From positions 7,421,603 through 7,485,602 of the forward strand of contig SSBO01000012.1 in NCBI GenBank assembly GCA_005281725.1: 64,000 bases of DNA, read 5' to 3'. The translations under genes were made by a program, and so were the position numbers. This document shows, one piece after another, positions 1-64,000 of the stretch (position 1 is its first letter; each line of letters starts with the position of its first letter). The notes below the pieces were generated by a model that was given only the letters and a program-made list of their open reading frames with translations, did not search any database and had not been told where the DNA came from. Origin of the DNA: Wuchereria bancrofti. Lineage: Eukaryota; Nematoda; Chromadorea; Rhabditida; Onchocercidae.

Positions 1-380
1 CATGTTTTTCTTCTGTAGTTGGTGCTTTAGATATTATGGCACCGTATTCCTCGAGAATCTTTTCATCAGGTATAATAATATCCTCGAACGATTTTGTTTC
101 AGTTTCTACCAAATCTTCCGTTTTACTTAATTGATCCACAACTTCTAATTCTGCCGGAGATTTCATATCAATTACATGTTTTTCTTCTGTAGTTGGTGCT
201 TTAGATATTATGGCACCGTATTCCTCGAGAATCTCTCCATCAGGTATAATATTTTCGAACGATTTTATTTTACTTAATTGATCCACAACTCCTAACTCTG
301 CCGGAGATTTCATATCAATTGTATGTTTTTCTTCTGTAGTTGGTGCTTTAGATATTATGGCACCGTATTCCTCGAGAATC
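1..380 (-). repeat. In-frame tandem repeat, 58 and 49 residues
   Basis: Three copies of a coding unit start at plus-strand positions 1, 175 and 322, giving periods of 174 and 147 nt, both multiples of three. The shared core reads ILEEYGAIISKAPTTEEKH, followed by an IDMKSPAELEVVDQLSK segment. The second unit lacks nine codons found in the first. Bases are nearly identical between copies, so duplication was recent. The array may continue beyond the window start. Confidence 0.9.
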
Positions 381-1552
381 CTTTTATCGGGTATATCTTC
401 GAACATTCTTAGTTTTTTCACCTCAACTTCAAGACCGTTTGCAGGGATTTCTGATTCTGTCCCGTATGTTGTTGTAGCTTTTTTTACACTAAAGATTCTA
501 TCTTCTAGTTCAGCATCTGTTGAACTTTGCTGGTGTTTTTCCATAACGTATTCATAAGCAGATGCAGTTTCTGTTGTTCCTAGAGCCGCAGGAACGGTAA
601 TCACACTTGTTGAAACTATGTCCACCTTTTCAACGAGGCGAAGAAATTCGTCTTCAGAAGTTTCACCGCTTTCAAAGTTGCCTTCAATCCCAATTCCATT
701 CTGTTTTAAATCTCCTTGCTTTGTAATTTCAGATATTATCAGATCTGGATGAATATCTAACGTTTCGTACTGCATTTCGTACTGTATTTTCTTAGCGTCT
801 TGTCCATGCTTCACTGAAACAATGCTTTCTAACACTACTTCAAGTGGTTTTAACCCAGCTTCTTTCATGTCTTTTAATCCAGGTTGCTCAATACAAACTC
901 TTTCACTAATTGTTGTTTCGTGCCTATCATTTTCAGATACAATGGGCTTTTTTTCCATATTCTGTCGTTCTGAGGGAACTTCTACAACTGATATCCCTTC
1001 AGCACTTTTTTCTTGACCTTTTTTCATGGCTTCTAGCGATATTGTATCTACAGACTTCTTCTGTTCGACAAATATTTCATGTTGCAAAATTGACTTCTTT
1101 ATCCCCAAGCTCTTTTGTCCTAAAATATTGTATTCCTGAAAGTACTTTGATATGGGTTTTTCACCTAATGTGTATATATGCTCATTTAATATCTGTTCTG
1201 TTTGCATTCTTACCGGGTCTTCATAAGATGTTCCCAGAACACCCTTTGCTCTGTTACCCGTTTTTCCCTCCTCTAGTCGTATTACTATGTCTCCAATGTT
1301 TTCCCCAGTTAGTCTTCTTCCGACTTCAGTTGCAGTCTTCCCATCCCTTTGATCTCCCTTTCTACCCCTTAATCCAACTCCATGTCTTGACGATTGCTGT
1401 TGCCCTACATCACATATCTCCTTTTTTACACATTCCTCCAATTGTATCTGCAAGATTTCAACAGCATTCCGTTCAGTTTCATTATGCTTACAATTCAACT
1501 CTTCTTTCAAGTGTTTTTCTAATCTCTTCGTTTTCCACTCCAATAGGTATTA
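1..1552 (-). CDS. unc-44: Open distal block of the unc-44 giant exon, running off the window
   Basis: On the minus strand a frame opens after TAA at about 1556 (YLLEWKTKRLEKHLKEEL) and stays open for more than 500 codons to base 1, ending in a tandem repeat. It overlaps the preceding open block by about 65 nt in a different frame, so one skipped base would join them. The composition is E/K/I/T-rich with no recognised domain. An open frame of this length in AT-rich DNA implies recent or current selection, in contrast to the broken 2.4-5.8 kb part. Confidence 0.6.
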
Positions 1553-2402
1553 AACTTATTGCTGTTTCTGTAGCATTAAAAGGACAATATGCTGTTAATA
1601 AATATTTGTCATCGAAATTTGATTCTTCAGTACCACTAGCACTTCCCTTCCCTTCTTTAGGCCACATCTGATTTTCGCTTGGACGATCAAGGTAGAAGTA
1701 TTGATTTGTACCGTCTTTTTTCTCCATACTGTTTGTCAGCTTCCAGGAAATCATGCTCTTTCTTGTTGCATCAATCTTATTATCTTCCGAATAATTCTCA
1801 ATCATTCCATACTGTTCACCTGCAACGCCTTTTATAGGTCTGTCATCTTTTATTACTTGTCTCCTCTCGCTTTTATCGGATTTTCTACACAGTATATCCA
1901 CGTCCCCAATATCAGGATCCAATTCAAGACTTGCTTCATTCACATGTCTAATATCAGCGGTATCCCATATTTTGTCTATTTCTTTCCATTCCCTTTCTTC
2001 ATCTTCCATTTTCCCCTTTTGCGACCAGTCATAAATAGCAATCGTATTATTGTATGAAGGTGAAAGTCCACTCAAATCTTCACACCACTTTTTTCCATTA
2101 TTTAAAGAAATGAATCCAGCACTGGCGTTTGACTTTTCTTCACTTCCTTTCATGTTCTTTATTTTCATATCTACTAACTGAAAATCTGGCAGCCTTTGTG
2201 AACTTTCAGCTTCTTTTGGGATATTTCTTGATATCATTTCAATATTTCTTGACCAACGTTCTGAAATCCCCTCAACGGCTTCCTCGAATCTCAGTTCTAA
2301 ATCAGACTGGTCTTTTAAAAACGTCTGCTGAGACTTTTCATCATCCTCGTTCATCATAACGTCTTGTTTTCCTTCCAAAGTAAGTGTTTCACTAATCTCC
2401 AT
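1488..2402 (-). CDS. unc-44: Open 304-codon block of the unc-44 giant exon
   Basis: A continuous frame runs from MEISETLTLEGKQDV to RKTLERRVEL and TAA at 1488-1490. It is acidic and lysine-rich with no hydrophobic segment, like a disordered cytoskeletal tail. Upstream the same protein sense continues in another frame (KWSEMEKSVQEVLISAVEK) across an A6 run near 2440. The ATG at 2402 need not be a true start. It is best read as a preserved piece of the giant exon, or as a smaller exon reached by an unseen splice. Confidence 0.5.
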   Translation of the reverse strand: MEISETLTLEGKQDVMMNEDDEKSQQTFLKDQSDLELRFEEAVEGISERWSRNIEMISRNIPKEAESSQRLPDFQLVDMKIKNMKGSEEKSNASAGFISLNNGKKWCEDLSGLSPSYNNTIAIYDWSQKGKMEDEEREWKEIDKIWDTADIRHVNEASLELDPDIGDVDILCRKSDKSERRQVIKDDRPIKGVAGEQYGMIENYSEDNKIDATRKSMISWKLTNSMEKKDGTNQYFYLDRPSENQMWPKEGKGSASGTEESNFDDKYLLTAYCPFNATETAISLIPIGVENEEIRKTLERRVEL

Positions 2403-5400
2403 TCCTGATCTTTTTCCTGTAAATTCAATTTGCTCTAAAAATCCTTTTTTCTACAGCAGATATTAAAACTTCTTGCACTGATTTTTCCATTTCTGACCAT
2501 TTTGTATGAAGCGCGGGACACTCTTCCAATTTATCAAGTTCCTTCCTTATGATTACCGCACTTTTAGTATCCCATTCTTTATCCATTTTAACCGTTAATT
2601 CGAGACAGTCAGATGTCTATTCATGCTCTCTTTTTACTGTATCACGAAACACACTATCGGAATGTAATATTTTTATACAAATCTTTTCCTCTACTGTTTC
2701 GATTTCTAGCTTTTCCTCTATCGTTCTTGAGAGTTCCAAGTCCACTTCTTTATACGGAAATCTAGATAATTCCCTTCTTTCAATCAGAATTTCTGATCTT
2801 TCTGAAATACTTTCTCTGGAATTTTCAGAATAAGATCGATCTACACAAATTTCACCATTTCTTCTCATACTTTCATCCTATTCGTTCATTAAATGTTACT
2901 CTATTTTCTCACGACACCCGTGCGGTGTCCTGGAAACTTCCGTTTTCTCTGATTTTATAGATCGTATTCCTTCATTTGGAATCTTCTCTACTTGCTCTAC
3001 TTCGTCGTTTGAGCACTCTACTTTGATTTGCCGCAATTTTATGTCTTTTTCCTCTTCACTTTTTTTTACTGCAACTTTTATAGAGTTCTTTACAAGTTCC
3101 TTTTTGTAACTGATCATCTTCGTTGCCCATTTCATCATAATTAAGTATATACATAGATGTTATGTTTGCTTCTTCCATCCTCTTTTCCTGTTTTTGAAAC
3201 AAACCGGTCGACGACACACTGCTTGAAGAAATACATGGTTGCACACCATCAATTTTTTTGGAGCACTGATCCGAAAGTAGCTTTAAAGAGGTGATTCAAA
3301 GATATCTTCGACAAAACCTTTTATGAAAGGAGATGTTCTTTTCAGCGAGTTTTGCACTTCATTATTTTTTAAAATGTCCTCATAGTTTTTGCTTTCGTCT
3401 TCATCTCTGTGACCTCCTATAATTAACCCTTTCTGCTGCTTTATATGAACTGTTTCTTTTTTATTCTTAAAACCACTATCGATTGTCAATCAAATATTCA
3501 GAAACAACCTCTTTCTCTATTAGTAAGGTTTCTTTTTCAGTTTTTCCCTCTTTATCTCTCGGAATTTTCGGAATTACAGGCATGTTGTCCTCTTTCTTAT
3601 CGAGCTTTGGAGATTTTTTGTGCGAATGGATTTTCTTCCTCTTCAAACTTCATACTGCGAATTCGATCTTTGTTTGGCTAACATCTACCAGTTTCTCAAC
3701 TGGAGCCAGTACACATAATTCAGGCGTAGTTACTTGATTCTTCAGCTACTACATCTAGTGCTTCATTAATTACAAAACTTCCATCCCCTTCAGCTCTTCG
3801 ATTCGTTGGCATTTCCTCTTTGATACAAATTCTCGTCCTTCCCGGCTCATGATGTGCTTGTGCTTTCCCTTCTACAGTAATCTCTGTATCTTTAGTTGCG
3901 TAATCCCCTACTTCTGGATGTATGGAAGGAAGCCTTGTTTCGTTATCCTCAAGCTTATACATTTGCATTTGCGAAATTCTTGGAAAGATGGACAGTTCAT
4001 CTATGACTTTTTCGAAAGTGAACAGCGAACAGTAATGGTCTTTTTTTATGTTTCGTTTTGTCTTCCATTTCATTAAATTGTTTTTCTCTTCGCAAGACGA
4101 TCATTTTTGGTTTATCCATTTCGCCTTCCTGAAATTGAGGGTTTGCATCTTTAAGCAACCACTCTAACTGAATATCTTGTGTGTAATACACCTCTTCTTT
4201 TTCTTGCTGTTTCCCTCCATTGATAATCTATATTGCTCTTTCTGCAACTGCGGTGGATGTTTCTTTTCCTGAAACAATTCCAACTTCTCTTTTCGGTAAT
4301 ACAGCCTTTTCATTGGTTTTTGTCAACCCTACTTTACCTTCTCCCGTCTCTAACTGCATTACAATATCAAAATTAATTCCATTCTTTTCTCCCTTTTTCT
4401 CGAAAGCTTCCACTGACATAAGCTCCTCGAACTCTTCTGCTTGTCGCGAAATTGGCTCCAAAGCGGTCGTTAGTTCTTTGTTAGGTTTACAAATTAGCTG
4501 CTTATCTAGCACTGGTCTTTCGTCTTCGTCATATACAACTTTATATATTCCTCGCTCATGTCGTTCAGTAGGCAAGCCGTATATGTTTTTAACCGTTATC
4601 ATCTGCGACAATGCAGATGGTTTCTTATGTTACTCATTGAGATCTTTCTCTTGAGCCATACTCATTATGTCTCCCCCTGCTTTTAATTTTTCCGGTTGTA
4701 AAATCTCTTTACTTATTCCAATCTTTACTACAGATGATTCTTTTCGCTTAATTTTTGCTTCAACAGGTGATACCTTCAATATATTTGCTTCTTTAAGCAA
4801 GCCATTTCCCATAACTTCTCTAGTCTGAAAAGGGTGGTTCTTTTGATTTGATTCTATGCGGTATTCCATTTTCCCTGATCATTCCAACTTTACATTCTTT
4901 CTTTTTAATATTTCCAGTTAATCCATCAAGAAAAGCTGTAGATTTCTTCGTAGGTTTCTCCAGCAATACACTTGTGATGTTCACTTCATCAGACAGTAAT
5001 ACTTTAGGTTTGCTCATTCCTTTATACAGGACAGTCACACTAGCAGATGTTGCTGCAAATGTATAACAGCTAACACCCTTACTCGGGTATTCTTCACCTT
5101 TCACCATCCGAGTATATATCACCTTTCCTAGTTAATTCTTCAGAAAGCATGCATTCATTTCTCTTGAACTTCAGTTTTTTCATAGGAAGTCCTTTAATAT
5201 GCTGTAATATAAGTGTTTTATCTTTTACAGTTTCGTTTTCCAGGAGAACCTTTTCTAGTCCAAAGTATTCAGTTGGGATTTTTTTCCAAGTAGTACTTTC
5301 GGAACCTAGTGTCACACCTACTGAAAGAGTTTACTTTATTACAGAAACACTTCCTTTTGATTGGATTTCTTTTCCTGTGATTTCAAATTGCTTTGGAAGG

Positions 5401-7527
5401 CGTTTTCCGGTAACCGTACGTATTTCGTCCGCATCTTTCAACTGGATGGATTTCAGAACACGTTCCCTGATCTCATACTTCTTTTTCTTTTAATTCTGGA
5501 TTTGGCTGGCTGCGTTACTGTTTGTTGTAAATCATTTTCCGAAGGAATCCTTTTCTGTCTTGTTTCCTATGGTAATTTTTTTTGCCACTTCTGCTTCAAC
5601 TATTTTTTGGAATCGTCTTTGTATGATCATTTCCAACTTATTAGGAGGACCAGTGTTTGGTTTTTGTTCCCATCTAACCAATTTTTGCTTTTCTGTATTT
5701 CTTACGCTTTTATTAGCATTTTTTTGTTTCGTCCGTTTTACACCGACTGTTTCCAGTGTACCACTACATTATATGTTTTTGTATTCCATAACTCTTGGAA
5801 TGCCCACTTGATTCTTGCGTAGCTATATGATCTGGTTCATAATTGTATTTTTGGACATCATACCTGTCTTTTTGAGTTTTATTATACCTGCAATCATCAT
5901 TTCTGTCTTTTTCAGTTTCATTATACCCGCAGTAAGTCTTGCTTTGTGTTTTGTCACCCTGTCTACATGACCAGTTGAATATTCAATTTGAGCTAATAAA
6001 AATAACTTGCCAGTCTCTTTTGTATCGGATTGATCACTTTCCGGCTTGCAAGGTACTATTTTCGGTTCATCATGAGGTTCACTAGGTCCTTCGCGAAAAG
6101 GACTGTACCTCTCATGCTTTGGAACTTCCGCTAATTCTGACAGATTATCTCCCTTACAAGTTGAAACAAGTTTGTCATCCGTTGAAAGTGTTTCAAATAT
6201 GGCAATACGTTCCCTGACTGACCCTATCGTGTCAAGAGCACTCGGAGGTCGTTCTGAAAAAAATTGTACTTGAATATTGAGTCTGTCACAAAATAGTAAA
6301 AGCAGTGCATCACTTAGTTTAAGTAATAAATCTGTAAGATACAGTAAATAAAAGAATAAAAAAACCGATGAAAACGTACTTCAACTAACTAACATAGCAA
6401 ATGCACCCTGACATGATGTCGGAAGAGCTCTGAACATATGGAAATCGTTAACTGAAAATCTCAGTACTGGATGCATCTATTCGGGTGAAATAAGAATGAG
6501 TTGTAGTGCATTACCAATGTTTTTACTTTTCGTAGTTCAAACGCGTAGTACAACGTTTTATGCACTTAAATATTGTAGCAAACATGGCAGGAGTTAGCAA
6601 TTCTGAACCCAATTTGAACAAATTTTTATCATTCGTTCATTTAAAGCTTTTCAAAATGTGCTCATCTTAAATATAGGAATTTTTTGATTTATTTCAAATG
6701 CATTGTATGTATGAGCACCTAAGCACTGATAAGATCTACACATTTTGTGTCGCTGATTACATATTTGCACTTGTGTTTGTATATGCCTGTTGTAAGTATA
6801 AATACCACCTGTAATGTCTTAAATTTATCAAATAAAAGAAGTGGCTTTAAAGATTACTAGAAAGCATGGGTTTTTGATGGTACTATCAGTGTTGCCTCTG
6901 TGAAATCCCAGTGGGCAATTTGTGTTGTAAGATAACAATGACCCGGTAACAACAAAATACGGAAATCCATATTCCCGAAACCTTCAGGCATGCTAAAAAA
7001 GGGTACTGAAAGATGAAAAGGGACAATCTGACCAGCAGATAGATGAAACGAAAACTACAAGTGCAAGACATCCAGGCAGTTTGGAACTAAAGAGTGGTGT
7101 AAAGTATAGAGAAGTGAAATGCGGGAATAAAGAAAATAGGTATAAAGAATACTGCGATAAGTGGTTTTGATAAAGAATTTTTTTCCTACGTGGTTGTAAA
7201 TATCCCATAAATTAAATTCCCACATTCTTGGTAGCTCAATACATTTCACTCAGAACAATCTTATACTTAGTGTTTTTCAGAAGCTTTGAAAGTGCAAAAG
7301 AAAACTCAGGATTGGCAGTTCTGATTAATAATATAGCGTTGATGAGTTTTTCTTGACAGCACAAAGACTGCCTAACTGACCTCTCCAACTGTTTTCCTCT
7401 TTTTTTCTCCCTTCAATCACAAAAAAGATTCGATTTACATCTCAAGCATCTACAAACTTGGAGCCAAAGAAAAAAAACTATTCAAAGCCTACTTTCAATA
7501 TCTGGTCACATTATGGGCAATTTATAG

Positions 7528-7559
7528 TTCATTCATTCATTCATTCATTCATTCATTCA
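7528..7559. repeat. CATT tetranucleotide microsatellite
   Basis: About eight uninterrupted ATTC/CATT units, in the stretch between the giant-exon acceptor and the short terminal exon of unc-44. Confidence 0.95.
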
Positions 7560-8833
7560 GGTTTTAGAGTCAGCTTCACTTCGCTATTACTCCAACTTTT
7601 GTGACTCAGTCCAATATTTATTCCTCCAAGTAGTATTCATTTACAATGTTTTCAACTGGAAAACGAATCTCAAACTACTCAAAACGATGCAGTCTCTCAT
7701 ACTGTGATCAGGAAAACTGAGAGATCATATATTTTAATTTGTGTACCTACATTCCAAAAGTCCTTTTAGTATACGACCACCAGGAAATTGGCTGATTTTT
7801 CCCCACGTTTGCACAAATCCCCACATTTTTAACAAATGGATTTCTAAGATTTTCCGGTTACTGCTCAAACTTAAATCTTTTGGTGGTGTATATCAGCAGT
7901 GGGGCGCATCTACGCTTCAGGAATATCCAAATCTATAGTTCCAAAAAGAATTCTGTATTGATAAGTAAACTCCCATGTGAGCGCGTCAATTTCCAAAGCA
8001 ATTTGCCAGTTTTTAATTGTAATATACGGATTGAGTTAGCTCACACAACGAAGCACAAGTGGCCGAAGTACCTCCGAGGTAAAGGCCAGTGTTCTAGTTC
8101 CTACTCCTCAATTTTTACTCAAGTAACATAAAGCTTGTCTTAACATGACAAAGAGCAAAACTTTCTAATGTTGTATAGAATTGTTCAATAACGTATTTCA
8201 TTTAAACCTCCAGATGAAATTTAGCTAACCAGAAAATATGGAGCAGTGATAGGGGCAGGCACAGTAGCAAACAGCAACGGTGACGTTTGTAAAGGTTGGA
8301 ATGAAAAGGAAAATAAATGACAGAAAGAGCACAGTAAAGTTTTTGTTTCGCAACGTCAAAAAATGACAAAAAAGCACTGGTTGCATCAGCAATTGCCAAA
8401 TGATAAACATGCGCTTTAATAATGACAATTACTAGATAAGGAATATTTTCTGCATTATATCCCAGACTGCGTTCACGACTCAAACAGTCTGCTTTTGGAG
8501 ACCACTCTGAAGATGCCAGGTAGATATGGAGCACCAAGTGTAATATTCTAATTGTTTCTTGGTCTCTTTTCAGTTACCACCTTTTTTGTTGCTTCCTTCC
8601 CTTCTGTTTGCCTAATAGGAAAAACCCTTAAACTGCTGGGTTCGTCTCAAAACTTGACTAGTGGGGTTTCACAACACCGGCCTATAAATTCTAGCGGGTC
8701 GTGCAAACAATACGCTTTACCGTGATAACAATAGACGCACCATAAAGAGTAGTGCTCAGACAAACAAACAGATAAGAAAACGAAAAATATTTGCAATGTG
8801 TACAAATATAATGCTCGTTGAAAGGCTATGATT

Positions 8834-8979
8834 CTACTGATGTTGTTGTTGTTGCTCGCTTGAATCCAGCTTTTGCTGCTGCTGTTGCTTGGTAATTGGT
8901 ACCAAATGTATGTGTTGGTCACCAGGATCCACACTGCCTGAGTATACCTGCTCGTTCACTTTCAACCGTATCAAATCTC
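8834..8979 (-). CDS. unc-44: Short C-terminal exon of unc-44
   Basis: Begins after a CTTCATTCAG acceptor at 8980 and encodes [16 protein letters not shown], then [12 protein letters not shown] and a glutamine-rich end (ITKQQQQQ and EQQQQHQ), with TAG at 8834-8836. It is in phase with exon 10016-10129 and gives the 1,838-codon isoform. The glutamine codons form two CAG/CAA runs, so length variation between individuals is likely here. Confidence 0.7.
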
Positions 8980-11900
8980 CTGAATGAAGGCCAAAAGGAA
9001 GTGTGAAAGCATGGGGTGAAAAGGACATAACACCAACCAATCAACCAGTAACACCAACATATACCCAAAGTAATGAATGCATTCTTGAGTAAAATGAAAA
9101 TGTGAGCGACAAATGAACACTTGTAATGAATGTCACTAATACACTGCAATTAATAATTAATAATATAATAATAGTGATAATAATAATAGTAATAATAATA
9201 ATAATTCAAAAATGAAACAAAAGCGTCGATCGACTAAAAAGACTACGCCTAAGTAGCGCTGAAAATAAACATAACCAAGCAAAATGACTATAACGATAAA
9301 CATCACAAAAACAAACAAACGAAAATAAGTCAACTTTTATGAGCACTTTTGCATAACAAAAAGGGTGCACTCCGCGTACATGCAGCAGTAGTAAGAGTTA
9401 TATCACTAGAAAGCTGGAAGATTTCAAGACGTTCCACATAAATTTTTTTCATCTTTTACTCACCCACATTCGACTCCGTGTTCTCTCCTGCAATATATTT
9501 TTAGCAGACAACTCATAAATACCATGCTAATACCGCTGCAGCATTAACGAGCAACCGGCTATACTGTTAGCTTATATTTAAATCTTTCATTATTAATAAT
9601 TTATGTTCCTTCAAACTTCAAAACTATTGAGCACAAAAATCTGATTTCCTTAAAATAAACGAACACATTAAAGGCTACGAAGTTACTTGTGATTGGTACC
9701 ACTATCAAAAACCATAAGGATGACAGGAATATCAAATACAACCAGATCCCGAAATTTCGACCACTTTTGGTGAAGATGTTACGTATAAAAACTGTTTGTT
9801 GCTCCTTTCTTTACATTTAACGTGCAGATATGCACCATCTCTTCATATATGACTGACAAGCATTAACGATTCTAGTTGAACGCAAATTGATGGAACCCCG
9901 GTGTTAAAGGAGTACCAACAGCTAGGAGCAGCACAAAATATTGCAGAATACACACTTACGCATTCACTTCAAACTAAATGCTAAAACTGCCGTATTGAAA
10001 AAGCCGTGTATGAACCTGGAAGTGTTGTCCTGGTCGTAGTTACAACACGCGTCATCTTCTTTGACACAACCATAGAACCATCCCCACTCGTGAAGCCCTC
10101 CGCCATGGCTTCATGCCTCTGATCGGTAACTTAAAATGGAAAACTTATTATTCAACAATTCTCCAATATCAGTTTTATTCTTTTACATTTTTTCCTTTTC
10201 CTGTTCAGGAATTATATTTCAAATGATAATTTCTGATCCAGGAAAAACTCATGATGAGACATAATGTTTCTTCTAAATACTTAATACACCCTCCTTCCAT
10301 TCAATCGACTAATTTAACTGAAATAAAGCAGAGAAATTCTTCTTAAAATGAAGAGAATTCTACACACAATGTAAAAGAGAGAGTATATCGCCAACAATTT
10401 GTAGTCTTCAGGAATAAAGCAATGGAAATAGGTTTCACCTGTTGGGATATTTGGTTCTGTTGAAGATAAAGGAGTTTGTCGCACACCTGAAATGCTATTA
10501 ATGGTAAATGAATAAGGAAAGTACAAAAAAAGTGAGACGTTAGTTACAGAAATCAAACAAAGGAAATATTAATTGATATGAATGTTACACTAAGAGCAAA
10601 TCTGACTCATATTTGATATAAGTTGTTGCTGCAAATGCTGCACGGTTACTGCATCGAGACCGTCCATGCCAGGCGTTTCCGTTTCAAAAACAGATTTCGT
10701 GTTAGTGATATGCTGAGAGGAATTAACACGAATCTGAATATCGGAAGTGGGTGATGCTGAAGCAAGAATCTTGGAGACAACATTTGAAGCAGTCGTATCT
10801 GGAGGACAAACAGCCCCAGCAGCGCGTAATTCCTCTTCAAGATCCTGCAAACGACGAACTGCAGCTGCGTGGCGCTCAGGGTTGCTCATTTTCAACGAAC
10901 TCAAAGTGAAGAGCAAACGGCCTATAACTGACTGAACAGATCTCTCCATCCCAGCGAACTCCTCCTCATTTTCATAGGCTTCGATCACTTGTGCTGCACC
11001 ACTGGGACTTACAAATTGCACATATGCCTTATGTCCAGGTTCGCGATCTCCGGAAAGGAGTGCAGCAGCAAACGATGGACTTCGTTTGCGTTCAAACAGA
11101 CCGCTAGAAGCAATTGGCTTCATCATATCAGTACCTTGCTCATACTTCGATTCTGTCTCAGCTTGGATTTGTAGATCCAATCCTGTGCTCACTGTATGGC
11201 TTCCCCACTGCTGTGTCGCAGAAATAGTTCCCTCACTCATATTTCCACCCCGAATTTCAGTTGTCATTGCCGAAACCACAGCACTGTCACCTGTTACATC
11301 GGTGGTCTGTTCACATTCGGATATTTCTTCTTCAGCGATGAATTTTGTGACAGATTCTATGTGGTGAAAAGACAGGGTGGTGCTCAAGCAGTAACAATCC
11401 AGGATGACCCCATTAATGATAATTTCACCGGAATTAGTTATTCCGGCGAGGACTAGGCTATGTGCGGCAACCTCTGAAGCTGACATTGTTTAGCACTAAA
11501 AGGATAGGGAGAAAACAGAGGTTGAGGGAAGAAGAGTAGAGAAGAGTCAGCTGTTGTGCTTGATGTGTCCCTGTCAGATACTGCAGCAAATTTATCAAGA
11601 GTAGCAGTTACAGACTACAGCAGCAAAAAAAATTGAACGGATGATGGAAAATGCTTTAACAATAAGGGAAGCCCAAAGAGCACTCAAATTATGGTGCTTA
11701 GCAAAATTTCATTAAATACTAGCAACATAGGCATGTGCGAGATTGCGATTTAAATCAATTTGTGGATCCAGATTATTCATGAACGTTCTGCCCTTTGGCC
11801 TCTTCATCAGTTCGCCTTTCCTCCATCACGTCTGAAAAATCAACGGCATCATGTGCTACTGCTACTGCTGCTGCACTGATGCTTGTGTTCTGCTGCACAC

Positions 11901-13832
11901 TTTGTTCTCCATCCCTGTTTCCGAACGAATTCAAAACAACTCTCTCTTCCAATGCCTCATTGATCTCGCACAATCTCGCAAGTAATTATCTCAAATGATA
12001 TAAAAGTAATACGCAAAACAGCTGACTCAATTTGACCTTCCAGCACTCCTTGCCCCTCTCTTTCTTACTACTATAGAACAGATAGATAAGCAGCTACCAC
12101 AATAAGAATTGTTCAAAGCACGAATAGCGCTGCTTGCTACAACATTAACAAATTGACTCTGATAATATCACAGGAAATGTTTAATTAGCAATAGAGCAAG
12201 CAATGGAAGAAAGAGCTGTACAGAAAATGGCCAGTATTCCCCTCTATTTTATAGCGACCTCCGTGCCCTCCCCTCCAACACATACGAAAGCGTTGTGTGC
12301 AGCAGGCAGAAGTGCAGACTCATCAAATATATTATAATAAAGGGTGTTTGAAGGTTCATCAAAGAATTTCTGCCCTTCCTCCAAGCGCTATGATAAAGAA
12401 TACCAAAATAATAGTTTATTCGAATAAACCAGAATAAAAAGACTCCTTTATATCACAAAAAATTTGTTTAGGCCCTCAGAGTTAGCAGCGCAAGAAAATA
12501 CACATGATCTTTTTAGCACACACGCTTTTTAACCTACTACCCACTTTACATATCATGGCGAACCACTCAGTCAGTGTATCTTACTGGAAGAACTACTTTT
12601 TAATTTTTTTCGCTTAACTTCCTAGCGGTTCAATTTCCTTACACGGTATAGCAAACTGATTAAAAGATTGATCATATAAAAAGATTCTTATGCCTCATTA
12701 GAACATCCATGATGGAGGAAGAAGTATAAACACGTGAATAGGTCGAGATAACTAAAAATACGACTTTCGCATAGTGCTGGCGATAAAAGCAATTCAGAAG
12801 TGGAGGATATTAAACCTATTACCCTTGGCTTTCCTAATGAAATGATTTATAATCACATGAAATTCCTAAAGTAATCACTGTCAGACTGTGAGACGATGTA
12901 AAATTATATAGCCATCGAAAACTACAACTTACTCTACATTCCGTTTTTCAAAATGTAAGGTTTTACATCAAAGAACTACTTGCTTGCTTAAAGTAAGCCG
13001 AAATTATAAAGAGAATTACAAACCTATGTGATCATCCTCCTCTCCTGCAGGAGTCATAACAATAGTTGCATCTCTGCTTAGTCCTGTTTCATTAGCGGCT
13101 GTTTTAGCTTCATCAGGCAAAAACTGCGAAACGTGACTACTCCCCATTCTTGTAGCCTTCAGGATGACACCGTCATCACCATCTTTTTTCTCTTTATGTG
13201 TTACCTGACTGTCAAGTGTCCCTTCTTTCGGCGCTTCCTTCAAGTAATGATCTTTACTTAAGTAGGTATTTAATGTAGTGAAATAATCCCTACTTGTTTA
13301 TACTATCATTGACGATAGTGTAATGCATCGGTAATTGTAAAACCAGTAATTCAAAAAAAAAGTGTCCTAACAATGTTGTATGCCATATAGTGGAAAAGCT
13401 CAAATTAAGATTCATTTAAAAAAGGCAGGCAGCAGTGAAAGTTCTCTATTCACTGCATTGCAAAATCACAATGAATTAGAAATGATAACAGAAGTTTTAC
13501 TTGCTGCTCTAAATTCATCTCTACTTCTCGAACCATTCGATCCCACTTCTCTTGCTCCTCCTCGTTGAGAGGCACTATCCTGTCGACAATTTCCTCATTA
13601 ACAGCAACGTCATCCTCATATGTAGTTGTTATTGTGCGCTCTTCCACAATAGGACCTGCAATAAAAAATTCTCTACTTTCAACTACAAACTTTATAAAGT
13701 TTCAACACCATCAAAACCGGCTAGAACCCACCGGTATCAAAACTTCGCTCACCATCTTCCGAATCATGCACATGTCGTTCAGTGCGCACAACTGTTCGAA
13801 TTTCTGAAACAGCAACCTCCTCTTCCTCTTCT

Positions 13833-13864
<32 letters not shown>

Positions 13865-16800
13865 AAAAAAAAACTAATATCTACATCACATCATAGATGA
13901 AACCACTCATGGTTAAAAAGTCCGCATCTTGATTCATTAAAAGAAGTGAAATACCACGGAATGGTTGCTCCTTTGGTCCTTCTGCATCTCCATCTACGCC
14001 ATAATATTCCGAGTGTTGAAAGAATGGTCCCTCTACCATTAGCTGCTGTGTCGTCACTACCTTTAAGGATTTCAGATGTTTTCTTCAACTTACATAGTAC
14101 TAACCAGAGAAATAATTCCCAAGAAAACCACAATTATGATCACCGTACTTCGGGGTAATGACGTCTGTCGTCTGCCTCTAGTGACGTGGATGACATTGTT
14201 ACTGAAGGCCCAGAAATATGTGATACGGATGTCCCTTCCAAATCATCCGGCTTTTCAGCCCGATTAATTTCTCGAACAACATCATCACGTCCTATTCGCT
14301 GTAACGCTGACCGCAAAACAGCAGCTGAAATTTTACGTATTTCAGAAATTACTATAAAATACAACTCCATTACTCAGAACATAACTTTTAGTCATTAACA
14401 GACCATTCTAACATTTTATTGTTGGAGTAAAACTTACGTGTGGCTTGTTCTTTCTTCAAAAAGATCCAAATCCGCAAAACAGTAATTGCTTCAAGGCCAG
14501 CTAGCTGATGCCGAACTTGCCGTATATCAATATCAGGTACTTCGAGCGCTCGAGCCAATCGATGCCAGTCGGCACCAATTAGTCGTGCAACGTGCGGCAG
14601 CGGCAAGTCATCAGGCTCAGCAGTTTCATGGAAAGCTCCACTGTATTTCTCCGTCAAAAGAGCTTCCGAAAAGAAGGGCTTTTTGGAAATCTAAAGGGTT
14701 AATTTCAAAAAAAAGGATAATAGAAATATGAAAAAAGTTGCGAAAAAAAGTTCATATGTATATCGCTTTCGATCTCGTGAATGTGTAAACATATGTAAAC
14801 ATATTAAAATGTTAACATCACAAAAGAACCTCTACCAATTTTCCACTATATTAACATTTGTTTTCACCCACACAATTTATATTCCTGTACATTTCTTAAT
14901 CTCCAGTAGTATTACCGGCCCAGTGTATTCCGGAAGAGTGATTGCAAGAGTGCATAATGGCGTCTGAGGAGGCAAATTTTCGGCTCGCATTTTCGGCTCT
15001 TTCATAAATGATATTCGGCCATCAGCAGCGGTTTCATTGTCTGTGTGAGCACGTGTCTTAAATTTAAATAACAGAGAAATAGAATTAAAGAAATCAAACT
15101 GGAAAAATACATACATATCCGAACTTTTAAAACATCGAGAATAGGTTAAAATCTACAGTTAGGGACATCAAAATTACATATACGGAGAGAAGAGATAGAG
15201 GAAGCTTACGGTACCTTTATCATGAAAGCAAGACGATTTTCTTGGAATGGCAAGAAATAAAGGGAAAGTTGATCGCCGCTTTTGGTTATTGGGAGGATAT
15301 TTCCAGAGAATTCCAAAAACTGATGTCGTCCACTTAAAACTTCGACATCTTTCGATTTAGCAATTTCAATGAAATGTTCTTGTTTTTCCAAGGTTTTATC
15401 TTCCCGATCATCAGTCATACAAAACAATCTAAAATTTTGGCATTACGTTCAACATTATTTCCGTCCATCAATTGAGTTTTGAAAGAACAAGTAACAAAAA
15501 ATTAATTATAAACGAACAATAAACGAATAAAAACGAACCTCAATTGTCCCTCAGTAGGGAAAGTTCGTCGAGCAAAAATAAGAAATTTAGCCATATACGG
15601 AACTGCAATTGCTTCATTATAAACTTCTTGTGCCATTCGCGCTGCATCCCGAGGAGTCTGGCAGTCCATCAACCAAAATCGAGCAGAAACAGTAGTTGTG
15701 AATGAAACATCCTCGCCTGAAACAACAAAAAAAAAAAAAAGACAGAAGAGAAAGTTAAGCTAAACTATGCAAAATTATAAATTTCCGTCTCACTAAGAAA
15801 CAATTTGCTTTTCAATAAAATGAACCGAAAAGAAAAAGAGCTGTTCAACAGACTAACCAGCAAATGTTAACTGTGTAGTTCCAGTAATATCTTCCCACTG
15901 AGCAGGAGCAGATCCACCAGTTATACTGCAGAGTAAGCGAAGCGTCGGTGGTTCCTGTCCTGGTTGACCGCTAGAATTTACAAAATTGAATAATATAAAA
16001 GAATGTAAACTACTTTACTTCTTTGTTCATAAAGGTGATTTAACAACTGCAATAAAGCAATACCTATATTGTGTTAACATTCCTTTATTTGAGCTTTGTG
16101 GTAATGGAATGCACAGCGTTATGGGTTTATGAAATTTGCGACGACGCGGTTCAACAGTTACAATTGGGGATACTGCAACTCTGTTTCCGTGTAAACGAGC
16201 AACTATTTCTTGTGGAACTGGTTGAGCTTGCACAGATACTTTGATCGTCTTGGTCAAAGAGCCATCCGGAAATATAGCCTAGAAGATGGTCTAGTAAGTA
16301 CGAAAATTTATAGTGAATGTAATTAGATGAAAAAAAAAATTGATGTAGAGCATTAAAGAAGCTCTAAAATGCATTAGAATTCTGGAATGAATTCATAAGA
16401 ACAACCTGTACACGAGGAACAACTGAAGAGAGTATTACACCACCTTCTGGACCAACACAATGTACTTCTTGCCGCACACGAGTAACGACTGCGAAATACA
16501 TAGGGAAATCGTTGGTAAGGATACGCGTAATTCGTGACGTATGCAAATCATCAAGCTGAGACAACTCTTCTGCATCAAATGATTCATTCAGTACCTGAAA
16601 AAGGTGACTAACTCATATTTCTAGAAAATATAGCTATGATTTAATATAGCATGAAAAAAAAAAAAATTAAAGAACTTGCACAAACCTCTTGTACGGCGTC
16701 TTCTGTTGCCTCTAGCTGATGCTCTTTCCAGTGTTGCCCATCATCAGAACGTAAAATAACAATCTCTCGCTCTCGCCCACGAAGTGATGCAAAATGTGGT

Positions 16801-19800
16801 ACTTCCAATATTACAGGACCCAAGAATTTTGCTCCATGTGGTGCCATCTCAAGTATACGCGAAGCAAGCGCTTCACCTTCACTTAGTGGTGGTGGGTGTG
16901 CTAACTTATCCTATAAATAAAGCATTGGATAGAAAACACTCCAAAAAAAAAAATAAAAATCCAACTATGCTTCCAAACTTCGAAACAAAGAGAAACAGTT
17001 ACCTTCCGAAGATATCTGCATGTGATGCGTGTAGGCTGTGGTGCTTTTCTTGGTGGTATAATGATTCTTACACCAGAATGCCGGCAACCACGCATTGCTC
17101 CTCCACGTGCGTCCACCATAAACGAAATTAAAAAGCTGAAACAGCACTTATCCTAATGATAAAACGACAAATAAATGCATAGAAGCCGCAAGTTAGTGCT
17201 GTCATTTCTTCAGTTCTGGAAGCTTAAAGTTCATCAGACGGTAGACGAACTTGAAAAGAGAACAGATGTGTAAAAGGCATTCAGTTACACCAGTGAAAGC
17301 GGAGCTGATTTTTAGTAAGCACTGTTTCAAGAGAAGTAACTGAAGTCGATATCCTTATAAAGCAAGTTATACTGATTTCCGTAAAAGTCATGAATAGTAC
17401 TTGAAGTTTGGGAAATTCATAAAATTAAAGATGAAAATAAATTTCTACTATTTAATTCAAGCATCAAACCATGTTTTCTACAAAGACTTTTTGATTTTTT
17501 TATTTCCTGAAATAAATAATAACTTCATCGTGCCTTTGATTCATTATAGCTTGCCAAGAGAGAATGTAACAAATATTGTGACCTAATTAAAAAGGCTGAG
17601 AAAAACTAGACCTGGACAATTTTCCGCTTTCAGATAGAAGAAATAAAAGAAACAGAACATGCCGTATGATACAGCACGAAACTAATATAACTAATATTAA
17701 AAACTCACGTTTTGTGGAGAAGTTTGCTGAAATAAATAATAAATTACAAAATTATAGATCGCATTTCATCAAAAAGACAATATTTTATGATGAGGATCAG
17801 CAGGACCGAATTTTGCAAGAGGAAAAATTAGTATATTAAATGAACCGTTGCAGCTGTAATAATAATTCACGTTACCTAGGTTGCACGGTGGTTCTTGTTA
17901 CTGGAACACTGTCGGAAAGCGATGCATCCAAAGAAGGGTCAGCCATCGCTGTAGTAACGGGTTCGTGCTAGAAGAAACTTTGTTACAACCGCAAGCAGAA
18001 GCTTATATAAAACTATCTACTTCATGAATCACACAATATAAAGCGAAGACCCCATATGTTTCACATCGTCTAAAGACATTCAAAACATAAAACTGGGTAT
18101 GGCTATTCTTAGTTTGTTTTAATCTATTTATGATAAATAACAGAGCAGAGCCAAAGAATTCCTTCCCTAGTTAATCAAATGACACAACATAAAACACATT
18201 ACTTGTGCTTTGCGAATTAAAGCATCCAGATCGCCATCCGCACCTTCTACCTCTGGGCTTCTTGACAGCATCTGCAAATCCACAAAACTTAATCGATTTC
18301 CCTTGAAAGAGACTTCAATAGGCTTTGGTGTTCATTACGGGGATTTCCCTTAAAAGAGACTTCAATAGACTTTGGTGCTCATTACGGAAAGTCTTTTTTT
18401 CGCACCCATAACCGAAAGAGCATAATAAAATAGTAACGTTAGAAAATCGGAATTCCCACAAGTTATTTTAGAAATTTTCCTGTTATGAAACGAATTACCT
18501 TAACTTTGTCTCAAACAAACTTAAACTTTAAACAATGAACAGACCATAAAAACCTTGTAAATCTACAGACCGCTGTCATTTCAAAAAGAATCATATTTGT
18601 AACCCACTGAATAACCAACAGAAATGGTTCCAGCAATATGTAAAAAAATACCGGTTCTGTAGCATGAATCAGATGCACACCAGTTGAGTCATGCAAACCT
18701 TTCGTGAGGCTTTCTGAGAAATCGTGAGCATGAACATTGGCTGTGATCTGATTATCATCACCTGCAATAAACCTTTAGTGTATACACTACAACTACTTCC
18801 ACAGTTCAAGTAGGGGATACTTTAGAACTATTGAGTTTTTCGTGCAATATATGGTGATCACACATCTCTCTTGTATGTCAGATATGTCAAAATCATATCA
18901 CAGTTAACAGAGGCTGTTTTACTTCATACGGCATTTATTTATCTGGACAGCGCATCACGCAGGGAAATGAAATCATAGATAGTTAACAAATTATGAAGTT
19001 ATCCGATATAATGAAAAAATATAAGTTTTTGGAAACTAAAATTTTACAATAATTGTGTTAGTTGTCAAGAACGCGATGAAGGAAGACATTTTTGAGCACA
19101 ACGGTCACTGACCTCATATCCATCAACTTTTCAGTGAAATGACCTGTTAGAAGCGAAAACGGCACGCATGCGATATGTGCATAGATATGGAGTAAGAGAC
19201 GAGGGGAAAAGAAATGTATATTGATAGAAGGGAACACAAAATTAACAGCAGAGGCATTGACACTACTATATCATCTTGAATTTCCTGTTTCGTTTGCAAA
19301 AAAAGAAGGCATTAATTTTTAGAACCTCCAATTGAGCAAAGAATTGAGCAAAAACAACAGAGGGATAAAAAATCCGAATGATCATCACAATCGTTAAGGC
19401 GGTTAACATTTGCGTATTCTCGCTAGAATATGAAGTTAATTCAAAAATTCAACAGGTGAGAAGTTATAGTAACCTCTATTCATACAAAGATGAACGTCTT
19501 GCGGCAAACTGTTAAACATATTGCCGCTGATAAAAAACACATTGTATAATGCAGAAAGACTAACTAAGCCAGAACAGTAAAAAATCGACCCGGTTGTAAC
19601 AGAGAAAATTACCTTTGCACAAAACCAAGCTGCACAACAGCCCTTCAGCAGCACTACACTGATGGAGCTGTATGTACATGCAACAGATAGCAGTCATTTA
19701 GGAACCTCAAGGATGTATTAGTAATAGTAAGGTAAGCACTGTCATCATAACTCCTATCATCACCCTTAATAGCACCACAAACATTTATTTGCTACAAATA

Positions 19801-20172
19801 CAGGAACGATCGCGTTATAACCAATCCCGTCCACGCATTAATAACTGATTTATGGACCGTAATTCACGATGAAATTGTCAAATATTTTGAGGACAACCTG
19901 TGGAAAGTAATATTTCTATATCAATTTAAATTAAAAACAAATCACAAACAGATAAGAAAGTTAAGATGCGAAAAGGAAGAAATAAAAAAAACCATACGTG
20001 ATAAGTAAATCAGAGTGGCTCCAGGTGAAGGATAGGGGCTTGAAGTGTGATTGGGAAAGAAGCTCAAGTCATGGTCATCTGTTGACAATCGTAACGGCGA
20101 GTGTGTCAGGACACGAAGATGTGACGCATCCTCCTCCAATGTATTCGGTGCTGAATCGACGAACAAACGCTC

Positions 20173-20203
<31 letters not shown>

Positions 20204-23200
20204 GGAGCATTCAGCGACACAATCACAACACTGCTAATCCAACCTTTGTAAGTAGTTACCACTCAGTACTTCGCTTACAATATTAATACGTTAATAGCAA
20301 GCAAGAGAATCGTGGTATCCTAATGAGCGCATTATTTTATATTTGGCAAGGAGTTTTTAAATTTCGCTTTAAAGCATATTTTTTCGCTAACAAATTTTCA
20401 GGTGAAATAAATGAAAACTGTGCATTTCGAGCAAAAAAATCCCGTTAATACTAAAACTTACTTAGCATATAATTAGTTCATCTAATAGTTGGAAACGTTC
20501 CTCTGAATCTATTTTTTTTTGATTAAAAGCCTATGCAGGTTTCTTGTGGCTGAAACATATCATCTGCTTGTTCAACTGTAATTTTTCTAATTTTCACTGT
20601 TTCTGTTGAGTCGCTAGGAATCTGCCAATCTTTCGAAAATTTTTTAGATCTATTACAACAATAAGGAAAAAGGGTTAAAAATAAAAAACTGTGTTGGGTG
20701 GGAATGCGTGAATCTTATTTGATCAAGAGAATATGTTGCATATTTATTCTTAATATGCACAATGCAACACTAGAAAAACTAAACTGAACATTTAATGCAC
20801 TGCTTTCATCATACGCAACAATAAAAAACAAACTGCAAGTAACTAATTATGTATTATTATTCGACTCGATTAAAAAATATAAATACCTTCATCTTCTGAA
20901 TCAGAAAACATAGTTTCATTCATTGCTTCGGGATTCTGAGGTTTATATCTTTCTTCAGTAACAGTTGTAGTCTCCGTAATTACGGTAGTCTCGGTAACTG
21001 TTTTAAGTGCTTCAACTACGGACACGTAGCCCAAACGTTCCGCAATTGATAATGGCGTCTGCCCTGTCTGTAAAATCTCAGACTACAGAAAGTGTATCTT
21101 TAATAAGACTGAGCAACCGCATTCTTATTCTCTCAAATACCAGTCTCAATAGTCTTACTACTCAAGCGTCTTCTACGTCAGCTTATCAAGAAAACGACAT
21201 GTCCCTTCTACTCAGCAACTTAATCAAATATTACCGATGTCTGGACATTTGGACTAGCACCGTGCTCCAACAAATAACGCACAACATTATTATGTCCTTG
21301 CTGAGCAGCTTGATGCAGCGGAGTATAGGAAGCACGAGTAGTGGCCGAAACTGGTGCGCCATGCTCAATCAAAAAACGGACCATATTTATTTGCCCTGAA
21401 AAGTTTTCAACAGTACAATTCGTCTAACACACATGAACAGAAATTCATTAAAGAAATCGAACCGAAATGGCAAGCAACGTGTAGTGGTGTATATCCTGCT
21501 TTCGTTTTGGGATCAGTGGCTGCGTTTTCCTTCACCAGTTCTTCTGCTACATTAACACGATCTTCCTGTGCACATAGATGCATTGGTGTCAAACCGTTCC
21601 TTGCTTGAGCTCCGACCTGAAGTATGCAACAACAATTATACAATTTAATGAACTATCAGCAGTTTCTCAAGCTAATATGTTTAAAGTAATATGTACACGA
21701 CACACTCTTCGTCCGAACTATGAAATCTTTTTCACTTACTTTTATAATTTTCCTAAAGCCTACCTTTGCTCCATTTTCGATTAATAAAGCAGCCATTTCG
21801 CGATGACCCTCTTGGGCAGAAAGATGAAGAGGCGTGAATCCAGCTTTGCTTTCAGCATTCGCATTTGCCTTAAAGAAAAATCAATATGCCAAAAATAGCA
21901 ACAGTCATCTACTTTTATACAATCTATACAAGTAAAATCTTACTTCAACCAATGTATGAAGATTTGATTCAAATAAAACACGAGAAAATTACAGATTCAT
22001 GTAACTAGATATGTCTCAACGCAAGAAAATACATAGTAATGAGGTACTCTATAATGAAGAAGAGTGCTAGCAATATCCATCTGATTCTTCTTTGCGGCAA
22101 TATGCAAAGGAGTATAACCATTCTTGGCAGCGGCATGTGCGGAAGCACCACTTTCTAGAAGCAGCAACGCTACCTTGTCGTTATTATAATGTGCTGCTAC
22201 ATGCAAAGGTGTCACCTAAAATGATAAAACGATAGAGCGATATTTAAAAATTATTTGTATATAAAATGTTTTCCCTAAACGCACGCATAGCAAAATTCAT
22301 CAATAAACTAACAACCGCTACCTGGTTCTTGCCTTCAATGTCAACCAAAGTTCCTCGTTCCAGCAGTAATTTCGCTACCGGCAAATTGCCGTATTTAGCA
22401 GCTAAATGCAACGGTGTAAAACCTTTCTTGGTGAGCAATGTCTTATCGGTACTATGATCCATCAATATTGCCGCCACCTCTTCTTGTCCCTCCTACAATA
22501 TTTGAAAACTGAATAATTTACAGGCTCCAGATCAAAAAGGCGCAAATATTTTCCATGTTCCATTAAGCTTACTTTGGCAGCAATATGAAGAGGAGTGTAG
22601 AGATCCCGTGTAGCAGCATTTGGTGATGCGCCTGCCTGCAGCAACAAGATGACGATGTCAGTATTGCCAAGACGTGATGCAATGTGTAACGGTGTTTGTA
22701 GCTCACGTGCCGCAGCATCCACCTTTAAAAAAATATCAAAAAATGAAATTTGCATTATAATTATGACTAATTATGGTAAAGTTCCTTTGATATTTACATG
22801 ATCACACACAGAATGAACAATGTTTGCAAAATTTTTTTTGAGAAATATGGACTGAAGAATGTTCTGGTATGAAGCGAGAAATGACGGACCCTACAAAGTA
22901 GTTATAAATAAGAATAGTACGGCGTGTCGACTAACCTGGGCTCCATTACGCACCAAAACACGGACAATATCGGTCTGGTTCGCTCGTGCAGCTAAATGAA
23001 GAGGTGTTTCACCGCGTACTGTAGCCACATCCGCATTAGCACCCTGAAATGAAAGGTTATTGACACGTCATTCCCTTCTCCGCAAAAATCTTGCATAACC
23101 TCACAATAAGTACTCTTAATTAGATTATGTCAGTTTTGGTATTGTTTATGAAAAACAGACTCAGCGAACAAAAAAATAAATAAAACGTAAAGATTACTAT

Positions 23201-26200
23201 TTACTCTGATGGGTAAATATAATACAAGGTAAGATTAGACAACAATGAAATAAAAAACAAGTAAAATTAGAAATTATTTGAAAAATGAAAGAATAATATT
23301 TATTTTATTCTAAGAAATAATGGGAAAGTCCATAAAATGAATACCAAAAATGTACAACAGTTTAATTTAAAAAAAAATAAATAAAGAACGATCATCACCT
23401 GCTGCAGTAAGTAGATAACGATGTTTATAGCACCCATGAAAGCAGCGACGTGCAGCGGCGACAGACCGGATTCTGTGGTTGCCTCGATGGCAGCATGGTA
23501 TTTCAGCAACAGTTCGACAACCTAAGCAGTTACAACAGATAAATAACAGAAAATGAACATAAATATAATGCTAAACTACTCTGTTGCAAAAAAGAAATAC
23601 CTTAATGCGATTTTTTTTGCAAGCTATGTGCAACGGTGTGAAGCCATTGAGGGCCCGAGCATTTGAATCGGCATTACGATCCAGCAGAAGCTTAGCGACA
23701 CGAACATGCCCGCAGTGAGCAGCCACATGAAGAGGAGTGAGATAATCAACGGTAACATCATCTACCGGAGCTCGATGATACAGCAGAATTCGAGCACTGT
23801 CCACATGATCACCCTGTGCTGCCATATGTAAAGGAGCCAAACCATTCTACAATGTTTGTATCCAATCATCCTGATCATATTTGCCAGAAATTACCAGAAA
23901 ATAATACGAAAAACATGCTGAAAAAAATGCGTACTTTTGTTTTAGCGTTGATTGGAGCTCCTTTTTCAAGCAATAAATCAACAACTTGATCATGGCCTGA
24001 GCGAGAAGCGCAATGTAATGGTGTTAATAAATCACGCGTGCGGCAGTCAATAACGGCTCCGTGAGCCAACAACAACGAAACCATGTTTGCACGTCCCCAT
24101 TTTGTTGCGACATGCAAGGGACTGAATAGAAAGTAAATCAAATAAAATTTATTTTCTCACTAGCTGTTACTGACAACAGTGGATTCACTTGGGCATAATA
24201 TTAAAACATTAATCCGTATTTGATCAATGCTTCATACTTTCCTGTTGGGATTCTAATGAAAGTTCAGGGAGGTAACCCTTACATATCCATCCACTTACGG
24301 ACCAGTTTTTTGTCTCACCACATTCTCATTTACTATGATGACTTTTTAAGTCAATTGTTTTAAGGATATTTAAAATAATAATAATAATACCTTATGTTAT
24401 GCCTTGCTTGGTAATTCACATTAGCTCCCTTTTCGAGCAGCAGTAGTGCTACGTTCTCATTTCCATAGTGAGAGGCGATATGGAGCGGAGTGAAACCGCT
24501 TTTCGAAGTCACATCCGAATTGTGCTCATTCTGAAATCAATTTCTCTTAGCCTCTAGGAAATACACATATACATCCCGAATATCTCTACTTCTTTGAAGC
24601 CAATTTAACATGGCTCTTTTCGCATTATCTTTTTCAACAGCGACATGTGTAACGCTCGCAAGAGCACATAGCTATATCAGGACATTCTTCGTTTACTAAC
24701 AGCAAATGAATCATCACTTTATTTATGCACCTTAATTTTGTCATAAATAAACTTGCGACAGAGGTAATTTTCTTTTCTCAGAAAAGCATAATAAAAAAGG
24801 TGTCATCAAAATAATAGATCTGAAAAATTTTTTCTTTTAAGATGAAACTAACTTGAAGTAATAACGTAGCTGCTTTCGTATCATCCTTTTTAGCAGCGAT
24901 ATGTAATGCTGGCAGGCGCACTTTTCCACGTGTATCATTCTCAAGTAAGAGAGCTACAACACGATCGTGACCTTGCTGCAAGGCAACTGCTAATGGCGTA
25001 AAGCCATCCTACAAATAAAAAGCTTAAACACGATGTCACTGGAGACATCAGTTGCAGTAATTTAGCAAACAAGAAATCGTGGATTACGGTGTGACGATGC
25101 AAATGATATGTAAATGCGAAAAGTGGTCAAGCTAAATAATGAAGTCTGCTTTCCCATATAATGCTCACCAATAATCTGAAATATTTTCAGATTTTAAAAC
25201 TCTAGTGATTGAACAATAAGCTGTTTTAGAAAGGTCATAACATGACAGAAATAAAATCATGCAGTCGCGGCTAATCGTGGAAAAAGACTATTACGTAACA
25301 AATTTTAAATAAGTGAAGTTTAGGAAAATATGTCAGTGAAATTGTAGAAAAAAAAAAGCTAAAAAACTATTTGTGGGAAAAAACTTTCACTCAGAAATAT
25401 ATCCATATAAAGCGAAAAACGAAAGATGTAACTTTCTTAATGTTTCCTTTTAACGTTTCCTAGTTAACGTCTTCACGTAATCTAGAAAATATGACAAATA
25501 CCTTTGAGGTATGACATGACTGAGACATATTTTCAGTCCCTCAATCCAAAATAAAGCAACAGATGACCTTAAACATCATCTCTTTTCTTTGATCTAAATG
25601 CACCATAACAGAGAAATAGTAAGAAATGGGAAATGTTAAAAAAAAAATATATAAGTAAGCATCCATGAGTTCCCGACCTACTAATTTACCAAGTTTTCTA
25701 ACAGTCACTATTTTAAGGAGTACACTAATCAATGTCGAAGGTTCAGAAAATATTCTCACTTGTAATCCTCACTTACATCAAACGGTATTCAATAACAACT
25801 AGATGAAAATGATGGAAGAAGTTATGATTTATATATATAAGCTTGAAAAAAATTTTGTACGATGGCCCCTTAGTCAGTGAGAAACACAGAACAGATCTTA
25901 ATTAACTTTGAACAAGTTGTGGTACCATGCCAATGCTCACGAGATTCATGTACAAATGTTAATCATTCAAATTCAGGTAACTGGCTTACGATAAACAGAT
26001 CTGTTTCTATAATGTTTAAACAACAAAAAACTGAAAGTGTAAGGATGAAGTTAGAGTTCAGCCATCTGCCGAACACAGCTACTCACATACTTAATTCTCG
26101 TAACTGTAAACAATAACTTTTTCGTTATCTTTTATCATACATCAGCTACCTTTTGTTTCGAAAGAAACAGAGACGTTCGCAATTTGCTGCTGATCAAATT

Positions 26201-26977
26201 TAATATGATATTTCTTTTGTTTCATGATTCAGGAAGGAAGGAAAACAAAAAAAGATAGGAAACGGTGAAGAGAACAAACTTCTGTAGCCAAAGCTTGATT
26301 AGCACTGTGTGCAAGAAGATAGCGTACAACAGACTCGTGATTCTCTTGCGCAGCCATGTAGAGTGGTGTAAAACCGTTCAATGATTGTACGTTAACATTA
26401 GCATCATTTTCAACAAGTATTGTGACGATCAGTTCTTGTCCTGCTAATGACGCTATGTGTAACGCCGTATTACCTTTCTGAAAACATTAATGATGACAAC
26501 AAGGCTAAATACATTGTGCAGCAAAAACGATAATACGAAATGCAAACTATCAATAACAGAACGAAAAGGAAGAATCCACTCATATATATGTATAAATTTA
26601 ACCTTCGTAGCAGCATCAACATCTGCTTTACGTTTCAGAAGTTCGCGGACCACTTCATGATGACCTTCTTTGGAGGCCAAATGTAATGCATTAAGTCCAT
26701 TCGCATTGCATGTATTGATATCAGTTCCCAAACGCAGTAGTTCAAGCACACGATCTAGATTTCCAGCTCGCGCTGCTCGTAAAAAACTTGCACTGCTCTC
26801 GCCCTGTAAAATATCTTATTTGATTCTGTCTCACAGTAGAAGATTGATCAATGAAGGTGTACAATTATAAAACACTACTTTATTGGAGTGCTGACTATTG
26901 TCAGAAGGAACTTGTTGCTGCTGTGATTTTGGCACTTCTGCAGGCCAGCCAGCTGCCTCGACTGCAGGATTGATCAT
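8834..26977 (-). CDS. unc-44: UNC-44-type ankyrin, short-tail isoform
   Basis: Membrane-skeleton adaptor that links membrane proteins to spectrin; in nematodes UNC-44 organises axons and neuronal microtubules (family knowledge). Exons read here: 26879-26977, 26603-26803, 26280-26477, 24853-25008, 24391-24530, 23935-24121, 23601-23846, 23399-23521, 22936-23043, 22573-22722, 22322-22492, 22048-22215, 21764-21868, 21463-21616, 21235-21395, 20887-21067, 18652-18761, 18203-18271, 17876-17967, 17003-17135, 16686-16910, 16406-16594, 16064-16278, 15858-15970, 15539-15716, 15215-15428, 14916-15056, 14438-14690, 14149-14324, 13955-14060, 13753-13830, 13501-13655, 13024-13237, 10439-10486, 10016-10129, 8834-8979. 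They sum to 5,517 nt, or 1,838 codons plus stop, with every junction in phase. The start [10 protein letters not shown] is the first ATG after an unpaired TTTTGTAG acceptor at 27006, probably a spliced-leader site. An upstream 5' exon cannot be excluded. The least certain joins are 14060, 13237 and 10486. Confidence 0.88.
9150..9205. repeat. AT-rich TAA-type simple repeat
   Basis: Imperfect TAA/AAT units in the unc-44 intron between 10016 and 8979. Confidence 0.85.
10016..10129 (-). other. unc-44: Branch-point exon of unc-44 before the short and giant tails
   Basis: Encodes [13 protein letters not shown] followed by [16 protein letters not shown], a basic T/R-rich segment like the one preceding ankyrin tails. 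It leaves a single G. Both the short terminal exon (from 8979, starting GA) and the giant exon (from 6253, starting AA) take two bases, giving TTLPG-DLIRL or TTLPG-ERPPS. This is where the two isoforms would part. Confidence 0.72.
10439..10486 (-). other. unc-44: Small linking exon of unc-44 (48 nt)
   Basis: Flanked by ATTTCAG and GTGAAA. Read in the phase left by exon 13024-13237 it gives [16 protein letters not shown] and leaves one base, exactly what exon 10016-10129 needs. It joins the shared tail to the short and giant C-termini. Confidence 0.6.
10590..11356 (-). CDS. unc-44: Alternative C-terminal exon of unc-44 (255 codons)
   Basis: A long open exon follows a TCACCACATAG acceptor at 11357. 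Its phase takes two bases and matches the single base left by exon 13024-13237, giving [18 protein letters not shown]. It reads to [11 protein letters not shown] and TAG at 10590-10592. Joined to the shared exons the total is 5,976 nt (1,991 codons plus stop). The protein is hydrophilic with a short helical, leucine/arginine-rich part ([15 protein letters not shown]). An ATG at 11486 opens the same frame further upstream, next to a CCTTTTAG acceptor, so an internal trans-spliced start is the other possibility. No known domain is recognised. Confidence 0.6.
11773..11968 (-). CDS. unc-44: Possible alternative C-terminal exon of unc-44
   Basis: An open frame begins [20 protein letters not shown], has an alanine-rich middle and ends with KGQNVHE and TAA at 11773-11775. 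A phase-0 acceptor (GTGCGAG) at 11969 would join it to exon 13501-13655, which also ends in phase 0. The polypyrimidine tract is weak and no family match is recognised. It may instead be a chance ORF. Confidence 0.35.
13024..14060 (-). other. unc-44: Acidic C-terminal tail exons of unc-44
   Basis: Exons 13955-14060, 13753-13830, 13501-13655 and 13024-13237 follow the death domain. They encode [20 protein letters not shown], an E-run with [18 protein letters not shown], an [18 protein letters not shown] segment and a lysine/acid-rich exon beginning [11 protein letters not shown]. Phases run 0-1-1-0-1 without conflict. If the last donor at 13024 is not used, the frame reads two more codons (GL) and stops at 13016-13018, so this exon could itself end a protein. 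The exact acceptors at 14060 and 13237 are chosen on phase and are the least sure. Confidence 0.65.
14149..14690 (-). other. unc-44: Death-domain exons of unc-44
   Basis: Exons 14438-14690 and 14149-14324 encode a death domain. Visible pieces are [51 protein letters not shown] and [14 protein letters not shown], the usual ankyrin order of helices. The second exon is taken to start at 14324 because only that acceptor keeps phase (253 nt leaves one base, then two bases and 58 codons). A serine-rich tail follows and runs to HYPE before the donor at 14149. Confidence 0.88.
17709..17726 (-). other. unc-44: Candidate 18-nt microexon before the first ZU5
   Basis: On the minus strand TTATTTCAG is followed by an 18-nt segment, CAAACTTCTCCACAAAAC, and then by GTGAGT, so both splice sites are strong. 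Exon 17876-17967 leaves two bases and exon 17003-17135 takes one, so the frame holds with or without the microexon. Inclusion adds six residues and gives SKLLHKTFLISF; skipping gives PSFLISF. It sits at the linker-ZU5 border. Not confirmed by RNA. Confidence 0.55.
18295..18388. repeat. 47-bp tandem duplication in an unc-44 intron
   Basis: Two adjacent copies (18295-18341 and 18342-18388) of GATTTCCCTTGAAAGAGACT and the following 27 bases differ at only a few positions. They lie in the intron between exons 18203-18271 and 18652-18761. Confidence 0.93.
20172..20203. repeat. CAA trinucleotide microsatellite
   Basis: About ten CAA units in the large unc-44 intron between exons 20887-21067 and 18652-18761. 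Read as protein it gives poly-Q, poly-T or poly-V frames, which are not coding. Confidence 0.93.
20887..26803 (-). other. unc-44: Ankyrin-repeat exons of unc-44
   Basis: Fifteen exons encode roughly two dozen 33-residue ankyrin repeats with the consensus TPLHxAAxxGH..VV..LL..GA. Many introns fall at repeat borders, and most exons here are multiples of 3 nt, consistent with repeat duplication. The block opens with [15 protein letters not shown] and closes with [20 protein letters not shown]. It then passes into a T/E-rich linker ([13 protein letters not shown]) and an acidic SDSEDEG segment typical of ankyrins between repeats and spectrin-binding domain. No repeat exon contains a stop or frameshift. 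The repeats bind membrane partners by family analogy; no specific partner is visible here. Confidence 0.93.
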
Positions 26978-27005
26978 CAGTAATTGAGTTTTATCAGTTA
27001 CCCGC

Positions 27006-27015
27006 CTACAAAACA
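27006..27015 (-). promoter_or_regulatory. unc-44: Probable spliced-leader acceptor of unc-44
   Basis: CATTTTGTAG-like acceptor (here ATGTTTTGTAG) with no partner donor seen upstream, 28 nt before the first in-frame ATG (26977). Similar unpaired acceptors precede the AN1 gene, TFAM-like gene, selenophosphate synthetase, MAD2, COX10 and the acyl-CoA reductase. Confidence 0.5.
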
Positions 27016-30000
27016 TTCGCATGTTCATATTTTCTCTTTTGTTTAAAACATGAACAAATATATATTTGCCACACAGAAATAAATGACTAACTATAGATGA
27101 TAACCACCTGTACTTGTCATAAAACAATGGGAAGACTGAAAGCGAAAATAAATAACCAAATTGCATATAATGTTTCGAGAATGTAATGCCAGTCATCAGA
27201 GCAGCACCAATGAGACTATCAGGACTACAGTACACCTCGTTTCACCACTATATAGTAGGATACAGGAAAATCATTCGCACTGGTCAACACGATGATATTA
27301 GGAGAAAGTGGTAAAACAATCAATCGACATGGTAAGCAACCGTACCGAATGCTAAATCACTCACCAGCAGAAGTTGAACAAAACAGAAGGCAACAGTGAC
27401 AAATCAATCGTAGACGTATGATTAAATCAAGTTAAACAGCTAACCTAAATCTCACTCCACCAAACAAAAGACAGAAACTAATTGAACAACTGAGCAGAAA
27501 ACACTGCATACGAGATCTTATCTTTTCCATATATGACCATAACAAGTTATCCCAAAGAATATAAGAGTTCATTCAGTCCAATAAGAGTTCATTCAATCAA
27601 TAAGTAACATTTAAAGACGAATTAGTAATGAGGTTCGACTGAAAAATTTTCTATATTTCCATAGGAAAAGTCTGTGCAGGTATTTGAGAAAAGCTTAAAT
27701 TAAAAATGTTAGCCATGAGACATGATATAACAAGTCGGCATAGAAACCAGTAGCTAACTTTTGTTATTTTTCAACACCATTCTTTTAGGCAGATTTTAAT
27801 GATACAGTTAAATACAACATACTTTCACAAAATTTGTTGCATTTTATTGAGCTATGAAGAGTAGCAACAGATTCGTAACAGAACATGTTTCCGGATCTAA
27901 ACGGATGATCTTTGCTACCGACAAACTAATGACAGAAGTAACAAAAAGGACATCGAACTTAAGACTGTTTGCCTCGATTTCCTCATATTATAATAACCTA
28001 GTAAATTTCAATTTGTTTTTTTTGAATGGAAATACCATCCAACCACGTCTAGGTCACCCTAACGTCTAGATCAAATTAAAGTAGACTTTGAAAGACTGAA
28101 GTAATAGAGAAAATATTCAATGAAATGATAAATTGTGCACTTTTTAATCAGTGTTATCGTTACTACACAATACAAGATTGGCAATATAAGAAGCGGAACT
28201 TCGCTAATTCGTGCTTCACGAGCACTGTCTAAAGTGCGTTCGTATCTGTCACTTATCATTCACATCTCTAAATCAAGGCAATAGCCATATGTAAAATGAA
28301 TGAGGTAAATTGTGTACAAATTGGTAGCTATAACAGTAATAGTAATAGTGGTAATATAACAGTACAGTAATAGTAAAAACGCTTAATCCGTAAATGGATT
28401 GCTAAATTAAGGACTTACATCCAAAACTTTGTAGAGGGCAGCATGAACCGAATTACTGAATACTTCTTAGGTATAATGATACTTTGTAACTTAATGGAAA
28501 AAATAATTTTGCACTGACAGCGAGAGAGAGTGGAAGAACACCATGTTAACAACACACAATGACATGTGACAGAGTGCTAGGTCATTTTTTAAGCACATTC
28601 AGTTAACATTCTTCGAATTACACTTGGAAAGTAATTTTAAGTTGTCTTGGCTGTCCGTTTAAGACCACTACTCATTCTCATTACCTTAACAAGCTCACAT
28701 ACCTTAAACGCCTTCTGATAATCTTAGGAGAAATGATGTGGCCGAGCCCAGTAACTCCTCATTCCATAAAATCGCTTCACTTGCACCAATGTCGCATTCA
28801 TTCAGGCATACTCTATTCCTAACCGAAAATACTTGATGGTCACTAACACTGTGTAACTAACAACCGGTGTAACAAGTGAAGGAATAAAGAAGGTTCTATA
28901 AGGAAGTTTAACAAATGTTCGCCATCACTATGATAGGTAAAAAGAAATAGACTGTTTGATTCACTGTTAAATACTTCCCGCAACAACAAGTATTCCCGTA
29001 ACTGTCCATTACCTATGTAACTCTGCAGGTAGACGACTAGCAATACTTCCTTTAATCTTTAAAAGGAAGCACTCGTATCTCATCGGCTCTTGAGTTATTT
29101 ATATGTAAGAATCAGCGACATGGAAAAGAATGATCCATCCGCACTATCTCTTTGTTGTTAATTTGTGTTCATTTGTTAATTTATGATTTCAAAATCACGA
29201 AAAAACGAAGAGGAGAGTAATGACAGGCAGAGAGTTCACGACACGACATTACCCTGGAACCATTCGTAATATGACAGTGAATTTAACTTTGTAAGCCAGA
29301 AGAAAGCAATAAATCAAACAGAAATATACAAAAAAGAACCTACACAGTAGTAATATGCACATTTATATTCAAGTCTTGAAATGATAATTGTATAACTTCA
29401 CAACAGACTGTTAAAGTCACTGCTATGTAGCTACTGGAAATATTACTTGATCCACTGCTACTAACCAGTTACGAAATATTAAGTAGGAAAAACCAAAAAC
29501 TCGGATAATCCAACTTTTTATCGGTGGTAGATCCGTTGCTGTGTCCACGTGCAGAACGCTTCGTCAGCATGTACCAACCGCTTAAAAGGAGCATCGCTAA
29601 TCACTAAATAAGTTCGCAACCACCTGCTAATCTCTTCTTGCCAACACAAGATAACTAACCGGTAGATGATTAAGATGATATAAATGAAAAATAAGAAAAA
29701 GGAGAATATTTAAAAAGTGGAAATGGGTGGATAAGGAAAGCAGAATCCTACGAAAGTGAGTACTGTTTAATGAACATTTTGATAAAAAAGAATGAGCAGT
29801 AATGTTGAATATATGCACTACTGTGGGTAAACAATTTCGACCACGGAATATGCGAGACAAATAAGAAGAGCACATCATCGCATGGCCTTAGTCTTTCGAA
29901 TTTCGGATGAGCCAAGTCAAACAATGTGTCTCGTAAGAGAGGAAAAGGAAAAGATAGAGAAAGAGAGAGAGACAAAGAGCATTAGCAGTATATGTTGGGA

Positions 30001-30366
30001 ACAGTCTTGGACTGGGTCCAGTTGCGGGAACAATAAGCAGCCCAAATGCCACATCCAACACACCCTCAACACCCATCCTGATCCGACAACAATCACCCCG
30101 CCTCACGATCAGAGAGTAAAGGAAGTAGGAGGTGTGTCGACGGATAGAAAAGCGACATGTGTCTCTCTGCTTGGGTGAGAGTGGTAGTGCTGCTGTTTGC
30201 GGCGAGAATGGATCGATTCGGTAGAATTATGGGTGCGGACCTATCTCCCCATCGGTTCGACTGTCCTAACCAAATTGATTTGAATTTTAAATATGTACGG
30301 ATGAAGAATTTAGTCGGAGACACTGATGAGGGAAGTGCGCTGCTCACTCGCTAGAGGCATCATCCT

Positions 30367-30633
30367 ATGGGTATTCTCTACACTATTCCGCATCCTGTCG
30401 AATTTCGTTTCGCAGAAGGAGACCGCTTCATTGTGATCTCCAGAAAGATAATGGAGCAAACATTGTCTTGGTCGAAACCGAGAAGGGTGCACATTGCAGT
30501 CTACGCTTCCTATACCAATAAACACCTTCCAATAATTGCGGTAAACGTAGACTTCATTGGGCTCTATTTTCCACTCCATCCAAAAGCATACACAGAAAAT
30601 GACCAGAGATACAAAACACCATCGAGAACGTGA
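30367..30633 (+). CDS. Unrecognised 88-codon ORF
   Basis: Reads from MGILYTIPHPVEFRFAEGD to NDQRYKTPSRT. Codon content looks more balanced than in nearby intergenic ORFs, but the opposite strand is open here too (30310-30579). No splice context, signal peptide or domain is evident. It is kept only because it falls in the GC-richer patch upstream of unc-44. Confidence 0.15.
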   Translation: MGILYTIPHPVEFRFAEGDRFIVISRKIMEQTLSWSKPRRVHIAVYASYTNKHLPIIAVNVDFIGLYFPLHPKAYTENDQRYKTPSRT

Positions 30634-31492
30634 AAAACCACCATATGTAGTGGGCTAGTTTAGCGCTTTATTTGAATATGGAAAATGAATTTCGATTTGT
30701 CTCTTAAAAGGCTAAGAAAGAGGTGTCCAAGCATAATATATAACTTTTATTTTTTCACTTGACTGTAAGACACGATATTAACTAATCTAATTAACCTTTG
30801 TAGCGATGCTGCGTGAGACATACAATCAAGTTCGTCGCACTCTGAATGCCTTACTCTTTGGCCCCCGAGTCAACATTAAGTCAAATTGGCTTGTCTGTTG
30901 TGGTTTTTCCATTCGACCGATGTAAATATTTCTAATTCAACGTTCTGAATATACATAAAAATGCTAACTAGGTGATAGTTCTTTTTTTTAACTTTCCAGT
31001 GCAGAATAGCCACTTATGGAAGTAATTCAGTTGTCATTCTGAAATTCCAGACGGTCTATGGAAATAGGTAAGATCTGACACCACTGTAGTGCAAGCAGTG
31101 AGTAGAGAAAAATACACTTCCGAATACCTAATATGGTTTTGTTCCCACGTGTTTTTTTGTGTGGAAAGAATATTGAGATCGATTACTGCCATTCATTCAA
31201 ATCTGGGTATATTTTGTGTTCAAAACTTCGCTCGCTGGCTTGATCCTCACTAGTTACCTGGCGACTTGTCACTATACGAGTAAGCTGATAAGCCGTGTTT
31301 TTCTTACCATGAGAAAAAAGTTAACAAAAGTCAGCTAATGGTCACTTGAGAATGATCTTTCCCACTGAAACAAATGAGATAAAAATTAGATGCATAGATT
31401 TTTACTGCTCTGTTCCTCAGCGATGGCTAAAGGGACAAATCAAAACCCCGTTCTCCATATTGCAAACAACTGGAACTGTAATATTACTCAGG

Positions 31493-31519
31493 GATGTCGG
31501 TAGCATAGCTACCGACATC
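31493..31519. repeat. Perfect 12-bp inverted repeat with 3-nt loop
   Basis: GATGTCGGTAGC, loop ATA, GCTACCGACATC. It lies alone in the gene-poor region. The stem is GC-richer than its surroundings. No U-run or promoter context is seen. Confidence 0.9.
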
Positions 31520-32771
31520 TTCAAGTGATTTTTGATTCATAAAAAGCTCCTCAAGGTAACATTGCAAAACTGAGCTTCTATACGGGCATCATTGCTCCAG
31601 AAGTAGTCTCTAATCTAACAAGTACCTTAATATACAGAGAAATACCCGTACAACTATCATACATTCTTACTTTATACATTCTAATCCAGTTACAGAAACA
31701 ACAATGAATGACTACTGACATTCTTAACCTTTACACAATCTCACATCAACATTACAAGAGCGCAGTAAACTTATATAAAACCAGTAGTAAGCTATCCTAC
31801 ATTCTGCACAACTTGGAGATCTCGGAGGAAACAGAAAGTGCGTTGCACATTCTGACACATTTTGGCCTACCTAGAACATTGTGAAGGTACCCTGAAATCC
31901 CTACTACCACTGATTATGTAGGAAATTATATGCGGCTCGGGTAATCCGTAAACAACGCTGTAATCCGATACTGGAAATTACTACCATATTGCACTGAAAA
32001 CAATTTCCTGAGCTTTATTTATTCAAGAAAACTTTATTATAAAAGATGTACAGTGAAACACCAAGCCGCTCAAGAATCATAGTGCTTAGATGACAGAAGC
32101 AGATGTAGCTTTTTAAACATCATCCGAATTTTATTCAAGTGTAAATAACAGCTACAATTGTTTCCTGTTATCCAAATAACTTGAAAAATAAGTGGTTCCC
32201 CAATTCAACGTTCGTGCTTTCAATTAGAGCAAATCAATGCCGGCTGACGAACTTAAAAAGACACTATCAATCAGGAGTTATCGAACGTGCTCCATACTTA
32301 AGGTTTGTTTTACACTGCAGGCGACATCGCATGCTTCCCCATAAATTGAGGAATATAAGATATATAAGTGCTTGAAAAATGGCTTAACCAACTCAACTAA
32401 CACATGCTTTTACACATGTTATTGAAAAGTAATGACAACTTGCAGTCTCTTCGTAACTCTTAAAAATATGCAGTGGAATAACGAGTGAGACATGTATTGG
32501 ACTGGTACTCTAAGCTGCCAACCTGCAAATGTTGCTGATTAATCTAATTTTAAAAACTTATAAAATAGATCTAAGGAATAAAGCTGTTAATATTTGCTCC
32601 ATTACTGTGAGAAGTTAAATAATAATTAGTGGAATGAATGAGGTGCATTAACCTCACAGTGACCTCATAAAACTGAAAAAAAAAATCAAATTACTTTCCT
32701 TAGATGATTCTGAAATCAGGAATTATTGAGAATAACATATGAAGATTTTTATACAACCTAAACTTAAGCTT

Positions 32772-35304
32772 TTAGTCGCTGACATCCTGTAGTTTACGAA
32801 CGCGAGTGCATGTATGCATTCCAGCAGGTCGATGTCGAGCGCACAAAGTTTTACCGCACCTGAAAACATAGTAGATGTAATATTAATAAAACAAAACAAA
32901 CTATTGTTCGAATATTACTTACCTGCACTGAAATGCAGCTGAAATGTTGTTCAATTTGACAGCACATACACTGCAACGCTGTTGCGACTGGTACCCAATA
33001 AGAACTTTCTGCGCTCGTGAAACAGCTGAAGGACGACGAAATGCGGAACATGAAAAGTTTGCTTCAGTTATACGTCGACGTGGAAGCTCATCATCGCTTG
33101 AAGTCACATCTGAGCCCTTTAAGTGAAATTTTTTCTTAATATAAACAAAGTGAACGAAATACTGAGATAAGAGAAAAGAAGGAATACCATACTCGGTGGT
33201 GATGAGAAAAGGCTGCAAGCGGTATTTTTGGCTTGCTTCTGGCTCGAGTCCTTTGAATGGCTGCGGATCCATTACTCACTCCATGATGTTTACGACGTAC
33301 ACGTAATCTAGAAACGCCTGGTTGAAGAATTAGATTCTTCTGAATGGAACTGCTGATGACCACGGCTTTGAACTGAAATGGAAGGAGAGCGGGACGCTGG
33401 AGGAAAGATAAAATAGAGTGACAGCAGTTAACCTGAATTTCTTATGCATTAAGTTCAGCAAGGAATAAATATACAATACGGTATAAAGAATACCTTTTGA
33501 ATTCGTTACTGAGATCACAGACTACCATACCAGAAGAGAACTCGGATCCATCCTCAGAATGAGTATTCAAGTCTGCTACAGGCGAAATGGCACGCGATTG
33601 CATCATAATAAATAGCTGGTCACGAGCAGAACTACTTACTGATTCACTATGGCAAAGTTTTAACGTCTCTTCTAAATAAAAGAAATCTGAAGAAGAAGCA
33701 GACTACTATGGATCCCTTAAAACGTTTGAAAATAGAACCTTTGCTAGGATTCTGACGAGTTCTTCTATCTCCATATTTTGCTCCAGACAATGTCGAAGTT
33801 TCAAAAACCTGAAGTAATTTATACGTTAATGCGCATACTACAAATTTTTTCTAATTACAGATGACATTTAGTCCTATTTCATTAGATGGACACTTTTTTC
33901 AAATAAAACCTTCGCAGAAGAGTTGATACCATTGCAAGTACAGCTTTTGTCGTCATCACATTCCGTATCACCAGCAGAACTTTCTTTAGCACTCGTATCT
34001 TCTGGAGCAGAAAGAACATGCTTCTCCTAGAATCTGATTTGCAAATTTAAGTATAAGCAGCGCTTTTCCCAAAGAAACGAATTTCTTTCATTAAATTCAT
34101 TAGAGGTCAAAAATCTCGCGTTTTTAACCTATGTAATAATTAATTGTCCACTTTACTTTATTACTAACGTGAAGCTTATGCTAGCACTTACAATCGACTT
34201 CGCTGAAACATTCTGTTTCATCTGCCGTCGCAGCTCACACATTCGGAATAGAGTTTGACGATTTTCATTTAAATTCTGTTCATCAAAGAAGCGTAATCCT
34301 TCCCAACAATCTCCCTTTTTCCTGCAACCATAAGGACCCTAGAATTTCAAATCTTTGAAAGGGCTTAAGCACACTGCTGGTAAGGTTTTACGTAGCACAT
34401 AAATTATATAAAAGCTCAAAGTCCCCTACTAGATACCACACCACGCAAGTGTTATAAATGTAATATGAAAAAACACTAAGAAACAGAAAACTAACTGTTC
34501 AGATTGTGCAGAACATGGCACTACTGCATGTTTTTCGGGAACTGCTACTGCCAGAGGTCCCGATCGTGTGATAACTACTAGACGCACTAGTGAGTTATTT
34601 CGGATGCCAAGGTCATAAAGCAATGTTTGTCCACACAATTCCGATAATGACAAATCGTCAAAAATTAGACCTTGATGATATGGGAAGAGGCCTGTGCGAT
34701 GCCAGATTTTCATCTAAAGTTAGCAAGTTCTGAGACTAGTATAGTTATGACCAATTACGACAGTTATGTTGGAAACATGTATGAGAGCGACAAAGTTTTA
34801 CGATATCAATTTTGTGTGTAACACAATGGGGTGGACAACAAACAATGACTGAGAAAAAATTACATATATGAAGTTCATAAACAACCTACAAGATGTATAT
34901 TATCAGACAAATGTTACATATGTTGAATAAAATATTATAAAAGTTGTATGAGGTAGGGAGATCAGTTACGACTTCATTCTGTAATTTAAAAACATCGGGG
35001 TAACCAGTACCTCTGCCTTATACGAAACAAAATCGTTAACAAAATTGTTATGTCCCAAACAGGCTCCACAATCTCACATGGACTTTAGTTGACAGATCTC
35101 AGAGCTGATTCAAACTGAGGTAGTTTTAAAATATAAAGAAGGATTAGTTACCTTTAAACTGTCAACAGTCTCGCACAATGTTACACTCTGTTCCCATTTG
35201 TGTCCCGTTACTGATGAAACTAATATTGTGAAGTCTTTCGCACCGTTGTAGTCGGCCGATGAACTGGTATGCTTGGTGATAATGTGCTCATCGTTCGATG
35301 ACAT
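32772..35304 (-). CDS. Ubiquitin-like and AN1 zinc-finger protein (ZFAND4-like)
   Basis: Exons 35152-35304, 34496-34713, 34192-34321, 33910-34026, 33739-33808, 33526-33671, 33193-33372, 32923-33116 and 32772-32859 total 1,296 nt, or 431 codons plus stop. The first two exons encode a ubiquitin-like fold (FTILVSSVTGHKWEQSVTL, GLIFDDLSLSELCGQTLLYD). The last two encode an AN1 finger, CSVC then CRCGKTLC then HRPAGMHTC. The middle is serine-rich and probably disordered. This domain order matches animal ZFAND4/ANUBL1, which is longer in vertebrates. AN1 proteins are tied to ubiquitin and proteasome biology; the exact role is unknown. An AATTTAG acceptor 11 nt before the ATG suggests trans-splicing. 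The donor at 33526 was chosen on phase. Confidence 0.85.
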
Positions 35305-36789
35305 TACTGATATCCTAAATTTCATTAACGACGTTGTATATCTCAGTACAACACAGCAGCAACACTGCAGTAACTTCTTGGATTTTTTGACGAAATCCCT
35401 GTACTACTACTATCAAAAAATTTTTATGCCAATTTCATAACATATAGCCTTTGCTAACAGCTCAAAGTGTACCAATAAGTAAAAAGATAGGCATTCTTGA
35501 TCCGTCTTCCTATGCATCAAGCACATCGTACCATGTAATCCTCACGCAAATAACAAATGCGCACGTCATCACAATTGCTTCTTTCGCATGCATCAACCAA
35601 CCGTGAAATCTTCACCGGCCAGCAGTGTTGAAATTGGAACCGATGAAATGGATTAACGAGCGTTTCTTGAATGGCTTCCGCCGTTCTTCCTACACATCCC
35701 ATATATAAATTGTGGAAGTGAAAGGATTCTACCCGTTCACCTGTCTCGCAGAGCTTAGGGTTTACATGAAATTCAAAATGATACGCAGAATAACAAATGC
35801 TTAGTTGTCATTTTGTCAGTTCGGTGATTTTTTCTTTGAAATTGTTGATTATACTGGTGGCTTCACTGCATTGTGCTGAAATAATCGAACCAGAGAAGCA
35901 CCTTTGCTCTTCTCATGTAATACATCTCTTGACAAAAGAGCATCTCTTCCATAACAGCATAAACTTCCTAAGCATATATCTCACCACATCCTTATGATAG
36001 TACAGTAACTCGATACTAAAATGTACAAGTCATCGGTTTGTGTTTGTTTTCTCCCTACAGGTTAGAAGTGACTTAAAATGTTCATCAGATACGCTTTTAT
36101 CTCAATGGAAGTTCTCGCCGTTTACATATTATTGACTACTCCATGATATTTATATATACCCAGGTATTTTTGTAGTTTTTCACCTCTTTTAACACATTCA
36201 CTATCATAGCAAGATTACCTTACGTTTTCGGAATATTATGGTTTGTTCATTTATGCTGCAATTATAATTTTAAAAGCTGCTTTTTATAAAGAAAGCTCTT
36301 CATCATTAAAATTAATTTGGGATGTGCTCCTCGTTTCATACGTTCCTGTTTTCTTCATTCTGAGTCGTTTCCAAATAAATATTAAAGTCTGTTGTACACC
36401 AAATCAAATATTTCTTTTAAATTGCTCACGGGAACATATATCTATACAATGAAGATACGAAGAACATAATTTGCAGATCACATGCAACAACTGCGCTTAT
36501 TAGTTGGGAAATGGAAGTATATGAAGCCTACATAAACTATTTCACTATACAGTGTCATGTCCCAGATGAGATTGTTATGAAGCAATGAACTAATAGGAGT
36601 GCCAAATTTTTGCAGTGTTGCGGTAAAATGCGATATAAGAATGCTTTGTTTACCTAGATGCATGACGAAAATAAGTACGAGCAAAAAAAATATTTCTGAA
36701 CAGGTTGATTTTGTGGATAATAAGAAGCTCGTGGACATAAGGTGCAGAGACTGCGAATATCCTCTGTTACAAAAGCAATATAATAATGT
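35305..36789. other. Intergenic region, sfrp-1 3' end to AN1 gene
   Basis: About 1.5 kb between two genes on the same strand. It should hold the sfrp-1 3' untranslated region and the promoter of the AN1 gene. No further gene or repeat was recognised. Confidence 0.5.
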
Positions 36790-39463
36790 TCAATAGCCTT
36801 TACGGTGAAGGCTTCGGCGATAGGCACTTTCTCTTATTTCCCTTCCAAGAGATTGGCAGTTCAACTTACGGAAGCTTCGAATGGCTCTCTTGAAGGGCTG
36901 AAAATGAACAACTGAATTATTTTGGAATATCATACTATCGATATTAATATTCTAAGGTATTTTACTTTTCAAGATTTACAGCATCGATAACCTGATTATA
37001 ACACGGATACTATAATCATTTGAGCTGTGTGAATTTTTGTGTTATTATTAACTCAAGCATGACTCAGCCACTAAGAGACTGCTAACCTTGTCGGTATTTC
37101 TCCAGGGCAGTATCAGATTTGCAATAAAATCGCCTCTGTCATTCTGATCAGCCATGATGAGAAAACGTAAATCTCCTGTTCCGCTAAAATGGCAAGGACA
37201 CCCGCGACTGGCAGAGAAATGAATGACCGTATCTCGACCTACCGATCTAAAAAATGATTTACTGAATAAGTATGGTATTTTTTTCTGTAGACTACACCCC
37301 TGTATAGGACTGCGAAAAGAAGCAAGTCTATATATTCAAATTACTTGGTATGAAATAGATTTTAAAATGAATCCAGAACGATCGATTCATTCTTATTACA
37401 TTTTCAATTTTGATTTTGAATAAATCCGCCATTATGAGTTTTTAGCATTAATTCGACGGTAACGGTTCATCTACTACTTGAAATGCCTTATACGTCATTT
37501 AATAACGCGCTCTAATCACTTCTGCCATAATTTCATTTTCTTGATTCTAGTAGTCAGCTCCAATTATCTTTGTTGATTCTGCATTACCTCCGTTGTATAA
37601 AGATCCTTTCCAAGCACTAAACCTTCTGATTTCTTTTCCTTTCCTCTAATATAGTCTAGGACTGCGCATTGTTTGGTTGTATCCTTCCCCTAAGAGGTAT
37701 TACGGCCTTCAGTGCTTGGAAAGCAAACATGGAATGGATGATAACAAAGTCTTGAAAGTGGTAAAATGATAACACTTTTAAATGGAGAAATTGTAGAAGT
37801 TATTTCTGAAAACAAAAGGACCTGCGCCGATCAGATCTCTTCAGCGATCGTGCCTTTCGCACACTCACGTATGATTTATTGATGCCTCCAATTCGTGCTT
37901 TCACTACTGTAATATCTTCTCTTTTTCAAACTGTTAACGAATGATTGGAGTTACACTCTTAACAACAGTAATTCTGATATTATTTAATGCATTGTATTTA
38001 GTGAAGGTCTCAAACCTTTATTTGTTAGTTAGAGCGTTCGAGTTTCATTATGCTAGAAGCGCATATTTCAAAAGGCTACGCACTCTTTTGAGATGTACAC
38101 TACAATAGGATAAAACTGCATTTAGAAATTGAAAAATAATCATATAATAGGCGAAAAGTGAAAACGAGGCTTACAAAGAGGATCAAATGAAACTAAAGAA
38201 GAGAAGGTTTTTGAAAATGGAGGAGAATGTGAAATAGAAACCTATTTGAGATCGACAATAATGATCGAGTATATTCTCGTATGTGCTGACCTGACTGCAC
38301 GATGAACACGTATCACTAAGGTCTGAAAATATGACGAGCTGAGATATCAATCGCTGAACGATGAAAGAATGCCGCCTGACAGCTCGTCGACACGCGGCAC
38401 CTTTAGTAATATTGCGCCTGCCTTTGCTGCCCACCCTGTCACTAGCAGCCCCGATCCTAACCCTTAATTCCAAGTCTGAGCTCTTCTAACAAATCCCCAA
38501 AGGCAACTATTCATTACATATTACCCACTTTCATAATCTCATTTGAAATAAGTGATGGACAGGTCTGCTGAGGATATGCAATAGATGTGTCGCGCACTAG
38601 AAGTAGCCAAGTGAAAACAGACTTGTTGCCTTCTCTGAGACAGCCCCAATACACATGTCATTATCCTTCGGATATTTATTGCAGGATAACATTTCTGGCC
38701 ATGGAAAACCGTACTGCCTCATTCTGATTTCACATCCCTGCAATTTATTTCAATGAATCAATTTCCATTCCCTAATTTTCTTACGAATTTTCCAATTCAG
38801 TAACGTTAAGGCAAATTAGACCTGTTGGACAGCAGTACATAAGGAGTGACATGGTAGTATTTCGCGGTCCAGTGTTGCCAGACAAACAGGTGCAAACAGT
38901 GAACATAAGAATAGCTGAAACACAGTAAATTAAAACAGTCCACAGTGAATACCGAACTAAGTACCCGACATACTGCAATCTGTTCCAGATAGATTAAATA
39001 GATAACGACCTGTGCATCCGGATGACAGTTTAATCGATGCAGTGGTATCCACGGAGCTGCTTGCTCTATCACCTCATCCACTGTTTCATGCTCCAACAAA
39101 TTTGGTAAACGCATTGTTGAGTACTGAAATTTCTCTTGAATTACCAACAATGTGGTAAGATCGTGTTGGAGGAGAGCCAACGGAGGAAGGGTCATGAAGA
39201 TTTTTCTTTTGTACCATAAATAATGACTGTATAACTCCAAGTAACGAAATTAATAAAAGAAGGGAAGCGAAGGAAGGATGAGAAGGGTATGGTTTTCTAT
39301 GCTGCTTACTTACTTGTATACCGTAACAAAGCGTCAAGTTTCTGGGTATGTCCACACATTTTGGTGAAGTAGGTCGATCAGACGTAAGCATTGCCCATGA
39401 CTCGGAAATATAAGCGTAGGTCCCAATAGGAAGGAAAAGCAGAAGCAACTCGTTCAGTGCCAT
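36790..39463 (-). CDS. sfrp-1: Secreted frizzled-related protein, Wnt antagonist
   Basis: Exons 39314-39463, 39010-39123, 38822-38914, 38642-38737, 38529-38567, 38310-38485, 37087-37207 and 36790-36897 sum to 897 nt (298 codons plus stop), close to the usual 300 residues. A signal peptide (MALNELLLLFLPIGTYA) precedes a frizzled cysteine-rich domain with all ten cysteines (36, 46, 83, 92, 99, 110, 114, 121, 138, 148), including CVDIPRNLTLC, MRLPNLLEHET and FLCSLFAPVC. A netrin-like domain follows: LELRVRIG, SQLVIFSDLS, GCPCHFSGTGDLRFLIM and a basic end. No seven-helix region is present, so this is SFRP and not a receptor. It should bind Wnts outside the cell. The 39-nt exon and the donors at 38642 and 38310 are phase-based. 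An ATG 10 codons upstream (MIERWC) is a possible longer start. Confidence 0.9.
37606..37723. repeat. 13-bp inverted repeat in an sfrp-1 intron
   Basis: CTTTCCAAGCACT (37606-37618) and its exact reverse complement AGTGCTTGGAAAG (37711-37723), 92 bp apart, inside the intron between exons 38310-38485 and 37087-37207. Confidence 0.9.
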
Positions 39464-41114
39464 CAATCCGGACAAGACTAGTCTATTGGTGCACCATCTT
39501 TCAATCATTCCCGTACCGCCCACTTCGGGGAACGTTTGTCCAATCACAATTTGTTGATGGTGCTTTTCAACAATATCCTTTTCAACTATCGTCAAATCCT
39601 TTCATCAATGATACCTTGTTCTTGTCTTCAAAATTTCTTGATGACAGGCATACGTACTTTGTATTGACACATAACTAGCTGAGAAAAGACATACTACTGA
39701 TTTTTCTGTAACTTAATTATTTTCTTCTTATCAATGTATGAAACTATAATGCGTAAAGCGCACTGTGAAATATGTTACAGTGATAAAAAAAGGCTGATTA
39801 ATTGTAATTGATGTGCTGTACATTTCATCGGACACTTCTGCTAATAATTTACACATCATTGATCACATCCATAATCAAATAATTTATATTCAGTCCACTG
39901 ACAATATCCATAATTCACAACAACATGTACCACAACAACATCCATTATACCAACTTTTACATACTCCCATTCATATCATATCCACATCGCAAGATACATA
40001 TGTCAGAAAGTTATAGTTCGGTTTTTTTTATATTATAGTTAACAACCGGTTTAAATGGCTATTTTATGCTAAAATTGTACTTCACTTCCCTTTTCATATT
40101 TATAACCACATTATATCTATTTGGCCAAACTTTTCACTCCTAATGTTTGTTGATCTTACTGCATATTTATCACATAAGTGAAATCTATATTACTTAGTTC
40201 AGTTACTGAGCTATTTGACCAGACTACATTGTTCATATTCTGACAATTAATGGTATCACTAAAGACTTTTAAAGTACGGAATAAGAATGTATTAACGAAG
40301 TTTCGGCACAAATGTATTATTAGTGGTTTGCACAATGTATTTGTGCAGAAATTCCGGCAGTTAGTCTTTTTTGGACATCAATATTTAATAACTTATATAT
40401 TTCCAAAATGCATACTACCAAGATCTCTGTACAAATGGATTCACGTAAATATAAAATCATTTCGTTTCAAGCTTCATGGTTTTGAAAAAACTTCGTTCTA
40501 TTTATTTCTTCAGTGACAAGCTAGACATTCTATTTTTCTTCTCTTCCATATTCAATAGTTCGATTCCTAGCAAAGTTACTATATTGAGTTTTAGTTGTGT
40601 ACTAAGTTATTATTGTTGCGAAAGTTTCACATCAAAGGATAACTTTCCTTTTCAGCTTTTATTACGATGTTACGGAAGCTATTCAAACACCATTATACAT
40701 CAACTTCCGATGTTTTCTTTATCATCTACGCATGATAAAGAAAAGGTTTTTATAATAGATAGTGAGCTGAACGATCTCTTTTTCTAAACATCATTATTTT
40801 TATCAGTTGTTTTTAGAATGAAAATTTTTGAATCAGTATGAATTTCTGTGAATAAGACGCAAATAACACCAGTAATAATCTGGTTCTCCTATTATTATTA
40901 TTATTATTATTATTATTNNNNNNNNNNNNNNNNNNNNNNNNNNNNNNNNNNNNNNNNNNNNNNNNNNNNNNNNNNNNNNNNNNNNNNNNNNNNNNNNNNN
41001 NNNNNNNNNNNNNNNNNNNNNNNNNNNNNNNNNNNNNNNNNNNNNNNNNNNNNNNNNNNNNNNNNNNNNNNNNNNNNNNNNNNNNNNNNNNNNNNNNNNN
41101 NNNNNNNNNNNNNN

Positions 41115-41145
<31 letters not shown>

Positions 41146-42587
41146 TACTACTACTACTACTATTACTATTATTATTATTAATGCATGAAATTATATGTTC
41201 GTTTTCCGAACACATAATTTCATATTTCGATATAAACCTCTCACTTTTTCTTCCTTTTTTTACAACATCACTCCATTTGATTAACTGCTTTTGTAACATA
41301 CTGTATCGATTATTGCTACAGTTGCACTGTCATTTCATTAAGACCCCTATCAGCGTTGCACAAAGTCACTTTTAATCAATTGGTGCCGTCGGTGTACTTT
41401 TTTTGGAATTCCGTCTTTCCGGTTTATAGAGGCGGAGGTTGTAATTGTAAACTGGCTGGCTATGATATAGGGAAGGTTGGGTGATGGGTTAGGACGACTG
41501 TCGAATAGACCATTTTTGGTCCTAGATCATCAGACTACTGATTGTTTTCTGGTGCTATGTACTTTAGTTCCATACCAAATAAATCAAAATTTCTGACATG
41601 ATTCCAGTTGATGGAATCCTGGACAATGGTCGAATATTAGTTCTCCGAAGTATTTCAACTTATCACTGACGTATCTAGTGAATATGAAAGGCAATATGAA
41701 AGGACTATTATAAGTAATATCCCTTGACTGCATTTAGCAGTGAACGAAGCTGTAGACGTAGATATACTGTACACGTGCATTAATCTATACAGTTTTCCTA
41801 ACTTTTTCCCTTATCTTTACTGGGTTGTGTAGTAGGTTCAGTCGGAGATTTCACAGCATTTGTGGGATGACAGCACTCCAGGAATCACTTAACCAACTTT
41901 TTTTCTTCTAAAATTTACCTATGTCGTTTAATGTCACAATGCACGTTGCACTTTTGCAATTCGATCTTTACAACTTCGGAACTTTGGGGGCTGATATGCA
42001 TTATTATTTGTTTGGCGCGTCTCGAGTGCTTCAGATATTCAAAATAACATTCTCGAAATAAAGTTGCAACAAGCGATGACAACGGTTTAAAGAGTAAATA
42101 ATGCAGCATTAATATGTTGGGCAATAAATCTTGCTAATTGTTGTACATACACTTTGTGCTACTTTCCTGCTGGCGAGATGGTTTAAAATTTTGTTAATTG
42201 GTTTCAATCTAGAGGTGTTTTCAAATATTGTAATAGCCATCTGGTTGCAGTCGAATGTCAAAACTAATTTTTTAGTTTTGTTCATAGCATGCTTAGTAAT
42301 ATTTGCAAGAGAAATTCAGTTAGCAGTTGTAATGTTATCAGTAATTAGCTCGTATTGTTTGAGAGTATCATGTAGTGCGTTTCCGTATATTCTGAGGTGT
42401 TGCAGATTCTCGGGACAAACTGTATGGCCCACACTTGCTATTGTTTGTACTTGCACTTTGTGCTACTTTTCTTTATAATTCAAGTAGTCAATAATTTGCT
42501 GGTGTTACTTACTAACGATTTTGAACCTTTTAGCTCTTGGCGAGCTGCTACGGTAGCTGTGCGAGCTGCAAACAATTTCCAGACTCC
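39464..42587. other. Divergent promoter region of sfrp-1 and the TFAM-like gene
   Basis: About 3.1 kb between two divergent starts. It is AT-rich, contains an ATT microsatellite around a run of N, and a CAACA-rich patch at 39915-39950. No coding sequence recognised. Confidence 0.5.
40890..41181. repeat. ATT microsatellite interrupted by an assembly gap
   Basis: Tandem ATT units at 40890-40917 run into 197 N (40918-41114). They resume at 41115-41141 and pass into ACT and ATT units up to about 41180. The gap length may be an estimate. Confidence 0.97.
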
Positions 42588-43874
42588 ATGTTTTCGTTCA
42601 TATGCAACTTACGCCAAATATCTTTGGCTAAAATAACCTCAGCTATCAGGTACCTAATTAATTTTGAAAAATGAAGACGCGTGTTGAATGGGATGGAATG
42701 GAGGAAATTAACAGTTATTAAAAGTAAATGTTAACATACTTGTTACAGATGCTATGCTGCAGTAAAAGCTGCTGGATCTCATGGAAAGTTTGGGCGTCTT
42801 CCTCCGGGATTCGGTAAAATAACACCATTCAGTTTATTCATCAAGGAAAACTTCGCGTCAAGAAAAAACGAACAGCCTACAGAAGTTTTCAGTAACCTTA
42901 CCAAGGAATGGAAAAATTTGGACGAGTTTGATAAAAGGGTTTGTTTTACATTTTTCTTCTAACTCTGATTTCGTGTCCATTCAAAAGTTTCTGATGTACT
43001 CTCTAGTTATTATTCTGAAACGACCTGTTGTTAAGTCAAAATTGCAGGGAAGGTATTTGTCTCTAATTGCTTGTTATCTAACACTATCACATTAATTCGG
43101 TGAAACTTACTTACTCATAGAAAATGCTACCATTTTGCATAAAAAATAGATTATACCCGAGTTAAAGTTACGCATGCACAACATCCTCTTTTTAAACCAG
43201 TGTAGGTTATAGAAATATGTTGACGGAGCGTTACGAATAAACGAAGAAAAAAGATCAAAATTCGAATTACTAGATGAAACTGAGAAAGAAGAGCTCCATA
43301 GACGGGCTAAGAATTTGAAAGAGGCTCGCTTAAAACGAAGAATACGTTTGGAAAGGAGGAAAGTGCGTTCAACTATATCTTTTTAAACTTGTAGAAGTAC
43401 AAGTACTGATTTTACGTAGTTTTCTTTATTAAAAACATGCGATATTTAAGTTAAAATTTATCGGAACAATGCAAAAGTTTAATAGTTATAATATGGTTTA
43501 ATTGTAGAAGCGAGAAATTAATGGTCAGCCGTCAATGTCAGGCTGGATGCTTTTTGTGAAGGAGAAAGCTGTAAAAGGTGTTGCTGACAGTGGTAAAAAA
43601 CAACAAGATATCATCAGGGAATTAGCCATTGTCTGGAAATCACTTCCCGAGTCTGATAAAGATGTAAATTTTTTGTGGTTTTTCGGACATATAATCTTCA
43701 ACATCTACTTGTGGAATTTTAAAAATATGGTATTTAATGGAAACTTGTTATGCAATACTATCAAGTGTTAAACAGTGCTAACTCGTGATTGGTTTCAAAA
43801 TCACGTAGACTAATTTGCAGGCATACAATAAACGAGCCAAAGCCCTTTCAAAAAATGGAGAAATATGTGAATGA
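42588..43874 (+). CDS. hmg-5: TFAM-like mitochondrial HMG-box protein
   Basis: Exons 42588-42649, 42749-42938, 43213-43362, 43508-43663 and 43821-43874 total 612 nt, or 203 codons plus stop. The start MFSFICNLRQISLAKITSA is a basic, hydroxylated presequence expected to direct import into mitochondria. Two HMG-box-like regions follow: TPFSLFIKENFASR with FSNLTKEWKNLDEFDK, and SMSGWMLFVKEKAVKG with IRELAIVWKSLPESDK. They are separated by a basic linker (LKEARLKRRIRLERRK). Two boxes, this linker and about 200 residues fit TFAM, which compacts mitochondrial DNA and aids its transcription. C. elegans HMG-5 is the counterpart by family. A TTTTAG acceptor 55 nt upstream may take the spliced leader. 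A polyadenylation-like AATAAA lies near 44200. Confidence 0.85.
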
Positions 43875-45003
43875 ATGTGTGTGAATTTCCTAATAATCTG
43901 TTCACCAGTAAGCTATGGTCTCGACTGAGGTGGATAGTATATCTTTTATCTTTGTCCATGTGCTATCCGATGTTATATGTGTAACTTATAGAAGCAAAGT
44001 TTTAGCTATCACTTTTATGCACTTATTGGTGTGAAGAACCCACATGATTCAAACTTATTTATTAGTTATAATTATAAGGTTCTCTCAGGGTTCCACATTA
44101 ATCTTTATATTAAAAGTCCTCATCTGTGTCATTTTTGGTTACTATTAAACTGAAACAACTTTATGGATATGCTTTTTTTCTGTTGAAATATGAGAAATAA
44201 AAAGAGTCGCATTCGAAATTATGAAGACGGTTGAAATGAACAACTAGAATAGAGCAAGGGGAGAAAAATATGTGAATAAGGAATCTGTGGCAGTAATAAT
44301 GCACATATTATTTGTTCGGCAGTTCTAATTTCTTGGCTTATCACAGTTTTTTTTTTCTCGGTTTTGTTTGTCCGGGAAATAAGTGCTACAAATGCAGTTG
44401 GTTATGTGCAGTGTATGGATCCATTCTATATCCAAAAGTCTTTTGTAAGATCATAGAGGAAAGTTTCCTTTCTACTTAGCTGATAGTGAACCTATAAATA
44501 CATAGCATACGTACGTGCATCGTCTTCCGTTGCGTCGTGCGGATTTGAACTGCTTTTGCAAATTTGTTTCGAAGCCAGTCAAATGCTTTCAGGAACTGAA
44601 TAATCCACTTCATATTTTTGAACTCTAATTGTGGTGCCGTTATTTCTTGTGTTAGCATTTCTTTACTACAATATGATGTATAAACGGCATCGTTTTTCAT
44701 TTGTTTAGTAATTATAGTGCTGTGTCCTTGTCTACCTTATATTGAACGACTTCGGGCCAAACTTAGAGATCAGTATATTCCACTTTTTTTCGTGTTCGGT
44801 TGTTTACCTTCACTTATAGCTTTTATTTATGTGAAGCTAGCTTTTCTTTCTCCAACTTGTATAGTTTTAAAGTCTTCAGTTCTGATCTGTTATACTCGTT
44901 TATTGGTTCTTTTGAAGTATTCAGAAACAGCTTATGAATCTTTGTTCCTGGTGAAATTTAAATATTTCAGTTGCATCTTTCAAGGTGATCTGTAGTTCAT
45001 GAA
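43875..45003. other. Intergenic region between the TFAM-like and FKBP genes
   Basis: About 1.1 kb between two plus-strand genes. An AATAAA near 44200 fits the end of the upstream transcript. No other feature recognised. Confidence 0.5.
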
Positions 45004-46060
45004 ATGTTAAAGTACAGTGTTGTCCTATTAGTACTATTTTTGGCCGTGGTTTGTTGCGACGACAAGGAATTGGCTCGTTTGCAAATAGGAGTCAAGAAGC
45101 GTGTCGACAACTGCGAGATAAGATCAAGGAAGGGAGATACTCTGAATGTGCACTACGTGGTAAGTTTGCTTCTGTGAGGGGTTTTCCGGGTATGTTCTGC
45201 TTAACGAAGTCTTTCTGCTGCAGTCTATCCAGTGATTCAGGGATTGTTAGAGGACGGTACTGAGTTCGACAATAGCAAGTCCCGCAATAAGCCATTCATA
45301 TTCACGCTCGGCATGGGACAAGTTATTAAGGTGAGTGCTTTACGTTCACGTTCCTTATGAATCATTTTGGCACTTCATTGGGAAATCCCAATTAAAAGTA
45401 CCAGCTCCCACTTACATTAGATGACCTCTCTCCATCCAGTTTGTCTTTTAGGTGCTATCAAGTTATATCTTCCAAAAATTCTATTGTTTCGTATATTAGC
45501 ATGCGTGGATATTCCCAATGAATGTCCTTGCTATCTGAAATGCGAGTACTAAATCTATAGGACATGAATGTGCTGGAGTAGAAATCTCAGAAGTTTGAGC
45601 ACTACAGAAAATGAGGTGTTAGAGATCTATGAGTGTTGACTGGAAACTTGGCAATTCGAAACTCGCTTCCTTCATCTTACATATCCCATGACATTTGTGA
45701 TAGATGTGGAGATACTGTAGTACAACTCTATTTCATCCAAAAAGATGCTTTAAGGGATGGGACCAAGGACTACTGAACATGTGCGAGGGCGAACAACGCC
45801 GTCTTGCAATCCCATCTGATCTGGCATATGGCAGTTCCGGTTCTCCGCCGAAAATTCCGCGTAAGTATATTTATTCGTTTGCAGTGGTTTAAATTTGGAA
45901 ATTATAATGTGCCTTTTAATTAGTCGACCATCAGTTCCGTAGATTATGTTGGCAATAAACAATCTGCTACTGTTTGCTTAAAATTTTATTACTTTTAGCC
46001 GATGCCAGTTTGAAATTCGATATCGAGTTGCTCAAGATTGAACGCGAAGGAGATTTATAG
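45004..46060 (+). CDS. Secretory-pathway FKBP-type peptidyl-prolyl isomerase
   Basis: Exons 45004-45159, 45241-45330, 45755-45860 and 45999-46060 give 414 nt, 137 codons plus stop, the size of FKBP13-type proteins. A signal peptide ([18 protein letters not shown]) precedes one FKBP domain. Conserved pieces are [47 protein letters not shown] and [12 protein letters not shown], including the pocket residues Tyr, Phe-Asp, Val-Ile, Trp and Tyr. It should catalyse proline isomerisation on proteins folding in the endoplasmic reticulum. The protein ends KIEREGDL, which is not a standard KDEL-type retention signal, so it may be secreted or held by other means. The acceptor at 45241 was chosen among nearby AGs because it restores the family motif. 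Confidence 0.9.
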
Positions 46061-46268
46061 AATTTTTTTGTCTAGCTAGATGTTTTTCCATTAGAATGTT
46101 ATGTGGAATGAAATTTCACTGCTTCTATGTTAAGGGTAATGAATCAACATACAAAAATATTTCAAAACAATGCACAGAAAAATCTATGTCGTATATGTCT
46201 TAGTTTACATTTAAAAGAACAGAAAATATATATTGAGTGGGGATGAATGCACGTTAAGTACGACGTGT
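46061..46268. other. 208-bp gap between converging stop codons
   Basis: The FKBP stop (46058-46060) and the selenophosphate synthetase stop (46269-46271) face each other. Both 3' untranslated regions must be very short or overlap. Confidence 0.7.
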
Positions 46269-48468
46269 TTAGACGAGGTGTATTCTTGAGGCTACGGAGA
46301 CGATTTTTACGTCTTCAGCAATAACGGCACCACGTGAACCACTGACGACATCACCTACAAGCCATACTGGAAATCCATCAAGCTGTTCCAATTCGGTGCT
46401 TAAGTGTTTCGCCTGAAAGTTAATGCACAGAGTTACGTTTCAGAACAAATCCATCAAAGAAATGACAACCTTCTCTTTCTCGATGGCAATTAAAAGGCCG
46501 CCTGATGTCTCTGCAGATGTTCCACTGAATAAATTGAAACCATTGCCCATCGTTTTTGAGATTTCGGCCATGTAATCTATTATAGGCAGGGTATGAATAA
46601 TAAATTGCACTTCAGCTTTCTGCACTTTCGCCAAATTGTCAGCATGTCCTGTAAGCGAATCTCTTGCTGTTTGCGAACTTCAGGATTCTAGTTTCACGCA
46701 GGTTATGCACGCTAGGGATGATCAGGAAATCATAGTTAAACAAACCTAGAATTCCAAAACCAGTTACATCCGTTGAAGCGTGGGTGCCATATTTTAAAGT
46801 CATGCGTGCAGCATTTCTATTTAATCGACACATTTGTTCAACTACTTGCTGATATGCGCGCACAACTCTCGATTTATTTAACCTCAGTTCCTGCACATGT
46901 GAATTTCCTCTTTTCAGCCATTCATATGCATTTACTGCCACCTGGCCACCAAGTGGCTGAAAACATGCCAGTAAACAAATTGTTCTTTAAGTCTCTACTT
47001 AACAGGCCTTTAATAGACTGTTATGACAAATAGCAAATATAACATCTTAAAAGTGACGGGTAGTTAAAGTGCAGGACTTCAATGGTTCATTACTTTCGGC
47101 ACTTAATTCAAACTGGGATATACAGTCGCGCTTGTCAGGTGCAGTGGTAGGTTATGGACCAAGAGGTCGTACTTCATAGGGTAGCGTCATCGATTGACAG
47201 TATTCATTAATTCATATTAAGAAAGCCCAAAGGATATGAAAAACGTGCAAAATAAAACGTGCAAAAGGCGTGCAAAATACCATTACTTTAAAACCTTTAC
47301 ATAAAATTAATAAAAGTAGAAGTAAACAATAAAATTACTTTGGTGAGCAAAAGAACATCACCAGGTCGTGCTCCGTCAACCGTAGCCATTTCATTAGCAC
47401 TGCACACACTTGTAGCTACTCCACCTAGCAGCAACCAAGGACAACGCACTGTTTGGCCACCTCTAATAGCAGTACAAGCTTCTGTTGCAGTATCCTGAAA
47501 ACTTAAATTGAGTTTCACATTTTAAACTGCTCACCAGTTTTACATTCTCTACTTCAGTTTTACATCCTTTAACGGCTCCATTAAAGTTAGCATTCTACGG
47601 TGTAATCGAAAAACACCTTGAAACCATCGAGGAAATTGGTAGCAACAACATCTCGCTCTTTGTCACTGATATCCTTGGGTATGCCAAGTAAAATCAACAT
47701 ATTGTCACAGTCAACCACTCCCATCGCATACAAGTCGCTCAAAACATTTGCACAAGTGATCCTGCCCTACAATGCATTTCCACTCCAATATTTAGTAGCA
47801 AAAAAAAAAAAAAAAAGCGTGCCATAAGATACGGATCATCAACAAGTGGATAGAAAAAGTCTGTCGTCTGTACGAGAAACAAGCCTCGGTGTCGCAAAGG
47901 AATTACACAGCTATCCAATCCGATACCTATAAACAGTTCAACATCATGCCAACTGAATTAAATGGTACACAGTGGACAAACATCAATGTTAAAACTAATC
48001 TTTCTCATCGCTTTTGCCATCTGTTTTCAAGTCTTTCAAAAGTTCCAACAAAACCTGAAAGAGGAAAAAACTCAGTTCGCTAGTAAAATGACTGACGAGA
48101 AATCTGCATGCCTTTTGTTTTGGCGCCTAATAGATTAGTGACGAAGAAACAAGCATCAAAGGCAATCTCGATTCAAAATGTTTTTGTTGCTAGCCATCCC
48201 AAAAACTCCACCCGTTTAAAATTTGAAAACCCTTATAATTACTGCGAAATGTACAAACTTCTCCATCTTAAACTGCTCATCTAAGGACACTTTCCCGCAT
48301 AAAACGAAGTGCGACCGATATCAAAACAAGGGATGGAGAACCTACCGCTCTCGGAACCTTACATCCACAACCCTTCATTTGTGTTAGCTTTGTTAGTAAA
48401 AAGTCAGCGGGCAAGCCATATTCAGCCGAATTGAAGCCAGATTTGATGCGATTTATTACGTTGTTCAT
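46269..48468 (-). CDS. seld-1: Selenophosphate synthetase, cysteine form
   Basis: Makes selenophosphate from selenide and ATP, the selenium donor for selenocysteine. Exons 48346-48468, 48018-48054, 47823-47926, 47617-47766, 47339-47494, 46746-46956, 46470-46648 and 46269-46412 total 1,104 nt (367 codons plus stop). The catalytic loop reads [11 protein letters not shown] with cysteine at residue 34, where some relatives have selenocysteine. Other conserved parts are [78 protein letters not shown] and [13 protein letters not shown]. The start follows CTTTCAG-A directly, a one-base leader, so trans-splicing is near certain. Two introns (donors at 48018 and 47823) need GC instead of GT to fit phase. 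Confidence 0.9.
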
Positions 48469-49809
48469 TCTGAAAGAGCAAATAAATCTGTTGGTATAAA
48501 ACAGTAAGTTAATACTGATGAGTTTGATAATCAAACGCAGTTTTTTAAAGCGATAGTGCCAACGAAGAATTGCATAAAACGACCCTTGCACCACATCTAA
48601 CCTTAGATATTCTTCGAAAGCTCCCCGTAACAAAATTGATGCAACACTAATATTATATGCATCTACTTGAGAATTTCGGACTTCATTTAATCGTCGACAC
48701 ACTTACTGACAATTTTGAAATAACTACATTTCAGGTTTACAGTTCGCGATGCTGCTGACAATTTTGAAAAAAAAAAAATACATTCGAGGTAACAAGGCAA
48801 TACAAATTTCCTCATCTGTTGAATACATTATGAAAGTTTCGTACAATTCTTTTATTACAGATGATAGTTGAAAATCATGTTTATGCAATGAGAAGCATGG
48901 CTACGAAAACACGTGACATGCAAAATTGATGAGCTCATTGTAGCTACGTTTACAAGGGTATCCTGCAGTGTGTATATTCCTGTATTTCTAATATTTTACA
49001 CACACAAACACATACATAAAACCCAGTATTTTAGCACGATATTTAGCTGAAATACGGCAGTTAAATTAACGTGATTCAGCGATGCATAAACCTCTCGGAA
49101 AACAGCACATTTACGAGATTAAGCTATCAGCCATACCAATACTTGATGGACAGAGGGTTAATTATATATAAAATTAATTATATATAAAATATAATTAATC
49201 CTGTGTAACGATCATATGAAAGTACAGTTATGCCATACTCGACCATACCAATTTAAAATTCAAAGTCCCTCATCAACGCTTTGAACCTGACTTCTATGAA
49301 AATAACAGTTTTAACAGACCCTTTTATAAATCCCATACCTTGACAATATAAAAATGGACCTCTCAAGCTCCTGGTACACATTAGGACATTCCAAACTATA
49401 TCACGTCTTATCAAATGCTAAATATTAAGTCATATAACACCTACATAACATTATTGTCTTCATTTATAATATAGTAACGCTTTAGACAAATAACTTAAAT
49501 AAACCCCAAAAAATACGAAAAGTGTAGGTAATGAATCAATTACAGTGATGAAACTTGTATTTAGTTCATCCCTAAAAACTGGCAGAAATAAGTGTGAGCG
49601 GATGAGGAAGGATAGGAGAAAATACGATGCTTTCTTCCCGCAGGTAACTTGTCCACAGCATTTTTGCTCAATACTATTATAATAACGGTGTATTTCCTAA
49701 CCAACAAAAATTTTCGGTCACCTCAGTATTACAGAACGGTTCCATGGTTCTCACAGTGGTGCTGATTCGTAAATGAAGTGAAAGATGGAATATAGTGCAA
49801 ATAATTACA
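48469..49809. other. Intergenic region between MAD2 and selenophosphate synthetase
   Basis: About 1.3 kb, very AT-rich, between two minus-strand genes. It includes an AT palindromic tract at 49155-49200. The spacing is too long for a close-packed operon pair, though both genes show trans-splice acceptors. No gene recognised. Confidence 0.5.
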
Positions 49810-51977
49810 TCACAAGCAGGGTTTGTAAGACACTTGCGTGTGCACTGAATGTACAGCCGTTGAAAAAGAGCGGAGTTGTACTTGCTCAGCGTCATTAATT
49901 ATGCATGCATTACTTTCTGTCCAGTCCTCCGGTGTATCCGTCTCTTTACCTGTATAAATTAGCACGTCAAACGAACACGGTGCTTCAAGCAACGGTAGAA
50001 ACGTTACCGAAGCTGTTATTTGCCTGGAAATGCAACTGAAATATATCACGAGCAAACTTTTGAAATATTTCAGAAAAATAATAGACGAAATTGTATTTTG
50101 AAGTTTGGAACTGATCAAAACCTAACTTTATTATTACCTGATCACATCAGCTATTTCTTGTTTGATTTTCTTTTCATCCTTTTGTTTCGCCGAGTTTTCA
50201 CTGAAACAGGGAATTTGTAGGTCCATCTTTTCTGCTTTCCCTTCAGTAACAAACTAGGTTTTTGACTTAAGCCATTTCCAACACTATATCCTCCAGCGTC
50301 ATTAATTATGCATGCATACTTAATGACACCTCCACCAGAAATTTGTGAAGAATGATAAACCCAAGGAATGTTCCCATAAATCCAGACTATCTGATTTTTC
50401 TTTTTTTTAGAAATCTCCTTTTATCGAAAAAAAGAAAAACGCAACAACAATAGCAAAATACCCGTTCTGCTGAATAACTGCATCTGTTTCAATGTCAAAT
50501 TGCCATCGCTCCAGTATGTCTTTAGTCTGTATATTTGAGATTACAACAACCAGTTTCCTTAACTGCTTGTTTTCCAACCAGTCTGAAAAAAAGAAAAAAA
50601 ACATTTCAGCAGGAGAACGGCGAATTTAAAATATTTAATTCTACTAGTGGCAAACTCACAACCAAAACTACCCCAAACATAGTCACCAGTCGTGATATAA
50701 TTCAATAATGGACTCAGTGCCTGTGATTCATATTAAAATTAAGACTTCAACACCTTTCAGTGAATATGAGCTAGCATAATCTGGAAAGTCAACATAAATA
50801 AAGTTTAAAGCATTCCTTATCCGATGCAATTTAAACAGTTCGCTCTCACAGTAACCCTAACCACTTTATCTCGTATTCAAAAGTCATTTATTCACTCAAA
50901 GAAGATTCGGTAGAAGCAAATAATATCCCATCCCCAAGTACCAAAAGATGTGACAATATCCCCGAATATAAGTGAAGTTTAAGAAAAAATTAATTGCAAA
51001 ACAGATATGTAGAAATCAAAAAGTTAATCGAAGTTAACGAACTTATGGTAAATGAAACAAGAACGAGAGACCAGATTAGTAATGCAGGAAATAAAAATAT
51101 CTCAGCTAAATACAAAATCTAAATATCTAAATATCAATTTCTCTTTTTTAAAAAACAGTACAGAGAATGCACTTGAAATGAAAGGAAGGAGAATGGAAAT
51201 TCGACTTAGCTAACCATAAGAATACTGCTGATAAAACTTAGAAAGAAAAGAAAAGAACCTACATTTTACTTGTTCAAGGAGTGGCGCCAAATACTGCTGC
51301 AAGGCCGGATTATTAGTAACGAGCATGGTGAGTCCATATTTCTTTTCCCGTTTGAAAGAATCTGCCGGATATAAACCTCTCAGGTAAAGGATGCTATTAA
51401 GACCGAAATCTAAAAATCATTTCATTTAAAAACCAGAAGTAAATATGGTTAAATTGGTATTATTAGTAAATTAAGGCTTGGGAAATGGAATTTAAAATGA
51501 AATTCCGCTTTCAGAAGCTGTGTTAACACAAAATATGCTGAAAGACTGACGCGAAATAGTGGATCTAAGTAAGGTTTTTAATTTCAGTGGTGAAGCACAG
51601 AAGGGAGCACATCTAAGCCGAACAACATTTTAATTGCTGCAAGTAAGTTCTTAATGAAAAAAGTTACAGTTCTAAAGACTTTCAGGAAAGAAAATCTAAA
51701 AAAAAAATAAATTAGACCCTAAGTCTGGGGACTATTTTGGCCTTCTATAGTTTCTTAAATTGCTCAAAATGCCAATCAGTTACAGCAATGCTAGAACTGT
51801 TAAACAAAAAACTAAGAGGAAGATGTGATGTGCATGGATAAGTCATCCAACTTCAAGATAAATAAACTTTTAGACTGCGAAGATGCAAAGCACTACAAGC
51901 TTACGAAAGAATTCCTGAACAAGTTGCGCAGATCCTTTGAGACAAATAACATCGCGAGTTTTAATAGCCGTAGCCAT
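49810..51977 (-). CDS. mdf-2: Spindle-checkpoint protein MAD2
   Basis: HORMA-domain protein that inhibits the anaphase-promoting complex through Cdc20 until chromosomes attach. Exons 51905-51977, 51263-51409, 50462-50582, 50138-50200 and 49810-50023 sum to 618 nt, or 205 codons plus stop, the typical MAD2 length. Motifs run in order: ICLKGSAQLVQEFF, FGLNSILYLRGLYP, YGLTMLVTNNPALQQYL, KLVVVISNIQTKDILERWQF, RQITASVTFLPLL, CSFDVLIYT and the C-terminal safety belt VQLRSFSTAVHSVHTQVSYK. A GTTTCAG acceptor shortly before the ATG suggests spliced-leader addition. The start methionine is in MATAIKTRDV. It is divergent from COX10, with about 1.1 kb between start codons. Confidence 0.94.
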
Positions 51978-53122
51978 TGCTTCGTTCTCTGAAACTGGAG
52001 TACATGACAAACAAAACTAATTAACTAATTATAAAATACGGAAATGTCTGTAAAGTAAAACTATTGGCAATGAAAAACTTAGAGCAATTAAGACAACCGC
52101 ACCACGCAATCAGCAGCTAACAAGCGAACAGCGTCCAGCCGTAGGTTAACAATGGTGTTCAATACTGTGAAGCTTCATTTATACTTAATTTCTTGGATGC
52201 GAAATGAAGACGCGAGTAGGGGGATGAGAGCCTTCTTGATGACTGGGCTTATTTTTCTGGGATAAATAATGACAGGACAGCTGGTTTACTCAGAGATGGA
52301 ATGGACTAAAATTTCCACGAATTTTTTCACTTCTTTGCAGTTGCATTCGTCTGAGTCCATAGCTTAGGCTTTCGAGTTAGATTCAGAGTAGTGTGAATAA
52401 AATCGTCGGTTCTCTTCTTTATAGATATTTCTATATTGGCATATCATTCCTATAAAGATGATATAAAGCGATAGGTGACGGATGATCAAATTAGTTATTA
52501 ATTTGCGGTAGTTATCACTTAGAATTGTTTGGAGTGGGGATGGATGGAGGGGAATGAAATGAATATATGAGCAGCATCAACTTCTCATCCTTGACTTCTC
52601 ACTTTTCATCCTTCTTATTTCATCAGGGATGGAAGGCGCTCCAGCTGGTTAGGGAGGCAACTGTAAGTTCCACTATGTTGGACAAATTTTTGAAGATTAT
52701 GGTATTTCCAGTAAAAAATGTGTGAACATGTGAACATCGTAAAAGTTCGACGCAAGAGTATAATTGTTGTGAGCGGAGAAGAGATTGAATTATTGTCAAA
52801 TGTTTTGTTGATGAGATATTACATATCTATTGGCCTAAGCTACACTATTGGCCCATTTTAAAAAATGAAGGCAAACAAAAAATATCACTGTGGAACAACA
52901 TGAGCAGGACTAGCCATAGAATCAAACTTAACAAAAATCATAGGACCATTTTTCGACATAATTTCATCCTTTCGGCAGGAAAGAGAATCAACTTCCCTTT
53001 AGAAAAAGATTGGAGAACTGTAGCATCTCATAAATGGGCATGATGTGAGTGAAATGAGCGTCTCCGCTTTCTCTGTGAACTAGTGAGAAAATGACCAATG
53101 TCTTTGCCAAAATTTTCAGCTC
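51978..53122. other. Divergent promoter region of MAD2 and COX10
   Basis: About 1.1 kb between head-to-head starts, both with trans-splice acceptors close to the ATG. No coding sequence recognised. Confidence 0.55.
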
Positions 53123-55073
53123 ATGCTGCTGCCAGGTTACCTCGTTTGTCGTCTTTGCGTTTCATATATGCCAATTGTTAGTTGGAAGCGCGGCACTGCA
53201 GCTCTACCAAAGATATGCACGGGAACAGAGAAAATTATTCCTTTGGGGTTTGCCAGGGCCGAAGAGCCAAAGAGTTCTGAACGAAGGCTAAAACTAGTTA
53301 TCAGACCAACACCGGAAGATGGCTGGTATGTTATACAACAAAATGGTCTGCTGAAGTCGTACTTACAGGTCTGCCTGATCCGTATCATCGTGTTGTGCAC
53401 CTCATTATTTACTTTTCTTGGCACCAACTGTGCATCCAAGATAACTTCAATCAAAATGTGATACTGTGATTAGATGTTTATTAGCAGTGATCATTATTAG
53501 CAATATTTCCAGTAAATGGTCACGACACAAGTTGATATTTTTTTTTTTTTGATAGGTTCACTGTCAGTGGTTTTATCTTGTTAGTAATATACCTCTCCCT
53601 TATTAGGTACTGCTTCACTTTAGTTCACTTTCAGTCATCATCAAATTTTTGCAGCTTTCCAAAGCAAGACTCACAGCGATGGTAACTACAACAACTGTTA
53701 GTGGTTTTATCATGGCTCCAGTTGATTTATCTCTAAGCCCATTAATGGCATGCACTATTGGTACCGCACTGTTAAGTGCATCTGCAAATACCTTCAATCA
53801 TTTGCTGGAGACACCTTATGATGCTCAGATGAGAAGAACGCAAAGTCGACTGCTTGTCGTGCACAGGTTGATTATTATGGTATTGATGGCAAGTTAGGTA
53901 GGGAGAGGTGGAGTATGTTGCACTGCTCGGAACAATCTTTGGTATGTTTTTTGGATATAAACTATAAACCTGGCAGTGGTGAGTGGGTAACTTTTTTTTG
54001 TTTGAAAATACCACTCGATGCATTACAGCTGCATCATTAGCTACAAATGGTTTGCCTTCTTTTCAGACCTCCTTGCTTACTGAAGCGTACAATGAGAAAC
54101 TGATTCTATCAAATATTGAAGTTGATATAATTCATGATTTTCGAATAACAAAATCCATTCAGATTTTCACCTTTTCATGCCGTCGGTTTTGCATTGTCAA
54201 CAGCAGTAGTAGGAATAGCAACATTATGGACTGGTTGTAATCCATTAACAGCAGCACTTGGTTTACTCAATGCTTTTTTATATGCGGGTACAGTTATCTT
54301 TTTCATTTATAATCAGCTGTGTTCCTTTCATCTTAAAGTCATTTTATTTGGAAAAGATCGTTTTTAGTCTTCCAAAACATACGATGCACTTCATCGGTTG
54401 CTTGCTACTGTATGAAGTTTTTATAGGTGTTTATACTCCAATGAAACGTTATAGCATTGGGTGCACCTGGGTTGGAGCTGTTGTGGGTGCCATGCCACCT
54501 TTAATGGGTTACGCCGGCGCCACAGGATCCATCCAGCCTGCTTCTTTAGTGCTAGCCGCTCTTTTATATTGCTGGCAGTTTCCTCATTTCAATGCACTCA
54601 GTTGGAATCTACGTGCCGACTATACTCGTGCCGGTTATCGGGTTATGTGTGCAGTTAATCAAAGGCTTTGTCGATTCACTTCACTCAGGTGGTATTCACT
54701 TATTAGTCTTAGTACAATTTATTATATATATATTATCTATTTATTATCTCTTCATAACCTTTCCTTTCTTTTTCCTTTTGCTGTTACAATTATTAATCAA
54801 GTGTTCTCTTTAAGATTTATTGCCCGTTTTAGGTATTCAGCGATTATTTTACTGCTTTGCTCACTGGGAGCACCGTCAGCAAATCTCACAAAGTGGTTTT
54901 TTGCTGTCGAATCGCTTCCATTCAATGGTTTACTGCTTTATCTTTCCTATAAATTTTATCGTCACCCAGATGCAAAGACATCAAGAACACTTTTCCATTA
55001 CACTCTCCTCCATCTGCCTTTAATTATGATGCTAATGACAGTAAGCAAGTTTGGCGATGGTCTAAATGAATGA
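53123..55073 (+). CDS. cox-10: Haem O synthase (protohaem IX farnesyltransferase) COX10
   Basis: Inner mitochondrial membrane prenyltransferase that turns haem B into haem O for cytochrome c oxidase. Exons 53123-53368, 53655-53866, 54163-54287, 54427-54688 and 54833-55073 give 1,086 nt, 361 codons plus stop. The N-terminus is basic and probably a mitochondrial presequence. The UbiA-type core begins YLQLSKARLTAMV. It has the first Asp-rich substrate motif (ANTFNHLLETPYDAQMRRT), then PFHAVGFALSTAVVG, YTPMKRYSIGCTWVGAVVGA, LMGYAGATG and LYCWQFPHFNALSWNLR, then hydrophobic helices. The start follows AAAATTTTCAG by three bases, so the leader exon is expected to be spliced on there. Length and motifs are complete. 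Confidence 0.93.
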
Positions 55074-56476
55074 TGATTCTGCTTTGTCGCTTTTTTCGAC
55101 GAATGCAATAACGACCGCTTTATTCTGTTTTATCAGTTGATAGACAATCGTGTTAATAGATTGCTTAATTCCTTATTCTGTGTCCACTTCGGACATTATT
55201 ATTATTTCATCATATGCAATATAGTAAAGTAATACTTCCACTTCATTACTGCCAAATAAACTAGTAACTAACAAAATCTGCATTTTAGCAACATCAGTAG
55301 AACTAAGTGATACAAAAGACTTTTATGTCAACTAACGACTATGGCAATTCTGGTTACACCTATTATTTCATATACAACAGAGAAGAAAAGTAATGTAGTG
55401 AGATATTTCTTGCATAAAATGCAGGGAAAAGGCTCATTAACGATCTTATAATTGTCAAAGTTTGACAGCAGGATTTAATATAGTTTAACTCAACTTCATC
55501 CTTTATTACATCTATCATCAGTTATATTATTACATCATCTTGTTACTTTCAATGTGTAATAGAGTATGCCGTTATAAGATAGATTGTTTTTCTTCAACAT
55601 AATTTTTCTTACCGTGATAGGCCTGCCTAGTTACAAATTCCCTTTAGTCGTCATATTGTAGAATATGGAAGATTTTTTTAGCATTTCATTTTTCTCTTTA
55701 TTTTCATTGAAGTCGTTTGCAACTACAAAGGTATTAATAAATGTTCGGGCGACAGTAAAATACATACTTGATTGACATTAAGCGTTGACTGTAGCCGGTT
55801 AGATGTTGAGGACTATCAAGATATCAGTGATGTTAGAAAAATGAAAGGCTCAAACTATACCGCAGAATCTTAGCGAAATAAAAGAGGTCTTTTTGTATGA
55901 TTTTGAGGAATGTTTCCTGCAACAGTTAATGTAAGTCAGGGAAAGATGAAATACATTGTCGAACAAAAAAAAAAGAAACTAGACTGTATGTAGCAGACCA
56001 CAGTGAAACCAGACGTCTAGGTTTTTTGTCAAGCTACTCGGTTTGATTGAATAGCTTTCTTGAAACCAATTTTGACCTAACAAGTTTGTGAGATTAACAT
56101 AGGATTATAACTAAGAAGCCGAGCTCGTGTCCAGCTTACTACGATCAGGGTTACTACAATCAGTTATAGCGCAACCTATTAACAAGCTCCAAAGTTCTGA
56201 GAAGCAGTGAAGCAGTCTTTGAAACACCGTTATAAACTATAATTAACAACAGTCGTAAACTTGGGAGTTTATAAAGCATCCTGGAAACACAGTGTAGTTG
56301 AAGAGATAAAGGATGCCCAAGGAATTACCTAGGCACGTTTTCTTATTTTCGAGGAAATTTGTATGTGGCTGCTTAAGCTATTCAGGTATGTCGCTTTTCT
56401 CACGGTCTTTTGAGACTGATTCGCCAAGATCTATAATAAACAGCAAGAATATTTTCTGAAGTACATAATAGCTGAG

Positions 56477-56493
56477 TATATATATATATATAT
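56477..56493. repeat. TA dinucleotide run
   Basis: Eight TA units in the intergenic region between COX10 and the GnT-IV gene. Confidence 0.9.
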
Positions 56494-56650
56494 CGGAAGC
56501 CTTGTGCTCGTTGCAAAATGCAGTTAGTTCCCAACGCAAGCCTTTAACAAATAAAACCTTTGATAACATCATTAGAAGGTCAGTAATAGGTGTGAGTACT
56601 AATTCCTTATCCATTCTTATGTGAAAGCAAACCCAAGATAAATCACCACT

Positions 56651-56902
56651 CTAATAATGATGAGTTTGTGCACTGCATATCCAAGATGATTTGTTATCAC
56701 AATGAACATGATGATAAAATGTAGGTGAATGGATGATTAACAGCTCTAGGAGATGATCCATTCCACGAGGAAAAGATGCGGCTTTTGAGTCCTGTCCTGC
56801 CTTTCTAACAACTAGACTTTCCTTCCTCTCCTCGCCAATTGCACTAAACGCGGTGCTTTCTTGGGTCTCTGATACAATGACATCTGTTTCAACCTTCGAC
56901 AT
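56651..56902 (-). CDS. Unrecognised 83-codon ORF
   Basis: Begins MSKVETDVIVSETQESTAFS and continues in an acidic, then basic, hydrophilic manner (EERKESLVVRKAGQDSKAA). The last third is histidine- and aromatic-rich and looks non-coding. The first 50 codons resemble real coding composition. The frame is open further upstream (HLPQCPHEG). It could be one exon of a small gene whose other exons were not found. No homologue recognised. Confidence 0.25.
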   Translation of the reverse strand: MSKVETDVIVSETQESTAFSAIGEERKESLVVRKAGQDSKAASFPRGMDHLLELLIIHSPTFYHHVHCDNKSSWICSAQTHHY

Positions 56903-57134
56903 TCCTTCATGAGGACATTGTGGTAAATGGGGTAGGTGAGAAAATTGCAGTTTAGTAAGATGAACTCACACGCTGCAATTCTGAACTTATATATCCTGAC
57001 AGAAGTCGCATCAAACGTCAGTCAGCTCGGCTGACTTATCACGAGCTAGGCATCACTTCGTGGTTGGCTGCAGTGATAAGAGGTGGAGCGATACCGATGG
57101 TTTCTGTGAGCACTGCATGTTTTTAACTGGCCAC

Positions 57135-60100
57135 ATGGAGTATGGATGCAGAGTTGAGGACGGTATGCGATGCTTGTATGTTTATTTGCTGCGTCGGCTG
57201 CTCGCGATTTTGTGGATTGCAACCTTTCTTATTGGTATTACTGTGTACTCCCTAAGTAGATATAATGATGTGGTGGACCATGAAATCCAATTAAATTTCG
57301 AAAATCGGTTACACAGGTTGCAAGAGGATTTGAGGAGGGTTTGTCGTATTTCCTTCCACTTCACATGATTCAAAAAATGACCAAATCATGCACTTACGTC
57401 GCACTTATCCACTTTCTTGTTCCAGCTCTGCTCTGGGACCTACCTTGTATTTTAGATCTTTTCGATCTTTACTGCATAGTTTCAAGTATTTTTGGCTTGC
57501 AAATTATCAAACTTTCACATAATTTTCATTTCTTTAACAAAATAAACAGTTTAGACTCAAATGTTGTTGGAGGATCGAGATCGGGAATGTTATTTATCTA
57601 ATAATTTGCCAAAATTGTTGGCTAATAATACGAAGGTAAGTGAAGCTTTTCTATTCTTGTTGATATTTTTTATGATTTATTCATTTCTGTGAAGTCCATC
57701 TTTTAGTATTCTTAGGAATCATGAACTCTGAACCTACAATCATATTTGTGCTTTGAAAAATGGAGGAAAAAGAGATTGCTAGTCAATTGATTGATTTTTT
57801 CAAGTACTGGGAAGTTTATTGTTTGGTAACTTACATGTAAAGATATACTGATCGTTTGTCATCTAAATGTTCAACCATCTTTATGTATGGTTCAGTCAAG
57901 ACTTCATGGAATCAGTAAAAAGTTGTTGGAAAAGTTGATATAATTGAAAAATAGGTCATAATTGATCCATGAGATGGGTCAGTTTGACAAAGCTTCCTTC
58001 GAGATAACTATTCAAACCTGTGCCACTAAATTAATTGATGGTAACGTTGGATGTGAAAAAACTAAAACTTGTTTGAACTTTGTTTATTTTTTTATCCTTT
58101 TTTAATATCTGTAACTTGTTTTCAGGAATTGGCACTACCATTACCAACATTTATCGACTTTTTGCCTCATCTCTATACTGTTCCGAATCACGCATTACAT
58201 CCTGCATTGATTTATCCAAATAATTTTTCAAGGATGACAAAGACGGACCTTGTTATTGGCATACCAACAGTTGCCCGGCTCAATGTACGTTACCGTTGAA
58301 ATCTTCCACTGTTTGACTGGCGAATTATAACTCATTAGTTTGCTATCTTCTTAAAATCTCGTTTTATCTGAATAAATAGATTTATCGTTAAAAAAATTTA
58401 TGAAAAATTTGTTATGTTTAGCAGTCGTATTTGATACCGACGTTGCAATCATTAATCGGAGGAATGGCAAGCAGTGAAATTAAAATGGTCACAATTATTG
58501 TTCTCATTTCCGACAGCAAAGGTCCCAATTCTTCATTCGTAAAATATCAGTGCACTTCATTACAGTCAGAATTTCCTTTTGAACTAAACTCTGGTTTGCT
58601 AACGGTATGTTTCGTTACGAATCTCCTATAGGATAGTGTTTTTCCTATAGGAGATTATAAATATTGTTTCTGTGTATAATTAAACTACAGCTTAGAGAAT
58701 CTTTTAGTACTTAATAAGTAAATGTACAAAGTACTTAGGAAAGAGATGTTTTTTCTCTGTTTTTTATTACTTAAGCTGAAACCTGACTTATTCTATGTCT
58801 TCAAAGCAACGCTGAACCAACTTCAGCGTTGTTTTGTTTCTCTTTTTTGCTTCATTTTTGAGCATAATAAACAAATAGTGTGTCATTTTGAGTCACGAAA
58901 ATTTTCTTCCAGGTTATTGTTCCACCTAACGAGTGGTATTCTGATTTATATTCTGTCACTCCGACTTTTAATGATTCTCCAGAACGAATGTACTGGCGTA
59001 CGAAACAGAATTTAGATTATATGTATTTGATGTTATACTCCCAACAGCGAGGTAAATTTCAGTCAAAATATGTTAATATTATAAAATCTGGTCAAGATTA
59101 TTCAGATATTCATGAGTGAAGAATTTAAGCGAAATATTGTTTCAGGTGAGTATTATTTACAGCTAGAAGATGATGTACTCGCAAAACCAGGATATGTCAG
59201 TCGCATCAAAAAGTTTATTGATGGAAGAATGACCGATGATTGGCTCATGCTTGAGTTTTCATCCTTAGGCTTCATTGGGAAACTTTTTCGAACCTCCGAT
59301 CTTACATTGTTACTACAGTTCATCGCAATGTTCCATAAACAGAAACCAGTGGACTGGTTGTTAGATTTGCTGTTTGTAAATCGATATTGTCATCCGGAGA
59401 AGTCCGCTAAACATTGTGCTGAGGTTTATATCCATCCTAAAAAAATACTAAATTTCACAACAGCCTCTTATAACCTTTCAACACAACCCTGTGTTGAAAG
59501 GTTATGTTGCGGGATGGTGCATAAGTGCATAATATGTGCATATCGTTAGGTGTTGCAATTTCATTAAAAAATGCTGCAATCAACGTTATAACTTCCAGAA
59601 CGTGCTTCGATCCAGTCGAGATTTAATTGTAGTCATTCTTTTGTTTTGTTTATCGGTTTCATTTTAGAAATTCCTGGATATAATGTTTGCTGCTGTATCT
59701 TTTTCATTATAAAAAATGTCATGCCAGGGCCTTATTTACTAGCGTGTTGGTTGTTTGCAGTTAAGCTGAGTTTGAAATCTGATTGCAGCATTGTCGCGTG
59801 GTTCAAGATGTATTATTCTTAAGGGTTTTTTTTTTCAGTGACCTTTTTAAATATAGATGGTCAGTTAAGATATGTGAGAGAGATTTTATTGGGAGTTCTT
59901 TTACAGCGTTTTTGATGGTGTTACTCTTTTAGTTCATTTGTTGAATTCGACATTCCTGATATGAAACTCCAGTTAACTAAAAATTGGCAAATTTACATGT
60001 TAAGCAAAAAGTTTAGGTGCGCGAGGGTGCGTGCATCATTCTGTTATTGCTCCGAACAAGCACATTTACTGATATGAATTTGTGTTTCTACATCTCAAAC

Positions 60101-61026
60101 ATGTTGACGCAGCTAGTTTTAGTTTGTCTTGGGGCGAAGTGTTAATAACTTTACCTTACATTACCAATACCTCTGTTTTCTTTTCAGATCACGAAGCAGC
60201 ACCGCATTCGTCATCGACCCTCCCTTTTCCAACATATAGGTGTTCACTCTTCGCTGGCAGGGAAAGTACAGAAGTTACGGGAAAAAGATTTCGGTAAGGC
60301 GCAACTTTATATACCACATCGCGATAATCCTCCAGCTAAGATCACCACAACGCTTAAAACTTATATGCTCTTCGGTGAGTCTTTTGTTTTCTACCGTAAA
60401 ACTGAAAGAAGTTTTTTAACTGTTTAAGTCACTACTAAGTGTAGTTTATGATTTTGAGGGATCATTCAATTTGACCAATCCGCAAAATTTTTTTATGGTG
60501 ATAGATTTACGTGACAAGTCTTTTTGCTTTTTTACTATTGTGAGAAGGACAGAATTAAGATGGAAAGGCTTTTTTACTTTTTTTTTCCCCATATTATAGA
60601 AGTTTTTTCGTTTCAGATATTGAAAATGCTTATACCGGCAACAACTATTATTGGGCTTTTGCTCCAGTCGCTCAGGACTACATATTATTCGAATTTTATT
60701 CTGCTATTGCTGTGATCGGTTCGTGAACTACATCTTTATTCAAATTCGATACACAGTCTTATTGTCAATTAAACGGAAGTATTTAAGGCATTGTTATTCG
60801 TACTGGTAATCCCGAACATCAATATGACATATTGGATGAAAATGCGGAAGTGCTACTGAGGAAAGTAAATGAGGACAATTTCACCTCTATAGCCCGCTTC
60901 AATGAACGTGGTACTATACGGGTCGACTTCGCTAAGAGCGTCAGTGTGACTTCATTGAAAATCGAAATTCATGAAGCAAGCTCCAACTGGCTCATCATCA
61001 ATGAAATGCATATCATTGTAGAATAA
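57135..61026 (+). CDS. N-acetylglucosaminyltransferase IV (MGAT4-like)
   Basis: Golgi type II membrane enzyme that adds a beta-1,4 GlcNAc branch to the alpha-1,3 mannose arm of N-glycans. Exons 57135-57338, 57555-57635, 58126-58284, 58425-58604, 58913-59051, 59146-59423, 60188-60374, 60617-60718 and 60788-61026 total 1,569 nt (522 codons plus stop; human MGAT4A is of similar size). A short cytoplasmic tail and one transmembrane helix ([19 protein letters not shown]) precede a coiled stem. Catalytic-domain motifs are [36 protein letters not shown] (EDD at about 262-264, the metal/nucleotide-sugar site), AKHC and [19 protein letters not shown]. The C-terminal part ([18 protein letters not shown]) resembles the family's lectin-like domain. 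ATG 57165 is an alternative start. Confidence 0.9.
58620..58656. repeat. 14-bp inverted repeat just after a GnT-IV splice donor
   Basis: AATCTCCTATAGGA and TCCTATAGGAGATT around a 9-nt loop. Each arm contains the palindrome TCCTATAGGA. It starts 15 nt after the exon end at 58604. Confidence 0.92.
59470..59505. repeat. Perfect 16-bp hairpin in a GnT-IV intron
   Basis: ATAACCTTTCAACACA, loop ACCC, TGTGTTGAAAGGTTAT. It is the strongest hairpin noticed in the window, 47 nt inside the intron after exon 59146-59423. Confidence 0.95.
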
Positions 61027-62391
61027 GATTATATGACCCATCTTTTTGAATATTATATGAAAAGCATATGATTTCGTGTTTAGGTGCTATCGGTGTTTTT
61101 TAACACTCACTTTGCACGTCTGTGTTGTTTTATCTACGTGAATTGCTCTTATTTTGCTATCTTTTTGAACCCATCATTAAATTAAGTAGTTGGTCTTTTT
61201 TTTGTAATTCGAGTGGAAGGAGTCACATGGTGAATATCATCGAGTGAAACGGAAGAGTGCCAGATGAATAGAGCTGCCTAGGCTCCTTCTAACTTGTTTA
61301 CTGTACAGGGAATTGTTTGTTTTAAAAAATCGAACATATTATGTGGTGTACTGCACTTATTAATTGATGATATTTTATGAGACTTCATAGAGAGGTAAAA
61401 TATGAGTTATTCGATATATATCTTTTGTGAAACCAGTACAGAGATCGATGTATATTATTTCCCATACACTACTACAGATACTATTAACCAGTGGTGCATC
61501 TATGTTCACTCGATTGCGTTAGTTTATGGTGATGAATTGATACATGCAAGTATGTGGTATTCTTTTTTTACAGTTTTGCTGTCAGTAAATTTTCATCATA
61601 GTTCTCTTGTGCCTCCTAAAGCCAGTATTACATCTCTACTTATACATTATGCATAAATTTTATTAGGATTATCTTCCAGGTTGATGACGACAGTATGCTG
61701 ACGTGTGATATGTGCTCTAGTATTACAATGAAGTTATTTAATGATAAAAATATTGTGTGTACCGGATGTCTGCTTCCCTTGCCTCCCCAATAGACAGTTT
61801 AGGTAGACATCGATAGCGGCTTATCAGTAGACAAAGGAGAAGAGAAGTAGTCCAAAGAACAGAGTTTCAACGGTTGTTCAAACATGGACATTTCTCGAAC
61901 AGTTAGTCATTTCGAACCTCCTCGCCACATTTTTCACTTGTTGAGAAGCGAACGTACGACCGCGATTTATTAACAAGACCGGTGCAGTAGTTCCATTTCA
62001 CTGTTTTGTTCATTTCAGTTTTTCTTCGTCCTTTCGCTGAGCCTCTCTTATTTGTTGTTTTTCATGAGTCTTTAATCATTCGAAAGATTTCCCGTTCTTC
62101 GACCTAGTCTGTGATACCGATACTTATTTGAGCAGATGTCCTACTAGTTATTAGTTTGGTATCACTTTGTAGAAAATCCAGGAGTACTACCTTGATTGAA
62201 AGATCGAACCAATAAAAATTCCTTTGGTACGCAGTCTTTCTAGGCAACCAGTTACTGCTGAATTAAGGAAATGAAGTAATTATTCTACGATAGCTCACTA
62301 CTGATGATAAATTGACACCTTTTTAGCAGTGGTTACAAATTAATTGGTATGTATTCATATTGTGATGGTATATAGTGTTTTAGGGTAATCA
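61027..62391. other. Intergenic region before the fatty acyl-CoA reductase
   Basis: About 1.4 kb between two plus-strand genes. One 84-codon plus-strand ORF (61402-61656) has no recognisable motif. The GTGTTTTAG acceptor at 62375-62383 is the likely trans-splice site of the reductase. Confidence 0.5.
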
Positions 62392-64000
62392 ATGGGACAT
62401 AGTCAGCAAGTGACAGATATATACGCAGGTCAAAGTGTACTGGTCACTGGTGCAAGTGGCTTTCTTGGCAAAGTTCTCATCGAAAAATTATTATATTCAG
62501 TAAACTCATTAAAAAATATATATCTGTTAATTCGTCCGAAAAATGGACTTGGTCCAAAACAACGGATGGACACAATTATTCAGGTTTGTGTTATCTTTCA
62601 AGAAAAGAATGTCAGATGTGAGGAGTTTAAGGCATAAAGTTAGTATAGCTTTTGTTAAAATATAGATATGAATACATAGGCATTCGATTAGCCAGATATA
62701 TTTTTCTTAATTGTGATTTCAATTTTACAGGGTCCATTGTTCGACCGACTGCGTAGGTCTAATCCTGGAATATTCTCTAAATTGATACCAATGGGTGGTG
62801 ACATTATGGAAGAAGGTTTGGGCCTCAATCAACTGGATATGCAAACTATTTGTGATGAAGTTTCTATCGGTAAGTTGATAGAGAAAGCACTTCGCCAGAC
62901 GTAATATCACAGCCATTCATTTCAGTATTCCACTGTGCGGCAACCGTGAAGTTTGATGAAGCCTTACGAATATCTGTAGAAATGAATGTTCTGGGGACAC
63001 AGCGACTCGTCGCTCTTTGTCATATGATTAAAAATTTACTTGTAAGTCTTCAGATATTTCATTCTCCTGTTTGTCTGGTATGAGTTTATCTGGTTTTTAG
63101 ACGTATCTGTTGCAGGTGCTGGTTCACGTCAGTACAGCATACGCAAACTGTGACAAGTCAGAGATATTAGAGATAGTTTATCCACCTCCTGTGCCACCAA
63201 ATAAACTTTTCGAGGCTATCGACTGGATGGATGATGTGGTAATTGATGCTATTACGCCACATTTGCTTGGTAAAAGGCCGAACACGTACACTCTAACAAA
63301 AGCTCTTGCTGAAGTTCGTTTATCTCAGATATGTATAACTATATAAGCTTCATAGTTTTTCCGATATATAAATATACGAAGGTGAGGAATTTATATCAAG
63401 ATGATGCGGAAGATATTTAGTAATTTATGTATGCAGTATTCAAGGTATAGATGTGATAAAGCTTGGATATACTGTTGAAGCGTCTCTCTGAGCTAATTGT
63501 TAGTAATGCAGTTCGAATTTAACTGAAGTGAAGAATTTGACTTGCAAATTTGTATCCAAAAGTTGAGGTTTATACGGCAATACTTGTTGAAATTGATCGT
63601 TAGATATTTTTATCAATTTTGGTAAAACAATGGAGTCATTTGAAAAGAAAAAAAGGAATCAGAGATATTTCTGGAAAAGTATTGAATTTTTCGAGGTTTT
63701 GGTTCTGTTAACCATTGGAGGTTTGGATTTTATAAATGAATATGGTGATGCAAATTAAGAGAGTAGGAATGATTTTAAGTTATAAATATTTGATGTTGGT
63801 ATTGTCAGAACTAACAAATTCAGTATTAAATTTGCTGATACTCAATACTCATGCTTCGCTGGTACTCATTTTTGGTCAGTTTGTCTTTTCTTTAGGTGCA
63901 GCTGATGGAAGATGCAAGACAGTTACCGGTAATTATTGTGAGGCCGTCAATAATAGGAGCCATGTGGCGAGATCCCCTTCCTGGTTGGACAGATAATTAC
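62392..64000 (+). CDS. Fatty acyl-CoA reductase, 5' part (cut by window end)
   Basis: Reduces fatty acyl-CoA to fatty alcohol with NADPH, for ether lipids and waxes, usually on peroxisomes. Exons 62392-62583, 62731-62869, 62926-63041, 63116-63313 and 63896 onward are all in phase and give 250 codons so far; FARs are usually about 500. The Rossmann motif [11 protein letters not shown] (residues 16-26) and the short-chain dehydrogenase Y-x-x-x-K (YTLTK, residues 207-211) are present, with [25 protein letters not shown] and [12 protein letters not shown] between and after. This is the NAD-binding 4 superfamily pattern. The start lies 9 nt after a GTGTTTTAG acceptor, a likely spliced-leader site. 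The sterile-type C-terminal domain lies outside the window. Confidence 0.9.

Follow-up and report, generated by a model that had tools for sequence, protein, structure and literature searches.

The closest described system is the ankyrin gene unc-44 of C. elegans. Here, the tail of AO13, the giant UNC-44 isoform, is encoded by a very long exon located 3' of the ankyrin repeats and ZU5. This exon is reported to lie within the longest open reading frame of the genome (PMC5135030) and the tail is described as blocks rich in serine, threonine, glutamate and proline, termed STEP (PMC7159925). According to the same account, AO13 is essential for neuronal development and links microtubules to the cortex via UNC-119 and UNC-33 (PMC7159925). 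Note that the evolution of long ankyrin exons has been described as too rapid for homology to be traced across phyla (PMC5135030). Here, we describe the equivalent locus of Wuchereria bancrofti. As in C. elegans, a very long exon lies 3' of the ankyrin repeats and ZU5. In W. bancrofti, however, breaks occupy the first quarter of this exon, and the tail has abundant glutamate, serine and lysine but little proline (the compositions being compared by description). Lineage-specific exon pseudogenisation, and the shift of a splice acceptor, are general processes. The present case resembles such events in that a boundary separates clustered lesions from an open frame. It differs in what has been hit, namely a giant ankyrin tail, and in that the lesions of two human filariae are apparently not the same. 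The process is known but the target is unusual. No published account of a decayed giant ankyrin exon in filariae was found in the open-licence PMC literature.

We analysed a window of 64,000 nucleotides (C12:7421603-7485602), within a genome of 86.5 Mb in 108 contigs that was also searched. The features that identify the gene are as follows.

21241..26779, minus strand: ankyrin-repeat exons, with 12 Ank_2 matches, 11 of them above the family cut-off
16743..17125, minus strand: two ZU5 exon matches (PF00791, E=6.8e-15 and 1.5e-8), upstream of the giant exon

Because Ank_2 repeats and ZU5 are found upstream, on the same strand, we take the gene to be unc-44, as did an initial annotation made from the sequence. 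That annotation had also described some 35 upstream exons as unbroken. This applies to 12 of the 14 domain matches (12 Ank_2 and 2 ZU5), which are stop-free. The other two each have a stop that, judged by eye, is at the exon edge; one is at the acceptor of an Ank_2 match (the remaining 11 of 12 have none) and one is the single stop among the ZU5 matches.

The layout of the giant exon, and of the short exon preceding it, is given below. The P numbers are predicted proteins, introduced in the next paragraph.

6407..6476, minus strand: short exon preceding the giant exon, 70 bases long (ATG...CAGG), ending in phase 1; aligns with the N-terminal end of A. viteae P0003 and supplies the initial residues of W. 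bancrofti model P0006
5948..6253, minus strand: 5' end of the giant exon, still open, beginning in phase 1 after the acceptor TTTTTTTCAG; 68.7% identity to A. viteae over 99 residues
1520..5947, minus strand: decayed tract of the giant exon, with 14 frame changes and 5 aligned stops compared with A. viteae; the final breaks are also apparent against Loa loa
5823..5825, minus strand: first stop reached when reading from the old acceptor, the frame having already been lost near 5947
1..1519, minus strand: retained open tail, to which P0001 of B. malayi and P0005 of Loa loa can be aligned

The giant exon is not one uninterrupted frame. Rather, it is broken from 5947 to 1520 and open from 1519 to about -11291 (negative positions are past the window edge). 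The tail frame itself is uninterrupted between 1549 and -11344, well beyond the window edge. These 4,298 codons include a 2,905-N gap that adjoins the window edge on its outer side. The 3' end of the exon is probably at about -11291 (C12 about 7410311), where a GT follows and B. malayi P0001 diverges. The exon is probably ~17.5 kb in length, starting at 6253. The initial annotation had assigned the decay to positions 2403-5822, in the middle of the exon. While this span is indeed broken, the damage is wider, from about 5947 to about 1520, and the break near 1520 had been missed. Furthermore, since the frame is open downstream to about -11291, the tract makes up the 5' quarter of the exon, not its middle. 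The first ~100 codons, still open, are the best conserved part. The tail contains an array with units of about 49-58 residues.

Homologues, all of them predicted proteins, were obtained in three protein searches. The first used 516 intact residues as the query, against 3,552 candidates with lengths of 3,300-10,500, and found two proteins: BM18562 of Brugia malayi (P0001, 4,125 aa) and P0002 of Dirofilaria immitis (5,140 aa). In the second, broken pieces were the query, candidate lengths were about 1,150-3,680, and scoring was confined to the 7,987 candidates with most words in common. One protein, P0003 of A. viteae (1,953 aa), was found with E=7.8e-221; hence, the match to the tract is far above chance. 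The third search, with 643 residues of broken pieces and 7,997 scored candidates (lengths about 350-1,125), found three proteins: P0004 and P0006 of W. bancrofti and P0005 of Loa loa (869 aa). P0003 is collinear with the window along the tract but open across the breaks. It also has blocks absent from the window and, being encoded on a 14.8-kb contig, could conceal introns. P0005 is collinear with the last part of the tract only (2787-176) and is open over the last three breaks. In this case, the codons use 2,607 of 2,728 contig bases. Hence, at most one very short intron, of 121 bases or fewer, could fit.

All six stop codons listed in the initial annotation, ending at 5823, 5331, 4630, 2896, 2878 and 2617, are present in the sequence. 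Between 6254 and 1490, a codon-usage Viterbi analysis trained on the downstream open frame detected 15 frame changes, together with 6 stops in frame. One of these stops, at 4230-4228, is additional to the six already listed. We also made alignments with related worms, as the annotation had suggested. In a frame-tolerant alignment of A. viteae P0003 with window positions 6480-200 (frame-shift penalty 15), identity was 51% over 1,742 aligned residues. There were 14 frame changes, from 5947 to 1520, and 5 aligned in-frame stops, at 5333, 4632, 2898, 2880 and 2619. Note that 19 stops are listed by this alignment, of which 14 were set aside; 1 is in the preceding intron and 13 are in 3799-3205, a part of the window with no A. 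viteae counterpart. Between 1519 and 200, the same alignment contains no frame changes and no stops. The alignment with Loa loa P0005 has 2 frame changes, at about 2448 and 1520, and 1 stop, at 2619. Five of the six stops listed in the initial annotation thus align in frame with A. viteae; the stop at 5823 is reached only after frame loss near 5947. The W. bancrofti model P0006 has 99.7% identity over 393 aligned residues. It passes several breaks by intron-like gaps, yet terminates at the 4632-4630 stop. Short introns were ruled out as an explanation for the breaks, since the frame picks up directly and the Loa loa contig spares so few bases. Similarly, stop readthrough or recoding was ruled out by the presence of about 20 breaks of mixed kind.

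Logically, the same breaks could be produced by local assembly or polishing error, with the exon intact in the animal. We consider this improbable. The gap adjoining the window edge fits such an error, as does a mild excess of homopolymers at frame changes. Thus, 9 of 14 frame changes are near homopolymers of at least 4 (0.45 at random positions), 5 of 14 near those of at least 5 (0.19), and 3 of 14 near those of at least 6 (0.06). However, such an excess would be given by slippage mutation and by read error alike, and the lesions include stops (5 of 19) besides indels. Their distribution also argues against error. If the 19 lesions were uniform over tract and tail, the probability of all being in the tract is 1.9e-10. 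Across 3,317 scored codons of the tail, in the same exon, there are 0 lesions, compared with 42.7 expected at the tract rate (P=2.9e-19). A DNA search of the genome with the tract gave one match only. Hence, lesions are located in single-match sequence and the frame is clean in the tandem array on the gap side, where polishing should be hardest; this would be the reverse of what poor polishing produces.

A further indication comes from P0004, encoded on a different W. bancrofti contig, of 5,579 bases, and identical to the window at 563 of 563 aligned residues. Together with the match of P0006, this identity assigns the window to W. bancrofti. Since the tract has a single match in the present genome, this contig must belong to another assembly. 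The P0004 model starts at 2402, directly past the break near 2442. Another break is bridged by a jump, from about 1640 to 1520, that changes the frame. A gene finder has little reason to start or jump within an open frame. On this basis, we infer that the breaks near 2442 and at about 1640-1520 are also present in the other assembly; note that these lesions are deduced from the start and jump positions of the model, not from reads. In summary, open frames in A. viteae and Loa loa, the agreeing breaks implied by P0004, the mixture of stops and indels, and the lesion-free tail codons all support decay. We judge that the breaks are real in the animal and that general assembly error is unlikely, as the initial annotation had argued.

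We also considered that the tract might be a degenerate second copy, sex-linked or duplicated, misplaced in the scaffold, and that the assembly lacks the intact one. We take unc-44 to be located on Nigon element D. Filarial sex chromosomes are reported to include young fusions, which fits such a copy, but most of Nigon element D is described as unpaired in males (PMC7181701). The single DNA match to the tract, and the identity of P0004 to the window, are also contrary to this explanation. Furthermore, the assembly has a second ZU5 locus (2 matches, on contig C8) but, of the two loci, only that in the window has Ank_2 alongside, among the 141 matches listed by a genome search with the Ank_2 profile (150 of 224 candidates scored). 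We regard a misplaced second copy as very improbable. Finally, the whole tail could be unconstrained, with the open part spared by luck. While the reported rapid evolution of long ankyrin exons (PMC5135030) would be in keeping with this, the open frame is shared with B. malayi at 82% identity. The count of zero lesions, given the probability above, refutes the idea unless mutation rates vary enormously along the exon. We give it almost no credence.

Compared with A. viteae, the tract has 50.4% identity (1,190 residues) and the tail 48.9% (423 residues). The equivalent values for Loa loa are 54.9% (406 residues) and 51.5% (431 residues). Since the tract has diverged no more than the tail, the decay appears young, and the tract was probably under constraint for most of its history. 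Given 5-6 stops, and 4.0-5.4% of point changes giving stops, about 0.02-0.03 changes per site would have occurred since constraint ended; this is a rough clock, using no tree and relatives as proteins only.

With moderate confidence, we favour a model in which ~1,475 codons, past the open start of ~100 codons, were recently released from selection and are now decaying through the gain of stops and indels. In this model, the tail is still selected and the exon begins at a newer acceptor. The lesions, open homologues and open downstream frame are those documented above, to which the model adds a predicted acceptor. By a simple rule of our own, there are 6 acceptor-like sites between 2470 and 900. 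Two of these are downstream of all W. bancrofti lesions.

1119..1121, minus strand: candidate new acceptor, ATATTTTAG followed by GA, with exon first base 1119 and phase 1, like 6253; BM18562 resumes at the equivalent site
1135..1137, minus strand: acceptor-like CTTTCAG followed by GAA, with exon first base 1135 and phase 0; would break the frame of the short exon

The site at 1135 is within a stretch skipped by the B. malayi model and 1119 is the end of that skip. Joining the short exon (6476-6407) to 1119 generates 157 codons with 0 stops. Conversely, joining the same exon to 1135 generates 10 stops. An acceptor shift to about 1119 is therefore favoured, because the short exon joins stop-free and the B. 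malayi model resumes there. We consider 1119 the likeliest acceptor to be in use, noting that one phase in three would fit by chance. Briefly, selection would have been lost on the 5' part of the giant exon, permitting stops and indels to accumulate. The working exon would now start past the lesions, with 1119 the best candidate. Since this site has the same phase as the old acceptor (6253), upstream exons could still join the shortened tail in frame, and the decayed tract would be spliced out as an intron. B. malayi apparently took the same path, with its own frame changes.

The evidence from B. malayi is as follows. BM18562 corresponds to the retained tail, with 82% identity on the downstream side of the gap (2,831 aligned columns). 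It starts at the equivalent of 1525, in the same zone as the W. bancrofti tail. A frame-tolerant alignment with the window (frame-shift penalty 12, compared with 15 in the others) has 5 frame changes. Specifically, parts of the protein at 1344-1248 are outside the frame of the window and positions 1215-1120 are passed over. From 1119 onward the protein is back in frame, and its tail downstream is open. Since W. bancrofti, Loa loa and A. viteae keep one frame at 1344-1120, the changes there are specific to B. malayi. Hence, in two species, the 5' side of about 1119 is damaged and the 3' side is open. The second and third searches (7,987 and 7,997 candidates) recovered no protein of B. malayi for the broken tract, although a 24.9-Mb contig of this species is represented, which suggests that B. 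malayi may have no long open frame over this tract. For D. immitis, residues 5-52 of P0002 were placed at 1985-1803 by tblastn (E=8e-4). Global alignment differs, placing the start of the protein at 937. The initial annotation had raised loss or remodelling of the giant ankyrin. Because the larger 3' part is open, and so similar to that of B. malayi, we consider the tail remodelled or uncoupled and not simply lost.

Uncoupling could be more literal than an acceptor shift. Thus, the gene may have undergone fission, the head stopping at 5825-5823 after about 143 giant-exon codons and the tail becoming a gene of its own, with an internal start. This is our main alternative and, although doubtful, is worth considering. 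In particular, BM18562 and D. immitis P0002 are recorded as separate proteins beginning in the tail, and in-frame ATG codons are available at 1207, 1027 and 958. In addition, the old acceptor at 6253 is intact, the codons immediately following it are open and best conserved, and the short exon, with its ATG, aligns to A. viteae. However, automatic gene models frequently split very large genes, so separate records need not reflect separate genes. A promoter for the tail would be putative, and a phase-matched acceptor is the simpler route. The models described here suggest that, at the unc-44 locus, public filarial gene models have been split and are in part out of frame. Extending fission to both genera, the giant ankyrin of Wuchereria and Brugia might be split, by separate lesions in each, into a short membrane-binding ankyrin and a free tail protein of ~4,000 residues. 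We think this rather unlikely. If true, the head-tail link that anchors neuronal microtubules in C. elegans would be dispensable, or replaced, in these worms. If instead the acceptor-shift model is true, about a quarter of the exon has been lost and the rest kept. The tail would then divide into dispensable and indispensable parts, and comparisons of filariae could be used to test which part of such a tail is required.

Some additional scans were made. The death domain (PF00531) had 0 matches in the window and 2 elsewhere in the genome; note that domains split by exons can escape a profile. An Rfam scan of the window gave 0 matches at gathering scores, and a Pfam scan of four open pieces gave 0 families at E<=0.001. 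Tandem or direct repeats were considered as a cause of the breaks and rejected, since those detected leave the breaks unexplained. The repeats themselves, found in a separate search, are the tandem array in the tail and a 39-base duplication at 5856-5931.

At the edge of the window (window 1-403), the unc-44 tail sequence runs into a gap of 2,905 Ns (-2904 to 0 in genome C12, negative positions lying beyond the edge). This gap falls within a tandem array of tail repeats, with a unit of approximately 49-58 residues. One repeat motif is present 22 times in P0001, the tail protein of B. malayi, versus 67 times in P0002, a D. immitis tail protein. Hence, array length seems to vary greatly among filariae. 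A smaller gap lies within the window itself:

40918-41114, 197-N gap

Alignment with P0003, the open A. viteae tail protein, identified a short exon upstream of the giant exon:

6407-6476, minus strand, 70-base exon beginning with ATG

This could be an alternative first exon, used for a tail-only transcript. Note that the public B. malayi model, BM18562 (P0001), leaves the frame shared by W. bancrofti, Loa loa and A. viteae close to its N-terminus (residues ~61-105), and uses an intron-like skip in this region. The 5' end of BM18562 is probably misannotated.

Two further features lie inside the giant exon:

5856-5931, 39-base tandem duplication, near the first break in the exon
3205-3799, coding-like stretch of ~195 codons, with no counterpart in P0003

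The difference from P0003 at 3205-3799 may reflect an insertion, a deletion, or an intron skipped in the P0003 model.

In another filaria, Onchocerca volvulus, Ovo-unc-44 falls within a genomic region put forward as a candidate for the response to ivermectin in Ghana (PMC5546710).
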